The notes under the pieces: generated by a model
What the model was told of the DNA's origin: nothing
Seen by the model: the letters and a program-made list of their open reading frames with translations, nothing else
Database searches by the model: none
In this document: positions 1 through 64,000 of the stretch, piece by piece
How positions within the stretch are numbered: position 1 is the first letter of the stretch
Layout of the letters: every line of letters begins with the position of its first letter
Assembly (NCBI RefSeq): GCF_003217575.1
Contig: NZ_QJTC01000016.1
Span: forward strand, 1-64,000
DNA length: 64,000 bases
DNA from: Xylophilus ampelinus
Lineage (GTDB): Bacteria > Pseudomonadota > Gammaproteobacteria > Burkholderiales > Burkholderiaceae_C
Direction: 5' to 3'
Position numbers and translations under genes: made by a program

Positions 1-228
1 GGACCCTCCCGCCGCAGCGGCCGTCGGCTGATAACCCTCCATGCGCAGCACGGCAAGCAGCGCTTTTTCTGCATTGACGCCACGAAGCACATAGGCCGCG
101 ATGACGGCTGCATCGTCGCGGTACTGAGCAGCACGGACGGCCGATCCGATGCGGACGGAATCGGGCACCGGAGCGGAAAGGAGCGCACGGGCGCGAACCT
201 TCAAAGCGAGCTTTTCTGCGGGGGTCAT
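1..228 (-). CDS. Hypothetical protein, N-terminal part (runs off the left edge)
   Basis: This reading frame starts at ATG 228 and is still open at the window edge, giving at least 76 residues. The product begins MTPAEKLALKVRARALL and is rich in Ala and Arg, predicted mostly helical, with no motif I recognise. Its ATG overlaps the stop of the preceding reading frame in an ATGA junction, which suggests translational coupling. No Shine-Dalgarno sequence of its own is visible. It belongs with the small genes of the putative mobile element at the left edge. Function unknown. Confidence 0.4.
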   Translation of the reverse strand, partial: MTPAEKLALKVRARALLSAPVPDSVRIGSAVRAAQYRDDAAVIAAYVLRGVNAEKALLAVLRMEGYQPTAAAAGGS

Positions 229-458
229 AGGAGGACTCCAGGGATACCGTCTTGATGCGCGGGGGACGCTCTGCGGCTAGATGGGCGAAGGCCACGCGAT
301 GGGGCCGAATGGCTTGCGGGGCTGCTGGCGCGCTGGTGATCGGCGGGCAGCGCGGGGACGGCACTTCGTTGCCGCGTGCGGTTAGCGCCATCGGGACGAC
401 CGATGGCGAAATACAGCATGCCGGCGCCGGATTGGCCGGTGATTGCGCGGATAGCCAT
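225..458 (-). CDS. Small ORF with a P-loop-like start, possibly a decayed Zot/pI-type gene
   Basis: The frame starts at ATG 458, which overlaps an upstream stop as TGATG, and ends overlapping the next ORF as ATGA. The first residues (MAIRAITGQSGAG) recall the N-terminus of zonula-occludens-toxin/pI assembly ATPases of filamentous phages, which start with a short strand and a GQPGxGK loop. Here the lysine is replaced by Met, and the rest is low-complexity Arg/Ser/Pro sequence that looks frameshifted. I infer a decayed gene or a chance ORF. Upstream, 458-580 on the same strand encodes one strongly hydrophobic helix without a clear start codon. Confidence 0.25.
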   Translation of the reverse strand: MAIRAITGQSGAGMLYFAIGRPDGANRTRQRSAVPALPADHQRASSPASHSAPSRGLRPSSRRASPAHQDGIPGVLL

Positions 459-593
459 CACTCGGACCCCCTGAGCAATGGGGCGATGTACAGCCGGAAA
501 ACGATCAGTGCAGCAAGGACAATGACGAAGACCAGAAACGAACAGCCAACGACGATTTCACCAACCCTCCAAAACGAATCAGGAGCGCTAGCT

Positions 594-764
594 ATGGACC
601 CGTTCGACCCGATCTTTTCGTTATTGATGACCTGGCTTTGGGCCGTGATTGCCGTTGTCAGCGTAGCGATGGTTGCGCTTGTCTGGTGGGAGATGCGCAA
701 GAAGGCACGCCGGAAGCTTGAACGGGCATACGGCATGAAGCGGGGCGAGATGGATCGCTGGTGA
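594..764 (+). CDS. Small single-span membrane protein
   Basis: A 56-residue product starting at ATG 594, with an AGGAG ribosome-binding sequence nine bases upstream. Residues 8-30 form one hydrophobic helix rich in Leu, Val, Ala and Trp, followed by a cluster of Lys and Arg (MRKKARRK), so the C-terminus should face the cytoplasm. Small membrane proteins of this form are common in filamentous phages and small integrative elements, which suits the neighbouring regulators. No family assignment is possible. Overlapping opposite-strand frames here are probably shadows. Confidence 0.5.
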   Translation: MDPFDPIFSLLMTWLWAVIAVVSVAMVALVWWEMRKKARRKLERAYGMKRGEMDRW

Positions 765-781
765 CGGTCGAGCGCCATTGA

Positions 782-1054
782 TCAGTGACCCTTGGAGCCG
801 TACAGGCCGAGTTGCCTCCAATTGCGATTGGTGAGGGCAACCCGGGTCATGGAGCGCATCAGTTCTGCAAGGCTGCAACCGAGCTGGTCAGCGATTTCCT
901 GCATCTTGGCGACGTGGGCCGCGTCGTCCGAGTAGTCGATCCGCGAGACATTGGCCCGGTGAGCGCGCTTGCGGGCTGCAGCGTCGGCATGGATAGGCGG
1001 ACGGCCCTTGCGCTTTTCGTTCCCGGGATTGCTGGACAGCAGATCGAGTTGCAT
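782..1054 (-). CDS. Small, probably DNA-binding, regulator of the mobile element
   Basis: A 90-residue basic protein starting at ATG 1054, preceded by GAGGGG at suitable spacing. The N-terminal half is rich in Lys and Arg (KRKGRPPIHADAAARKRAHR). The second half carries a predicted helix-turn-helix or ribbon-helix-helix-like segment around LGCSLAELMRSMTR. It is transcribed away from the gene at 1125, leaving a 70-base AT-richer divergent promoter region. This is the usual layout of a paired regulator in a small phage or plasmid-like element. DNA binding is inferred from composition, not from a recognised family. Confidence 0.55.
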   Translation of the reverse strand: MQLDLLSSNPGNEKRKGRPPIHADAAARKRAHRANVSRIDYSDDAAHVAKMQEIADQLGCSLAELMRSMTRVALTNRNWRQLGLYGSKGH

Positions 1055-1124
1055 AATTACCCCTCAGTAGCCATTTGTTGCGGCTAGTAGCCAATGGCGT
1101 AAATGTGCCACCAGGAGTAAAAAT

Positions 1125-1436
1125 ATGCTATTGAATTTCGCTATCACCCCAACCAGTCTGATAGAGATGGCCAAAGACCGCAGTGGTATGGAACTGCAAT
1201 CTATGGCGTCAGAGCTGAACTACAGGAAAGACCGCATCACGAAGCTAAAGAACGGAAAGTGTGCTCTGACAGCAACTGAGGTTTACTATTTCAGCCAGAA
1301 AGCCGGACTGCCATTTGCCGAGACAATCAAGGAGCTGGAGCTAGCAAAGCGGCCAGAACTGGCGCACGTCTGGGGTGAAGAGCGTCAAGAACCGAGATTG
1401 CGCGACAGGGATGGCTCCACGATCTCGATCCAGTAG
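1125..1436 (+). CDS. Helix-turn-helix phage-type regulator (DUF3693-like)
   Basis: A 103-residue protein starting at ATG 1125 behind the sequence AGGAG. Residues 10-70 look like a lambda-repressor-type helix-turn-helix (MASELNYRKDRITKLKNGKCALTATE), then a helical tail typical of DUF3693-like proteins of filamentous phages. It is divergent from the regulator at 782-1054. Its last 52 bases overlap the 3' end of gloA on the other strand, so the natural end of the gene may have been lost when the element inserted. GC content is clearly lower than in gloA. Confidence 0.55.
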   Translation: MLLNFAITPTSLIEMAKDRSGMELQSMASELNYRKDRITKLKNGKCALTATEVYYFSQKAGLPFAETIKELELAKRPELAHVWGEERQEPRLRDRDGSTISIQ

Positions 1437-1924
1437 CCGTCGGGATCGGTGATGAAGGCGACGTCCTTCATCTTTCCCTGCTCGGGCCGCTTCTTGAACG
1501 GAACCCGCTGCGCGTCGAACCACTGCACCGCGGCCTGCAGGTCGGGTACCGCGAAGCAGATGTGGCCGAAGCCCTGGGGCTGGGCGTTGCCGTCGTGGTA
1601 GCGGAAGGCCGGGTCGTCCTCGGTGCCCCAGTTGTGCGTCAATTCCAGCACGCCGCGCTGCGAGAAGGTGTACTCGGTGCGGTCCGCCACATCGTCGGGC
1701 GCGCCGGGGCCGGTGCCGTCGGCATGCGCCAGGAAATACAGCGAGAACTTCATCTCGGGAAAGTCGAGCCTGCGCAGCAGCCGCATGCCCATCGTGCCGG
1801 TATAGAAGGCCAGCGCCACCGCCGGGTCTTTCACCCGCAACATGGTGTGGTTGAAGACGAAGCCGCGGGCGGCGGCGGGCGTTTCGGCGGCGACGCCGGG
1901 CTGGGTTTCGGTGCGGAAGGTCAT
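1385..1924 (-). CDS. gloA: Lactoylglutathione lyase (glyoxalase I)
   Basis: A 179-residue glyoxalase I that converts the methylglyoxal-glutathione hemithioacetal to S-lactoylglutathione in the cytoplasm. Metal-binding residues are visible at H26 (FNHTML), the Glu of VLELTHN, the His of GFGHICF and the Glu of YWIEIVEP. I chose ATG 1924 because residues from there match the family; an upstream extension would be low-complexity. The C-terminal tail (PSLSRNLGS) is followed directly by the putative mobile element, so the last few residues may not be ancestral. It diverges from the GTPase gene at 2109. Confidence 0.93.
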   Translation of the reverse strand: MTFRTETQPGVAAETPAAARGFVFNHTMLRVKDPAVALAFYTGTMGMRLLRRLDFPEMKFSLYFLAHADGTGPGAPDDVADRTEYTFSQRGVLELTHNWGTEDDPAFRYHDGNAQPQGFGHICFAVPDLQAAVQWFDAQRVPFKKRPEQGKMKDVAFITDPDGYWIEIVEPSLSRNLGS

Positions 1925-2108
1925 GGCAGGCTGGGTGCGTTCGGGGGATCGGCCATGATGCCGCAGCCCCTGCCTCCCAGGCGTAACCGGTCGCAGAAGG
2001 GCGCGCTGCCGGTAGCGGGGAAAATACCCGCTGTCCGGCGCTGCGCCGCCTCTCGATGTACGTGTCCGTCGCGGCGCACCGCCGCTTCTCCGAAGAAAGA
2101 ACTCCCGC

Positions 2109-3119
2109 ATGGCCATCCAATGGTTCCCTGGTCATATGCACCTGACCCGCAAGGCGATCACCGAGCGGGTGAAGGACATCGACGTGGTGATCGAATTGCT
2201 CGACGCCCGCATGCCCGGCTCCAGCGCCAACCCGCTGCTGGCCGAGCTGACGGCTGGCCGCCCGGCGCTGAAGGTGCTCAACAAGCAGGACGTGGCCGAC
2301 CCCGCCCGCACGACACAGTGGCTGGCGCACTACAACGCTTTCTCGGACACCCGCGCCATCGCCCTCGACGCCAGCCAGTCGATGCCCGCCAGGCAGATCG
2401 TCGCCGCCTGCCATGCGCTGGCCCCTCTGCGCGGTGGCATGGCCAAGCCGATGCGGGTGCTGATCTGCGGCGTGCCCAACGTCGGCAAGTCGACGTTGCT
2501 CAACACCCTCACCGGATCCCGCAAGGCCAAGACCGGCGACGAGGCCGGCATCACCAGGCTGGAGCAGCGCATCGTGCTGGCCGACGACTTCTACCTGTGG
2601 GACACCCCCGGCATGCTGTGGCCGCGCATCTCGGTCGTGCAGAGCGGCTTCAACCTGGCCGCGGGCGGCGCGGTGGGCCGCAACGCCTACGACGAGGAAG
2701 AGGTGGCGCTGGAATTTTTGAACTACACCAGACAGCCCTACGCCGCCCTGCTGCAGGCCCGCTACAAGTTGCCCGGCAGCGCGGCCGATATCGCCGGGAT
2801 GAAGGACGAAGAGGTGCTGGAGAGCATCGGCCGCCAGCGCGGAGCCCTGCGCGGCAAGGGCCGGATCGACCTTCAGAAAGCCGCCGAAATCGTGATCCAC
2901 GATTTCCGCAGCGCCATCCTGGGCCGCATCACGCTGGAGACCCCCGAGGAGTTCACCGTGTGGTGGGCCGAGGGCGAGCGGCAGGAGGCGGCGCGGCAGG
3001 CGAAAAAGGATGCGCGCAAGGAACGCAAGTCTTCGACCGGCGACGGCGACTGCGAGGGCGAGGGTCCGGCCCGATCGATCGGTGGTTCCGCCGGACCCGG
3101 CAGTCCCGACCAGTGCTGA
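2109..3119 (+). CDS. ylqF: Ribosome biogenesis GTPase YlqF/RbgA
   Basis: A 336-residue circularly permuted GTPase. The motif order is G4 NKQD near residue 58, G1 GVPNVGKST near 121, then G3 DTPG near 163, which defines the YlqF/YawG class. RbgA helps mature the 50S subunit. The first residues (MAIQWFPGHMHLTRKAI) match the conserved start of the family, fixing ATG 2109. The last 40 residues are charged and low-complexity. It stands alone, divergent from gloA and convergent with the iron-uptake genes. Confidence 0.93.
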   Translation: MAIQWFPGHMHLTRKAITERVKDIDVVIELLDARMPGSSANPLLAELTAGRPALKVLNKQDVADPARTTQWLAHYNAFSDTRAIALDASQSMPARQIVAACHALAPLRGGMAKPMRVLICGVPNVGKSTLLNTLTGSRKAKTGDEAGITRLEQRIVLADDFYLWDTPGMLWPRISVVQSGFNLAAGGAVGRNAYDEEEVALEFLNYTRQPYAALLQARYKLPGSAADIAGMKDEEVLESIGRQRGALRGKGRIDLQKAAEIVIHDFRSAILGRITLETPEEFTVWWAEGERQEAARQAKKDARKERKSSTGDGDCEGEGPARSIGGSAGPGSPDQC

Positions 3120-3122
3120 GGT

Positions 3123-3176
3123 TGAATTGCTATAAAAAATATAGCGATAGGTCGTTGTTTTGAGAAGGCTACAGCC
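3123..3176 (+). repeat. Dispersed intergenic repeat, family A, copy 1 (diverged)
   Basis: A TTGCTATAAAAAATATAGC half followed by a GGCTACAGCC half, located just after ylqF. It is the most diverged of five related copies in the window (see 30192, 38206, 46100, 58786). The segment 3162-3186 can also form a hairpin between two convergent genes, but no T-run follows on either strand. Confidence 0.5.
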
Positions 3177-3193
3177 ACTTCTCATCTAAAAAA

Positions 3194-3424
3194 TCAGTCG
3201 TCGCCGTCCTGCCGGGCAGGCTTGCGCACCCAGCCGAACCACACGATCACCAGCACCGGAACCGCCAGCGCGATCGACGACACCGTGTCGCCCCAGCCGT
3301 CGTAGACCAGCGCGGCCAGCAGGCCGAAGATCGACAGCAGGCCCATCACGACAGGCCAGCCCCACAGCGCCAGGGCCTGGGCACGCCGCTCGCGGGCGTG
3401 GATGTTGGAGTGCGAATGGCTCAT
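3194..3424 (-). CDS. Small two-span membrane protein of the iron-uptake operon
   Basis: A 76-residue protein starting at ATG 3424, overlapping the stop of the PepSY gene as ATGA, so the two are probably translationally coupled. It has a His-rich N-terminus (MSHSHSNIHARERR), two hydrophobic segments (about residues 17-38 and 45-66) and a charged tail. Proteins of this size often follow PepSY/TonB-receptor genes in beta-proteobacteria. A role in handling the siderophore or iron at the inner membrane is inferred from position only. Confidence 0.75.
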   Translation of the reverse strand: MSHSHSNIHARERRAQALALWGWPVVMGLLSIFGLLAALVYDGWGDTVSSIALAVPVLVIVWFGWVRKPARQDGDD

Positions 3425-4587
3425 CGTTTTTTCAACCAGAGGTACAGGCCCGAGCCCAGCACGAAGATCGTGGCGATGTCGAGCAGCGCCCACAGGATCT
3501 GCAGCGGCAGGCCGCCGTAATCGCCGAAGTGCAGTGGCTGCGACACCAGCAGCGCGGTGGCGTACCAGGGCAGCGGACGGCTATCGGTGACCTTGCCGGT
3601 CTGCGCGTCGACGAGCACCGGCTGCAGCAGCCGCGAGGTGAGCGGGGTGTTGCCCTTCATGAATACCGCGTAGTGGTGCGGGCTGGAGAAATTGCTGCCG
3701 GGAAACGCTACGAAGCGCAGCTTCATGTCGGGCAGCAGGGCCTCGGCCGCATCGACCGCCTGCTGCAGCGGGGCCGGGTTCGTCGCCGGCGGCAGGCCCT
3801 TGTAGGGCGCGACCATCTGCGCCATCTGGTCGTTCTGCCAGTACTTGAAGATCAGATCGGCCCAGGTGGCGATCGTGCCGGTGCCGCCCACGACGAACGC
3901 CCACACCAGCGTCACCACGCCCAGCAGGTTGTGCAGGTCGAGCCATTGGGTGCGGGCCTTGCGGTCGCGCCGAACGGTGCCGAACGCGAGCTTGCGCATG
4001 AAGGGCGCGTACAGCACCACGCCCGAGACGATCGCCACCAGCAGCAGCAGGCCCATGAAGCCCAGGAAGAGCTTGCCCGGCAGGCCGGCGAACAGGTCGA
4101 CGTGCAGCTTGAACATGACGTACATGAAGCCTTCGTCGAACGGCGGGTGCGCCAGCTCGCGGCCGGTGCGGGTGTCGAACATCAGGCTGGTGAAGCCGTC
4201 GGTGGCGTCGGCCATGGTGTTGAGGGTGACGAAGGCCATGCGGTCGTCGTCCTCGTCCGGGCCGTAGAACTGCATCACCTTGCCGGGATGCATTTCCTTG
4301 GCGCGGGCGATGGTGGTGTCGACGCTCACCCGCGGCGTGTCGGCGGCCATCGCGGGCGGCTCGACCTCGGTGCCCAGCAGGTGGCCGATCTCGTGGTGGA
4401 AGATCAGCGGCAGGCCGGTCAGGCACAGCAGCAGCATGAAGGTGGTGCTGACCAGGCTGGACCACTTGTGCACCCAGGTCCATTTGCGGATGGCCGAGGA
4501 GCTGAGGTAGCGGTGCGGCGCACGCGCCTGCGGCACTGCGGTGCCGTCTGGAATGGTGGTGGTCGTCGTCGTGGGGAGGGTCTGCAT
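3421..4587 (-). CDS. PepSY-associated TM domain protein (iron-siderophore uptake)
   Basis: A 388-residue inner-membrane protein. I see four hydrophobic segments (near residues 38-60, 177-200, 228-250 and 360-382) with PepSY-like periplasmic stretches between them and several membrane His residues, including FHHEIGHLL and WLDLHNLLG, that could bind haem. Family members act as putative ferric-siderophore reductases. ATG 4587 gives an N-terminal Thr run (TTTTTT) before the first helix. It follows the TonB receptor by 20 bases and overlaps the small gene downstream. Confidence 0.9.
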   Translation of the reverse strand: MQTLPTTTTTTIPDGTAVPQARAPHRYLSSSAIRKWTWVHKWSSLVSTTFMLLLCLTGLPLIFHHEIGHLLGTEVEPPAMAADTPRVSVDTTIARAKEMHPGKVMQFYGPDEDDDRMAFVTLNTMADATDGFTSLMFDTRTGRELAHPPFDEGFMYVMFKLHVDLFAGLPGKLFLGFMGLLLLVAIVSGVVLYAPFMRKLAFGTVRRDRKARTQWLDLHNLLGVVTLVWAFVVGGTGTIATWADLIFKYWQNDQMAQMVAPYKGLPPATNPAPLQQAVDAAEALLPDMKLRFVAFPGSNFSSPHHYAVFMKGNTPLTSRLLQPVLVDAQTGKVTDSRPLPWYATALLVSQPLHFGDYGGLPLQILWALLDIATIFVLGSGLYLWLKKR

Positions 4588-4607
4588 GGTGGGGCTCGGG
4601 TGGCGCG

Positions 4608-6740
4608 TCAGAACCGGTAGGTGGCGCTGGCGACGACGGTGCGGCGCGAGCCGAACCAGCAGTCGCCGCGGGAGAGACAGGTGCTGAAGAAGCGCTTGTC
4701 GGCGAGGTTGTTGATGTTGAGCGCCAGGCGCCACTGCGCGGTGTCGTAGGCCAGCATGGCATCGGCCAGGGTGACCCCGGGAATGCGCGGGCCGGTGCCG
4801 CTGGACGTGTCGCGGAAGTCGCCCATCAGCCGCAGGCCCGCGCCCACCGAGAAGCCGCCCTGGCCGCCGAGCGCGAACCGGTACTTGCTCCACACCGAGG
4901 CCTGGTGGCTCGGCAAGCCTTCGAGCTGCCGGTCGAGATCGATGTAGTTGTAGTGGGCGATCACGTCGAGCGCCGCCGTGACCGCGCCGCGGGCCTCCAG
5001 CTCTACGCCGCGGTTGCGGGTCTTGCCCAGCTGGCTGACGACGTTGGGCAGCGGCGACGCGTTGCGGTTCTTTTCCTTCAGGTCGTAGACCGCGGCGTTG
5101 AAGGCCATCGCGCCGCCGGCGGGTTCGTATTTCACGCCGGCCTCCCACTGTTCGCCGCGCAGCGGCCGCAACTGCAGGCCGGCGGCGGTGGGCGCCTGCG
5201 GGGTGAAGGATTCGCTGTAGCTCACATAGGGCGACCAGCCGGCGGGCAGCGCGTACATCACGCCCAGGCGATTCGAGTTGGCGCTGTCCTCGCGGGGGTC
5301 GGAGCCGACGCTGCGGTCGTTCACTTGGTCGTGGCGCAGGCCGGCCACCACGATCCAAGGGCCCAGCTTCATCTGGTCCTGCAGGTAGAGGCCGGTCTGG
5401 CGCATGGTGTTGCGCGGCGCGGCGGTCAGGGCCGGCACGACGCCGGGCGTGGGCACGGGCCGGTAGGCGTCGACCAACGGGAGGGAGCCGCCGAGGTCGA
5501 CCGAGGCGTCGGAGCCGGTCGCCGACCGCGTCTTGAACCGCGCGAAATCCACCCCGGCCAGCAGCTGGTGCTGCACCGCGCCGGTGGAGAGCCGGCCTTC
5601 GATGTGCTGGTCGGCGTTGACGGTGTCGGTGCGCCGCTGCTCGTGGTAGTAGAAGCGGCCGAGCAGCCGTTGCCCGACCGGGTCCGCGGCCCAGCCGCCG
5701 GGCAGCGAGAACGAGTCGCCGTAGGCGCTCAGGTAGCTCACCTCGTTGCGCGCGAAGCGCACGTTCTGCCGGACGCTCCACTGGTCGTTGAAGCGGTGCT
5801 CGGCCAGGTAGCCCAGCGTGCGGCGCTCGGTGTCGTAATGGTCGCCCGGCTGGCCGATGAAGGCGCCGGCCGACAGGGCCCCGTTGGGATTGGGCAGCAA
5901 GGTCCCCGACCACGGGAAGAACTGCGAACTGGAGCCGGTCTTGTCCTTCTGGTAGAGGCCCTGGAAGGTCACGCTGGTCATGCCGTTGGGCCGCCAGGTC
6001 AGCGAGGGTGCGACCAGGGTGCGGTCGTCGGGCACCTGCTGCGTCTGCGTGTCCGCGTTGCGGCCCACCGCCACCAGCCGGTAGAGCCACTGGCCGTCGG
6101 CGGTCAGCGGCCCGGTCAGATCGGCCTGGATCTGCTTGCGGCCGAAGTTGCCGATCTGCACGCCCACCTCGCCCTGGCGCTCGGCCTGTGGGCGCTTGCT
6201 CACCAGGTTGACCACGCCCGCCGTGCTGCCCTGGCCGAACAGCATCGCCGAGGGGCCGCGCAGCACCTCGATGCGCTCCAGCGTGTACGGGTCGGTCCGG
6301 CCGTTGCCGGTGTAGTAGCTGTTGGTCTTGCGCAGGCCGTCGAGAAACTCCGACGGGTCGGCACCGCGGATGCGCACGCTGTCGGTGCGGCTGTCGAAGC
6401 CGTAGGCGTCGGAGCGCACGCCGGCGGCGTAGTTGAGCGCGTCCTGCACGTTCGTCGCGCCCTGGTCCACGATCTGGTCCCGCGTCACCACCGTCACCGA
6501 CTGCGGCGTCTGCGCCAGCGGCGTGTCGGTCTTGGTGGCGGTCGCCGAGCGCTTGGCGCGGTAGCCGTTGACCGGGCCGGTGGCGGTTTCGGCGGCGGCG
6601 TCGGAGCGCACTTCCACTTCCTTGAGGGTGGACGCTCCGGTGGCCGTCTGGGCCTGCGCGGCGAAGGGGGCGTACAGGCCGGCACCCACGATCAGGATCG
6701 CCCGGTGGATGGGATGGGCACGATGCGGGAGAAGGGGCAT
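4608..6740 (-). CDS. TonB-dependent siderophore receptor (FhuE/FpvA-like)
   Basis: A 710-residue outer-membrane receptor. It has a signal peptide (about residues 1-30, ending AQAQ), a plug domain with TPQSVTVVTRDQI and the EVLRGPSAMLFGQGSTAGVVNLVSK region, then a 22-strand-type barrel ending in an aromatic residue (ATYRF). The plug motif matches ferri-siderophore receptors and the length is normal. It leads an operon with the PepSY protein and the small membrane protein. An AT-rich promoter with a Fur-like site lies directly upstream. The substrate cannot be read from sequence. Confidence 0.93.
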   Translation of the reverse strand: MPLLPHRAHPIHRAILIVGAGLYAPFAAQAQTATGASTLKEVEVRSDAAAETATGPVNGYRAKRSATATKTDTPLAQTPQSVTVVTRDQIVDQGATNVQDALNYAAGVRSDAYGFDSRTDSVRIRGADPSEFLDGLRKTNSYYTGNGRTDPYTLERIEVLRGPSAMLFGQGSTAGVVNLVSKRPQAERQGEVGVQIGNFGRKQIQADLTGPLTADGQWLYRLVAVGRNADTQTQQVPDDRTLVAPSLTWRPNGMTSVTFQGLYQKDKTGSSSQFFPWSGTLLPNPNGALSAGAFIGQPGDHYDTERRTLGYLAEHRFNDQWSVRQNVRFARNEVSYLSAYGDSFSLPGGWAADPVGQRLLGRFYYHEQRRTDTVNADQHIEGRLSTGAVQHQLLAGVDFARFKTRSATGSDASVDLGGSLPLVDAYRPVPTPGVVPALTAAPRNTMRQTGLYLQDQMKLGPWIVVAGLRHDQVNDRSVGSDPREDSANSNRLGVMYALPAGWSPYVSYSESFTPQAPTAAGLQLRPLRGEQWEAGVKYEPAGGAMAFNAAVYDLKEKNRNASPLPNVVSQLGKTRNRGVELEARGAVTAALDVIAHYNYIDLDRQLEGLPSHQASVWSKYRFALGGQGGFSVGAGLRLMGDFRDTSSGTGPRIPGVTLADAMLAYDTAQWRLALNINNLADKRFFSTCLSRGDCWFGSRRTVVASATYRF

Positions 6741-6756
6741 GGCAGCTTTGGAAAAT

Positions 6757-6777
6757 TAATAAGATGTATTCGCATTG
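6757..6777 (-). promoter_or_regulatory. Candidate Fur box upstream of the siderophore receptor
   Basis: On the minus strand the AT-rich stretch upstream of the receptor contains ACAATGCGAATACATCTT. This resembles beta-proteobacterial Fur sites built on the hexamer GAATGA/GCGAAT. A related sequence occurs upstream of the PepSY reductase at 19410. The match is partial. Confidence 0.4.
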
Positions 6778-6969
6778 TCTTTTATAAACGCTGTCTGAAC
6801 GGGAAAGGCCCTGTTGCGCACATCCGACGGCCTGCGCCGGTCCCGACGCGGCCTATCCCGCGTCAGCGTCAGCGTCCGCCGCCCCGCCCCGCCCCGCCCG
6901 GCACCTGCGCATGCCGCCGGTGGGTTGCACGCCGCATGGCTGATCGCCAAGTGCCCCGGTCGGCCTCCG

Positions 6970-7404
6970 TCAGCCGTCGGGACCCGCGGCCGCGCCGATG
7001 CCCGGCAGCGCCCGCGGCCGGCCCCGCTCGTCGATGGCCACGTAGGTGAGCGTCGCCTCGGTCACCTTGAAGTAGCGGCCCTGGTCGATGAAACGCTCGG
7101 CGAACACCTCGATCTGCACTGTGACCGAGGTGCGGCCGACGCGCACCAGCGAGCCGTAGAACGACAGGATGTCGCCCACCCGCACCGGCTGCTTGAAGAC
7201 GAATTCCTTCACCGCCACCGTCGCCATGCGGCCTTTGGCTCGGCGCATGGGCATCACCGAGCCGGCCAGATCTACCTGGGCCATCACCCAGCCGCCGAAG
7301 ATGTCGCCGTTGGAGTTGCAGTCCGACGGCTGGGGTATCACCTTCAGTACCAGTTCCTTGTCGGTGGGCAAAGGAAGGCCGTGGGGGCTGCGGAGGTCGG
7401 TCAT
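6970..7404 (-). CDS. Acyl-CoA thioesterase, YciA-like hotdog fold
   Basis: A 144-residue hotdog-fold enzyme that hydrolyses acyl-CoA thioesters in the cytoplasm. The segment NSNGDIFGGWVMAQVDLAG carries the Asn/Asp and Gly-rich helix of the YciA/BACH class. I chose ATG 7404, although GTG 7410 would add two residues. The end is low-complexity. It is divergent from the ABC exporter, sharing a 52-base promoter region. Substrate range (short- to medium-chain) follows from the family, not from this sequence. Confidence 0.88.
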   Translation of the reverse strand: MTDLRSPHGLPLPTDKELVLKVIPQPSDCNSNGDIFGGWVMAQVDLAGSVMPMRRAKGRMATVAVKEFVFKQPVRVGDILSFYGSLVRVGRTSVTVQIEVFAERFIDQGRYFKVTEATLTYVAIDERGRPRALPGIGAAAGPDG

Positions 7405-7456
7405 GGGCACAATTCCGGCTAGAACAAAAACACAGCTTGTTATTTTCTCTTACCCC

Positions 7457-9399
<1,943 letters not shown>

Positions 9400-9459
9400 A
9401 AAGTGCTGGAAGCCGGCTTGCGGCGCAGGCCTCTAGCTATCATTTCAGGAGTGATCGAC

Positions 9460-10398
9460 ATGACAGAAAAGACGACCTTGCTGGTGACCATCGCCCTGTC
9501 GGATGCGCACCGCGCCCAGGTGGCGGAGCGCTATGACACGCTGTATGCGCCCACCGCCGCCGAGCGCGCCGCCGCCATCGCCGCCCACGGCACCCGCATA
9601 CGCGCGGTGCTGACCAACGGCACCGTCGGCCTCACCGCGACCGAGATCGAGGCGCTGCCGGTGCTGGAACTGGTCTGCGCGATGGGCGCGGGCCACGAGA
9701 ACATAGATTCGGCCGCGGCCCGCGCACGCGGCATCGCGCTGGCCAACGGCGCCGGCACCAACGACGATTGTGTGGCCGACCATGCCTTCGGCCTGCTGAT
9801 CGCCGCGGTGCGCGGCATCGTCAAGCTCGACCAATACACCCGCGCAGGCGGCTGGCGCGACGGGCTGGCGTTTCCGCCCAACGTGTCGGGCAAGCGACTG
9901 GGCATCGTCGGCCTGGGCACCATCGGCCGCAAGATCGGCCGCCGCGCCGAGGGCTTCGACATGGCGATGGGCTACCACAACCGCCGCGCGGTGGAGGGCA
10001 GCGCCTACACCTATTTCGATTCGGTGCGCGCGCTGGCCGAGTGGGCCGATTTCCTCGTCGTCGCCACGCCCGGCGGCCCGGCCACGCGCCATCTGGTGAA
10101 CGCCGAGGTACTGGCCGCGCTGGGTCCGCGCGGCGTGCTGGTCAACATCGCCCGCGGCAGCGTGGTCGATACCGCCGCGCTCGCCGCCGCCCTGCAGGCC
10201 GGCACCATCGCCGGCGCGGGCCTCGACGTGTACGAGAGCGAGCCGCACCGGCCCGCATCGCTGGTCGGCCTCGAGACCCTGGTCATCACGCCCCACGTGG
10301 CCGGCTGGTCGCCCGAGGCGGTGCAGCGGTCGCTCGACCAGTTCCTGCACAACGCCGACGGCCACTTCGCCGGCCGGGGCGTGGTGGCGCCGATCTGA
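9460..10398 (+). CDS. D-isomer-specific 2-hydroxyacid dehydrogenase
   Basis: A 312-residue NAD(P)-dependent dehydrogenase of the glyoxylate/hydroxypyruvate reductase class. It shows the Rossmann motif GIVGLGTIG, the catalytic Arg in NIARGSVVDT, the Glu in LDVYESEP and the His in TPHVAGWS. ATG 9460 follows a good CAGGAG site; an upstream start would overlap the ABC gene. The reaction is reduction of a 2-oxoacid to a D-2-hydroxyacid. The physiological substrate cannot be assigned. It is the last clearly backbone, GC-rich gene before the island. Confidence 0.88.
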   Translation: MTEKTTLLVTIALSDAHRAQVAERYDTLYAPTAAERAAAIAAHGTRIRAVLTNGTVGLTATEIEALPVLELVCAMGAGHENIDSAAARARGIALANGAGTNDDCVADHAFGLLIAAVRGIVKLDQYTRAGGWRDGLAFPPNVSGKRLGIVGLGTIGRKIGRRAEGFDMAMGYHNRRAVEGSAYTYFDSVRALAEWADFLVVATPGGPATRHLVNAEVLAALGPRGVLVNIARGSVVDTAALAAALQAGTIAGAGLDVYESEPHRPASLVGLETLVITPHVAGWSPEAVQRSLDQFLHNADGHFAGRGVVAPI

Positions 10399-10687
10399 GT
10401 GGGGCTCGGCGCGCGCGTGCCCGTGCCGGCGCTTGCGCGCGATCGTCGGCAGGGCTCGAGGGCGCGCGTCGATCCCTCGCGTGCGAGCGCTCGGCATCAA
10501 GCATTGCATCACCGGTATGGTTTTCATATTCATTGGTTTCATTGGAGAAAATATTCTGCGAAGCATTTGAATGCCGACCGGTGCTTACTTATGGACTTCC
10601 TTCTGGTCTCGTTATTGAACACATTGTTCAAAACCATTCTTGCTGGAGCTGGCAGGGGTTCGATAAAATCGTGACCAACCAAAACCC

Positions 10688-11050
10688 GAAAAAAGAGTGT
10701 TGAAACATCGTGCCGTGTCCGGGCACCGCCAAGGCCGGCACCGGCGTGTCTATCGTGTCCGGCGTGGCCGCGACTTCGGCGAAGGCACGGGCGTCCGCGA
10801 TCTCCGGGAACAACACGCCGAAGCCTTTCTGCCGGAGCGCATCGGCGGCGATCGGCACCCGCGACCGGCCCGTAGTCGCTGTGAAGGTGGTTCGGCTCGC
10901 AATGCGAGCGGCCGACCGGTCGGTGCATGCGCCGCCAGCGCCACGGTCTGGTCGGCATCGGTGCAGTAGCCGCGCGTCGATCAGGGCCGCGGCGCCGTCG
11001 CCCATGCGCACGAAGACGATGCCGTTCGCCGGGAGCCGGCCGCGCTTCCA
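10688..11050 (-). pseudogene. Decayed metallo-beta-lactamase-fold hydrolase remnant
   Basis: No intact gene spans 10399-11160. On the minus strand, pieces in different frames read in the order of an MBL-fold enzyme: VRMGDGAAALIDA (strand before the metal site), then LHSDYGPVAG (like the HxHxDH loop), then LAVPGHGT (like the late PGHG loop). The spacing is too short and the frames change, so the gene is internally deleted and inactive. The AT-richer stretch 10490-10690 beside it holds nothing I can identify. Confidence 0.4.
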
Positions 11051-11160
11051 TCGGTGTGCCTCAAGCGCGCCTGCGCCATCACCTCACCTGCATGCGCTTT
11101 GTCGAGCGGTTTCGGAGGCCGCTCTTATCACGGAGCCGGACCTGATTGGATAGTCGAAGA

Positions 11161-11880
11161 ATGACGATGCCAACAGGCTCTCCGCTGTCCAGCGCCATCA
11201 ACCTCATGGCTATAGTATTTGATGAAAAGACCAAGCCAGATTTTCTCTGGACGATGATGGCTGCTACCCGAAAGATCGGGTTCGACCGCTTCCTCGTCGA
11301 TGCTCACTGGTACGACCAGAAGGGTGCGCTTGTCCATCAGATCGCCAGCAATTACCCGGTCGAATGGCCGCGGATCTGCGCGGAGCGAGAATGCATCGTG
11401 CCCGATCCGACGATCGTTCACTGTCGAACGAGTACCGATGCTCTTGCCTGGACAACACATCTGTTCGAGAATACCGACGCTCTCGATTTTCCGGAGCACA
11501 CCACATCGCAAGGCGTCGAATTCTGCTTCAGCGTGCCGGTGTGCGAAGCCCGTGGGGGCGTCAAAAGCATGATCAGATTGGTCCGAGACAAGCCGTTGAC
11601 CGCTGAGATCGGGGAAACCGAGCTGTTGATCGCGGCCGGCAAAGTGCTCGCGAGTTGCGCCTATTTCTCATACCTTGGCCCATCAAAATTGATAGTGGTA
11701 CGAGGTTCGCCGCGAATGTCAAATGGGCGCTTCGCCATGGAGGAAACCAGAATGTCGCTTCCACTCGGAAATCGTTCTCGATGGCCCATCGGGTCATTCC
11801 AGCAAGCGTGTCAATCATCGACGCCTGCCGAGGGGCGTCTGTCAGCGGCCGAAGTGTACCCACACGTACAGGGACTTCGC
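11161..11880 (+). pseudogene. LuxR-type quorum-sensing regulator, frameshifted before its DNA-binding domain
   Basis: From ATG 11161 about 165 residues match an acyl-homoserine-lactone binding domain. The conserved Tyr (SNYP), Trp (VEWP), Asp-Pro (VPDPTIV), Trp (LAWTT) and Gly (SQGVEF) line up with LuxR ligand residues. The original frame then becomes meaningless. A LuxR-like helix-turn-helix remains recognisable in another frame between about 11695 and 11850 (VKWALRHGGNQNVAS, then SVSIIDACRGAS), with a degraded recognition helix. No luxI is present in the window, so this was a LuxR solo. It lies one base before the dioxygenase gene and probably once controlled the operon. Confidence 0.65.
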
Positions 11881-11881
11881 G

Positions 11882-12580
11882 ATGCATACCGCTGAAGCAT
11901 CACGCGCGCCGGTGCAGTATTTTCATCGTAAGCATCTCTTCCGCAACGCACCGAGCCGCCACGAGATAGAGGCATTTGTGGAAACCTGGTCGCGACTTAA
12001 GCCGGATAAATATCTCGAAAATCCCGCCAATAGATCTCGCAGGGTTGCGAAGTTCGTCTTTTCACACGATGACGAGATAATTCGACCCATTTCGGATACC
12101 TGCTTTTTTCAGAAAAGCGCGATCAATTCGCTGCTGGGAGGCATCAATCGAATCTACGAGCGCAGCGAAGCCGCATTCCTCGGCTCCCCCGTTTTGAAAG
12201 ATATTCTCGATCAAGATTGCCGGCATGTCTGCGATATCGACGACCGTAAATCGTGGCTCATTACCTGCCACCAGTTTCGGATTCACTGCCGGGCCGGAGC
12301 GTTCGGGCAGCCGACGCCCGAAGGATTGCACTGTGATGGCCATTCCTTCGTCTTCCAGCATTTCATTCAAAAAAATTCCGTCGTGGGCGGGCAGAGCCGC
12401 ATCTGTTCCAGAAATGGCACGACGCTGGCGCTCTTGACACTCGATACGTTTCTGGAAACCATCTTTCTCGACGACCGGGAACTTTTGCATGAAGTCAGTT
12501 CGCTCGCGCTCGCTCCGGAGTCGGTCCGAGAGGGTTTCCGGGACATGCTCATCGTCGACTTCGACGCTGTGGAGGCATAG
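11882..12580 (+). CDS. 2-oxoglutarate/Fe(II) dioxygenase, amino-acid hydroxylase type (PF10014-like)
   Basis: A 232-residue product starting at ATG 11882. The Fe(II) facial triad is visible as H150, D152 (GLHCDGHSF) and H203 (ELLHEVSS), with the GG turn VVGGQSRI and LDDRELLH typical of the free-amino-acid dioxygenases related to L-isoleucine 4-hydroxylase. Such enzymes hydroxylate an amino-acid side chain using 2-oxoglutarate and oxygen. It is the first gene of a tight operon, two bases ahead of the PLP enzyme. GC content is well below that of the flanking genes. The substrate is unknown; an aliphatic amino acid is a reasonable guess. Confidence 0.82.
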   Translation: MHTAEASRAPVQYFHRKHLFRNAPSRHEIEAFVETWSRLKPDKYLENPANRSRRVAKFVFSHDDEIIRPISDTCFFQKSAINSLLGGINRIYERSEAAFLGSPVLKDILDQDCRHVCDIDDRKSWLITCHQFRIHCRAGAFGQPTPEGLHCDGHSFVFQHFIQKNSVVGGQSRICSRNGTTLALLTLDTFLETIFLDDRELLHEVSSLALAPESVREGFRDMLIVDFDAVEA

Positions 12581-12582
12581 CC

Positions 12583-13860
12583 ATGAATGCATCCAGCCCT
12601 GCTTCCGTTCTGCGCCCTTCGCATGAGAGCGTTCTCTCTCTGGTTCGCTCGGAACAGAAGAGGCGTCGTCGCACGATATCGCTGACCGCCAACGAAAACG
12701 TCCTCTCGAATACGGCTCGCATGCTGGGAACCGGGCCGGAGTACGACCGATACTATTTCAACTGCCGGTTTCCAATCAACTCTCGATATGCCGGAAACTA
12801 CAATGGCATGGAAGTCGAGTCGTTCCCCGAAATCGACATGCTCAAGCTCTGTGCATCGCATGCAGCGGCCGCCCTCTTCGGGGCACCCTATGTCGAGTAC
12901 CGCGTGCTATCCGGCGTTCACTGCACAATTTCCTCCATCGCGTCATTGACCAAGGCGGGGCAGGCCGTAATTTCGATCGCCAGCGACTCCGGCGGGCATT
13001 TCGCCACTCCGCACATCGTAGAGAAACTGGGGCGGCGCTCACTTGGATTGCGGCTGAACGGGTTCGAGTTCGATCTCGACGCGTTGAAACGCACGATCGC
13101 ACCGGTGTTGGGTACGGTAGGCATGGTTTTGATCGACCACGGGATGACCACCTCGCCGATTCCCGTACGACGTCTGCGGAGTTTTCTCGACGAGTGGGGC
13201 TTGGCTCGCATTCCCATCATCTACGACGCTTCGCACACCCTGGGCCTGATCGCGGGCGGGGTTTTTCCGAATCCGCTCGACGAGGCTGCAGCGGTGCTGC
13301 AGGGAAACACGCACAAGTCCTTTCCCGGTCCGCACCGGGCGCTCATGCTCACGCGTGACGAGCGGATATTTCGGCAGTTGTCCGAAGGGATCAGCTTCGG
13401 CTTCACTTCATCTCCGGGCCTGCACAGCCTCATCGAACTGTTCGTAAGCCTGCTGGAGATGGAGCGCTTCGCGGGCCGGTACGCAGCACGCATGATCGAC
13501 AACGCGAGCTTGATCACCGATGCGCTCTGCGGCGAGCAGGGGTGGGCGCCACAGGCGACAGCCACCCACATGGTTCTGGTGCAATCGGACAGAAGTGCGG
13601 CGATCGTGCGGCGGCTCAACGAGTTCGGTATCCGGGCGAACAACAAGGTGCTCGACGGTCGATCGTACATTCGCCTCGGCACCCAGGAGGTGACACGCCT
13701 GGGAATCGACGCTGACGAACTGGCATGTTTATGCGAACTGATAGGCAGCGTAGGAAGAGGGCTCGACGGGTCTCATGAGCGAAGGCTGTTCAACGATATC
13801 GCCTGCCAGCTGCGACGCGTTCACTACAGCTTCGACGAGCAGCAGGATTTGCACCAATGA
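12583..13860 (+). CDS. SHMT-superfamily PLP enzyme (possible threonine-type transaldolase or aldolase)
   Basis: A 425-residue fold-type I PLP enzyme behind a GGAGG site. ISLTANENVLS (32-42) corresponds to the SHMT signature IASEN; GGHF (137-140) contains the stacking His; DASHTLGL has the PLP-binding Asp215; and GNTHKSFPGP places the Schiff-base Lys at 245. Housekeeping SHMT differs at several of these positions. From memory, the NEN and THKxxPGP forms resemble the L-threonine transaldolases (ObaG/LipK group) that make beta-hydroxy amino acids in natural-product pathways. I infer it forms or cleaves a beta-hydroxy or alpha-substituted amino acid. Confidence 0.75.
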   Translation: MNASSPASVLRPSHESVLSLVRSEQKRRRRTISLTANENVLSNTARMLGTGPEYDRYYFNCRFPINSRYAGNYNGMEVESFPEIDMLKLCASHAAAALFGAPYVEYRVLSGVHCTISSIASLTKAGQAVISIASDSGGHFATPHIVEKLGRRSLGLRLNGFEFDLDALKRTIAPVLGTVGMVLIDHGMTTSPIPVRRLRSFLDEWGLARIPIIYDASHTLGLIAGGVFPNPLDEAAAVLQGNTHKSFPGPHRALMLTRDERIFRQLSEGISFGFTSSPGLHSLIELFVSLLEMERFAGRYAARMIDNASLITDALCGEQGWAPQATATHMVLVQSDRSAAIVRRLNEFGIRANNKVLDGRSYIRLGTQEVTRLGIDADELACLCELIGSVGRGLDGSHERRLFNDIACQLRRVHYSFDEQQDLHQ

Positions 13861-13886
13861 GCAGAAGCCCGTGAGCAGAAGCCCGT
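13859..13886 (+). repeat. 14-bp tandem duplication at a gene start
   Basis: The unit GAGCAGAAGCCCGT occurs twice head to tail (13859-13872 and 13873-13886). With one copy removed, ATG 13857 would overlap the upstream stop as ATGA and read straight into the ATP-grasp frame (MSRSPCLVMGN). With both copies that ATG hits a stop after five codons. Confidence 0.9.
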
Positions 13887-15124
13887 GTCTTGTGATGGGC
13901 AACGTACGCGATGGGGAATACGAGGGTCTCCTGGCGAACGGGATCACGCCGCTGCTGCTGGGCGACACGAAGTCCACCTCGAAGATCGCAAGCGATAGCC
14001 GTGTCCAAACGGTGGATGTGGTGGACTTCGCCACGATCGATCTTTCGGCACTGGTCAAGCGAATCGAAGACCTCTATTCGGAACACCGGTTCAGCAGCAT
14101 CCTGAATTTCAGGGAAATTTACGTCAAGCAGACAAGCGAGGTATGCACTGGCACAACGAGGTTCAGGGGATTTCACCGCAATGTCGAGAACGCGCTGGAC
14201 AAGCAGCGTCAGCGACAGCTCTACAACCGTTCCCCCAACCCCGATCTGCCTGTCGCCTCGCGTTTGGCCACGTTTGAGGAACTTGCCTGCGCGTCGGGTT
14301 CGGCATTCGAATATCCATTCGTGGTCAAGCCGGCCAATCTCTACAGCAGCCTCTTCGTCAGCGTGATCAGAAACGAAGCCGATTTGCGTCAATACCTGCG
14401 TACAGATGTCCCACGATTGATCTCTTACGAGCAGGATCACGGCACGATGGTCAACGGTGTTCTGATCGAAGAGTTCCTGGAAGGCTCCAACCACTCCATC
14501 GACTGCGCCGTCGGTCTCGCAGGCGAGGTGATGACGTTTCCCATCGTAGACGTCATCACCGGAAGAGACCTGGGGTATCGCGACTTCCATCACTTCGCAC
14601 GCTATTGCCCATCGCTCATAGACGAGGATCCGAAACTGCAGGCCCGTTGCCACCAGCTGGCGCGTGATGCTGTTCGCGCCCTCGAACTGCGGGGGACCTT
14701 CGCGCACGTCGAGTTCATCCGCACGCCGATCGGCCCAAGGATTCTCGAGGTCGGTGCTCGACCGGGCGGAAATCGGATTCACGTTCTTCGAAACGCGTGG
14801 GGCATCCACATGGACGTCGCGTACCACCGAGCACTTTCGGGCGTATCGCCACCGAAGACTGGAAAGTCCGCAATACCGTTCGGCATCGCGACGCCCTTTC
14901 CACGCAGGACGATGCAGTTCACAGCCGTCCACCGGTTGGCTGAGATTTCCCAGATTCCCGGCTTCGTTCGCAGCTACACGTTCGTAAAGCCGGGCGACAT
15001 GGTCGGGCCGGCTGCAGAAGGATTTCAGAACGCGGTTTACTTCGAGTTCCGCCGCGATACGGTCGCGCAACTGCGCGCGTCACTTCTCGCGGTCGCCGGC
15101 TTCGACATCTATGAAGACGAGTAA
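13871..15124 (+). CDS. ATP-grasp ligase 1 (carboxylate-amine ligase)
   Basis: A 417-residue ATP-grasp protein from GTG 13871, the first usable start after the tandem duplication; ATG 13895 is the alternative. The central lysine (YPFVVKPANLYSS), the ATP-binding loop (GVLIEEFLEGSNHSIDCAV) and the Mg-binding EVGARPGGNRI are visible, the last diagnostic of the carbamoyl-phosphate-synthase-like group that includes amino-acid ligases. Such enzymes activate a carboxylate as acyl phosphate and join it to an amine. It is followed by a second ATP-grasp gene overlapping by 14 bases. The ancestral ATG appears to have been disabled, so expression may be weakened. Confidence 0.82.
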   Translation: MSRSPCLVMGNVRDGEYEGLLANGITPLLLGDTKSTSKIASDSRVQTVDVVDFATIDLSALVKRIEDLYSEHRFSSILNFREIYVKQTSEVCTGTTRFRGFHRNVENALDKQRQRQLYNRSPNPDLPVASRLATFEELACASGSAFEYPFVVKPANLYSSLFVSVIRNEADLRQYLRTDVPRLISYEQDHGTMVNGVLIEEFLEGSNHSIDCAVGLAGEVMTFPIVDVITGRDLGYRDFHHFARYCPSLIDEDPKLQARCHQLARDAVRALELRGTFAHVEFIRTPIGPRILEVGARPGGNRIHVLRNAWGIHMDVAYHRALSGVSPPKTGKSAIPFGIATPFPRRTMQFTAVHRLAEISQIPGFVRSYTFVKPGDMVGPAAEGFQNAVYFEFRRDTVAQLRASLLAVAGFDIYEDE

Positions 15125-16268
15125 GCCCCGCGTGCTCATAGTAGGAGGTCGCGACTCCGGTGTGGACTGGCCCGGGCGGGAAGACTTCGAACTGTTCCTG
15201 GTACAGGAACATGCGCATGTCAGTCCTCGTCAAGCCGAGATTGCATCCGTCGTCGAGGTCGGCGATCTTTCGTTCGTCGATTCTTATTTGCCGGTATTGA
15301 AAAAACTCCATCACGATCTTCGGTTTGCGGGAGTCGTTTCCTTCTTCGAAAAAGGACTGTTGCCGGCTGCAGAGATTGGCGAACTGCTCGACATACCCCA
15401 CAACAGCCGCTTCAGCGTCGAGACTACGAGATGCAAAACCGACCTTCGAGAACTGCTGATCGGAACTTCCCACGAAGTCCCGTTCGCCCTCGTGCGCAAC
15501 GACGAAGCGGTGCGCACGTTCTTTCGCACGCATGGATGTTGCATCGTCAAGCCGGTGGACGGGTCCGGAAGCGTCGAGATCCACAAAGTGGAAAGCGAAC
15601 GTTTTTCACTGCCGACCCTGAACCGCGAATTCCTGGCCGAGAAATTCCTGGAAGGAGCCGAATACAGCGTTGAGACCTTCACACACGACAGGCGGCACCG
15701 GCTTCTCGGCGTCACGAAGAAGTACACGACGGGAGCCTCGAACTTCGTCGAAACAGGCCATGACTTCCCCGCGGACCTCCCGGCAGAGGTGCAGGAACGC
15801 ATTCGGGACGCAGTCGTCTGGTTGTTGGATCGGATCGGTCATGTTTGGGGTCCGTGTCACACCGAAGTGAAGGTCGCAGAGGACGGAGTTCATTTCATCG
15901 AGACCCAGACGCGATTCGGAGGAGACCAGATTTGGGAAATGGTTTGGCGTACGACGGGTGTGCACCTTGCGGCCGCGACCGTCTGTGCGCTCGCCCGCAG
16001 GCCTTATCTGCCTTCGCCGGTCGAGTTTTCAGCCATGGCGGTAAGGTTTCCGCAGCTTCCGGCCGGCACCGATGCAGTTCGCCTGCGAGACACCCTTGAG
16101 CGGCAAGCTTTCGCAATCAGAGCCGAATTAAAAGAAGTGAATTTTGGCACGCCCTTCCTGTCGTCATCGCGACGCCATGGCTACGTCATGTTCGGTTGTA
16201 GATCCGATGACCGCGCCGAATTTCGGGCGGCGATCGAGCGTGATTTTTTGTTAAACTGCAAGGAGTAG
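15111..16268 (+). CDS. ATP-grasp ligase 2 (carboxylate-amine ligase)
   Basis: A 385-residue ATP-grasp enzyme starting at ATG 15111 inside the end of the preceding gene. Visible motifs are the lysine in CCIVKPVDGSGSVE, FLAEKFLEGAEYSVET, and the Mg/ATP site HTEVKVAEDGVHFIETQTR followed by FGGDQI. This is the BacD/DdaF-like arrangement found in L-amino-acid ligases. It is divergent in sequence from ligase 1, so the two probably catalyse successive or different couplings, for example one peptide bond each. The gene ends two bases before the next start. Confidence 0.85.
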   Translation: MKTSKPRVLIVGGRDSGVDWPGREDFELFLVQEHAHVSPRQAEIASVVEVGDLSFVDSYLPVLKKLHHDLRFAGVVSFFEKGLLPAAEIGELLDIPHNSRFSVETTRCKTDLRELLIGTSHEVPFALVRNDEAVRTFFRTHGCCIVKPVDGSGSVEIHKVESERFSLPTLNREFLAEKFLEGAEYSVETFTHDRRHRLLGVTKKYTTGASNFVETGHDFPADLPAEVQERIRDAVVWLLDRIGHVWGPCHTEVKVAEDGVHFIETQTRFGGDQIWEMVWRTTGVHLAAATVCALARRPYLPSPVEFSAMAVRFPQLPAGTDAVRLRDTLERQAFAIRAELKEVNFGTPFLSSSRRHGYVMFGCRSDDRAEFRAAIERDFLLNCKE

Positions 16269-16270
16269 TC

Positions 16271-17164
16271 ATGGTGCAAGCACTCTATAGAACCGACTTC
16301 GATGTTGTCCGGCACTTCCCCAGAATCTCATTTTCGACCAACGTCTACGACAATCCCGCCGACATTCTCGGGTCCATCAAAAGCCTTGGTCAGCATTTCG
16401 ACGCGGTCGAGTTCGAGGTGGGCGAGGCAGCGGAGAAGGTATTCTGGTCGCTGAGTCCGGCACAACGAAAAGAACTCGCGCAACGGATTTCGGACTATGC
16501 GCAGGAATCGGGCATCGAATTGACCGTCCATGCCGGTTGGTGGGGGCGGGAATACAACCTTTGTTCTGCCGACATGTCCGAGCGCGCCGTGGCCATTCAG
16601 AAGCTTGCCGACACAGTCGAATTCTCGCGCATCGCGGGCGCAACCAGCGTGAGCTTTCATCCAGGCTATAAGGACTCACACGAAAATGCCGTGTTGCTCG
16701 AAAATTTAATCCAGGCACTGAATGCGACCAAGGCTATCTGCGACCATGAAAATTTGCACTTATGTCTCGAAAACATGGGAGACCAGCGCCCCCGCTATCC
16801 GATATTCTCGATGGCGGAGCACCGTCGATTTCATGAGCAAACAGGGTGCCATGTCACCATCGACGTAACGCACCTTTGCTCGCTTTTTGCATATGGTCCT
16901 CAGTTGTTTTCGGCCATCGAGGCGATCGCACCGATTACCCGTCATTTGCACGTCGCGGACCTTGACGGCATGAAGCACCAGCATTTGCCGCTGGGGGAAG
17001 GAAATTTACCGCTCACCGATGTCCTCAACAGGTTTGCGATGAGCGGTTACCGAGGGGTCGCCGTGGTGGAGGAGTTCATCAGGAGCTACGCCACGCAGTT
17101 CTATCTCGATCGAGCAATAGAATACCGTAAAAATATCGAAGATTTAATCGCTCAAATACATTGA
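16271..17164 (+). CDS. Sugar-phosphate isomerase/epimerase-like TIM barrel (AP endonuclease 2 family)
   Basis: A 297-residue TIM-barrel protein behind an AAGGAG site. Likely metal ligands are in LTVHAGWWG, VSFHPGYKD, LCLENMG, TIDVTHLC, HLHVADLDG and VVEEF, which follow the strand order of the xylose-isomerase-like family. Members isomerise or epimerise sugars, but related barrels also act on keto acids and inositols. In this operon it may supply or rearrange a hydroxyketone or aldehyde substrate for the PLP enzyme; that is inference. Its TGA overlaps the next ATG as TGATG. Confidence 0.78.
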   Translation: MVQALYRTDFDVVRHFPRISFSTNVYDNPADILGSIKSLGQHFDAVEFEVGEAAEKVFWSLSPAQRKELAQRISDYAQESGIELTVHAGWWGREYNLCSADMSERAVAIQKLADTVEFSRIAGATSVSFHPGYKDSHENAVLLENLIQALNATKAICDHENLHLCLENMGDQRPRYPIFSMAEHRRFHEQTGCHVTIDVTHLCSLFAYGPQLFSAIEAIAPITRHLHVADLDGMKHQHLPLGEGNLPLTDVLNRFAMSGYRGVAVVEEFIRSYATQFYLDRAIEYRKNIEDLIAQIH

Positions 17165-17853
17165 TGAATACTATCGAACATCGGGTGGTCGATAAGGAGG
17201 CATGGGACGGGCTCGCCGATACGGCCCCCTTTGTTTTTTCTATTTTCATCTCTTTTTTGCTGTTCGGAATAATCGGCCAAAAAAAAGGGTTTGACGGACT
17301 TGCACTCTGTTTGATAACCGGTTCGATGATGTCGGAGCCTTTGCAACTCACGCTTCTCAATGCGCCCGTCGAATCGTTGAGTCTCACCGGTGTGGCTGTT
17401 TCTGCGTTGAGCGCCAACCTGCGGTTTGTGATATTCACTATTTCCATAAGGAGGCAACTGGCTGGTTCCCTGGCCCGGCATGTTCCGGCGCTGGCCGTGA
17501 TGGCGAATGCGGCTTACACATTAATATCCCTGCGTCAGCAGTCTCAGGTGGTCAGCGTGAAGTATACGAATGCCGTCTGCTTCTCGCTCTACGGAGCAGC
17601 GCTGACGGGCACTGTCGTGGGGTATGCCGCGGGGCTGCATCTAGGCAGCCATATGACCGAGCACGCAACAGCAGCACTCGCGATTTTTATTTGCTCGCAG
17701 CTTGGCAAGATGTCATCGAGTCGGAACCTCCTCTACACGATGCTCTTCGTCGGTTTTACCGGCATGTGTCAACTTTGGCTATTTGGAGGCATCAGCCTGA
17801 TGTTTTCGTTTCTCGGTGCCGTCGCATTCACATATATATATGACCGCGCATAA
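17164..17853 (+). CDS. azlC: AzlC family amino-acid exporter, large subunit
   Basis: A 229-residue membrane protein with several hydrophobic segments starting near residues 22, 47, 75, 102, 140 and 185. FVFSIFISFLLFGIIGQ, the MMSEPLQ segment and the terminal aromatic helix match the AzlC family, which with AzlD exports branched-chain amino acids and analogues such as 4-azaleucine. ATG 17164 overlaps the preceding stop. In this operon it would export the product or protect the producer. It is less GC-rich than housekeeping genes. Confidence 0.8.
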   Translation: MNTIEHRVVDKEAWDGLADTAPFVFSIFISFLLFGIIGQKKGFDGLALCLITGSMMSEPLQLTLLNAPVESLSLTGVAVSALSANLRFVIFTISIRRQLAGSLARHVPALAVMANAAYTLISLRQQSQVVSVKYTNAVCFSLYGAALTGTVVGYAAGLHLGSHMTEHATAALAIFICSQLGKMSSSRNLLYTMLFVGFTGMCQLWLFGGISLMFSFLGAVAFTYIYDRA

Positions 17854-18172
17854 TTCAATTTGGTTTTACGTTCTGATCTGCGCGGGCGTTTCATTGATGT
17901 GTCGGTTACTGCCGTTGCTTCTCGATATCGACTCCCTGGGGACGGGCCCGCGTCGTTTTATCGAGCGGCTGGGACGATATGCCGCAGTCGTCCTTCTGAC
18001 GATCATCCTGTTGAACGTGATGGCCGGATTGAATCCGGGACTTTCAACGCACCATGGATTGTTCATCGGTGCGGCCGGCGCAATCTTCTTGTCGATGCGC
18101 GGCCTCAAGCCTTACGTGGCATTTTTTATAGGTCTGTCCATCTACGTTTTCTGTCAAGTCATCGCGCAATGA
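17840..18172 (+). CDS. azlD: AzlD family amino-acid exporter, small subunit
   Basis: A 110-residue protein with about four membrane segments, starting at ATG 17840 and overlapping azlC by 14 bases. The motif CRLLPLLL near the start and the Gly/Leu-rich later helices fit AzlD, the small partner of AzlC. It is the last gene of the island operon. The 250 bases that follow (18173-18423) contain no gene or clear terminator that I can see. Confidence 0.78.
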   Translation: MTAHNSIWFYVLICAGVSLMCRLLPLLLDIDSLGTGPRRFIERLGRYAAVVLLTIILLNVMAGLNPGLSTHHGLFIGAAGAIFLSMRGLKPYVAFFIGLSIYVFCQVIAQ

Positions 18173-18423
18173 AGCCGCCGGGGGCAGGACTCGAGCGCAA
18201 CACGTGGGTTGTCTAACGCTGTCGGCAGTACGCTCCGATCAGCCGCGAGCCCTGGATCTGCCTCTCAGTTCGTCGGGTCGATGCACAATCTTTGCAAGCT
18301 ATCGTTTTCCCAAGACCTGTCATCTTACGGATTCCTTTCGGTAGAGCCGATCGGTTCGGCGCTTTGCCGCAAAGGGGTGTGCGAGGATCTGCCTCTTTCA
18401 GGCAGCTCGTCTCGCCCACTCCC

Positions 18424-19386
18424 ATGCTCGCCCGCCTGCAGCAATGCATTACCTTCGGATTGCTCACGGTCGCGGTCGTCTGGCTGGCCGCCTGGTGGCG
18501 GTATTGCCCTGTGGTCGCTGTGGTGGGTGCACTGGCGACGCTGTTCGGCTACACCGTATTCCTGGCGGTCGAATGCATGCTGATGGTGGGCGCGCACCGG
18601 GGCGATCCAGCACCCGCGCCCCGGCCCGGCCAGGTGCTGCGCGCCTGGCTGCACGAATGCGTCACCTCACCGCGCGTGTTTTATTGGCGTCAGCCGTTTC
18701 GATACCGCGCCGTGCCCGACCACCTGCCGGCCGACGGCAGCGCCGAGGGCCGGCGCGGTGTGGTGCTGGTGCACGGCCTGTTCGGCAACCGGGGCTTCTG
18801 GACGCCGTGGATGCAGCGACTGCGCCGAAGCGGCCATCCTTTCGTGGCCGTGAGTCTGGAGCCGGTCTTCTGCTCGATCGACGATTACGCGCCCACGATC
18901 GACGCCGCCGTCGCCCGGCTGCAGGCCCTCACCGGCCGCCCGCCGGTGCTGGTCTGCCACAGCATGGGCGGCCTGGCGGCGCGCGCGTGGCTGCGCCGGG
19001 CGCGGGCGCAGGGCGATGGGAACGCTGCCGCCCGGGTGCACCGCATCGTCACCATCGGCACCCCGCACCACGGCACCGTGCTGGCGCACTGCAACCGCGG
19101 CGTGCACGCGCTGCAGATGCGGCCGGGCAGCGACTGGCTGGCCGCGCTGGCGCGGTCGGAGCCGGTCGGGCAGACGGCGCTCTTCGACTGCTGGTACTCC
19201 AACTGCGACCATATCGTGTTTCCTTGCAGCACCGCCGCGCTGCCGGGCGCCGACAACCGCCTGGTCGCCGGGTTGCCGCATGTGGCGCTGGCGTTTCACC
19301 CGCCCCTGGTGCGGGCGGTGTTGGACGAGGTCGGGCAGGGCGGCCGAAGCGGCGAAGCGGCGCACCTTTGGGCGATCCCGTTGTGA
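18424..19386 (+). CDS. Membrane-anchored alpha/beta hydrolase (triacylglycerol lipase-like)
   Basis: A 320-residue protein from ATG 18424 with two N-terminal hydrophobic helices (residues 9-28 and 32-55), then an alpha/beta-hydrolase domain. The oxyanion region is VVLVHGLFGNRGFW, and the nucleophile elbow is VCHSMGG with the catalytic Ser. IVTIGTPHHGT is typical of bacterial lipases and PGAP1-like esterases. A His near the end (GLPHVAL) could complete the triad. Substrate unknown. Base composition returns to the GC-rich backbone here, so it marks the right edge of the island. Confidence 0.85.
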   Translation: MLARLQQCITFGLLTVAVVWLAAWWRYCPVVAVVGALATLFGYTVFLAVECMLMVGAHRGDPAPAPRPGQVLRAWLHECVTSPRVFYWRQPFRYRAVPDHLPADGSAEGRRGVVLVHGLFGNRGFWTPWMQRLRRSGHPFVAVSLEPVFCSIDDYAPTIDAAVARLQALTGRPPVLVCHSMGGLAARAWLRRARAQGDGNAAARVHRIVTIGTPHHGTVLAHCNRGVHALQMRPGSDWLAALARSEPVGQTALFDCWYSNCDHIVFPCSTAALPGADNRLVAGLPHVALAFHPPLVRAVLDEVGQGGRSGEAAHLWAIPL

Positions 19387-19409
19387 TTACGAGGGCGATG
19401 CCGTAGGCT

Positions 19410-19429
19410 GAATGCGAATGACTTAGAAT
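19410..19429 (+). promoter_or_regulatory. Candidate Fur box upstream of the PepSY reductase
   Basis: GAATGCGAATGACTTAGAA lies about 140 bases before the reductase start and shares AATGCGAAT with the site upstream of the siderophore receptor (6757-6777). It suggests iron control of both. The match to the classical 19-bp palindrome is partial. Confidence 0.35.
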
Positions 19430-19571
19430 CCGAAGCCTTCCTGTGCTCGCCCTTCGGGCGGCGGGTACCGGTGCCTCGGGCACCGTCGTCCGGGCACCGG
19501 CGTTCCTGCCTTGTGCGGCCCGTACTCCGTGGAGTCGGCACCGTGCCTCTCCATTCCCTCGCCCGACGTCC

Positions 19572-22154
19572 ATGCCGCTGTTCAAGACAATCTGGTTCCA
19601 GCTGCACTGGTGCGTCGGCATCACCGCCGGCACTGTGCTGATAGTGATCGGGCTCTCGGGTGCGACGCTGTCGTTCCAGGGCGAGCTGCTGGACCTGTTC
19701 AACCCCGCCAGCGCGTCGATGCCGCTGCGCCCCGGCCGCCCGCTGCTGACGCCGCAGCAGCTGGTCGACGCGGCGCGCGGCGCTGGACAGGGGCGGGCGG
19801 TGCAGCGGGTTACCGTGTTCGCCGACCCGACGCTGCCGGCGCAGATCGTTTTCGTGCCGTTGCCCGGCCAGCGGCGCGGGCTGGCGGTGCGGGCCGACCC
19901 GGTGAGCGGCGAGGTGCTGCCCGCGCAGCGCGGCGCGGCCTTCTTCGACTGGGCCGAGCGGCTCCACCGCTGGCTGCTGCTGCCGCGCGATACCGGCAAG
20001 TCGGTCACCGGCACGCTGGCCGCCTGCCTGCTGCTCCTGGCGCTCTCGGGCCTCTACCTGCGCTGGCCGCGGCGCCCGCTGGCCTGGCGCACTTGGCTGA
20101 CCTTCGACACCCGGCTCGCCGGCCGGTCGTTCCTGTGGGGGCTGCATTCGGTGCTGGGCACCTGGGCGCTTGCGGCCTATGTCGTGTTCACGCTGAGCGG
20201 CCTGTACTGGGCCTTCGACGCGGTTCGGGTGCCGGTCGACCGCTGGGCCGGCGCGCCGCCGCATAGGGCGGCCGCACCGCGCCCGGCCGATGCGGGCGGC
20301 CCGCCGGCGGCACCGGATTTGGCGTCGGCGTGGATCAGCTTCGCGCGTATTGCGCACGGCTGGCAACTGGCGCAGTGGCGACTGCCCGAGCGCGCCGGGC
20401 AGCCGGTGCAGATCTTCTGGATGGGCGAAGACGCTGCGCACGACCGCGCCCGCAATCGACTGCATCTGCGACCCGACGGCAGCGTGCTGCTCGACGAGCG
20501 TTATGCCGACCTGCCGCGCGGCCAACGCTTTTTGGGTGCGATCTATCCGCTGCACCTGGGCAGCTATTTCGGCCTGCCGGGCCGCATCGCCATGATGCTG
20601 GCCGGCCTGTGCCTGCCGCTCTTCGTGATCACCGGCTGGATGCTTTACCTGGGCCGGCGCCGCGCCGCGCGGGCGGTGCGGCGCGAACGCGAAGCGCTGC
20701 AGGTCGCCGCACCGGGCCCGCCGTCCTCAGCAGCGGCCGGCGAGTCGGTGCTGGTCGCCTTCGCCAGCCAGTCGGGACGGGCGGAGCGGCTGGCGGTGCG
20801 CACCGTGGCCGCGCTGCGGGCGGCGGGTGCGGCGGCCACGCTGGCGCCGGTGACGCAGCTCGGCACCGAGCGGCTGCGCCACCACCGCCGGGTGCTGCTG
20901 GTGGCCAGCACCTTCGGCGAGGGCGATCCGCCCGACATGGCCCGCCGCTTCGCCCGCATCCTGGCCCGGACCGAAGGCGTGGTGCTGCCGCACCTGAAAT
21001 TCGGCCTGCTGGCGCTGGGCGATCGGCAATACGCCGCGTTCTGCGGCTGCGGCCACGGGCTGGTCCACCACCTGCAGCGGCTGGGCGCGCAGCCCCTGTT
21101 TCCGCCGGTCGAGATGGATGGCGAGGACCCGGCCGCCTGGACCCGCTGGCAGTCGGCCGTCGGCCGGCACCTGGGACTCGCGTTGCCGCAGGATGCGCAG
21201 GGGACTGCCGCCGCAGGACCCGAGGCGGAACCCGCCCGGCCGTGGCGCTTGGCGGAGCGGCGCTGGTTGAACCCGGGCAGCCTGGGTGCCCCGCTGTTCC
21301 GGGTGGTGCTGACGCCGCCTGCGGGCGTTCCGGCCGTCTGGCAGCCTGGCGCGCTGGTGGAGGTGTTTCCCCGGCATGCGGCCGACGTGGTGACCTCGGT
21401 GCTGCGTCGCGAGGGGTGGGACGGCACCGCGCCGGTCGCAGGCCCTGCGGGTGACTCCACCCTGGCGGAGCTGCTGGCCGGCAGCGTGCTGCCCGCGCCC
21501 GGTGCGCAGGCGCCGGACGCCGCGCCGCAGCAGGTGGCCGACGGGCTGCGGCCGCTGGCGCCGCGCCGGTACTCCGTCGCATCCTTGCCGGCCGACGGCA
21601 CGGTGCAGCTGCTGGTGCGGCAGGTGCGCCACGACGCGGGGCTCGGCCTCGCTTCGGGCTGGCTCAGCACGCACTCACCAGTGGGCGCCGAGGTGGCGAT
21701 GCGGCTGGAGGAGAACCCGGACTTCGCGCTGGCCGATGGCGACGGGCCGGCGATCTTCATCGGCAGCGGGTCGGGCTATGCGGGGCTGCGGGCGCTGCTG
21801 ACGGCACGGATGCGGGCCGGCCACGGCCGCAACTGGCTGCTGTTCGGCGAACGCCAGCGGGCGCACGACAGTTTTTGCGAAGACGAAACCGCCGGCTGGC
21901 AGGCCCGCGGCCTGCTGGCGCACCGCGACTTCGCCTATTCGCGCGACCAAGCCGGGCGGGTCTACGTGCAGGACTGCCTGCGGGCCGAGGCGCACCGGCT
22001 GCGGGGTTGGATCGGCGAGGGTGCGACGCTGTACGTCTGCGGCAGCCTGGACGGCATGGCCGCAGGGGTGTACGCGGCGCTGGCCGAGCTGCTGGGCGCC
22101 GACGCGGTGGAAGACCTGATCGCCGACGGCCGCTACCGGCGCGACGTGTACTGA
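19572..22154 (+). CDS. PepSY-flavodoxin-FAD/NADPH reductase fusion (CysJ-like, iron-reductase type)
   Basis: An 860-residue inner-membrane fusion. Residues about 1-370 are a PepSY transmembrane module with at least four helices (FQLHWCVGITAGTVLIVIGLSG, then segments near 150, 195 and 335). Residues about 390-530 are a flavodoxin-like FMN domain (VLVAFASQSGRAERLA, STFGEGDPPD). The remainder is an FAD/NADPH reductase module (RRYSVASL, IGSGSGYAGLRA, YVCGSLDGMA). Electrons would pass from NADPH through FAD and FMN to membrane haem or metal and reduce ferric siderophores at the periplasmic face. ATG 19572 starts directly before the first helix. Confidence 0.88.
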   Translation: MPLFKTIWFQLHWCVGITAGTVLIVIGLSGATLSFQGELLDLFNPASASMPLRPGRPLLTPQQLVDAARGAGQGRAVQRVTVFADPTLPAQIVFVPLPGQRRGLAVRADPVSGEVLPAQRGAAFFDWAERLHRWLLLPRDTGKSVTGTLAACLLLLALSGLYLRWPRRPLAWRTWLTFDTRLAGRSFLWGLHSVLGTWALAAYVVFTLSGLYWAFDAVRVPVDRWAGAPPHRAAAPRPADAGGPPAAPDLASAWISFARIAHGWQLAQWRLPERAGQPVQIFWMGEDAAHDRARNRLHLRPDGSVLLDERYADLPRGQRFLGAIYPLHLGSYFGLPGRIAMMLAGLCLPLFVITGWMLYLGRRRAARAVRREREALQVAAPGPPSSAAAGESVLVAFASQSGRAERLAVRTVAALRAAGAAATLAPVTQLGTERLRHHRRVLLVASTFGEGDPPDMARRFARILARTEGVVLPHLKFGLLALGDRQYAAFCGCGHGLVHHLQRLGAQPLFPPVEMDGEDPAAWTRWQSAVGRHLGLALPQDAQGTAAAGPEAEPARPWRLAERRWLNPGSLGAPLFRVVLTPPAGVPAVWQPGALVEVFPRHAADVVTSVLRREGWDGTAPVAGPAGDSTLAELLAGSVLPAPGAQAPDAAPQQVADGLRPLAPRRYSVASLPADGTVQLLVRQVRHDAGLGLASGWLSTHSPVGAEVAMRLEENPDFALADGDGPAIFIGSGSGYAGLRALLTARMRAGHGRNWLLFGERQRAHDSFCEDETAGWQARGLLAHRDFAYSRDQAGRVYVQDCLRAEAHRLRGWIGEGATLYVCGSLDGMAAGVYAALAELLGADAVEDLIADGRYRRDVY

Positions 22155-22214
22155 GCAGCGCCTATGCGGTCCGGAACGCGACCGACTCCACCAGGAAACC
22201 GGGCCTCGCCCCGT

Positions 22215-23342
<1,128 letters not shown>

Positions 23343-23452
23343 GGGGCTCCTGGGGATGTGATGCGCCACTGTATCGGCGCGGCTCCACAGATTGGCTGCG
23401 AACTGGCAGAGCGCACCGTTCCCTGGCGCAGGAAACATGCAAAATTCCGCGC

Positions 23453-23926
23453 ATGGAAGCACTCGACAAGCTCGATACGCTGATTTTGCGCAGGCTGCAG
23501 GCCGACGGCCGGGCCAGCTACGAGAACATCGCCGAATCGGTGGGCCTGTCGCCCAGCGCGGTGCTGCGCCGGGTGCGCCGACTGGAAGACAGCAAGGTGA
23601 TCGACCGCTACGTCGCCCTGGTGCGGCCCGAGGCCGTGGGTCTGGGCCTGACCGCCTACCTGAACGTGCGGCTGGAGAAACACGCCGAGATTCAGAAGCG
23701 CAACCCGATGGACCTGTTCCGCGCCGGCGTCCAGACCTGGCCCGAGGTGGTCGAGTGCGCCGCCCTCACCGGCGAGATGGACTACCTGCTGCGGATCGTG
23801 GTGGCCGACATGGCCCACTACAGCCGCTTCATCATGGACACGCTGCTGCGCCACCCCAGCGTGGAGGACTGCAAGACCAGCTTCGTGCTCGACCGGGTCA
23901 AGGCGACCACCGCGGTGCCGTTGTAG
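23453..23926 (+). CDS. Lrp/AsnC family transcriptional regulator
   Basis: A 157-residue regulator. An N-terminal winged helix-turn-helix ([27 protein letters not shown]) is followed by a ligand-binding RAM/AsnC domain with the usual amino-acid-responsive strand order. It is transcribed divergently from hppD and is the obvious candidate regulator of tyrosine degradation. Length and start are normal for the family. Confidence 0.92.
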
Positions 23927-24009
23927 GGCCGTGCGGCGGACGCTGCGCTTTCGCCACACGGCAATTCCTCCGGATCGGAAGGACTAGGGAAAACCCTTAA
24001 AATCGACGC

Positions 24010-24735
24010 ATGATCGCGCCCAAAAACTTCCTGCAAGCGTCCTTCCATGCCGGGCGCAACTGGCTGCGGCCCACCCGCGCCACGGACGAGGGCGCGGCCG
24101 ACCTGCCGCCGGCGCTGGTGCCGATCCGCACCCTGGGCCCCGCTTACCGCGAGCGCATCGCCGCCCACCTGCTGTCGCTGGAGCCCGAATACCGCTACCT
24201 GCGCTTCGGCTATGCGGCCGGCGAAGAGCAGATCCGCCGCTACGTCGACCAGCTCGACTTCGCCAAGGACAAGATCTTCGGGATCTACAACCGCAGGCTC
24301 GAGCTGATCGCCGTCGCCCACCTGGCCTTCGGCGACGCTGCGCAGCCCACCCGGCGTGCCGAGTTCGGCGTGTCGGTGGTGCGGACCGCCCGGGGCTGCG
24401 GCCATGGTGCACGGCTGTTCCGGCGGGCGGGGGTGCATGCGCGCAACGCCGGCGTGGCCGAGATACTCATCCACGCCCTGAGCGAGAACACCGCCATGCT
24501 GCGCATCGCCCGCAAGGCCGGTGCCAGGGTGCGGCGCGACGGCTCGGAATCCGAGGCCTATCTGGCGCTGCCGCCGGCCGATCTCGACAGCCGGGTGGCC
24601 CAGGTGGTCGAGCAGCACCTGGCCGAGGTGGACTACCGCCTGAAGGTCCAGGCCAAGCAGTTCTGGGACGTGCTGGGCGGCGTGCAGGAAGTGCGCGCCG
24701 GCGTGCGGCAGGGTCGGTTCCGCTCCGGGCAGTAG
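24010..24735 (+). CDS. GNAT family N-acetyltransferase
   Basis: A 241-residue protein with a GNAT domain in residues about 35-180. A region resembling acetyl-CoA motif A is seen in EFGVSVVRTARGCGHGARLF, with a Gly-rich loop. The N-terminus (KNFLQASFHAGRNW) is shared with a beta-proteobacterial subfamily. The acceptor is unknown. It stands just upstream of corC but with its own leader of more than 100 bases, so co-transcription is uncertain. Confidence 0.85.
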   Translation: MIAPKNFLQASFHAGRNWLRPTRATDEGAADLPPALVPIRTLGPAYRERIAAHLLSLEPEYRYLRFGYAAGEEQIRRYVDQLDFAKDKIFGIYNRRLELIAVAHLAFGDAAQPTRRAEFGVSVVRTARGCGHGARLFRRAGVHARNAGVAEILIHALSENTAMLRIARKAGARVRRDGSESEAYLALPPADLDSRVAQVVEQHLAEVDYRLKVQAKQFWDVLGGVQEVRAGVRQGRFRSGQ

Positions 24736-24858
24736 GGCGTCGCGCCGGCCGGTACGGCACGAAAGCTCCGCGCCGCGGAGCCCTGGCAGCCGCATGGACA
24801 GGCGTTAGGCGCTATCCTCGGGCCATCTCCACTACCGCACGTCCTGCACCCCCAGACT

Positions 24859-25731
24859 GTGTCTGAACCCCACCCCGCGCGTGTCGACCGCGAAGACAAG
24901 CGCACGTTTCTCCAGAAAGTCGCCGAGTTCATCCACCCGGCCCCGGATTCGAAAGAGCAGCTGATCGAGATCCTGGCCGAGGCCGAGAACAACGACGTGA
25001 TCGGCGCCGAATCCCGCGTCATGCTCGAAGGCGTGCTGCGCCTGGCCGACAAGACCGCCGGCGACGTGATGGTGGCGGCCCCCCGGATGGATCTGGTGGA
25101 CATCGACGCGCCGTACGACCAGCTGCTGCACCTGGTCATCGACACGGCCCACTCCCGCTTCCCGGTCTACAGCGGTGAGCGCGAGAACATCATCGGCATC
25201 CTGCTCGCCAAGGACCTGCTCAAGCTCCAGCGAGCGCCCGAGCTCAACATCCGCGCCCTGCTGCGCGCCGCCGTCTTCGTGCCCGAGAGCAAGAGCCTGA
25301 ACGACCTGCTGCGCGAGTTTCGCGGCAACCGCAATCACCTGGCGGTGGTGATCGACGAGTTCGGCCGCGTGGCCGGCCTGATCACGATCGAGGACGTGCT
25401 CGAAGAGATCGTCGGCGAGATCGAGGACGAGTTCGACATCGTCGAGGACGAGGGCGATATCTTCGCCCTGGCCGACCGCACCTACCGCGTCAGCGGCGAC
25501 ACCCCGGTCGAGCGGGTGGCGGAGGCCTTCGAGGCGAACCTGCATGCCACCGATGCCGACGAGGAGTTCGAGACCATCGGCGGCCTGATCGCCCACGAGA
25601 TGGGCCATGTGCCGCGCCGCGGCGAGATGCATGTGATGGGCGGACTGCAGTTCCTGGTGCTGCACGTCCGGGGCGGCGCGGTGCGCTGGTTCAAGGTCAT
25701 GCCGCAGGTCGCGCCGGCCGACGCCGGCTGA
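24859..25731 (+). CDS. corC: CorC/HlyC family protein with tandem CBS domains
   Basis: A 290-residue cytoplasmic protein. Two CBS domains (about 65-185, with APRMDLVDID and VVIDEFGRVAGLITIEDVLE) are followed by a CorC/HlyC C-terminal domain. CorC is linked to magnesium/cobalt efflux, and the CBS pair usually binds adenine nucleotides. The start is GTG 24859, giving MSEPHPARVDREDKR, which matches the usual family start. The stop overlaps the lnt start as TGATG; corC-lnt is a widely conserved pair. Confidence 0.93.
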   Translation: MSEPHPARVDREDKRTFLQKVAEFIHPAPDSKEQLIEILAEAENNDVIGAESRVMLEGVLRLADKTAGDVMVAAPRMDLVDIDAPYDQLLHLVIDTAHSRFPVYSGERENIIGILLAKDLLKLQRAPELNIRALLRAAVFVPESKSLNDLLREFRGNRNHLAVVIDEFGRVAGLITIEDVLEEIVGEIEDEFDIVEDEGDIFALADRTYRVSGDTPVERVAEAFEANLHATDADEEFETIGGLIAHEMGHVPRRGEMHVMGGLQFLVLHVRGGAVRWFKVMPQVAPADAG

Positions 25732-27305
25732 TGGCCGCCACCGCTCCTGCCGCCCCGCGGGGCGCGCCCTGGGGCCCGTATGCCCTGGCGATCGCCGCGG
25801 GCGTCTTGCAGGCGATGTCGATCGCCGCTCCCTGGAACGGCCAGCCGCTGTGGTGGCTGCAGCTGTTGTCGCTGGCGGCGTTCTTCGGTCTGCTGGAGCG
25901 CACCGGCACCATCGCCCGCGCGGCCTGCGCCGGCTGGCTCTTCGGCACCGCCTGGCTCTGCGCCACCTACTGGTGGCTCTTCATCTCGCTGCACACCTAC
26001 GGCGGCCTGGCCGCACCGCTGGCGGGGCTGGCGGTGCTGGGGCTGGCGGCCTTCCTGTCGCTCTACTACGGCGCCGCGGCGGGTTTCTACAAGGCATTCA
26101 CGCCCCGCCGCGTCACGGCGCGCGCGGTGCTGCTCGGCCTGCTGTGGATGCTGGCCGAACTGCTGCGCGGCCACTGGTTCACCGGCTTTCCCTGGGGCGC
26201 GGGCGGCTATGCCCATGTGGACGGTGCCGCGCCGTGGCTGGCGCCGTGGATCGGGGTGTACGGCATCGGCGGGCTGGCGGCCATGGCGGCCGCGGCGGTC
26301 GCATCGCTGCTGACCGCCCGGCGCTGGTCGATGGCCGGCGGCGTGGCGCTGCTGGCGGTGGCGGTCTCGGTCGGGCCTGCGCTGGTCGGGCGCAGTGCGG
26401 ACGAGGCGCCGGGCACGCCGCTCTCTCTGGCCCTGCTGCAGGGCAACATACCGCAGGACGAGAAGTTCCAGCCCGGCACCGGCGTGCCGATCGCGCTGCA
26501 GTGGTACGGCGAGCAGTTGCAGGGCGCGACCGCCTCGCTGGTGGTGGCGCCCGAGACGGCCCTGCCCCTGCTGCCGCAGGACCTGCCGGCCGGCTACGGC
26601 GAGGCGTTGCAGGCGCGCTTTTCCACCGGCGCGCAGGCGGCGCTGGTCGGCATCCCGATGGGCTCGGCGCGCGAGGGCTACAGCAACTCGGTCCTCGGCT
26701 TCCGGCCCGGCCAGCCGCTCTACCGCTACGACAAGCACCATCTGGTGCCGTTCGGCGAATTCGTCCCGCCGCTGTTCCGCTGGTTCACCGAGATGATGAA
26801 CATCCCGCTGGGAGACTTCAACCGGGGCGGCCTGGGCCAGGCGCCCTTCGACTGGCAGGGCCAGCGCATCGCGCCCAACATCTGCTACGAGGATCTGTTC
26901 GGCGAGGAGATCGCGCGCAATTTCGCCGACCCGGCGCGGGCGCCCACCATCCTGGTCAACCTGAGCAACATCGGCTGGTTCGGCGACAGCCTGGCGATCG
27001 ACCAGCACCTGCAGATCTCGCGGATGCGCACCCTGGAGTTCGACCGGCCGATGGTGCGCGCCACCAACACCGGCGCCACCGCGGTGATCGACCACCGCGG
27101 ACGAGTCGTCGACAGCCTGCCGCGCCTGACCCGGGGCGTGCTGCTCGCCCGGGTCACCGGTCGCGGCATCGACGGCACCGCGCCAGGCGCGATCACGCCG
27201 TTCGCCCGCTGGGCCGCGCAGTGGGGGCTGGTGCCGCTCTGGCTGCTGTCGATGGGCGCAGCGGCCGTCGCCGCTTTCACCTCGTTGCGGCGCCGCGGCG
27301 CATAG
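25731..27305 (+). CDS. lnt: Apolipoprotein N-acyltransferase
   Basis: A 524-residue inner-membrane enzyme that adds the third acyl chain to lipoproteins. It has about six N-terminal membrane helices (residues 10-200), then a nitrilase-like periplasmic domain. The catalytic triad is visible as Glu in VVAPETALP, Lys in [11 protein letters not shown] and Cys in [11 protein letters not shown] final membrane segment follows ([16 protein letters not shown]). It is coupled to corC by start-stop overlap. The 214 bases after it contain no gene. Confidence 0.95.
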
Positions 27306-27519
27306 CGTCTGCGCGGACGGCGCGCATGCCGGTATGCGCATACGGCATGGCCGCCGCACGCCGAAAGACCGGGGGCCGCATACGATCTCGCCGGGCTGCG
27401 TTGGCGCATCGGCGACATCGCACGGCAGGTCACCGCACGGTGTCCCGCCGCCGCCGGCTGCGCCGGAACGGGCCTGCCCGCTATTTTCTTCCATCCGCCC
27501 GCCGCGGAGAAAGCCAGTC

Positions 27520-29999
<2,480 letters not shown>

Positions 30000-30001
<2 letters not shown>

Positions 30002-30095
30002 GTACTCCCCCAGGCTACGCACTTCGTGTCTTCGCCTACCCCCTCGCCGGGGGCGACATCGCTGGACCGGCAGAGCCGGATCCAGGATGCCCGGG
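30000..30095 (+). repeat. Dispersed intergenic repeat, family B, copy 1
   Basis: Begins at the asparaginase stop with CTCCCCCAGGCTACGCACTT, then CGTGTCTTCGCC, a CCCCTCGCCGGGGGCGAC hairpin and CGGCAGAGCCGGATCCA. The same order of blocks recurs at 37503, 40024 (two copies) and 56154. Confidence 0.7.
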
Positions 30096-30138
30096 TGGGG
30101 GCGGGGGCAGGGCGTGAGGGGCGGGTGCTTGTTTGAAG

Positions 30139-30166
30139 AGGCCACTGCATGCAGTGGCCTTTTGTT
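30139..30166 (+). terminator. Rho-independent terminator after the asparaginase gene
   Basis: A perfect palindrome, GGCCACTGCATGCAGTGGCC, is followed by TTTTGTT. It would end transcription from gdhA-asparaginase. It separates the operon from the convergent PAP2 gene. Confidence 0.75.
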
Positions 30167-30191
30167 GGGCGCTCGGGATGGGTTTTGAAGG

Positions 30192-30246
30192 AAAAGATGC
30201 TGTAGCCGGCACGGTACGCCGGCCACCAGCTATCGATTTCGTAGCA
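30192..30246 (-). repeat. Dispersed intergenic repeat, family A, copy 2 (inverted)
   Basis: Read on the minus strand: TGCTACGAAATCGATAGCTG, then GGCCGGCGTACCGTGCCGGC, then TACAGCATCTTTT. It has the two-block structure of the other copies, an AT-rich stem (GCTA...TAGC) followed by a GC-rich stem (CCGGC...GCCGG). Confidence 0.65.
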
Positions 30247-30260
30247 TGTGCCGGTGCGGT

Positions 30261-31088
30261 TCAGCGGCGGGCGAGGCGGTGGTGGCGGGCGTATTCGCAG
30301 CTGGCGATGCAGACGGCGAGCCAGGCAGCGCCGGAGCAGAGGCCGGCCAAGACGTCGCTGGCGAAATGGACCTGCAGGAAGATGCGGCTGCACGCCGTGG
30401 TGAGGACGATCGCCGCGGCCAGCATCGAGGCCGGGACATGCCAGCGCGGGGGTATCAGGCGCCAGGCCAGGTAGGCGAGCATGCCGTAGGTGACCATCGC
30501 GCCGGAGCTGTGGCCGCTGGGAAAGCTGTAGCCCGACGCGAGAGAGGGCATGCCGTCGTAGAGCGGGCGGGCGCGCAGAAAAATCTGCTTGAGCGCAGGG
30601 TTGAGGACGGCGTTGCCCGCCGTCGCCGCGATCCAGCCCAGCGCCAGGCCGCGGCGCTGGCCGGTCCACAAAGCCATTGCCACGGCGATGCCCATCACGA
30701 TCAGCACCAGGGGTTCGCCGAAGTAGGTCAGCCAGCGAAAGGCGGCCAGAGCGAAGGTGGGCGTTTCGGCGGTGACGTGCAGGCTGAGCGCCTCGTCGGC
30801 GCGCTGCAGTGTGCGTCCGTCGCCCAGCAAGCGCGCGACGGCGGCGAACGCTGCGGCGGTCGCCAGCACCACCACGCCGCCGGCCGCGAGGCTGCCGCCC
30901 AGGGTGCGCAGGTAGCGGCCGCGCGGCGCGGTTCGCGGGGGGGCGTGCTGTCCGTCGTGGGGCGTGAGCCAGGCGGTGGCGGCGCCGGCGCCCGCCAAGG
31001 CGATGGCCAGCAGTACCAGGAAGGCCGGCCATGCATGCAGGCCGGCCTGCGTGGCCAGGGCCACCCAGTCAGTGGGAGCGGCGGCCAT
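30261..31088 (-). CDS. PAP2 family phosphatase (membrane lipid phosphatase)
   Basis: A 275-residue multi-span protein. The three PAP2 motifs are present: KQIFLRARP, YSFPSGHSSG and SRIFLQVHFASD, with catalytic His in the last two. Such enzymes remove phosphate from phosphatidic acid, PGP or undecaprenyl diphosphate on the periplasmic side. ATG 31088 lies within the end of the metallophosphoesterase gene (20-base overlap), so the pair is coupled. It is the last gene of a three-gene operon with a diacylglycerol kinase. Confidence 0.9.
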   Translation of the reverse strand: MAAAPTDWVALATQAGLHAWPAFLVLLAIALAGAGAATAWLTPHDGQHAPPRTAPRGRYLRTLGGSLAAGGVVVLATAAAFAAVARLLGDGRTLQRADEALSLHVTAETPTFALAAFRWLTYFGEPLVLIVMGIAVAMALWTGQRRGLALGWIAATAGNAVLNPALKQIFLRARPLYDGMPSLASGYSFPSGHSSGAMVTYGMLAYLAWRLIPPRWHVPASMLAAAIVLTTACSRIFLQVHFASDVLAGLCSGAAWLAVCIASCEYARHHRLARR

Positions 31089-31935
31089 TGATCGTGATGC
31101 GGGAGACGGGGCCGGTGGCGGGCACTGCCAGGTCCAGCCCGTCGGACTGGGCCAGCACGAAGCGCTGCTCGGCGGCAGCGTAGTTCCAACGCTCCACACG
31201 GCAGCGGCGATGGCCGTCGGCGCATTCCGCATGCAGCAGGTTGACCGAGTTGGGCGCGCCGGGCCGCACGCGGGAGGAGACGGCCGTGCCGGCCTGCACC
31301 GCCCACAGCGGATGCGGCAGCGTGCGCGTCCGGTGCAGCGGCAGCACGAAGGGCAGGTGGATGTGGCCGCCCAGCACCATGTCGGCACCCGCGTCCGACC
31401 AGCGCCCGATCGCCGCCTCGGCGCCGCGCAGGATGTTGCCTGCGTCGGCATCGCGGGTGACGGCGACCGGCTGGTGCACCACCACCACCCGCACCTGCCG
31501 GGGCGCTGCGTGGCGCGCGGTTTCCAGCGCCTGTGCGGTGCGCTCGATCTGTTCGGCCGACACCTCGCCGTTCTCGTGCCGGTACCAGCGGGTGGTGTTG
31601 TGGGTCAGCACCAGGAACTCGGGAGTGTTCACCACCGGCTCCAGGTCGCGGCCCATCGCGGCGCGATGGCGGCCGTAGGGGTCGAACAGGCGGGCGCGCA
31701 GGTCGAACAGCGGAATGTCGTGGTTGCCGGGGACGACGGCCCATCGCGGGATCGTCAGCCGGTCGATCCAGGCGCGGGCCGCGGCGAACTGCGACCGCGT
31801 GGCGCGCTGGGTCACGTCGCCGGAGAGCACGGCCAGGGCCGGCGGGCGCTCCCGCACCAGGCGCTCCAGGGCGTCCAGCACCGCGGGCTGCTCGGTGCCG
31901 AAGTGGGTATCGGACAGGTGCAGCAGCACGCTCAC
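31069..31935 (-). CDS. Calcineurin-like metallophosphoesterase
   Basis: A 288-residue phosphoesterase from GTG 31935, which overlaps the kinase stop as GTGA. Metal-binding motifs appear in order: LSDTHFG, LSGDVTQR, VPGNHD, VVVHQPV and LGGHIHLP. The set is complete, so it should be active on a phosphomonoester or diester. By context it may act on a lipid or lipid headgroup phosphate. The C-terminal 50 residues form strands without further motifs. Confidence 0.9.
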   Translation of the reverse strand: MSVLLHLSDTHFGTEQPAVLDALERLVRERPPALAVLSGDVTQRATRSQFAAARAWIDRLTIPRWAVVPGNHDIPLFDLRARLFDPYGRHRAAMGRDLEPVVNTPEFLVLTHNTTRWYRHENGEVSAEQIERTAQALETARHAAPRQVRVVVVHQPVAVTRDADAGNILRGAEAAIGRWSDAGADMVLGGHIHLPFVLPLHRTRTLPHPLWAVQAGTAVSSRVRPGAPNSVNLLHAECADGHRRCRVERWNYAAAEQRFVLAQSDGLDLAVPATGPVSRITINGRRSH

Positions 31936-32912
31936 GCCGCTGTGCCCCGGGCGGCGGCGGTTTCGGGCACGCGGTGCGGAGCGGGCCGGATCAGCCAGAG
32001 CGGCTCGGGCGCCACCTGGAAGCGCAGCGGCATCTCCATCCAGGCCAGCTCGCCGTCGGTCGCCACCTTCACCCGGCGGCGGCGCGAGCCACGCGCCGGC
32101 TCCACGTCCAGCGCGCGGAAGGACAGCGTGTCGATCGTCTTCGCATCGTCGAGCCGCCGCAGGGCGCCGCGCAGCAGCAGCCCCACCCGGGCCAGCAGGC
32201 CCTGGGGCTTCATGACCACCGCGGCCAGTGCGCCCTGCGTCAGTGCCTCTCCCTCGGCCACGCCCACCTGCTCGAACTGCAGCGCGTTGTTGCCGACGAA
32301 GAGCGAGGTGGTGCGCAGCTCCCGCACCTTGTCCTGCCACGACAGGCGCAGCGTCCACGGCCGGTGGCCGCGCACCAGCGTCAGCAGGGCCGCGGCGAGC
32401 GCCACCAGCCGGTTGCGGCCGTACTGCGACTTGTAGGTCTCGCGGTCTTCCAGCAGCGCGGCGTAGAGGCCCATGCTGGCGTTGACCAGGAAGACGCGCC
32501 CGTTGACCTGGCCCACCTGCACCGCCTGCGGCGCCTGGGTGAGCAGCACGTCCAGCGCGCCCTCGATCTCGGTCGGGATGCCGTGGTTGCGGCCGAAGTA
32601 GTTGAAGGTGCCCTGCGGCAGCACGCCGAAGGCGCATCCGCTGCCCAGCACCGCCTGCGCCGTCGCGTTGATGGTGCCGTCGCCGCCCGCCACCGCCACG
32701 ATGCCGCCCGCGGCCTTGGCGGCCGCCACGGCGGCACGCGCCTGCTGCTGCGGCCGGTGGCGTTTGTCGATCGGGAAGGTGTGCAGCATGCGGCCGGCCG
32801 CGGTGCATCCGCGTTCGATGACCTCCCGCGCGTTCATCGCTTCGCCCTTGCCGGACTTGGCGTTCAGCACGAGAAAGATCGGCGCGTCGGGCGCGAGGGC
32901 GGGAGTGGGCAT
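31932..32912 (-). CDS. Diacylglycerol kinase family lipid kinase
   Basis: A 326-residue DAGK-catalytic-domain protein. The nucleotide-binding signature is VAVAGGDGTINATA, with LPQGTFNYFGRN following, as in YegS/DgkB-type soluble lipid kinases. It phosphorylates diacylglycerol or a related lipid at the inner membrane face. It is first in the operon with the phosphoesterase and PAP2 phosphatase, so kinase and phosphatases act on the same class of substrate. ATG 32912 fits the family start. The 280 bases to glyQ contain divergent promoter space only. Confidence 0.9.
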   Translation of the reverse strand: MPTPALAPDAPIFLVLNAKSGKGEAMNAREVIERGCTAAGRMLHTFPIDKRHRPQQQARAAVAAAKAAGGIVAVAGGDGTINATAQAVLGSGCAFGVLPQGTFNYFGRNHGIPTEIEGALDVLLTQAPQAVQVGQVNGRVFLVNASMGLYAALLEDRETYKSQYGRNRLVALAAALLTLVRGHRPWTLRLSWQDKVRELRTTSLFVGNNALQFEQVGVAEGEALTQGALAAVVMKPQGLLARVGLLLRGALRRLDDAKTIDTLSFRALDVEPARGSRRRRVKVATDGELAWMEMPLRFQVAPEPLWLIRPAPHRVPETAAARGTAA

Positions 32913-33194
32913 GGGTGGCAGTGCAGGGTGGCGAGCCGCTGCAGTATCGGCGGGTGCCGCCACCGACCCATGCGGACGATGGCCGAAGCGCCTGTCGGAG
33001 AAGGCCTGCAATCCCGGCGCTCCGCTGCAGCGGACGCGCGACGCGGCACGGCTCGCCGGGCCGCGCGGGGCCCCGCAGGGTCGGCACTTTAGAATCGACC
33101 GCTTTGCCGCGCCCCGCCGGGCGGGGCGTTGCGACCGGGCCGGCCCGCCGCGGCCGCGGCCGCGGCCCGGGCCGCCGTTCCTTTTGCGAAAACC

Positions 33195-34103
<909 letters not shown>

Positions 34104-34107
34104 GAAC

Positions 34108-35340
34108 ATGGTTTCCATACCTTTCGAAGGCGATCTGAACTGGCCGGGATATCTTTTCCTGCAGAAGCGGCTCTTTGCAGAAATCGAGCGGGCGGGGCAG
34201 CGTCGGGTAACGCTCGATTTCCGTCGAATGCACCGCGTTTTTCCCAATGGCGCGGTTCCCCTGATCGTCTTGGTCGAGGGATATCGGCATGCCGGTCGCA
34301 CGGTGAACGTAGAGGGAGCCGACACGCACCCCGCAATGTTGTCGCACGACTATCTCGCCCACCTGGATCCATCCCGCGGCATTCGGCCGCGTCTGGGAGC
34401 GTCGGCGGTGCATGTGTTTCATGACGATCTCGAAGTCAACACCTTGATCGATCAGAAGATCCATCAGGTTTTGGGACAGGCGGCCTACGCCCCGGGGGTG
34501 CTGCCTGCATTCGAATGGTTTCTCAACGAAATCGCGGGCAATGTGCTGGTGCATGCAGGTGGCAAAGGGTGGATGCAGGTGCTGGTGCATCCGGCGACCC
34601 GGCATCTTTCCGTGCTGCTCGCCGACGATGGAATCGGGATTCCTGCATCGATCCGGGAGTCGGCACTGCTGCGCGAACGGTTCGGCGACCGGGTGACGGA
34701 TGGCGATGCCATCGAGATCGCGTTGCGCAAGGGTGTCACGTCCAAACCGGACTTCGGACAGGGCAAAGGCCTGGCCGGCACCCTGGCCATCGTCAAGGCC
34801 AGTCCCGGTGGAACCCTGTCCATCACGTCGCAGCAGGGACGGGTCTCCTACGCGTTCGAGGAAGGTCTGAAGGTGCGCGATCACCAGCCGCCACTGCGCG
34901 GTACCCTGGTGGACGTGCAATTGGATTTCTCGGCACCGATCGAGATCGAGAAAGCGCTGTGGGGCCATGTTCCCGTGAATTTCGCCGAGACGGTGTACGG
35001 GAAGGAGTCGCCTGCGGGTGTCATGCGACTGGTCCTGCGCGACGAAGCACCCAGTTTCGGCAACCGCATCACCGGCGCGCGCATCAGGACCAAGATCGAG
35101 AACCTTCTGGAGGTCGCGCCCCACGACGTGTTGGAGATCGACTTCGGCGGCGTTTCCATTCTGGCCTCCTCCTTTGCCGATGAAGTGTTCGGCAAGCTGG
35201 CAGCCCGCCTCGGGATCGTCGGTTTCTCTCGCCGATTGCGATTTCCGAGCCTCAACGCCTTTTGCCAAGGCGTCATCGACGATGTAGTGCAAGCACGGCT
35301 TGCACATAACTATGCAAACAAAAATGGCCCATCAACCTAA
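34108..35340 (+). CDS. STAS / HATPase / DUF4325-like three-domain protein inserted between glyQ and glyS
   Basis: A 410-residue cytoplasmic protein starting at ATG 34108. Residues 1-90 look STAS-like. Residues 105-280 form a GHKL ATPase: N-box FLNEIAGNVLVHA (E141, N145), G1 LADDGIGIP (D173) and G2 GQGKGLAG (217-224). Residues 305-385 match a DUF4325/STAS-like domain (GARIRTKIE, LEIDFGGVSILASSFADEVF). The domain mix resembles anti-sigma and anti-anti-sigma factors. No histidine-kinase phosphoacceptor is seen. Base composition is less GC-rich than glyQ and glyS, which suggests acquisition. Its end overlaps the glyS start. Confidence 0.8.
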   Translation: MVSIPFEGDLNWPGYLFLQKRLFAEIERAGQRRVTLDFRRMHRVFPNGAVPLIVLVEGYRHAGRTVNVEGADTHPAMLSHDYLAHLDPSRGIRPRLGASAVHVFHDDLEVNTLIDQKIHQVLGQAAYAPGVLPAFEWFLNEIAGNVLVHAGGKGWMQVLVHPATRHLSVLLADDGIGIPASIRESALLRERFGDRVTDGDAIEIALRKGVTSKPDFGQGKGLAGTLAIVKASPGGTLSITSQQGRVSYAFEEGLKVRDHQPPLRGTLVDVQLDFSAPIEIEKALWGHVPVNFAETVYGKESPAGVMRLVLRDEAPSFGNRITGARIRTKIENLLEVAPHDVLEIDFGGVSILASSFADEVFGKLAARLGIVGFSRRLRFPSLNAFCQGVIDDVVQARLAHNYANKNGPST

Positions 35341-37504
35341 CCTGCTGGTCGAGCTCTTCGTGGAAGAGCTGCCGCCCAAGGCGCTGAAGAAACTGGGCGA
35401 CGCGTTCGCCGACGTGCTGGCCGAGCAACTCCGCGCCCTGGGCCTGGCCGGCAAGGCGTCGCGCGCCACCGCCTATGCCTCGCCGCGCCGCCTGGCGCTG
35501 CACCTGACCGACGTGGCCGGCCACGCCGCCGACAAGGCCCAGTCGCAGAAGCTGATGCCCGTCTCGGTGGGCCTGGACGCCGCCGGCAACGCCACGCCTG
35601 CGCTGCTGAAGAAGCTGGCCGCGCTCGGCGCCGACGCCTCCGCCGTGCCTGGCCTGCAGCGCCGGGCCGACGGCAAGGCCGAAGCGCTCTTCTACGAAAG
35701 CACCGTGCCCGGCGCCACGCTCTCCGAGGGCCTGCAGAAAGCATTGAACGAGGCCATCGCCAAACTGCCGATCCCCAAGGTTATGGCCTACCAGCTAGGC
35801 GCCGGCAGCGCGATGCCCGGCTGGACCACGGTGAGCTTCGTGCGCCCGGCGCACGGCCTGGTGGCGATGCACGGCAGCGAGGTGCTGCTGTCGGTGCAGG
35901 CGCTGGGCCTGGCCGCCGGCAACGCCACCCACGGCCACCGCTTCGAGGCGCGGGTCGATCCGGTCGTGCTGCGTGATGCCGACAGCTATGCCGAGCAGCT
36001 GCGCGACGAAGGCGCGGTCATCGCCAGCTTCGCCGAGCGCAAGGCCGAGATCGCGCGGCAGTTGAAAGGGGCGGCCGGGCGCATCGGCGGCGGCGTGGTG
36101 CCGATCGAGGACGACGCGCTGCTCGACGAGGTCACCGCGCTGGTCGAGCGGCCCAACGTGCTGGTCTGCGCCTTCGAGCCCGAGTTCCTCGACGTGCCGC
36201 AGGAGTGCCTGATCCTCACGATGAAGGCCAACCAGAAGTACTTCCCGCTGCTGGACGCGTCGGGCAAGCTGACCAACCGCTTCCTGGTGGTGAGCAACAT
36301 CACGCCCGACGACCCGAGCGCGGTGGTCGGCGGCAACGAGCGGGTGGTGCGCCCGCGCCTGGCCGACGCCAAGTTCTTCTTCGACCAGGACCGCAAGAAG
36401 ACCCTGGCCTCGCGCGTCGAATCGCTCGGCAAGGTGGTCTACCACAACAAGCTGGGCAGCCAGGGCGAGCGGATCGAGCGGGTGCGCGCCATCGCCAGGG
36501 CGATCGCCGAGCAGCTCTTCGCCGGCATCGGCGCGCACAACGCGGCGGCGCTGGACACGCCCGAAGGCGAGATCGCCCGCGACTACCTGCTGTCGTGCGT
36601 CGACACCGCCGCCCTGCTGGCCAAGACCGACCTGGTCACCGACATGGTGGGCGAGTTCCCGGAGCTGCAGGGCATCATGGGCGGCTACTACGCCGCCAAC
36701 GACGGCCTGGCGCACGAGGTGGCCCACGCGATCGAGGACCACTACAAGCCGCGCTTCGCCGGCGACAGCCTGCCGCGCGAGAACGTCGGCGTCGTCGTCG
36801 CGATGGCCGACAAGCTGGAGACGCTGGTCGGCATGTTCGGCATCGGCAACCTGCCCACCGGCGACCGCGACCCGTTCGCGCTGCGCCGCCATGCGCTGGG
36901 CGTGATCCGCATGCTGTCCGAGAAGGCGTTGCCGCTGGATCTGGACATGCTGGTGCGCTCTGCCGTGCCGGCCTTCGGCAGCAAGATAGAAGACCCGTCG
37001 GCCGCGCTGCTCGACTTCGTCTACGACCGCCTGGCCGGCAGCCTGCGCGAGCAGGGCTACAGCGCGCAGGAGGTCGATGCGGTGCTGGCCCTGCGCCCGC
37101 AGCGGCTCGGCGACGTGCCCAGGCGCCTGGCCGCGGTGCGCGCCTTCGCCACGCTGCCCGAGGCGGAGGCCCTGGCCGCCGCGAACAAGCGCGTCTCCAA
37201 CATCCTGAAGAAGGCCGGCACCGTCGATGCGCATGTGAGCGAGCTGCTGCTGCAGGAGTCCGCCGAGAAGGACCTCTACGCCGCGCTGCAGCAGGTCGGC
37301 CCGCAGGCGCAGGCCCGGTTCGACGCGGGCGACTACACCGCCTCGCTGCAGACCCTGGCCGCGCTGCGCGCGCCGGTCGATGCGTTCTTCGACGGCGTGA
37401 TGGTCAACGCCGAGCAGATGGACCTGCGGCTCAACCGCCAGGGCCTGCTGCGGGTGCTGCACGATGCGATGAACCGCGTCGCGGACCTCTCCCGTCTGGT
37501 GTGA
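35324..37504 (+). CDS. glyS: Glycyl-tRNA synthetase beta subunit
   Basis: A 726-residue subunit that binds tRNA-Gly, starting at ATG 35324 (MAHQPNLLVELFVEELPPKA), a typical family start. ATG 35312 is an alternative. Both lie inside the end of the preceding gene and neither has a clear ribosome-binding site, so translation probably depends on coupling to that gene. The HD-like and anticodon-binding C-terminal regions are complete and length is normal. Confidence 0.95.
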   Translation: MAHQPNLLVELFVEELPPKALKKLGDAFADVLAEQLRALGLAGKASRATAYASPRRLALHLTDVAGHAADKAQSQKLMPVSVGLDAAGNATPALLKKLAALGADASAVPGLQRRADGKAEALFYESTVPGATLSEGLQKALNEAIAKLPIPKVMAYQLGAGSAMPGWTTVSFVRPAHGLVAMHGSEVLLSVQALGLAAGNATHGHRFEARVDPVVLRDADSYAEQLRDEGAVIASFAERKAEIARQLKGAAGRIGGGVVPIEDDALLDEVTALVERPNVLVCAFEPEFLDVPQECLILTMKANQKYFPLLDASGKLTNRFLVVSNITPDDPSAVVGGNERVVRPRLADAKFFFDQDRKKTLASRVESLGKVVYHNKLGSQGERIERVRAIARAIAEQLFAGIGAHNAAALDTPEGEIARDYLLSCVDTAALLAKTDLVTDMVGEFPELQGIMGGYYAANDGLAHEVAHAIEDHYKPRFAGDSLPRENVGVVVAMADKLETLVGMFGIGNLPTGDRDPFALRRHALGVIRMLSEKALPLDLDMLVRSAVPAFGSKIEDPSAALLDFVYDRLAGSLREQGYSAQEVDAVLALRPQRLGDVPRRLAAVRAFATLPEAEALAAANKRVSNILKKAGTVDAHVSELLLQESAEKDLYAALQQVGPQAQARFDAGDYTASLQTLAALRAPVDAFFDGVMVNAEQMDLRLNRQGLLRVLHDAMNRVADLSRLV

Positions 37505-37593
37505 TGACTCCCTCCCGAAGCGCCTGCGGCGCCTCCCCCGCGAGCGGGCGAACCCGGTGGCCCGGCGAAGCCGATTCCACGGACTCCCTGGGA
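37503..37593 (+). repeat. Dispersed intergenic repeat, family B, copy 2 (diverged)
   Basis: Starts at the glyS stop with ACTCCCTCCCGAAGCGCCTG, then a CCCGCGAGCGGGCGAACC block and GGTGGCCCGGCGAAGCCGAT followed by TCCACGG. It is the most diverged of the family B copies. It sits between glyS and gmhB. Confidence 0.55.
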
Positions 37594-37643
37594 TGGTGCG
37601 GTACCCTTGGCATGCCACGTAGCAACGCAACGGAGCCTCTCGC

Positions 37644-38204
37644 ATGAAACTCGTCATCCTCGACCGCGACGGCACGATCAACCTGGGGCGCGAGGACTTC
37701 GTCACCACGCCCGAGGAATGGGTGCCGCTGCCGGGCGCGCTGGAGGCGGTCGCACGGCTCAACCACGCGGGCTTCCACGTGGTGGTGGTGTCGAACCAGT
37801 CGGGCCTCGGCCGCGGGCTGTTCGACGTGTCGACGCTCAACGCGATCCACGCCAAGATGCACAAGATGCTGGCCGCGGCCGGCGGCCGGGTCGATGCGGT
37901 TTTCTATTGCCCGCACGGCCCGGAAGAAACCTGCACCTGCCGCATGCCGCAGCCGGGCCTGTTCCTGCAGATTTCGGAGCGCTACGGCATCGAGCTGGCC
38001 GGCGTGCCGCTGGTGGGCGACCGGCTGCGCGACGTGCAGGCCGGTGCGGCGGCCGGCTGCGAGCCGCACCTGGTGCTGTCGGGCCCGCAGGCCCATGTGC
38101 CGGCCGAGCTGCCGCCGGGCACCCGGGTGCATGCCGACCTGAGCGCTTTCGCCGCCTTCGTGGTGGAGCGCGCCGCCATGGCCGACCTGCAGATCGCCGT
38201 CTGA
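37644..38204 (+). CDS. gmhB: D-glycero-beta-D-manno-heptose 1,7-bisphosphate 7-phosphatase
   Basis: A 186-residue HAD phosphatase of the histidinol-phosphatase/GmhB subfamily. It shows LDRDGTIN (nucleophile Asp and acid Asp), VSNQSGLGRG and the Cys/His zinc loop FYCPHGPEETCTCRMP followed by VGDRLRDVQAG. It removes the 7-phosphate in ADP-heptose synthesis for lipopolysaccharide. It is followed closely by plsC, with a family A repeat filling the gap. Confidence 0.93.
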   Translation: MKLVILDRDGTINLGREDFVTTPEEWVPLPGALEAVARLNHAGFHVVVVSNQSGLGRGLFDVSTLNAIHAKMHKMLAAAGGRVDAVFYCPHGPEETCTCRMPQPGLFLQISERYGIELAGVPLVGDRLRDVQAGAAAGCEPHLVLSGPQAHVPAELPPGTRVHADLSAFAAFVVERAAMADLQIAV

Positions 38205-38205
38205 T

Positions 38206-38262
38206 CTGCTACTAAAATGATAGCTATAAGTCGGCGCGGATCGCCGGCTGCGGTACTAAAAG
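38206..38262 (+). repeat. Dispersed intergenic repeat, family A, copy 3
   Basis: TGCTACTAAAATGATAGCTA, then GTCGGCGCGGATCGCCGGCT, then GCGGTACTAAAAG. It is nearly identical in layout to copy 4 at 46100. It begins two bases after the gmhB stop and supplies the first in-frame ATG of plsC. Confidence 0.8.
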
Positions 38263-39008
38263 CCTTGAAACCGACCTACTTCTTCCGCTCCGTCCTGCAT
38301 GCGCTCTGGATGCTGGTCACCGTCGTCCCGTGGGCGATCGTCATGTTGGTGGCCTCGCTCTGGCGCAAGGGTCCGGCGATGTACTGGATGGCCGCCCGCT
38401 GGCTGGGCTGGGCGGTCGACGGTGCGCGCGTGCTGCTGGGCATCCGGGTCGAGGTGCAGGGCATGGAGAACCTGCCGACGGGCGAGACCAGCGCCGCGGT
38501 GCTGCTGGTCAAGCACCAGTCGACCTTCGAGACCTTCCTGATGCCCACGCTGATGCCGCATCCGCTGGCCTACGTGTTCAAGCGCGAACTCCTGCGGGTG
38601 CCGTTCTTCGGCTGGGCGATGTCGCGGATGGACATGGTCCACATCGACCGGCGCGACGGCACCCGCGCCTTCGCCAAGGTGGTGGACCAGGGCCGCCGGC
38701 TGCTGGCGCAGGGCGTGTGGGTGATCATGTTCCCCGAGGGCACCCGCATCCCGCGCGGCCGCCAGGGCACCTACAAGACCGGCGGCACCCGCCTGGCGAT
38801 CGCGACCGGCGCGCCGGTGGTGCCGGTGGCCGTCACCTCGGCCAAGGTCTGGCCGCGCAAGGCCTTCGTCAAGGTGCCCGGCACGGTGCACGTCTCCATC
38901 GGCCCGGCGATCCCCAGCGTCGGCCGCCAAGCCGAAGAGCTGATGCAGGAAGTGCAGACCTGGATCGAGGCCGAGATGCGCCGGCTGGATCCCGAGGCCT
39001 ACCGGTAG
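38217..39008 (+). CDS. plsC: 1-acylglycerol-3-phosphate O-acyltransferase (PlsC family)
   Basis: A membrane acyltransferase of 263 residues as drawn. A signal-anchor helix (about residues 27-47) precedes VKHQSTFETF (the HX4D-like block, here HX4E), the second block HIDRRDGTR and FPEGTRIPRG. It makes phosphatidic acid. The first 16 residues (MIAISRRGSPAAVLKA) are encoded by the intergenic repeat, so the ancestral start may be TTG 38265 (LKPTYFFRS). The Glu in place of the usual catalytic Asp in the first block occurs in part of the family. Confidence 0.88.
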   Translation: MIAISRRGSPAAVLKALKPTYFFRSVLHALWMLVTVVPWAIVMLVASLWRKGPAMYWMAARWLGWAVDGARVLLGIRVEVQGMENLPTGETSAAVLLVKHQSTFETFLMPTLMPHPLAYVFKRELLRVPFFGWAMSRMDMVHIDRRDGTRAFAKVVDQGRRLLAQGVWVIMFPEGTRIPRGRQGTYKTGGTRLAIATGAPVVPVAVTSAKVWPRKAFVKVPGTVHVSIGPAIPSVGRQAEELMQEVQTWIEAEMRRLDPEAYR

Positions 39009-39020
39009 TTGGCGTTGTCG

Positions 39021-40022
39021 ATGGACCGCCTGGTACAGCTCGCGCTCGATTTCTTCGGCCTGGGTCCGCCCGCAGAGGACGCGGGCGCCATGGCGCCGCC
39101 GCGCCGCCCGGCACCGAGCCGGCTGCCCCGGCCGCGCATCTCGCGTCCGCGCCTGCCTGATGCCGACGACCTGCAGCCGGCAGCCCTGCTGGCCGAGGCC
39201 GACGGCACCCTGCCGCAGCATCCGCGCGCCAACCGCGAGGCGCTGCTCGACACCCGGCGCGTGGCCTACGAATTCCTGCGGGGCAAGCGCCGCACCATCG
39301 GCTTTTCGGTCAGCCACGAAGGCCTGGCGGTGCGGGCCCCTTCCTGGGTGCCGCTGCACGAGGTCGACGACGCCCTGGTCGCCAAGGCCGCCTGGATCCT
39401 GCGCAAGCTGGCAGAGGCCGGCGCGGTGCACGAGAAGCGGGCGCAGAACCGCATCGCCTGGGCCGACGGGGTGCAGTTCCCGCTGCTGGGCCGGCCGGTC
39501 ACCGTGCGGCTGGTGCGCCCGGCCGGCGCCGCCGCGGGCCGCGGCGCGCGGGCGGTGCTGTGGACGCCGCCGGAGACGGTGGCGGGCGATGGCGCGGCGG
39601 ACGGTGCACCGGCCGTCGATGGCGCAGCGGCCACCGCCGAGCTGCGCCTGCCGCTGCCGGTCGATGCCGCGCCGGTGACCATCGCGGCGGCGGTGCGCAG
39701 CTGGATGCTGTCGGAGGCGCGCCAGCATTTCGTGCGCCGGCTGGAGCACTTCGCGCCGCGGCTGCGGGTGCGCTTCACCCGCCTGTCGCTGACCAGCGCC
39801 CGCACCCGCTGGGGCAGCGCCAGCAGCGACGGATCGATCCGTCTGCACTGGCGGCTGATGCATTTCCGGCCCGAGGTGGTCGACTACGTGGTGGTGCACG
39901 AACTGGCCCATTTGCGCCACATGGACCACAGCCCGCGCTTCTGGGCGGTGGTGGCGACCGAGGTGCCCGACCATCCGGCGATGCGGCGCGAGCTGCGGCA
40001 GGACTCGGTGCCGCGGTGGTAG
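39021..40022 (+). CDS. YgjP/SprT-like zinc metallopeptidase (COG1451)
   Basis: A 333-residue protein. The C-terminal half contains the zincin motif VVVHELAHLRHMDHSPRFW (HExxH form HELAH, with a later His), and LTSARTRWGSASSDGSI is the conserved block before it. Members of COG1451 are putative metal-dependent hydrolases. The first 70 residues are Pro/Ala-rich and variable, and a low-complexity insertion lies near 170-200. ATG 39021 is preferred over TTG 39009. Confidence 0.88.
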   Translation: MDRLVQLALDFFGLGPPAEDAGAMAPPRRPAPSRLPRPRISRPRLPDADDLQPAALLAEADGTLPQHPRANREALLDTRRVAYEFLRGKRRTIGFSVSHEGLAVRAPSWVPLHEVDDALVAKAAWILRKLAEAGAVHEKRAQNRIAWADGVQFPLLGRPVTVRLVRPAGAAAGRGARAVLWTPPETVAGDGAADGAPAVDGAAATAELRLPLPVDAAPVTIAAAVRSWMLSEARQHFVRRLEHFAPRLRVRFTRLSLTSARTRWGSASSDGSIRLHWRLMHFRPEVVDYVVVHELAHLRHMDHSPRFWAVVATEVPDHPAMRRELRQDSVPRW

Positions 40023-40023
40023 C

Positions 40024-40217
40024 TGAGTTCTCCCCCAGGCTTCGCACTTCGTGTCTTCGCCAACACCCTTCCGGGGGCGACACCGGTGGCCCGGCGGAGC
40101 CGGATCCACGGTGTCACTGAGTTCACCCCCAGGCGTCGCATCTCGTGTCTTCGCCACCCCCCCTCTCCGGGGGCGACACCGGCAGCCTGGCGGAGCCAGT
40201 TCTGCGGTGTCCCTGAG
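40024..40217 (+). repeat. Dispersed intergenic repeat, family B, two tandem copies (3 and 4)
   Basis: Two copies of about 95 bases stand head to tail (about 40024-40118 and 40119-40217). Each contains a CAGGC-TCGCA block, TCGTGTCTTCGCCA, a CCGGGGGCGACACCGG core and a GCGGAGCC block ending near CGGTGTC. They fill most of the 316-base gap between the metallopeptidase and the SDR gene. The rest of the gap (40218-40338) shows nothing recognisable. Confidence 0.75.
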
Positions 40218-40338
40218 GGCGGGCGCGCTGATTTGACCTTCGCTTGCCTTGCTGGTGCGCTGGCGATTTCGCGGTCGCGGCGCTCTGCGGCCTAGCTGCG
40301 TTTTTCGACGGTCGCGGCGTTGCGCATGGGCGGGACTT

Positions 40339-41115
40339 TTATCGCGCGTGGGTGACGCCGCCGTCGACCACCAGGGTCGAACCTACGACGTAGTCGCCGG
40401 CGCGGGCGGCCAAGTAAATTGCGGCGCCGGCCATGTCGTCGTCGCGGCCGATGCGGCCGGCGGGGATGCGGGCGGCGGTGGCGTCGGCCTCGTCGCGGGC
40501 GGCGCGGTTCATGTCGGAGGCGAAGGCGCCGGGGGCGATCGCGCTGACGACGACGTGGTCCTTCACCAGCGTCAGCGCCAGGCGGCGGGTCAGCTGGATC
40601 AGGCCGGCCTTGCTGGCGGCGTAGGAGTAGGTCTCCAGCGGGTTGACCGAGATGCCGTCGATCGAGGCGATGTTGATCACCTTGGCCGGCCGCTGGGCGC
40701 TGGCGGCGGCGCGCAGCGCGGGCAGCAGCGCCTGGGTAAGGAAAAAGGGCGCCTTCGGGTTGGTGTCGACCACCTTGTCCCAGCCGTTCTCCGGAAAGTC
40801 GGCCAGCGGCGCGCCCCAGGCGGCGCCGGCGTTGTTGACCAGGATGTCCAGGCCCGGCTCCAGCGCCTGGAAGGTCGCGGCGAGAGCTTGCGCGCCGGCG
40901 AGCGTCGCCACGTCGGCGGGCAGGGCGATGCATTGGCGGCCGCCGCTGTGTGCCGACAGCTCGCGCGCGGCCTGCTCGCAGGCCTCGGCCTTGCGCGCCG
41001 AGATGTAGACCCGGGCGCCCTGGGCCAAAAAGCCGGCGGCGATCATGCGGCCGATGCCGCGTGATCCGCCGGTGACGAGCGCGGTGCGCCCTGCGAGCGA
41101 GAACAGATCCTGCAT
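40339..41115 (-). CDS. Short-chain dehydrogenase/reductase (glucose-dehydrogenase-like SDR)
   Basis: A 258-residue classical SDR. It shows the cofactor loop VTGGSRGIG, NNAGAAWGAP, the catalytic Ser in IASIDGIS and YSYAASKAG (Tyr, Lys). ATG 41115 is preceded by AGGAGA. The sequence resembles 3-oxoacyl-ACP-reductase-like SDRs of unknown substrate. It is divergent from the rhodanese gene, with 128 bases between. Confidence 0.9.
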   Translation of the reverse strand: MQDLFSLAGRTALVTGGSRGIGRMIAAGFLAQGARVYISARKAEACEQAARELSAHSGGRQCIALPADVATLAGAQALAATFQALEPGLDILVNNAGAAWGAPLADFPENGWDKVVDTNPKAPFFLTQALLPALRAAASAQRPAKVINIASIDGISVNPLETYSYAASKAGLIQLTRRLALTLVKDHVVVSAIAPGAFASDMNRAARDEADATAARIPAGRIGRDDDMAGAAIYLAARAGDYVVGSTLVVDGGVTHAR

Positions 41116-41243
41116 GCCGTTGTCTCCTGTTCTGTTTGTCGGTGTGCTGCGGCAGCTTACGGCGCGGGCGATGCGCGGCCGGTCGCCTGCGTGCCACCGA
41201 AGGTACGAACAGCGCATCGCCCAGGACTGGCAGAATTTCCGCC

Positions 41244-41678
41244 ATGACCCAACCCACCCCATCCGCCACCCCGTCCCCTACCCCCGCCGACGGCTACGCC
41301 GGCGACGTCACCCCCGTCCAGGCCTGGGACTGGGTGCAATCCGGCCAGGCGGTGCTGGTCGATGTGCGCACCGATGCCGAACGCGAGTGGGTCGGCTTCG
41401 TGCCCGGTGCGGTGCCGCTGGCCTGGAAGCAGTGGCCCGGCATGGCGCCCAACCCGGCATTCGACGCGGGCGTGCAGGCCGCCGCGCAGGGCGGCAAGGT
41501 CGTGGTGCTGCTGTGCCGCAGCGGCGTGCGTTCGGTGGCGGCTGCGCGCCGCGCGACCGAGTTGGGTGTGGAGGCCTACAACATCCTCGAAGGCTTCGAG
41601 GGCGATGCCGATGCCGAGCAGCACCGCGGCCGCACCGGCGGATGGCGGATGCGCGGGCTGCCTTGGCAGCAGAAGTAG
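41244..41678 (+). CDS. Rhodanese-like domain protein
   Basis: A 144-residue single-domain rhodanese. Residues 20-125 form the domain, with VLVDVRTDAEREWVG and the active-site loop LLCRSGVRSVAA containing the catalytic Cys. It transfers sulfane sulfur to a thiol acceptor. The first 18 residues are Pro/Thr-rich. It is convergent with the VapC gene. The partner is not indicated by context. Confidence 0.9.
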   Translation: MTQPTPSATPSPTPADGYAGDVTPVQAWDWVQSGQAVLVDVRTDAEREWVGFVPGAVPLAWKQWPGMAPNPAFDAGVQAAAQGGKVVVLLCRSGVRSVAAARRATELGVEAYNILEGFEGDADAEQHRGRTGGWRMRGLPWQQK

Positions 41679-41718
41679 GGGTGGCATCGGAGCTGCCACG
41701 CCCCGGTTCTGTGCTGGC

Positions 41719-42141
41719 TTACGCCTGCGTCCAGGGGTTGACCACGGTCACGCCCGCTGCCTCGAAGGGGCCGGTGTCCCGGGTCGCCACCGCGAAGCCG
41801 TTGGCGGCGGCGATGGCCGCGATGTAGCCATCGGCCGTGGCGATGGCCAGGCCCTTGCTGCGGACTTTCGCCGTCAGTGCCGCGTAGGCCTGTGTGCAGG
41901 CGAAGTCGAAGGGCAGCACCCGGCCGGCGAACAGGGGCAGCACGCGCTTTTCCAGGTTCTCCTGCAGGCCTGCTCGCCGCTCGCCGGCCGGCAGCAGGGC
42001 CACACCTGCTCGAAGTTCCGCCACCGTGATGGCGGAGAGGAACAGGGTCTCCATCGCCTGGGCGTCGATCCATTCGATCACCCGCGGCTCGGGAGCGTGG
42101 CGGAGCGGCTCCGACACCACGTTGGTGTCGAGCAGGATCAT
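41719..42141 (-). CDS. vapC: VapC/FitB-type PIN-domain toxin
   Basis: A 140-residue PIN-domain ribonuclease. It begins MILLDTNVVSEPLR with the first catalytic Asp; a second acidic residue is in VAELRAG, and the later pair is in IATADGYIAAIA and VATRDTGPF. Such toxins cleave RNA when free of antitoxin. ATG 42141 overlaps the antitoxin stop as ATGA. It looks intact and full length. Confidence 0.92.
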   Translation of the reverse strand: MILLDTNVVSEPLRHAPEPRVIEWIDAQAMETLFLSAITVAELRAGVALLPAGERRAGLQENLEKRVLPLFAGRVLPFDFACTQAYAALTAKVRSKGLAIATADGYIAAIAAANGFAVATRDTGPFEAAGVTVVNPWTQA

Positions 42142-42392
42142 TCGAAGCTCACCGGGCGGGCGGGCGCCTTGTCGCGGGCCTGTTCGAACACCGCGAACTC
42201 TTCCTCGCTCAGCTTGGCTTGGCGACCGATGTCGGCCAAGAGCGACCCCAGCTTCACCCGCCCGGTGGCGCTGATCGCGGATTCCAGGATCTCGCGCACC
42301 TCGGCCTCCATGCTCTGGCCGTGTCGCGCTGCGCGGGCGCGCAAGGCGCGGTGGGTTTCGTCGGACAGGTTGCGGACGGTCAGCATGGCCAT
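42138..42392 (-). CDS. vapB: VapB/FitA-type ribbon-helix-helix antitoxin
   Basis: An 84-residue antitoxin. The N-terminal ribbon-helix-helix is MLTVRNLSDETHRALRARAA; the C-terminal part (residues 45-80) would wrap the toxin. A strong AGGAGG precedes ATG 42392. Overlap with the toxin by four bases keeps synthesis coupled. The complex should repress its own promoter through the repeated site just upstream (42418-42443). Confidence 0.92.
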   Translation of the reverse strand: MAMLTVRNLSDETHRALRARAARHGQSMEAEVREILESAISATGRVKLGSLLADIGRQAKLSEEEFAVFEQARDKAPARPVSFE

Positions 42393-42417
42393 GGCGATCC
42401 TCCTGATGGGGTGGGAT

Positions 42418-42443
42418 TGCATGCATTTTACAGAGTGCATGCA
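42418..42443 (-). promoter_or_regulatory. Candidate VapBC operator and promoter
   Basis: Two copies of the self-complementary octamer TGCATGCA, 18 bases apart centre to centre, flank a TAAAAT on the minus strand that could be the -10 element. The spacing suits binding of RHH dimers on neighbouring helical turns. Confidence 0.55.
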
Positions 42444-42481
42444 GCCCGTGCGAGCGACTCCCCGGCCTGACCTTTGGATCG

Positions 42482-43537
42482 CTAGACCCTGAACCGCCAG
42501 ATGCCATCCTCGCCCCGGACCCGCTGCACCTGCCCGCCCAGCCACAACGCATGCAGGTGCGCCACCGCCTCGCCCATGGCGAAGGTCATCTGGTGGGCGT
42601 CGAGCGTGCGGTGGAACAGGATCGGCAGCACGTCGGCGGCCGAACGCGGCGCGGTGGCGCAGGCCTGCAGCAGCTCGGCCAGGCGGTCGCGGTGGTGGTC
42701 GTGCAGCTGGGCGATGCGTTCGTGCAGGCCGGTGAAAGGCTTGCCGTGGGCGGGCAGGACGAGGGTGTCGGCGGGCAGCGGCGCGAAGCGGTCGATCGAC
42801 TGCAGGAACAGGGTCAGCGCATCGGCCTCGGGCTCGGCGTCGAACACGCTCACGTTGGTGGAGATACGCGGCAGCATCATGTCGCCGCCCAGCAGGATGC
42901 CGGTGGCGGCGCAGTAGAGGGCGATGTGTTCCGGCGCGTGGCCATGGCCGACGATGCAGGTCCAGTCGTGGTCGCCGATGCGCACCGTGGCGCCGCCCTG
43001 CAGCCGGCGGAACTGCATCGGCACCGCGGGCACCATGCTCTTGTAGTAGTTTTGGCGGCTGCGGATCTTCTCCATCGCCTCGGGCGACTGCAGGCCGTGC
43101 GACAGGAAGAACGCGGCCGCGCCGTCGCCGCCGCCGCCGAAACCCGCGCCGAGGGAGCCCAGCCGCGCCGCATAGTAGTCGGTGGCGCTGATCCACAGCC
43201 GTGCGTCCCAGCGCTCGCAAAGCCAGTGCGCCAGGCCGATGTGGTCGGGGTGCATGTGGGTGACGATCACCCGCAGGACCGGCAGGCCGTCGAGCCCGCT
43301 GGCGAAGACCTGCTCCCACTGGCCCCGCGGCTCGGGCGCGTCGATGCAGCAATCGACCACCGTCCAGCCCTCGCGGCCGTCCAGCGTGTCGCGCAGCGGC
43401 CAGAGGTTGACATGGTCCAGCGCGAAGGGCAGGCTCATGCGTACCCAGCGGATGCCGGGCGCCACCTCGACCGCCGTGCCGGGCGCGGGAACGGTGTCTC
43501 CGAAGGGGTAGTGGAGCCGTTGTTCGAGTGCGTTCAT
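42482..43537 (-). CDS. MBL-fold metallo-hydrolase (glyoxalase II-like)
   Basis: A 351-residue metallo-beta-lactamase-fold enzyme. The metal motif VTHMHPDHIGLA is complete, with later ligands in IVGHGHAPEH, LGGDMMLP and LPAHGKPFTG. A C-terminal winged domain (residues 270-340) is the kind seen in LACTB2-like enzymes. It lies divergent to the MerR regulator, with a MerR-type operator between them, so it may belong to the same branched-chain/acyl-CoA regulon. Confidence 0.9.
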   Translation of the reverse strand: MNALEQRLHYPFGDTVPAPGTAVEVAPGIRWVRMSLPFALDHVNLWPLRDTLDGREGWTVVDCCIDAPEPRGQWEQVFASGLDGLPVLRVIVTHMHPDHIGLAHWLCERWDARLWISATDYYAARLGSLGAGFGGGGDGAAAFFLSHGLQSPEAMEKIRSRQNYYKSMVPAVPMQFRRLQGGATVRIGDHDWTCIVGHGHAPEHIALYCAATGILLGGDMMLPRISTNVSVFDAEPEADALTLFLQSIDRFAPLPADTLVLPAHGKPFTGLHERIAQLHDHHRDRLAELLQACATAPRSAADVLPILFHRTLDAHQMTFAMGEAVAHLHALWLGGQVQRVRGEDGIWRFRV

Positions 43538-43576
43538 GGCAGGGGCTGCGCCACGCCGCGCCGGGACGCGTCCCGG

Positions 43577-43605
43577 TTGACGTTGACGTAAACGTAAGCT
43601 GTAAT
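43577..43605 (+). promoter_or_regulatory. MerR-type operator (LiuR-like)
   Basis: TTGACGTTGACGTAAACGTA contains an imperfect inverted repeat around ACGT, with TTGACG as -35 and TGTAAT as a possible -10. It lies between the divergent MBL and MerR genes. The sequence resembles the LiuR sites of leucine-degradation promoters. Confidence 0.5.
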
Positions 43606-43682
43606 GCGGTCCATTGTAAGGAGCGGCGGCGCCGTACGCTGTCTCCTCCGCTCGCGGCCCCGGCGGCCGCCTTCCCAGACGC

Positions 43683-44108
43683 ATGACGACGACCACCGCC
43701 ACCTTCAGCATCCGCGATCTCGCGCAGGAGTTCGACCTCACGACGCGGGCGATCCGCTTCTACGAGGACATGGGCCTGCTGCAGCCGGGCCGCGAAGGCC
43801 CCGGCGGCCGCACCCGGGTGTATTCGGCGCGCGACCGGGCCCGGCTCAAGCTCACCCTGCGCGCCAAGCGCCTGGGCCTCTCGCTGCAGGAGGCCAGGGA
43901 GCTGCTCGACATGTACGACAGCCCGCGCGACACCGCCCCGCAGCTGCGCCGCTACCTGGCGCTGCTGGAGACGCACCGCGCGCGGCTGGAGCGTCAGCTG
44001 GCCGAGCTGCAGGCCAACATCGACGAGGTGCGCACCCACGAGAAGGATGCCCGCGCCACCCTGGCCCGCACCGCCCGGCCGGCCCGCGCCGCGCCCCGCA
44101 AAAGTTGA
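43683..44108 (+). CDS. MerR family regulator (LiuR-like)
   Basis: A 141-residue MerR protein. The N-terminal helix-turn-helix FSIRDLAQEFDLTTRAIRFYEDMGLL and wing (GRTRVYSARDRARL) are followed by a coiled-coil dimerisation helix (residues 85-125). The lack of Cys ligands and the downstream thiolase and acyl-CoA dehydrogenase remnant fit LiuR, which controls leucine/isovalerate degradation. It is separated from the carbonic anhydrase gene by 27 bases, so the two are probably co-transcribed. Confidence 0.88.
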   Translation: MTTTTATFSIRDLAQEFDLTTRAIRFYEDMGLLQPGREGPGGRTRVYSARDRARLKLTLRAKRLGLSLQEARELLDMYDSPRDTAPQLRRYLALLETHRARLERQLAELQANIDEVRTHEKDARATLARTARPARAAPRKS

Positions 44109-44135
44109 TGCGCGCTTTGGCTACCATTGCGCCCC

Positions 44136-44801
44136 ATGAAAAACCTCACCCCCGACGACCTCTTCGAACACAACCGGCAGTGGGCCGCCCAGATGGAGCG
44201 CGAGCGCCCCGGCTTCTTCACCGGCCTGGTCAAGCAGCAGACGCCCAAGTACATGTGGATCGGCTGCTCCGACAGCCGCGTGCCGGCCAACCAGATCACC
44301 GGGCTGGAGCCGGGCGAGGTGTTCGTCCACCGCAACGTCGCCAACATCGTGGTGCATTCGGATCTGAACGCGCTGTCGGCGATCCAGTTCGCGGTGGAGC
44401 GGCTGAAGGTGGAGCACATCATGGTGGTGGGCCACTACGGCTGCTCGGGCGTGCAGGCCGCTCTCGAGGGCGCTCGCATCGGCCTGGCCGACAACTGGCT
44501 GCGCCACATCCAGAGCACCCGCGACCGCCACCGCACGCTGATCGACGGCGTCTCGCCCGCGCACCGCGCCGATACGCTCTGCGACCTGAACGTGATCGAG
44601 CAGGTGGTCAACGTCTGCGTCAGCACGGTGATGCTCGACGCCTGGGCCAGCGGCCAGAAGGTGACGATCCACGGCTGGACCTTCGGCGTGCACGACGGCC
44701 TGTTGCAGGACCTGGGCATGAACGTGAGCGGCGGCGATTCGCTCGACGGCATGTACCTCGCGGCCCTGGAGCGCATCGCGCTCAAACGCCGGGGCGCCTG
44801 A
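44136..44801 (+). CDS. can: Beta-class carbonic anhydrase
   Basis: A 221-residue cytoplasmic enzyme that interconverts CO2 and bicarbonate. The zinc ligands are the Cys in WIGCSDSRV, the Asp/Arg pair there, and the His and Cys in VGHYGCSGV. It probably supplies bicarbonate for biotin-dependent carboxylases of the leucine pathway, where a carbonic anhydrase gene often accompanies liu genes. Start ATG 44136 gives MKNLTPDDLFEHN, normal for the family. Confidence 0.95.
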   Translation: MKNLTPDDLFEHNRQWAAQMERERPGFFTGLVKQQTPKYMWIGCSDSRVPANQITGLEPGEVFVHRNVANIVVHSDLNALSAIQFAVERLKVEHIMVVGHYGCSGVQAALEGARIGLADNWLRHIQSTRDRHRTLIDGVSPAHRADTLCDLNVIEQVVNVCVSTVMLDAWASGQKVTIHGWTFGVHDGLLQDLGMNVSGGDSLDGMYLAALERIALKRRGA

Positions 44802-44928
44802 CGCGCCCGCGCCCGCCGGAGGCCGCCGCGATGTTCCCGCAACGCTTCGATGCGTGCCCGCGGGCCGCAGGGGAGCCGACGCTCCTTTTTCCGGCCCCGT
44901 GCCCCTTGCCACGACAGGAGACACTCCC

Positions 44929-46110
44929 ATGACGGACCCCATCGTGATCGTCGGCGCGGCCCGCACCCCCATGGGTGGCTTCCAGGGCGATTTCGCCCGC
45001 CTGGCCGCCCACGATCTGGGCGGCGTGGCCATCCGTGCCGCCATGGAGCGCGCCGGCATCGCGCCCGACAGCGTCGGCGAGGTGCTGCTCGGCAACTGCC
45101 TGATGGCCGGGCAGGGCCAGGCCCCGGCGCGGCAGGCGGCGTTCAAGGGCGGGCTGCCGCAGAGCGCGGGCGCGGTCACGCTCAGCAAGATGTGCGGCTC
45201 GGGCATGAAGGCCGCGATGTTCGCGCACGACATGCTGCTGGCCGGCAGCCACGAGGCGATCGTCGCCGGCGGCATGGAGAGCATGACCAACGCGCCGCAC
45301 CTGCTGCCCAAGGGCCGCAGCGGCATCCGCATCGGCCACGGCCAGATATTCGACCACATGATGCTCGACGGCCTGGAAGACGCCTACGAGGCCGGTCGCG
45401 CCATGGGCACCTTCGGCGAGGACTGCGCCGCCCACTACGCCTTCACCCGCGAAGCGCAGGACGCCTTCGCGATGGAGAGCGTGCGCCGCGCCCATGCCGC
45501 CACGGTAGACGGCAGCTTCGCCGCCGAGATCGCGCCGGTGACGGTCGAGGGCCGCGGCGGTGAGACGGTGGTCTCGATCGACGAAGGCCCGGGCAAGATC
45601 AAGCTCGACAAGATCCCGCAACTGCGCCCGGCCTTCAAGAAGGACGGCACGATCACCGCCGCCTCCAGCTCGTCGATCAACGACGGCGCGGCCGCGCTGG
45701 TGATGATGCGTGCCTCGACCGCGGAGCGTCTGGGCGCCAGGCCGCTGGCCCGCATCGTCTCGCACGCGACGCACGCTCAGGCGCCCGCGTGGTTCACCAC
45801 CGCGCCGGTCGGCGCCACGCAGAAGGTGCTGGCGAGGGCAGGTTGGTCGGCATCGGACGTGGACCTGTGGGAGGTCAACGAGGCCTTCGCCGTCGTGCCG
45901 ATGGCGCTGATGCGGGAGCTGCGGCTGCCACACGAGATCGTCAACGTCAACGGCGGTGCCTGCGCGCTGGGCCATCCGATCGGCGCCAGCGGCGCCCGCA
46001 TCCTGGTGACGCTGATCCACTCACTGCAGGCGCGTGGCAAGAAGCGCGGCCTGGCGACGCTCTGCATCGGTGGCGGCGAAGGCACCGCGATGGCGGTCGA
46101 ATTGCTATAA
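44929..46110 (+). CDS. Acetyl-CoA C-acetyltransferase (thiolase)
   Basis: A 393-residue thiolase. The acylated Cys lies in LSKMCGSGMKA, the His in NGGACALGHPIGASG and the second Cys in ATLCIGGGEG. It joins or cleaves acetoacetyl-CoA, the last step of leucine/ketone degradation or the first of PHB synthesis. ATG 44929 follows CAGGAGA. The stop lies inside a family A repeat, which also encodes the last residues (ELL). Confidence 0.94.
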   Translation: MTDPIVIVGAARTPMGGFQGDFARLAAHDLGGVAIRAAMERAGIAPDSVGEVLLGNCLMAGQGQAPARQAAFKGGLPQSAGAVTLSKMCGSGMKAAMFAHDMLLAGSHEAIVAGGMESMTNAPHLLPKGRSGIRIGHGQIFDHMMLDGLEDAYEAGRAMGTFGEDCAAHYAFTREAQDAFAMESVRRAHAATVDGSFAAEIAPVTVEGRGGETVVSIDEGPGKIKLDKIPQLRPAFKKDGTITAASSSSINDGAAALVMMRASTAERLGARPLARIVSHATHAQAPAWFTTAPVGATQKVLARAGWSASDVDLWEVNEAFAVVPMALMRELRLPHEIVNVNGGACALGHPIGASGARILVTLIHSLQARGKKRGLATLCIGGGEGTAMAVELL

Positions 46111-46157
46111 AAATAGTAGCTTATGGTCGGCGCGGAACGCCGGCTTCGGCATCTTTT
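46100..46157 (+). repeat. Dispersed intergenic repeat, family A, copy 4
   Basis: ATTGCTATAAAAATAGTAGC, then GTCGGCGCGGAACGCCGGCT, then TCGGCATCTTTT. It overlaps the last codons of the thiolase gene. The layout matches copy 3 almost base for base. Confidence 0.8.
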
Positions 46158-46178
46158 CATTCGTAAAAGGGGCAGGGC

Positions 46179-46847
46179 ATGGGCACGGTGTTGGTGATCG
46201 GGGCGTCGCGCGGGATCGGACTGGAGTTCGCGCGACAGTACGCCGAGGCGGGCGACCGGGTGATCGCCACCGCCCGCGACGACGCCGGCCTGGACCGGCT
46301 GCGCGGCCTGGGCGCCGAGGCGCTGCGGCTCGACGTGGCCGACCCTGCGAGCATCAGCGGCCTGGCCTGGGCGCTGGATGGCGAGAAAATCGACCTGGCG
46401 CTGTACGTGGCCGGCGTCATCGTCCATGGCAACGCCCTGTCGCCGCCCACCCACGCGGACTTCGACCGCACCATGCACACCAACGTGCTGGGCGCGATGC
46501 AGGCGATCCCGCAAGTGGCCCCGCTGGTGGAAAACGCGGGCGGCGTCTTCGGCTTCGTCAGCAGCACCCTGGGCCGGATCGCCGAGGCCGCGTCGAGCGA
46601 CCCCTGGACCTACCGTGTCAGCAAGGCCGCGCTCAACATGGCGGTGGCCAGTGCGCAGGCCGACTATCCGCGGGCGACGCTGGTCGCGCTCTCACCCGGC
46701 TGGGTGCGGACCGACATGGGCGGCGAGGGAGCCGCGCTGACGGCCGAGGCCAGCGTGGCCGGCATGCGCGACGTGCTGGCCCGGCTGACGCCGGCCGACC
46801 GCGGCGGCTTCTTCCTGCACGACGGCACCCGCTACCCGACCTGGTGA
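46179..46847 (+). CDS. Short-chain dehydrogenase/reductase (CsgA-like)
   Basis: A 222-residue SDR. It has VIGASRGIGLEFARQ as cofactor loop, an Ala/Gly-substituted NAG motif (YVAGVIV), Ser in FVSSTLG and the catalytic YRVSKAA. Substrate unknown. It begins 21 bases after the family A repeat and is probably transcribed with the thiolase. Confidence 0.87.
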   Translation: MGTVLVIGASRGIGLEFARQYAEAGDRVIATARDDAGLDRLRGLGAEALRLDVADPASISGLAWALDGEKIDLALYVAGVIVHGNALSPPTHADFDRTMHTNVLGAMQAIPQVAPLVENAGGVFGFVSSTLGRIAEAASSDPWTYRVSKAALNMAVASAQADYPRATLVALSPGWVRTDMGGEGAALTAEASVAGMRDVLARLTPADRGGFFLHDGTRYPTW

Positions 46848-46884
46848 AGCGCCACGGCAGCAGCGTGACCGACCGGAGTCGCGG

Positions 46885-47196
46885 GCCTGGGGCCGGATGG
46901 CCGGCACGGCAGCGACACCGCGCTGATCCGGTTCGATGCCTGCCGCATCCACGCGGCATGCCGCCGCCTCGCGCGACGCGGGCCTGCCCCGCCTGAAGCA
47001 GGCCGCCATGGCCAAGCCCTTCGCCGGCGAGATGGCCGAGCGGGCCTGCTGCGGTGCCGCGATCCAGACGCTCGGCGGCTACGGCATCGTCCACGATTTA
47101 CGGGTCGAGCGCGTCCACCGCGACGTGCGGGTCTGCCAGATCCACGAAGGCGCCTCGGACGTCCAGCAGCGGCCGATCCCGCGCGCGCTGGCCTGA
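46885..47196 (+). pseudogene. Acyl-CoA dehydrogenase, C-terminal remnant
   Basis: The frame ending at 47196 reads LPRLKQAAMAKPFAGEMAER, then AIQTLGGYGIV, VERVHRDVRVCQIHEGASD, clearly the last 80 residues of an acyl-CoA dehydrogenase, including the FAD-contact AIQTLGGYG and the terminal helix. The N-terminal 300 residues are absent and the upstream bases 46848-46935 are not in a good frame. ATG 46936 could still make an 86-residue fragment, but it would lack the active site. Confidence 0.75.
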
Positions 47197-47320
47197 TCGG
47201 TCCACGCGTTTGCGGTGGATGTGGCATAGTTTTGCGGTCGGCGCCCTGCGGCGCATGGCGCGGAGACGGCTCGAGCGGTGCAAACGGACCTCAGGCACCC
47301 AACCCTTTCGGAGTAACGCC

Positions 47321-47530
47321 ATGAAGGCACTTAAAAGCGAAACAGCCAAACGCGTTCTGGCCGACCCCCAGGCGAGCAGGAAGCTGCGCGAGTTCTGGTC
47401 GCGTGGACCGGGTGCAGGCCCTACTACGACGACGACGACGACGACGGGGACGGGGACGGTCATCATCGAGCTCAGGGAGGCCGGGGGCGTGCGGCGCCTG
47501 CGGCCCCGTGTCGTTGCCAAAGCCGGCTGA
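47321..47530 (+). CDS. Small hypothetical protein with a threonine run
   Basis: A 69-residue product starting at ATG 47321 behind GGAGT. The first half (MKALKSETAKRVLADPQASR) is helical and basic. Then comes a run of eight Thr encoded by repeated ACG/ACT triplets (about 47420-47450), followed by a short strand-forming tail (VIIELREAGGVRRLRPRVV). The repeat could vary in length by slippage. Unknown function; it lies 18 bases before the next small gene and may be co-expressed. Confidence 0.55.
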   Translation: MKALKSETAKRVLADPQASRKLREFWSRGPGAGPTTTTTTTTGTGTVIIELREAGGVRRLRPRVVAKAG

Positions 47531-47548
47531 CACCGATCCCGGACTGTT

Positions 47549-47989
47549 GTGAACGTTGCGCTCCCCGCCCTTATCGTCTTCCTCATCCTGCTGCCCGGCT
47601 TCGTTTTTCGCGCAGGGCTCAAGCGCTCGGAGCGGGTAACGTTCGACTATTCTCCTTTTGGTCAGGTCGTGGCCGAGGCGGTGCTCCGGGCCTGCGTTCT
47701 GCGTATGGTCCGGCTCTTGGTCGCCTTTCTGGCGAACGAGTCCCTCGCTCTGAAAATCCTGATGCTGCTGCTGTCGTCCGACCCGGCGGGGCAGAGCGGT
47801 GCGATCGCAGCCGTGGGACGGCGCCAGTCCGCTGTCGTGGTGTACTTCGCCTCGCGGCTGGCAGCGTCGTTCGCCCTGCCCACATGGTTGCGGAGATGTG
47901 TGACACGCTACAGCGAAGCCATCACCTTGAATATCCACTACATCGCGCTCGAACCTGCGTCGGAAGAGCCACGTGCCAGCGCATCCTAA
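47549..47989 (+). CDS. Small membrane protein (possibly DUF6338-like)
   Basis: A 146-residue product from GTG 47549. It has a hydrophobic N-terminus (VALPALIVFLILLPGFVFRAGL), then SPFGQVVAEAVLRA and further amphipathic helices. The LPGFVFR segment resembles the start of DUF6338 membrane proteins, which are usually longer, so it may be truncated. It is less GC-rich than its neighbours and overlaps the next gene by 17 bases. Function unknown. Confidence 0.5.
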   Translation: MNVALPALIVFLILLPGFVFRAGLKRSERVTFDYSPFGQVVAEAVLRACVLRMVRLLVAFLANESLALKILMLLLSSDPAGQSGAIAAVGRRQSAVVVYFASRLAASFALPTWLRRCVTRYSEAITLNIHYIALEPASEEPRASAS

Positions 47990-48383
47990 TGCCTGCCCCT
48001 GCGGCCGCACCGACCGCCGCAGCCATGTGCTGCACTACGTCTTGTGTTGCGGGCGCTACCTCGACCATTTCGACACGGTGCCGGCACCGGATGCGGAATC
48101 GCTGATGCGCTCGCGCTACACCGCCTACGTCCGCGAGCGCGAGGACTACCTGGTAGCCACCTGGCATCCGGCCACCCGGCCGGCCGCGGTGACCTTCGAT
48201 GCCGATGTCCGCTGGCTGGGCCTGGACGTGCGCACCCGCCGGGTGATCGACGACGCCCACGCCGAGGTCGAGTTCGTCGCCCGGCAGCGCGACGCCACCG
48301 GCTTGGCCCACCGCCTGCACGAGAAGAGCCGCTTCGAGCGCGAGGGCGAGCGCTGGTTCTACCGCGACGGCGACACCCTCTGA
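47973..48383 (+). CDS. ychJ: YchJ family protein (UPF0225, SEC-C-like zinc motif)
   Basis: A 136-residue protein from GTG 47973. The N-terminal zinc-binding-like segment is CPCGRTDRRSHVLHYVLCCGRYL, then LMRSRYTAYV and the NTF2-like remainder (VEFVARQRD, LHEKSRFEREGERWFYRDG), all characteristic of YchJ. Function is not established. The gene is complete. A 260-base gap follows with no gene. Confidence 0.85.
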   Translation: MPAHPNACPCGRTDRRSHVLHYVLCCGRYLDHFDTVPAPDAESLMRSRYTAYVREREDYLVATWHPATRPAAVTFDADVRWLGLDVRTRRVIDDAHAEVEFVARQRDATGLAHRLHEKSRFEREGERWFYRDGDTL

Positions 48384-48647
48384 GCCGCCACGGGCGGCGG
48401 CCGGTGCCCGCACGGTTTTCTTTCTGCGGCCCGGTGCGGCCGCCTCTGTCCGTGGGCAATCCGCTGCCGGGCCCGGTGTTGCCGTAACGCGTCCCCGATT
48501 TCCGTCTCGGATCTTTAGAGGTCGACAGGCGCATTCCTTTTGCGCGTCGCGTGCGGTGGCCGAGCTGGCGCCGACGGCGCATCGCGGAAATCCCATGCGG
48601 TAGATTCGACGGCACCGCATTTCCCACCGAGCCGAAGGACTTTCCCC

Positions 48648-49313
48648 ATGCCCCGTTTCGACGCCGTTCTCTTCGACTGCGACGGCGTACTGGTCGATTC
48701 CGAACCGATCACCCACCGCGTGCTGCGCGACCGGCTGGCCCTGCGCGGCTGGGTCATGACGGCCGAGGAGTGCATGCGCATCTTCGTCGGCAAGGCGGTG
48801 AAGGACGAGCGTGCCATGATGGAGGCGCGCACCGGCCAGCCCTTGACCGATGCCTGGCTGCACGCGTTCTGGGAGGAGCGCAACCTGGCGCTGCGGCGCG
48901 ATCTGGAGGCGGTCCCGGGTGCGCCCGACGCGGTGCGCGCGATCCACGCGGCCTACGGCGGCCGCATCGCCTGCGCCTCCGGTGCCGACCGTCAAAAAGT
49001 GGTGCTGCAACTGGAGAAGACCGGCCTGGTCGCGTGGTTCGACGGCCGCATCTTCAGCGGCCACGAAACGCCGCGCAGCAAGCCCTTTCCCGACGTGTAC
49101 CTGGCCGCGGCCGCGGCGTTGGACGTGGACCCGGCCCGTTGCGCGGTGGTCGAGGATTCGGTCACCGGTGCCACCGCCGGCCTCGCCGCCGGTGCCACCG
49201 TCTTCGGCTATTGCCCGGGCGGCCCGGGCCACGGCAGCGCGCGGGAGATGCAGGCGATCGGCGTGCGGACGCTGTTCCATTCGATGGACGCGCTGCCGGC
49301 CTTGCTGGGCTAG
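48648..49313 (+). CDS. HAD family hydrolase (phosphoglycolate-phosphatase-like)
   Basis: A 221-residue HAD phosphatase. Motif I is FDCDGVLVDSEP, motif II is CASGADRQK, motif III is RSKPFPDVYL and motif IV is VVEDSVTGA. The cap domain (residues 18-80) has the beta-phosphoglucomutase-like form. It acts on a small phosphate ester of unknown identity. ATG 48648 is clear. The next gene starts within 80 bases. Confidence 0.92.
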   Translation: MPRFDAVLFDCDGVLVDSEPITHRVLRDRLALRGWVMTAEECMRIFVGKAVKDERAMMEARTGQPLTDAWLHAFWEERNLALRRDLEAVPGAPDAVRAIHAAYGGRIACASGADRQKVVLQLEKTGLVAWFDGRIFSGHETPRSKPFPDVYLAAAAALDVDPARCAVVEDSVTGATAGLAAGATVFGYCPGGPGHGSAREMQAIGVRTLFHSMDALPALLG

Positions 49314-49389
49314 TACGCCGATGCCTGCCGCCGTGCCGTACCCGACCTCCGCGACGCCCGCCGGCCCGGCCGTGCATGGCCGGCCCCTG

Positions 49390-50214
49390 ATGCGGCGGGC
49401 CCCGCGCCGCCGCATGGCGCGGGGCCGGGGCGGCATGTCCTGTTTCCTGGCGATGTTGCTGGCGGGCTTGCCGGCGATTGCCCTGGCCACCCGCACCGCC
49501 GCCCAGCGCGAGGGCGATACCGCGGCCGCCATGTCGGCACCGGCCGACGACGCACCCGCCGCTCCTTTCAAGTTCACCACCGGTCTCTACCGTACCGCCG
49601 GCGCCGGCCAGCCCACCGGCACCGGGCTCGATTCGAACCTGCGTTATCAGGGCGGCGTGGGCGACCTGTGGGTGGGTGCCCTCCGCGCGCCGGTGGGCGA
49701 TCTGTCGCAGCTGCGCGGCGGCTGGGACCGCGGCTTCGCGCTCGGCCCGCTGCGCCTGCTGCCGTCGGTGCAATGGGCTTCCGGCGGCTTCGTGGGCGGC
49801 AGTGTCAACGTGGAGGTCGGAATCCGTTGGTACGCCGGCGCCGGCCTGGGGCGCACCAACCTGCGCAACTACGTCAACCTCAACTTCGACCCGAACGACG
49901 CCTGGATGCTGTCGGCCGGCTACCGCTGGAGCGAGGGGCGCTATGCCGGCCTGCAGGTGGTGCGCGACAACCGCGAACACCCCGACCAGCAACATGTGCA
50001 CCTGGTCGCCCGCCTGCCGACCGACGCCGGCCATGCGGTGTTCGTGGACCTGCTCGACAAGCGCGGCAGCCTGGACGACGGTCGCTACATCCACCGCTAC
50101 GGCGCCAGCATGACCTACAGCTGGCCGCGGATCTTCGTGCGGCTGGCCTACGACCCGAAGGTCAATTTCACGCCGCAGAACCAGTGGCGGTTGTCGGTGG
50201 GCACGCGCTTCTGA
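49390..50214 (+). CDS. Secreted or outer-membrane beta-strand-rich hypothetical protein
   Basis: About 274 residues from ATG 49390 (ATG 49321 and 49435 are alternatives). The N-terminus is very basic, then a hydrophobic signal segment CFLAMLLAGLPAIALA. The mature part consists of alternating strands with many aromatic and Gly residues (FTTGLYRTAG, GALRAPVGDLSQL, RNYVNLNF, MLSAGYRWSEGRY) and ends in an aromatic residue (SVGTRF), as barrel proteins do. No known family recognised. Confidence 0.65.
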   Translation: MRRAPRRRMARGRGGMSCFLAMLLAGLPAIALATRTAAQREGDTAAAMSAPADDAPAAPFKFTTGLYRTAGAGQPTGTGLDSNLRYQGGVGDLWVGALRAPVGDLSQLRGGWDRGFALGPLRLLPSVQWASGGFVGGSVNVEVGIRWYAGAGLGRTNLRNYVNLNFDPNDAWMLSAGYRWSEGRYAGLQVVRDNREHPDQQHVHLVARLPTDAGHAVFVDLLDKRGSLDDGRYIHRYGASMTYSWPRIFVRLAYDPKVNFTPQNQWRLSVGTRF

Positions 50215-50241
50215 CCATCGCGGTGCGCTGACAGCGCACCG

Positions 50242-51141
50242 TCAGCGCATCGCCTGCCACTGGCGGGCTTCGTGCAGCAGGTGCCGCCGGAACACGTCGG
50301 CGATCGGCGACAGCTGTTTGCCCTTAGGCCAGACCAGGTGCCACTGCGACTGGATCGGGAAGCCCTGCACGTTCAGGACCGCGATGCCCGGGTGGTGGGC
50401 GCCCAGCGCGTGCATCGACAAAACCGCGATGCCCAACTGGCCCTCGACCGATTCCTTGATCGCCTCGTTGCTGCCCAGTTCCAGCACGTTGGCCGGCGCG
50501 AAGCCGATCCTGCGCAGCCGGGCATCGGTGGCCAGACGGGTGCCCGAGCCTTTCTCGCGCAGCAGGAAACGCTCGCCCTGCAGCTGCTGCACCGTGATGC
50601 GCTTGCGCCGGGCGAGCGCGTGGCCGGCGGCGGCGACCACGACCAGCGGATTGGGCATCAGGATCTGGTCTTCCTGCAGCAGGTCGTCGGGCGGCATCGA
50701 CATCACGTACAGGTCGTCGAGGTTGCTGCGCAGCCGCGTGATGACGTGGTCGCGGTTGAGGATTTCCAGCGAGATGTCGATGCCCGGATGCAGCTTGCAG
50801 AAGCTGCCCAGCAGCCGCGGCACGAAATATTCGGCGGTGCTCACCACCGCCACTTTCAGGCGGCCGTGGGTCAACCCCTTGGCCGAGGCGACCCGCTGCT
50901 CGAAGGCATCCCACTCGCCGGCGATCGCACGGGCGGTGCGTGCCAGCTCCTGGCCCGCCGCGGTGAGCCAGACGCGGCGCGAGATCACCTCGTAGAGCGG
51001 CAGGCCGACCGATCGCGCCACCTCGCGCAACTGCATCGACGCCGTCGGCTGGGTGACATGCATTACCTTGGCCGCGGCGCTGACGCTGCCGGTTTCTGCC
51101 AGCGCCAGGAAAAGCCGTAGCTGGCGAAAGGTGATGGTCAT
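50242..51141 (-). CDS. LysR family regulator (CbbR/CmpR-like)
   Basis: A 299-residue LysR protein. The helix-turn-helix is LALAETGSVSAAAKVMHVTQPTASMQ, followed by the linker helix and a periplasmic-binding-protein-like effector domain. The start TITFRQLRLFLALAE and the effector domain resemble CbbR/CmpR, regulators of carbon fixation and bicarbonate uptake. It is divergent from the SbtA gene, which it presumably controls through the 87-base intergenic region. Confidence 0.9.
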   Translation of the reverse strand: MTITFRQLRLFLALAETGSVSAAAKVMHVTQPTASMQLREVARSVGLPLYEVISRRVWLTAAGQELARTARAIAGEWDAFEQRVASAKGLTHGRLKVAVVSTAEYFVPRLLGSFCKLHPGIDISLEILNRDHVITRLRSNLDDLYVMSMPPDDLLQEDQILMPNPLVVVAAAGHALARRKRITVQQLQGERFLLREKGSGTRLATDARLRRIGFAPANVLELGSNEAIKESVEGQLGIAVLSMHALGAHHPGIAVLNVQGFPIQSQWHLVWPKGKQLSPIADVFRRHLLHEARQWQAMR

Positions 51142-51147
51142 AGAAAT

Positions 51148-51161
51148 TTATCTATATATAA
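51148..51161. promoter_or_regulatory. Candidate LysR-binding site in the lysR/sbtA intergenic region
   Basis: TTATCTATATATAA is an interrupted palindrome (TTAT...ATAA) of the size expected for a LysR recognition half-set. It starts seven bases beyond the lysR start codon. It also resembles an AT-rich promoter, so the assignment is tentative. Confidence 0.35.
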
Positions 51162-51228
51162 GAGCGATCGAATCGATTTTACTTGCGGCTGCGCGCGGCC
51201 TAGCATCGGGCGCAAAGGGAGATATGCA

Positions 51229-52218
51229 ATGCACGGTCTTGTGGACCCGACGGTCCTGTTCTTCGTTCTGGGCGCGTTCGCGGGCCTGGTCCGCTCCAAC
51301 CTGGAGTTTCCGTCGGCCGTCTCGCGGCTGCTGTCGATGTACCTGTTGGTGGCGCTGGGCCTGAAGGGCGGTTTCGCCCTGGCGGAATCGGGCGTCACCG
51401 CAAGCATCGCCTCCAGCCTGGGCATCGCTGTGCTGCTGGCATTGGCGGTGCCGCTGCTGGGCTACCTGCTGCTGCGCCGTGTCGTGTCGGGGTTCGATGC
51501 CGCCGCGGTCGCGGCCACCTACGGATCGGTCAGTGCCGTGACCTTCGTCACCGCGACCCAATACCTGGAGACGCACGCCATCGTCTACGGCGGCTACATG
51601 GCTGCGGCGATGGCACTGATGGAGTCGCCCGCCATCCTGATCGGCGTGCTCATCGCCAACACGCTGCGGCACCGGCAGCCTGCGCAGGCCACCGCCGCGG
51701 GTGGGCCTGCCGCTGCGCGGGGCATGTCGATCGGCCGCATCCTGCACGACTCGCTGACCGACGGCACCCAGTTGCTGCTGCTCGGCGCTCTGGTGATCGG
51801 CATGGCCACCGGGCACGACGGCAAGGTGGCCCTGCAGCCGTTCTTCGGCGACCTGTTCAAGGGCATGCTGTGCCTATTCCTGCTCGAGATGGGACTGGTC
51901 GCGACCCGCAGGTTGTCGGCGGTGAAGATGTCGTCGCGCTGGCTGCTGGCCTATGCCGTCCTGGGTCCGCTCGTCCATGCCGGCCTGGCCCTGGGACTGG
52001 GCTGGTGCCTGCAGGTGCCGGCGGGCGATGCGGTGCTGTTGATGGTGCTGGCCGCCAGTGCCTCCTACATCGCCGTGCCGGCCGTGGTGCGCTACGCGAT
52101 ACCCGAGGCCGAGCCTTCGCTCTATGTCGGCCTATCGCTGGGCGTCACCTTTCCGCTGAACATCGTGCTGGGCATTCCGCTGTACGCCCATGCGGTGCAG
52201 CGGATCTGGCAGCCATGA
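51229..52218 (+). CDS. sbtA: SbtA-like sodium-dependent bicarbonate transporter
   Basis: A 329-residue membrane protein with about ten helices. The repeated segments with GSVSAVTFVTATQYLE, FKGMLCLFLLEMG and AASASYIAVPAVVRYAIPEA match SbtA (PF05982), the cyanobacterial Na+/bicarbonate symporter family. ATG 51229 follows GGGAG. It would bring bicarbonate into the cell. No RuBisCO, carboxysome or SbtB gene is in the window, so the use of the bicarbonate is open. Confidence 0.9.
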   Translation: MHGLVDPTVLFFVLGAFAGLVRSNLEFPSAVSRLLSMYLLVALGLKGGFALAESGVTASIASSLGIAVLLALAVPLLGYLLLRRVVSGFDAAAVAATYGSVSAVTFVTATQYLETHAIVYGGYMAAAMALMESPAILIGVLIANTLRHRQPAQATAAGGPAAARGMSIGRILHDSLTDGTQLLLLGALVIGMATGHDGKVALQPFFGDLFKGMLCLFLLEMGLVATRRLSAVKMSSRWLLAYAVLGPLVHAGLALGLGWCLQVPAGDAVLLMVLAASASYIAVPAVVRYAIPEAEPSLYVGLSLGVTFPLNIVLGIPLYAHAVQRIWQP

Positions 52219-52249
52219 TGCGGGCGGGGCCGGAGCGTCCGACCGGCCA

Positions 52250-52455
52250 CGGTGGGCGACGCCGGCCGCGCGATGCAGGAGATCGTCGGTGGAGGGCGCC
52301 GGGTGACCGATATCGTGGGCGAGATCAGCACGTCGGCGGTCGAGCAGCGCAATTGCATCGGCCGGACGAGCGGACCGGTCCATGCGTTCGACCCGATGAC
52401 GCAGCAGAACGCGGCGCTGCTGGAGGAACCGACCCCCGCGTCGTCGTCGTCGTCC
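52250..52455 (+). pseudogene. Methyl-accepting chemotaxis protein, C-terminal remnant
   Basis: The frame from GTG 52252 reads AMQEIVGGGRRVTDIVGEIS, then STSAVEQRNCIGR and MTQQNAALLEE, which is the end of an MCP signalling domain (compare ITAASREQSxGIxQVN and MTQQNAALVEE). The rest of the receptor is absent and several conserved positions are changed. It lies between sbtA and the thiC leader and cannot be functional. Confidence 0.65.
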
Positions 52456-52529
52456 GTCGCTGCGCGGAAACGGGGCCATGCCCCCGGGGCCCAGGCTTGC
52501 GCCGCGCAGCCCCGGCACTACAATCGCCC

Positions 52530-54618
<2,089 letters not shown>

Positions 54619-54760
54619 GGCGACGCATGGGGCTACCTCCTGACGACCGAGATGTCCGGTTGTGCGGGACTTGCTCCCTCTCCCCCCGGGAGAGGGCGGG
54701 GGTGAGGGCCTCGCCCGCCGCGATCGGCCCGTTCGCCGCCCATACCGGAGCACCTTCTCC

Positions 54761-55921
54761 ATGCCCCTGACCCTCGGCATCGCCGGCGCCGGCCTGCTCG
54801 GCCGCCTGACGGCCTGGCAGCTCGGCCGGGCCGGCCACCGCGTCGATGTCTTCGACCCGGCGTCCGGCCCCGTGCCCACCTACGACGGCCATGGCGCCGC
54901 GGGTTTCAGCGCCGCCGGCATGCTGAGCCCGCTGGCCGAGCTCGACCATGCCGACGCGGCCATCGCCGCCCTCGGCTGGCGTTCGCTGGCGCTGTGGCCG
55001 CGCATCGCCGCGGCGCTGGGTGCGCCCGCGCTGTTCGCGCAGCGCGGCAGCCTGCTGCTGGCCCACCGCACCGACCGGGGTGCCGCCGAGCGGGTGCTGG
55101 GCCGGCTGGCGCGCGCATCGGCTGCCTGGCCGCAGCCGCAAACGCTGGATGCGGACGCGCTGCAGGCGCTGGAGCCGTCGCTGCACCGCATCGCCCATGC
55201 CTGGCTGCTGCCGCAGGAAGGGCAGATCGACCCGCCCGCCACGCTGGCCCTGCTGCACGCCCGCGCCGCCGACACGGTGCGCTGGCACTGGGGCAGGCCG
55301 GTGGCCCAGGCGACGGCCGGGCAGCTGACGCTGGCCGACGGCACACGGCGGCGCTTCGACCGGGTGCTGGACCTGCGCGGCCTGGGCGCGGGTGCGGACG
55401 CGATGCCGCATGCGTCGGCCGACGACCCCGACTCCGACCCCGACTCCCACGACGGCGCAGCCGCTGCGCCCCTGCCGCTGCGCGGCGTGCGCGGCGAAAC
55501 CGCCTGGCTGCACGCCCCGTCCCACGGCCTGTCGCGGCCGGTGCGGCTGCTGCATCCGCGCCATGCGGTATACATCGTGCCGCGCGGTCCCGACCGGGTC
55601 TTCGTCGGCGCCAGCGAGATCGAGAGCGAAGACCGCTCGCCGGTGTCGCTGCGCAGTGCCGTCGAGCTGATGGCTGCCGCCCACAGCGTGCTGCCGGCCC
55701 TGGCCGAGGCGCGCATCGAACGGCTCGACCGCAACCTGCGGCCCGCCCTGCCCGACAACCTGCCGCGCACCGAGGTGGGCCCCGGCCTGCTGCGCATCAA
55801 CGGCCTGTTCCGCCACGGCTGGCTGATGGCGCCCGCCCTGGTGGCCGACGCGCTGGCCACCGCCGGCCTCGCGACGCCCGCGCTGCCCGACACCCCCCCC
55901 GAGGAAACGCGCCATGCATGA
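54761..55921 (+). CDS. thiO: FAD-dependent glycine/amino-acid oxidase of thiamine synthesis
   Basis: A 386-residue DadA-like oxidase. The FAD loop is [17 protein letters not shown], with a DHGxA-type [15 protein letters not shown] segment after it. ThiO makes dehydroglycine for the thiazole ring. ATG 54761 fixes the Rossmann loop at the very N-terminus. A low-complexity Asp/Ser insertion ([12 protein letters not shown]) lies near residue 225. The stop overlaps thiS. Confidence 0.92.
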
Positions 55922-56150
55922 CGCCGCCGCCACACATGTTCCGGAGCTGCTCGACCTGCGGCTCGACGGCCATCCGTACGCGGTGCCGGCCGGCTCCAGC
56001 CTGGCCGACCTGGTCGCCGCGCAGGGCCATGCGCCCGAAGCCGTCGCCTCCGCCGTCAACGGCGATTTCGTGCCGCGCGGCCAGCGTGCCGCGCGCAGGC
56101 TGCAGGCCGGCGACACGGTGCTGCTCTTCCAACCCATCACCGGAGGGTAG
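55914..56150 (+). CDS. thiS: Sulfur carrier protein ThiS
   Basis: A 78-residue ubiquitin-like protein starting at ATG 55914 inside the end of thiO. It ends in the essential Gly-Gly (FQPITGG), which is thiocarboxylated to carry sulfur to ThiG. The first ten residues are an extension compared with the usual 66-residue form. A family B repeat follows before thiG. Confidence 0.92.
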
Positions 56151-56153
56151 ATC

Positions 56154-56250
56154 CGTACTCCCCAGGCTGCGCACTGCGTGTCTTGCCCCGCCCCCTCGCC
56201 GGGGGCGCACCCGGCGGTCCGGCCAAGCCGGTCCCACGGGTGCCCTGAAG
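56154..56250 (+). repeat. Dispersed intergenic repeat, family B, copy 5
   Basis: ACTCCCCAGGCTGCGCACTG, then CGTGTCTTGCC, CCCTCGCCGGGGGCGCACC and CGGTCCGGCCAAGCCGG ending at CCACGGG. It lies inside the thi operon, between thiS and thiG, so the repeat is transcribed. Confidence 0.7.
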
Positions 56251-56313
56251 GGCCGTCGGTGCGTCTTCATTCCTTTTTTTGCCGGGCACGCCCGGTGTCG
56301 GAGCGTTGGCCCC

Positions 56314-57132
56314 ATGTCTCAGGATCTCTCTTTTCTCGATGGCTGGCAGGTGGGCGGGGTGGCGCTCGGCAGCCGTTTCCTGCTCGGCACCGCCGGCTAT
56401 CCGTCGCCCAGGGTGCTGGCCGATGCGATCGCGGCGGCGCGGCCGGCGGCGGTCACGGTGGGACTGCGGCGCACGCTGGCCACAGGGCCGGACAATGGCT
56501 TCGTCGGCACGGTGCATGCGGCCGCGCAGGCGGTGGGCGCACGCCTGCTGCCCAACACCGCCGGTTGCCGCACCGCGCGCGAGGCGGTGCAGCTGGCGCA
56601 GATGGCGCGCGAGCTGTACGGCACCGACTGGATCAAGCTGGAGGTGGTCGGCGACGAGCACACGCTGCAGCCCGACCCGGTCGAGCTGGTGCAGGCCGCC
56701 GCCACGCTGGTGCGCGACGGCTTCGTCGTCTGGCCCTACTGCACCGACGACCTGGTCACCTGCCGCCGCCTGCTCGACGCCGGCTGCGCGGTGCTGATGC
56801 CCTGGGGCGCACCCATCGGCTCCGGCCAGGGCCTGCTCAACCCGTGGGCGCTGCGCACCTTGCGCGAACGCCTGCCCGAAGCGGTGCTGATCGTCGATGC
56901 CGGCATCGGCGCGCCGTCGCATGCGGCGGCGGCGCTGGAGATGGGCTTCGACGCGGTGCTGCTCAACAGCGCCGTCGCGCAGGCCCGCGACCCGGTGGCG
57001 ATGGCCCACGCCTTCCACCACGCGGTGCAGGCCGGACGCACCGCCCGGCGGGCCGGCGTGATGGCGCGTCAGGATTTCGCGGTGGCCAGCACGCCGACCG
57101 GTGGCGAGGCCTTCCTGATCGGTGCGCCATGA
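56314..57132 (+). CDS. thiG: Thiazole synthase
   Basis: A 272-residue TIM-barrel enzyme that assembles the thiazole phosphate from deoxyxylulose phosphate, dehydroglycine and ThiS-borne sulfur. The Schiff-base Lys is in [24 protein letters not shown] and [12 protein letters not shown] form the phosphate-binding loops. ATG 56314 gives [11 protein letters not shown]. Its stop overlaps the start of the thiDE fusion as ATGA. Confidence 0.95.
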
Positions 57133-58787
57133 GCACACGGATCGTCTGGACCATCGCCGGCACCGACAGCGGCGGCGGCGCCGGCATCGCCGCCGACCAG
57201 CGCGCGGCCGATGCCTGCGGCGTACACCTGTGCACCGTCGTCGCCGCGGTCACCGCGCAGAACTCGGTCGCGGTGTCGCATGTGGAGTCGATGCCGGTCG
57301 CGGTGATCGAGGCCCAGATCGCCGCGCTGGAGGCCGACATGCCGCCCCGTGCGGTCAAGACCGGCCTGCTGGGCGGCGTGGCGCAGATCGAGGCGGTGGC
57401 GCGCGCGGTCGACCGGCTGCGCCTGCGCGGGCCGCTGCCGCTGGTGGTCGATCCGGTGCTGGGCGCCACCTCGGGCGCCAGTTTCGGCGACGACGCCGTC
57501 GTGGCCGCCTACCGCCGATGGCTGCTGCCGCGCGCCAGCCTGCTCACCCCCAACCGCCGCGAGGCATTGCGCCTGACCGGCCTGCCGCCCGGCACCGATG
57601 CGCCCACGCTGGCCCGGGCGCTGCGCGCGGCCGGAGCCCGGGCCGTATGCGTTACCGGCGGCGACGACGCGGCCCCCGACGGCCTGGCCCGCGACTGGCT
57701 CGACACGCCGCACGCCGCCGGCTGGCTGGCGCTGCCGCGCATCGCCACGCCGCATACCCATGCCACCGGTTGTACCTTCGCCGCCGCGGCAGCCGCCGCC
57801 ATGGCGAAGGGCTTCGTCGCGGCGGATGCGGCCGTGCTCGCCAAGATGGCCGCCGCCCACGCGTTGCGCCACGGCCATGCGGCCGGGCAGGGCGCCGGGC
57901 CGGTCAAGGCGCGGGCCGGCTTCGCCGACGATCCGACACTGATGCCGCAGATGTCTTGGAGCGAAGCACCGCGTTTCGCGGCCTTCGGCGCGCAAGGTGG
58001 CGGGGAATGGGGCGCAGGTGCTGCTGCCGGCGTGTGTGCACTGCCACCGTCGTCGCAACCGCAACCGCAACCGCAACCCCGATCCGGGCCGTCGCACCTG
58101 TACGCGATCGCCGACAGCGCCGACCGTATCGCCGCCTTGCTGCAGGCCGGCGTGCGCAGGCTGCAACTGCGTATCAAGACCCCGCCGTCGCCTGACGCGG
58201 CGTGGCATTCGTCGCTGCAGGCCCAGGTGCGGCAGGCGGTCGTCGACTGCCGCGCCGCCGGCGCGCAGTTGTTCGTCAACGACCACCACGCCTTGGCCCT
58301 GCGGGCCGGCGCCGCCGGTCTCCACCTGGGCCAGGAAGATCTGCTGGCGCTGGGCGACGCCGGCCGCGACATGCTCCGCGCACCCGGCGCGCCGGCGCTC
58401 GGCATCAGCTCGCACAGTTTGTGGGAACTGGCGCGCGCCCGCAGCCTGGCGCCGCGCTACATCGCCTGCGGTCCCGTCTGGCCGACGACGACCAAGGCGA
58501 TGCCGTGGCGCCCGCAGGGCCTGGACAACCTCGCCTGGTGGTGCCGCATGGCCGGCGCGCCGGTGGTGGCGATCGGCGGCATCCTGGCGCCGGAGCAGGC
58601 GGCGCTGGCGGCCGGATGCGGTACCGACGCGGTCTGCGTGGTGCGGGGATTGGGCGACGATCCGGCCACGGCGGTTGCGCTTTTCCGGCAGGCCCTCGAC
58701 GGTGCGCCGCGGCCCGTGGCGGCCGCGTCGGGGTGGCCGCACCCCAGTCTGCAGGCCGAAGATCCTGCCGGGCCGGATTCGGAATGA
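57129..58787 (+). CDS. thiDE: ThiD-ThiE bifunctional kinase/thiamine-phosphate synthase
   Basis: A 552-residue fusion. Residues 1-265 are ThiD (hydroxymethylpyrimidine phosphate kinase), with [15 protein letters not shown] and the anion-hole [13 protein letters not shown] linker (265-325) includes a QPQPQPQP run. Residues about 325-535 are ThiE, with [30 protein letters not shown] and [11 protein letters not shown]. It makes HMP diphosphate and joins it with the thiazole. Some ThiE substrate residues look unusual but the core is intact. Confidence 0.92.
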
Positions 58788-58835
58788 AAAGGGCTGTAGC
58801 CAGCGCATTACGGCGACCTGTTGCTATTAATAAAG
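58786..58835 (-). repeat. Dispersed intergenic repeat, family A, copy 5 (inverted, diverged)
   Basis: Read on the minus strand: CTTTATTAATAGCAACAGGT, then CGCCGTAATGCGCTGG, then CTACAGCCCTTTT. It begins at the stop of thiDE. The remaining gap to opgD (58836-59139) holds at most a short minus-strand 3' fragment (58857-58990) that I cannot identify. Confidence 0.5.
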
Positions 58836-59139
58836 GAGCATTCGGCGAGCGCCGGCGGCTACGACCGCTCGGCGTGCGCCGGGGGCAACGGTTCGTCCAC
58901 CGGCCCGGCGATCTCCTCCAGCGGCTTGCGCTCGGCATCGACCGCCCGGTGCCAGGCCCGCAGCCCGGCCACCACCACCATCACCGCCCCTGCCGCGCAG
59001 GGCAGCGCCTGCGAACAGGCTCTTACGCACCTTCCCGACCGACGCCATTAGGATGATGCGCCGCAGCGAACGCCCGCGCGCCCGAGCGGTGCGCAGTGCT
59101 GGCGGCCTTCCTCGGAAATCCTTCACAAGATCTGTACCG

Positions 59140-60747
59140 ATGCACAAGAAAATCACGTTCGACCGCCGCGCCTTCCTGGCCGCCGGCAGCGCCTCCGCCG
59201 CGCTGGCGGCCTTCGGCATCCCCCTCGACGCGCAGGCCGCCGCCGGGCTCAAGTTCTCCAGCCCGCGGCCCTTCAGTTTCGACGGACTGGTGGCGCGGGC
59301 GCAGGCCCTGGCCGGCAAGCCCTATGCGCCGGGCACACCGCTGCCGGCCGCGGTGCTGGAGCGGATCGACTACGAAGCGCACGGCAAGATCAAGTTCAAC
59401 ACCGACTCGGCCCTCTTCAAGGACGGCCCGGGCCAGTACCCGGTCACCTTCTTTCACCTGGGCAAGTTCTTCCAGGTGCCGGTGCACATGCACCTGCTCT
59501 CGCGCAGCGGCGACGATTTCTTCGCGCGCGAGATCGTCTACGACCCGGGCTACTTCGACATGCCCGCCGACAGCCCCGCACGCGAGCTGCCGCAGGGCGC
59601 GGGCTTCGCCGGCTTCCGCTTCCAGGAAAGCCGCACCGCCGACCAGAAGAAGCTCGACTGGAAGGGCAACGACTGGGTGGCTTTTCTGGGCGCCAGCTAC
59701 TTCCGCGCGATCGGCGAGCTCTACCAGTACGGCTTGTCGGCCCGCGCGGTGGCGCTGGACGTGGCGGTGCCCGACCGGCCCGAGGACTTCCCCACCTTCA
59801 CCGAGTTCTACTTCGACTCGCCGGCCGACGGCGGCGACACGGTGGTGGTGCATGCGCTGCTCGAAGGCGCCAGCATCACCGGCGCCTACAAGTTCGTGAT
59901 GCAGCGCGCCAGGGCGGTGGTGATGGACATCGAATGCCGGCTCTTCGTGCGCAAGGACATCGCCCGCCTCGGCATCGCGCCGCTCACCTCGATGTACTGG
60001 TTCTCCGAGACCACAAAGCAGACCGCGATCGACTGGCGGCCCGAGGTGCACGACTCCGACGGCCTGGCGATGTGGACCGGCGGCGGCGAGCGCATCTGGC
60101 GCCCGCTCGACAACCCCAAGGCCACCACCGGCGCCGCCTTCGCCGACAGGCAGCCCAAGGGCTTCGGCCTGCTGCAGCGCGACCGCAACTTCGACCACTA
60201 CCAGGACGGCGTGCGGTACGACCGCCGCCCCAGCCTGTGGGTGGAGCCGGTGGGCGACTGGGGCGAAGGCGAGGTGCAGCTGATCGAAATCCCGACCGAC
60301 GACGAGATTCACGACAACATCGTCGCCTTTTGGGTGCCCACGGCGCCCGCCAAGGCCGGCGGCAGCTACAGCCTGCGCTACCGCTTGCACTGGACCGACA
60401 AGGAGCCCTACCCGTCGCCGCTGGCCGTCTGCGTGGCGACGCGGCTGGGCCGCGGCGGCCAGCCGGGCCAGCCGCGGCCGGCCGGGGTGCAGAAGTTCAT
60501 GGTCGAATTCTTGGGCGGTCCGCTGCAGGGCCTGCCCTTCGGCGTGAAGCCGGAGCCGGTGCTGACCGCGTCGAGCGGCAGCTTCTCGTACATCTTCACC
60601 GAGGCGGTGCCCAACGGCGTGCCCGGCCACTGGCGCGCGCAGTTCGATTTCACGCCGGCCGGCAATGCGGCGGCCGACCTGCGGATGTATTTGAAGAACG
60701 GCGACCAGACGCTCACCGAGACCTGGCTATATCGGTATGCGCAGTGA
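59140..60747 (+). CDS. opgD: Glucan biosynthesis protein D (OpgD/MdoD)
   Basis: A 535-residue periplasmic protein of osmoregulated periplasmic glucan synthesis. The N-terminus has a twin-arginine signal (DRRAFLAAGSASAALAAFG, cleaved after AQA). The mature part shows the OpgG/OpgD pattern (LKFSSPRPFSFDGLVARA, SRTADQKKLDWKGNDWVAFLGASYFR by position 155-180, YWFSETTKQTAIDWRPEVHDSDGLAM by position 285-310). ATG 59140 is the start that places the Tat motif correctly. Confidence 0.95.
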   Translation: MHKKITFDRRAFLAAGSASAALAAFGIPLDAQAAAGLKFSSPRPFSFDGLVARAQALAGKPYAPGTPLPAAVLERIDYEAHGKIKFNTDSALFKDGPGQYPVTFFHLGKFFQVPVHMHLLSRSGDDFFAREIVYDPGYFDMPADSPARELPQGAGFAGFRFQESRTADQKKLDWKGNDWVAFLGASYFRAIGELYQYGLSARAVALDVAVPDRPEDFPTFTEFYFDSPADGGDTVVVHALLEGASITGAYKFVMQRARAVVMDIECRLFVRKDIARLGIAPLTSMYWFSETTKQTAIDWRPEVHDSDGLAMWTGGGERIWRPLDNPKATTGAAFADRQPKGFGLLQRDRNFDHYQDGVRYDRRPSLWVEPVGDWGEGEVQLIEIPTDDEIHDNIVAFWVPTAPAKAGGSYSLRYRLHWTDKEPYPSPLAVCVATRLGRGGQPGQPRPAGVQKFMVEFLGGPLQGLPFGVKPEPVLTASSGSFSYIFTEAVPNGVPGHWRAQFDFTPAGNAAADLRMYLKNGDQTLTETWLYRYAQ

Positions 60748-60756
60748 TTCAGTCCA

Positions 60757-60781
60757 AAAGAAAAAGCCTCTTGCGAGGCTT
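60757..60781 (-). terminator. Rho-independent terminator of the vapD gene
   Basis: On the minus strand AAGCCTCGCAAGAGGCTT forms a seven-base stem with a four-base loop followed by TTTTCTTTT. It lies 29 bases after the vapD stop. On the plus strand no T-run follows, so it is one-directional. Confidence 0.85.
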
Positions 60782-60809
60782 GAGGTTCGCCGGCACCTTC
60801 ACGTAGCGC

Positions 60810-61172
60810 CTACAAGGCCGGAATCAAATCGTTAAGTTCCTCGATACGGAGCATCCGAAGATCTCGAACAGAGGCTTTGAACCATGGAAGAGCCGCACTA
60901 AGAGCCTGGGCGGACAGCACACACTGAACGGCTGTGATCGTTTCGTTGCCGAAATAAACGCTGCCCTGCTGCCATGCAAATCCTCTAGCGACCAGTATCT
61001 TTTTGATTTCGCCGTAAGCGTTGTTATACGAAGGGCCGGGATAAGCGGCTTGCAGCGCCTGCGTGTCTAGGTCAAACGCGATTGCATACATACGGCCCGA
61101 TTCCTTCGGAAGTTGTTGAGGCAAGGGCACCTGCTCGAGCAGGTTTTGCACAGCACTGTCAAAGTAGCCCAT
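60810..61172 (-). CDS. vapD: VapD-like endoribonuclease (Cas2-like ferredoxin fold)
   Basis: A 120-residue product from ATG 61172, which has AGAGGA upstream. Residues 28-120 match VapD: MYAIAFDLDTQALQ, YNNAYGEIKKILVARGF, WQQGSVYFG and VRDLRMLRIEELNDLIPAL. VapD is a Cas2-related RNase and a toxin in some pathogens. The first 27 residues (MGYFDSAVQNLL and following) are not part of the usual 92-residue protein; ATG 61091 would give the normal length. Lower GC than its neighbours suggests transfer. Confidence 0.85.
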   Translation of the reverse strand: MGYFDSAVQNLLEQVPLPQQLPKESGRMYAIAFDLDTQALQAAYPGPSYNNAYGEIKKILVARGFAWQQGSVYFGNETITAVQCVLSAQALSAALPWFKASVRDLRMLRIEELNDLIPAL

Positions 61173-61205
61173 GATGCATCCTCTGTTTGAAAAGCCATAT
61201 TTTAT

Positions 61206-61292
61206 TCAGAACGGCCCGGGCCATGCCGGCAGTGCTTCGGCGGTTGCACGGTGTGACTCGCGGAATTCCTCCGTATCCACGCTAATTTCCAT
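61206..61292 (-). CDS. Short ORF upstream of vapD (possible antitoxin or leader)
   Basis: A 28-residue acidic frame (MEISVDTEEFRESHRATAEA and on), with GAGGCAAGAA before ATG 61292; a GTG near 61370 would lengthen it to about 54 residues. It ends 34 bases before vapD on the same strand. Some vapD genes have a small antitoxin (VapX) in this place, but I see no sequence match. Position is the only argument. Confidence 0.3.
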   Translation of the reverse strand: MEISVDTEEFRESHRATAEALPAWPGPF

Positions 61293-61366
61293 TTCTTGCC
61301 TCGTCTCGTCAGCCACTCGCTCTGGGCCAAGACAGACGGGGAATCGCTTTATAGAGATAGAGGCGA

Positions 61367-61843
61367 TCACTGTCTCGACGTCTGGGCGGCACGCGCCTTC
61401 AGGAAGCGCGCGAAGGCGTCGAGCGTCGCCTTGCTGACGTGGTGCTCGATGCCCTCGGCGTCGCGGCGGGCGCAGTCGGCGTCCACGCCCAGCGCCAGCA
61501 GGAAATCCTCCACCACCCGGTGCCGGGCCCGGCTGGCCTCGGCCAGTTCCTGGCCTTCGGGCGTGAGGAACACGCCTCGGTAAGGGCGGCGCACCACGTA
61601 GCCGGCCTCGGACAGGCGGTTGAGCATCTTGGCGACGGTGGGCTGGGTCACGCCCAGGCGGGCGGCGATCTCCACCTGGCGCGCCTCGCCGTCTTCCTGG
61701 ATCAGGTCGGCGATGAGTTCTACATAGTCGTCCACCCGCTCCTGGCGCCGGGCCTCGCGTGCCTGGCGAAAGCTCTCGACGTGCACCGTGGCATCGACCA
61801 TCCGGATCGGTTCGACGGGAGCGGGCGCTGTCTTCTTGGGCAT
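61367..61843 (-). CDS. mntR: Manganese-responsive transcriptional regulator MntR (DtxR family)
   Basis: A 158-residue DtxR/MntR protein. The winged helix is [21 protein letters not shown], then [28 protein letters not shown] and [15 protein letters not shown], which hold Glu/His metal ligands. It represses mntH when manganese is plentiful. ATG 61843 gives MPKKTAPAP; an upstream GC-poor extension is not needed. It is divergent from mntH, with a palindromic operator between. Confidence 0.93.
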
Positions 61844-61976
61844 CGTGTGGCGTGGCGCGCAGCGGTAAGGCTGCATCCGATAAGCCGTGTCGGGCGTGGA
61901 GGCGGGGCACCCGGCGGGTGCGAACGGACGGTATTTTCAACGATGGCCGGCTCCCGCCTGCAGACAAAACTTCGCC

Positions 61977-62006
61977 TTTACTGTAATTTATAGCCCAGGC
62001 TATATT
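61977..62006 (+). promoter_or_regulatory. mntH promoter with MntR-type operator
   Basis: TATAGCCCAGGCTATA (61989-62004) is a perfect interrupted palindrome and resembles the enterobacterial MntR box (ATAGC-N3-GGCTAT form). It overlaps a promoter with TTTACT (61977-61982) and TATATT (62001-62006) separated by 18 bases, so MntR binding would block polymerase. Confidence 0.75.
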
Positions 62007-62051
62007 ACGGAGCCGCCTACGAGCGCGCGGCGACGATTCACGGAGTTCGAT

Positions 62052-63446
62052 TTGGCAGATCATCACAGTGCGGCGGCGATCCTGTCCGGCGGCTTTCCAG
62101 AGAAGCACGCACCGCCCGGCGACACCGGCGCGTCGGCAGGCGTTGCCCCCGCCGGCGCCAGCCTGGGCGAGATGAACGGCAGCGTGCCGGTGCCGGGCGC
62201 CGGCGTTCACTGGTTCCGGCGCTTCCTGGCGTTCCTGGGGCCGGGCTACATGGTGTCGGTCGGCTACATGGACCCGGGCAACTGGGCGACCGACATCGCC
62301 GGCGGCTCGAAGTTCGGCTACATGCTGCTGTCGGTGATCCTGCTGTCGAACCTGATGGCGATCGTGCTGCAGGCGCTGGCCGCGCGCCTCGGCATCGCGA
62401 CAGGGCTCGACCTGGCGCAGGCCTGCCGGGCGCGCTATTCGCGACCGGTCAACCTGATGCTGTGGGTGGCCTGCGAGATCGCGATCGTCGCCTGCGACCT
62501 GGCCGAGGTGATCGGGACCGCGATCGCGCTCAATCTGCTGTTCGGCATTGCGCTGGTCTGGGGCGCGGTCATCACCGCGCTCGACGTGTTCCTGGTGCTG
62601 CTGCTGATGCGGCGCGGCTTCCGGGCACTGGAGGCCTTCGTGATCGCGCTGCTGGCGCTGATCTTCAGCTGCTTCGTGGTGCAGATGGTGCTGGCCGCGC
62701 CGCCGCTGCAGTCGGTGCTGGGCGGCTTCCTGCCCAAGGCCGAGGTGGTCACCAACCCAGCCGCGCTGTACCTGGCCATCGGCATCGTCGGCGCCACGGT
62801 GATGCCGCACAACCTGTACCTGCACTCGTCCATCGTGCAGACCCGGGCCTATCCGCGCAACGACGAGGGCCGCCACAGCGCGCTGCGCTGGGCGGTCACC
62901 GACAGCACCATCGCGCTGATGCTTGCGCTGTTCGTCAACGCGGCCATCCTGATCACCGCGGCCACGGTTTTCCATGCCTCGGGCCGCACCGACGTGGAGG
63001 AGATCGAGCAGGCCTACGAGCTGCTCTCGCCGATGCTGGGCGTGGGCATCGCCTCGACCCTGTTCGCGGTCGCGCTGCTGGCCTCGGGCATCAACTCGAC
63101 CGTCACCGCCACGCTGGCCGGGCAGATCGTGATGGAGGGCTTCCTGCGCATCCGCCTGCCCGACTGGGCGCGCCGGCTGCTGACCCGCGGCATCGCGATC
63201 GTGCCGGTGGTGGTCATCACCAGCCTCTACGGCGCGCAGGGCACCGCCAAGCTGCTGGTGTTCAGCCAGGTGGTGCTGTCGATGCAGCTGCCGTTCGCGG
63301 TGATTCCGCTGGTGCGCTGCGTGACCGACCGCCAACTGATGGGCAAGCTCGTCACAGGCCGGCTGCTGGCGGCGGTGGCCTGGGGCATCTCGGGCGTGAT
63401 CGTGGTGCTCAACCTTAAGGTGCTTTTCGACATGGCCACTTGGTAG
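62052..63446 (+). CDS. mntH: Manganese/divalent-metal proton symporter MntH (NRAMP)
   Basis: A 464-residue NRAMP transporter with about eleven helices. The first metal-binding motif is [10 protein letters not shown] (DPGN) and the later one is [11 protein letters not shown] (MPHN), both intact. It imports Mn(II) with protons. The most likely start is TTG 62052, with GGAG upstream, giving [14 protein letters not shown]; longer frames upstream would run through the promoter. It is followed 11 bases later by a TonB-receptor frame, perhaps a metal receptor in the same operon. Confidence 0.92.
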
Positions 63447-63457
63447 AGAAAGTAGCG

Positions 63458-64000
63458 ATGACCGTTTCCGATGCGATGCGTAGGGGGGGGCCACTTCCGG
63501 CCGGCTGGGGCTGGCGGCCTGTTGCCTGGCGATGCCGGTGCTGGCCGCGGCGCAGGATGCCGGCGGTGCGGCCGATCCGCAGCTCGGCGAGATCCGGGTG
63601 CAGGCCGGTAGCCAGGGCAACGCGCTGGGCAGCTCGGACGCGGCCAGCCAGGGCAGCGCGTCGGCGGCCGACATCGCCGCGCGGCCGGCCTTGCGCACCG
63701 GCGAGATACTCGAGTTCGTGCCCGGCCTGGTGGTGGTGCAGCACAGCGGCGGCGGCAAGGCCAACCAGTATTTCCTGCGCGGCTTCAACCTCGACCACGG
63801 CACCGAGTTCGCGACCTATGTCGACGGCATGCCGGTCAACATGCGCACCCATGCCCACGGCCAGGGCTACACCGATCTCAACTTCCTGATCCCCGAGCTG
63901 GTCGGGCGGGTCGACTATCGCAAGGGGCCGTATTACGCCGAAGAGGGCGACTTCGCCTCGGCCGGCTCGGCCCGCATGCGCCTGCCCGACACGCTGCCGC
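63458..64000 (+). CDS. TonB-dependent receptor, N-terminal part, out of phase at a poly-G run
   Basis: From about 63490 a frame open to the window end encodes a signal peptide (LGLAACCLAMPVLAAAQD) and a TonB plug domain (LRTGEILEFVPGLVVVQHSG, YFLRGFNLDHGTEFATYVDG). The only sensible start, ATG 63458 (MTVSDAMRR), is in another frame and would join it if the G-run at 63483-63490 had nine or six G instead of eight. In the receptor frame a stop (TAG) stands at 63481. So the gene is off-phase, decayed or misread. Position after mntH suggests a manganese or related metal substrate. Confidence 0.75.

Follow-up and report, generated by a model that had tools for sequence, protein, structure and literature searches.

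Does the compact, low-GC operon in this stretch of Xylophilus ampelinus DNA encode a natural-product pathway, and was it acquired from elsewhere? In the window (the whole stretch analysed, 64,000 nucleotides), seven packed genes run on the forward strand from about 11882 to 18172 (about 6.3 kb), in the order 2OG/Fe(II) oxygenase, SHMT-like PLP enzyme, two ATP-grasp ligases, TIM-barrel enzyme, AzlC and AzlD, and the reading frames of all seven are open. We consider it likely that they arrived by horizontal transfer and together make a di- or tripeptide natural product without an NRPS; on our best reading this pathway uses a beta-hydroxy amino acid. The first-pass annotation had named these seven families and described their tight packing, both of which stand; the 2-base gaps or overlaps that it reported need correction. 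The SHMT-like gene and the first ligase gene are separated by 10 bases when the GTG at 13871 is taken as the start. The other spacings are +2 (oxygenase/SHMT-like), -14 (ligase 1/ligase 2), +2 (ligase 2/TIM barrel), -1 (TIM barrel/AzlC) and, with the ATG at 17840 as the AzlD start, -14 (AzlC/AzlD).

The operon had been taken to begin at 11161. The bases from 11161 to 11881 belong not to the oxygenase but to an open reading frame with a LuxR-type autoinducer-binding domain (11161..11895, +; Pfam Autoind_bind, 41 bits against a cutoff of 23), whose last 14 bases are shared with the beginning of the oxygenase gene; the oxygenase start is most likely 11882, and hence the seven-gene operon spans about 11882-18172. 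No helix-turn-helix domain is matched by Pfam at E<=5 in this frame or in two other frames tested. A regulator common to the other loci described below was considered and rejected: tblastn at E<=1 finds no relative in L002, L003, L028 or L022, and the two short matches in L004 (best E 0.005, 28%) sit within a GST-family reading frame. A single match of 23 residues (E 1) is seen in L037, the corresponding locus of a genome of the same genus, G001.

Horizontal transfer of the island is supported. The GC content over 11047-18172 is 56.5%, while 85 other overlapping 7-kb windows, taken in 500-base steps on both sides of the island within the 64-kb window, range from 66.6 to 72.8% with a mean of 70.2%, in line with the lower GC first noted by eye. 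G001 has the same flanks as the window with different DNA between them, and the gene set is absent from sampled relatives. Decayed genes had also been suggested as neighbours, and this holds for the left flank, where a gene remnant (10701..11046, -) matches G001 in two pieces at 81-82% DNA identity. The remnant itself has no Pfam match; its counterpart in G001 is an intact reading frame that matches the metallo-beta-lactamase fold (L037:12587-13507, PF00753). An insertion marked by repeats was rejected, as no direct or inverted repeat of at least 10 bases was found between 10380-11165 and 18165-18520. A plasmid origin was likewise rejected, since the plasmid matches of the SHMT-like, TIM-barrel and ligase 1 proteins are distant (all <60% identity), and nothing close to a 3.7-kb piece of flanking DNA was found among plasmids. 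So was a phage origin, as ligase 1, the protein searched there, has no phage match.

Conservation of the gene set and order in unrelated genera had been set beforehand as a test of the proposal, and it was found. The five-enzyme core occurs in nine loci, and an exporter gene adjoins it or lies no more than 1 kb away in all nine. Five of these have the identical seven-gene order with AzlCD, namely the window and four enterobacterial loci (L002, L003, L004 and L028); an MFS exporter takes the place of AzlCD in three actinobacterial loci and in one genome of the window's class. Streptomyces noursei and strains of Enterobacterales are among the carriers. L003 had appeared to be from Bacteroidota (Chryseobacterium), an assignment that we rejected: it is very probably enterobacterial, as sampling of the family to which its genome (G061) belongs brought up G060 and G062 (Prodigiosinella, Serratia), and its GC content is 51.5%. 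SHMT-like genes in G002 and G003, of the same genus as the window strain, were rejected as cluster members, because in these 16-kb loci the SHMT query is the only window protein with a match at E<=1e-3. The set is rare, present in 1 of 250 sampled genomes of the family and 1 of 300 of the order. Between L004 and L028, four reading frames show purifying selection (dN/dS 0.06-0.19). That one core is found with either AzlCD or an MFS protein suggests that export of the product is worthwhile in lineages far apart.

The oxygenase (11882..12580, +) belongs to PF10014 (166.4 bits), and L-isoleucine 4-hydroxylase (E 5.4e-22) is among its relatives of known structure. The HxD...H iron triad is present as H150, D152 and H203 and, together with R220, is conserved in all six aligned sequences. 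It has the fold family and iron ligands of the amino-acid hydroxylases of PF10014 (L-isoleucine 4-hydroxylase, HilB; TqaL), but scores well below the HilB equivalog model (24.8 bits, cutoff 350). The xylose-isomerase-like TIM barrel (16271..17164, +) carries an epimerase/isomerase-type metal site (E167, D198, H227 and E267) that aligns to the tetrad of D-psicose 3-epimerase. It has the fold and tetrad of D-tagatose/D-psicose 3-epimerase and MJ1311, at 14-21% identity among the 50 Foldseek matches listed, and does not reach the equivalog model for cobamide-remodelling CbiR (52.6 bits, cutoff 105). Because many epimerases and endonuclease IV entries all fall at Z 22-25, the fold by itself leaves the substrate unsettled. 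Of the two exporter subunits, AzlC (17164..17853, +) passes its Pfam model (42.6 bits, cutoff 32.1); AzlD (17840..18172, +) falls short (20.3 bits, cutoff 23.7) and is tentatively assigned by position and by its relatives, which occupy the same place in all four enterobacterial loci.

Both ligases are above cutoff for PF13535, and on the best reading both resemble L-amino-acid ligases. For ligase 1 (13871..15124, +; the GTG was chosen as start, and a frame opened at the ATG at 13857 soon meets a stop), the predicted structure is matched best in VIA by the L-amino-acid ligase 3vot, at Z 35.3 and with an rmsd of 3.6 A across 394 residues. YwfE/BacD (3wnz) follows at Z 32.1 (3.2 A, 394 residues), with other ATP-grasp families close behind at Z 31 and below. 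It alone has a match to LAL_C2, which at 24.3 bits stays below the cutoff of 29.4. Ligase 2 (15111..16268, +) is probably of the same kind, judging from its sequence match to 3vot (E 4.6e-38). In six other loci the two ligases lie in one reading frame. They are split in the window, where a short tandem repeat occurs at the ligase 1 start and the split leaves two reading frames that overlap, a start codon being present. Two separate ligases occur in L022 as well, where the second is a different one (19% identity).

The SHMT-like enzyme (12583..13860, +) passes the Pfam SHMT model (58.2 bits, cutoff 27) but falls below the cutoff of the NCBIfam SHMT subfamily model (137.1 bits, cutoff 335), which a separate SHMT in the same genome, GlyA, clears at 640.6 bits. 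In an alignment of eight sequences (seven core loci plus L007, with L004 and L028 left out), the SHMT catalytic glutamate (E57 in E. coli numbering) is replaced by Phe, Ile or Leu in every one; GlyA retains it. For these three reasons we rejected a true SHMT. The catalytic His, Asp and Lys and the PLP-site Arg (H139, D215, K245 and R364) are invariant in all eight, and Y57 is also kept in the window enzyme. The four match the residues listed for ObiH in PMC10495429. They were also aligned to chain 7k34 (ObiH). Such residues occur in SHMTs too, so they alone do not separate a transaldolase from an SHMT. The enzyme shares them and several sequence stretches with the L-threonine transaldolases (ObiH of obafluorin, FTase, LipK), but beyond the position of Tyr55 its loop exceeds those of GlyA and 7k34 in length, and it is 32.7% identical to a protein (L038) that passes the fluorothreonine-transaldolase model at 1207 bits.

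It is quite possible, though short of probable, that the PLP enzyme acts on glycine or another amino acid as a simple aldolase or an alpha-substituting hydroxymethyltransferase, with the rest of the pathway as proposed. The fluorothreonine-transaldolase model TIGR04506 gives the window enzyme 198.1 bits, far from its equivalog cutoff of 650, as for every cluster protein scanned. The solved SHMT 4bhd is ahead of 7k34 in a profile search (207 versus 181 bits) and nearly tied with it in a single-sequence search (E 6.7e-28 versus 1e-26); the C-terminal stretch resembles 4bhd. The tree resolves the group's position relative to fluorothreonine transaldolase weakly (42/95) and has three long end branches. 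On the other side, the transaldolase model outscores the SHMT model in all four cluster proteins scanned (198 vs 137, 195 vs 145, 257 vs 154 and 245 vs 180 bits), the GlyA control is reversed (121 vs 641), and the stretches LTANEN, GGHFA and GNTHK..PGP are common to the window enzyme and 7k34 rather than GlyA. We call the enzyme threonine-transaldolase-like.

A catabolic or primary-metabolism operon, for folate, amino-acid or sugar turnover, would account for the SHMT, isomerase and amino-acid exporter families, all of which have primary roles, and for the Pfam SHMT match. We find this very improbable given the separate GlyA, the lost glutamate, the patchy distribution and the presence of two peptide-type ligases with an exporter. 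A relic, transferred and then decaying without yielding a product in this strain, is unlikely, but less so. The regulator that lacks a helix-turn-helix, the neighbouring remnant, and the split ligases with their tandem repeat would fit it; against it stand seven open frames, conserved active-site residues in the three enzymes checked, and the occurrence of two separate ligases in L022. The window copy may nonetheless be impaired, because its ligases are split and its regulator lacks that domain.

Returning to the peptide pathway, whose gene content, gene order, residues, folds and distribution are observed, we infer the reactions and their order as follows. The TIM-barrel isomerase would supply or reshape an aldehyde or hydroxy-ketone partner for the PLP enzyme, the 2OG oxygenase would hydroxylate an amino-acid side chain, the two L-amino-acid ligases (a single polypeptide in the majority of the other loci) would add one or two residues, and AzlCD, or an MFS protein in other lineages, would export the product. 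The model put forward initially, from beta-hydroxy amino acid through ligation to AzlCD export, is supported and fits the residue, profile and fold evidence; we count against it that no obvious source of the aldehyde was found. A bolder reading, which we offer tentatively and rather doubt, is a new family of ligase-built di- or tripeptide antimetabolites common to the window's lineage, Enterobacterales and Actinomycetota. Their core amino acid would come from an unassigned group of threonine-transaldolase-like enzymes, to which a dedicated TIM-barrel isomerase would deliver the acceptor aldehyde by converting a hydroxy-ketone. Hydroxypyruvate, for example, might become tartronate semialdehyde, which would give dihydroxyglutamate. 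This isomerase-aldolase pairing is directly testable. With this gene set the threonine-transaldolase-like enzymes, sought after as biocatalysts, would gain an uncharacterised group. Defined and compact, the set also offers a way to a small peptide that is probably bioactive.

No characterised member turned up: no cluster with this gene set was found among the matches listed in a search of openly accessible papers, and no cluster of known product was found to anchor the chemistry. Alahopcin (nourseimycin) is a product of S. noursei; it was considered as the cluster product and dropped, as the one literature match listed concerned JMJD5. In the excerpts of two further papers, glyA and an ATP-grasp gene belong to two different Pantoea clusters (PMC9933511), and transaldolase appears only in the reference list, with ATP-grasp in other contexts (PMC8868522).

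Threonine-transaldolase pathways differ from the window operon, which has no NRPS or nucleoside genes. Bacilysin-type pathways also make a peptide without an NRPS, and their L-amino-acid ligases (BacD/YwfE, BL00235, RizA) are ATP-grasp enzymes of the same fold as those in the window. The other gene families of bacilysin, however, are not recognised among the Pfam matches of the operon, which has two ligases as well as transaldolase-like and TIM-barrel enzymes. The fungal E-64 pathway, as described in its abstract (PMC12568646), has no PLP or TIM-barrel enzyme, unlike the window; its oxygenase epoxidises fumarate, and an amide bond synthetase makes the second amide. Like the window operon it is free of NRPS, and in it an Fe/2OG oxygenase is followed by ATP-grasp ligation to an amino acid.

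The ORF list, Pfam and NCBIfam confirm the seven-gene set proposed in the first-pass annotation, namely a 2OG/Fe oxygenase, an SHMT-like PLP enzyme, two ATP-grasp ligases, a TIM-barrel enzyme, AzlC and AzlD, and the tight packing claimed for these genes is evidenced by intergenic distances of −14 to +10 bases. The span assigned to them, 11161–18172, does hold the seven genes on the forward strand, but 11161–11881 is not part of the oxygenase, which probably starts at 11882; that stretch belongs to another ORF (11161–11895), whose last 14 bases coincide with the beginning of the oxygenase gene. Pfam finds an autoinducer-binding domain in this ORF, no recognisable HTH is seen in it, and it is possibly a truncated quorum-sensing regulator. 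AzlD starts at 17840. A short direct tandem repeat (13857–13887) lies at the start of ligase 1, and since the ATG at 13857 runs into a stop inside this repeat, GTG 13871 is taken as the likely start.

A single scan of the SHMT-like protein against genome contigs gave 22 candidate stretches, which reduced to seven loci. The same gene order in other genomes, the check proposed in the first-pass annotation, is found with all seven genes in L002 (Prodigiosinella), L003 and L004 (Serratia rubidaea), and in a fourth locus, L028 (genome G1152), found by TIM profile. At 89% identity between their cluster DNA, L028 and L004 are not distant from each other. The order is 2OG–TIM–SHMT–ligase–ligase in L005 (S. 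tuirus), L006 (Kitasatospora) and L008 (S. noursei), with an MFS gene directly after the core of five enzymes in L005 and 0.6–0.9 kb before it in L008 and L006. G364, a distant genome of the window's class, has TIM–SHMT–2OG–MFS–ligase 1–different ATP-grasp–weakly U32-like protein–asparagine-synthase-like protein. AzlCD accompanies five of the nine core loci and MFS four; the carriers belong to Enterobacterales, Actinomycetota and, beyond these, the lineages of the window and G364. The two ligases lie in one frame in L002, L003, L004, L006, L008 and L028, and are separate in the window and in L022, the variant locus of G364; in L005 they are in one frame at first, followed by frame breaks. The breaks in L004 (SHMT) and L005 (oxygenase, ligase 2 and MFS) may reflect sequencing error or decay. 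In L007 (Silvanigrellales), the SHMT-like gene (9992–11146), at a contig end, is the only one of the set seen; its protein is a relative of this cluster's group.

In overlapping samples, each including the query's own genome, the TIM profile matches 2/321 genomes of the window's class, 1/300 of its order and 1/250 of its family, as well as 1/246 in the genus and 1/296 in the phylum of the L008 genome, 1/295 in the order of the L002 genome, 4/198 in the family of the L003 genome and 1/7 in the order of G364. A close SHMT-like relative is absent from each of six same-genus genomes (best 30% identity).

As the first-pass annotation claimed, GC content is lower than on either side, 56.5% for 11047–18172 versus 66.6–72.8% in 85 overlapping 7-kb windows on both sides. 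The flanks align with those of the same-genus genome G001 at 92% (6945–10402) and 88% (18375–22201), and between them G001 carries 9.6 kb of other DNA (72.9% GC), so the cluster occupies a site that holds something else in G001. The intervening G001 DNA includes a metallo-beta-lactamase-fold ORF, remnants of which are present in the window at 10701–11046. The arrival of the cluster is most simply read as a replacement accompanied by a deletion; no flanking repeats of at least 10 bases were found around it.

Eight SHMT-like sequences were aligned (seven core loci and L007, leaving out L004 and L028). All eight retain the catalytic His, Asp, Lys and Arg, and the SHMT glutamate position is Phe, Ile or Leu in each; the transaldolase residues used are those given in PMC10495429. 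All four cluster proteins scanned (window, L002, L008 and L022) score 50–102 bits higher with the fluorothreonine transaldolase (FTase) model than with the SHMT model, and all four fall below the FTase cutoff. The genome's own GlyA shows the reverse (SHMT 641 vs FTase 121 bits), and L038 (Streptantibioticus cattleyicolor) passes the FTase model with 1207 bits. The LTANEN, GGHFA and GNTHK..PGP stretches are closer to the solved structure 7k34, which we take to be ObiH, the L-threonine transaldolase of obafluorin, than to GlyA. Counter to the transaldolase reading, however, the profile ranks the solved SHMT 4bhd above 7k34 (207 vs 181 bits), and a C-terminal stretch is common to the SHMT-like protein and 4bhd. 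The tree sets the GlyA rows apart (branch length 3.59, support 100/100); around FTase, support for the split is low (42/95), and there are three long terminal branches. According to PMC5490192, transaldolases form a lineage of their own, separate from SHMT, and PMC10495429 places several active transaldolases in no known cluster. The same-genus genomes G002 and G003 encode a further SHMT-like protein (L024, 6793–7998; L025, 6913–8013), which the tree places on a supported branch of its own, away from both GlyA and the cluster; at 185 bits, the L024 protein does not reach the SHMT cutoff of 335. A Streptomyces NBC_00467 plasmid (L040) carries an SHMT-like gene (8001–9209) whose run of neighbours includes a gene annotated as clavaminate synthase, an NDP-hexose dehydratase gene and members of the aminoglycoside phosphotransferase family.

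The predicted TIM model (pLDDT 87.9) has best VIA rows of ketose 3-epimerase type (Z 25.1, rmsd 2.6 Å over 253–254 residues), and endonuclease IV entries reach Z 22–24. The metal tetrad E167, D198, H227 and E267 is invariant in 7/7 aligned sequences and lines up with the metal ligands of psicose epimerase. For the L004/L028 pair, dN/dS is 0.186 for the oxygenase, 0.093 for the fused ligases, 0.065 for TIM and 0.064 for AzlC, the four reading frames covered.

The TIM isomerase is a candidate source of an aldehyde, which it would make or reshape, hydroxypyruvate to tartronate semialdehyde being merely an example of such a reaction. From a glycyl unit, the SHMT-like enzyme would then form a beta-hydroxy amino acid, a side chain would be oxidised, one or two residues ligated and the product exported. 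Beyond the gene identities, all of these steps are inferred, and the acceptor aldehyde is the main uncertainty of the model. The individual families are all known, and peptides built by ligases are an established kind of product. As far as could be seen, the gene combination is undescribed within the open-licence PubMed Central literature, where no paper describing the gene set was among the matches listed.

The L003 record is titled Chryseobacterium, a label that is probably wrong: genomes G060 and G062 (Prodigiosinella, Serratia) fell in the family sample drawn around its own genome, G061, and the record's GC content is 51.5%. The distribution is therefore not extended to Bacteroidota. Upstream of the L003 cluster (875–3801), a further ATP-grasp ORF is accompanied by an MFS transporter and part of an aminotransferase; these would make up either a second small pathway or the remains of one. 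The variant cluster of L022 (475–9751) has an MFS exporter, a different second ligase, a weakly U32-like protein and an asparagine-synthase-like protein, with a ketosynthase ORF nearby (13188–15218).
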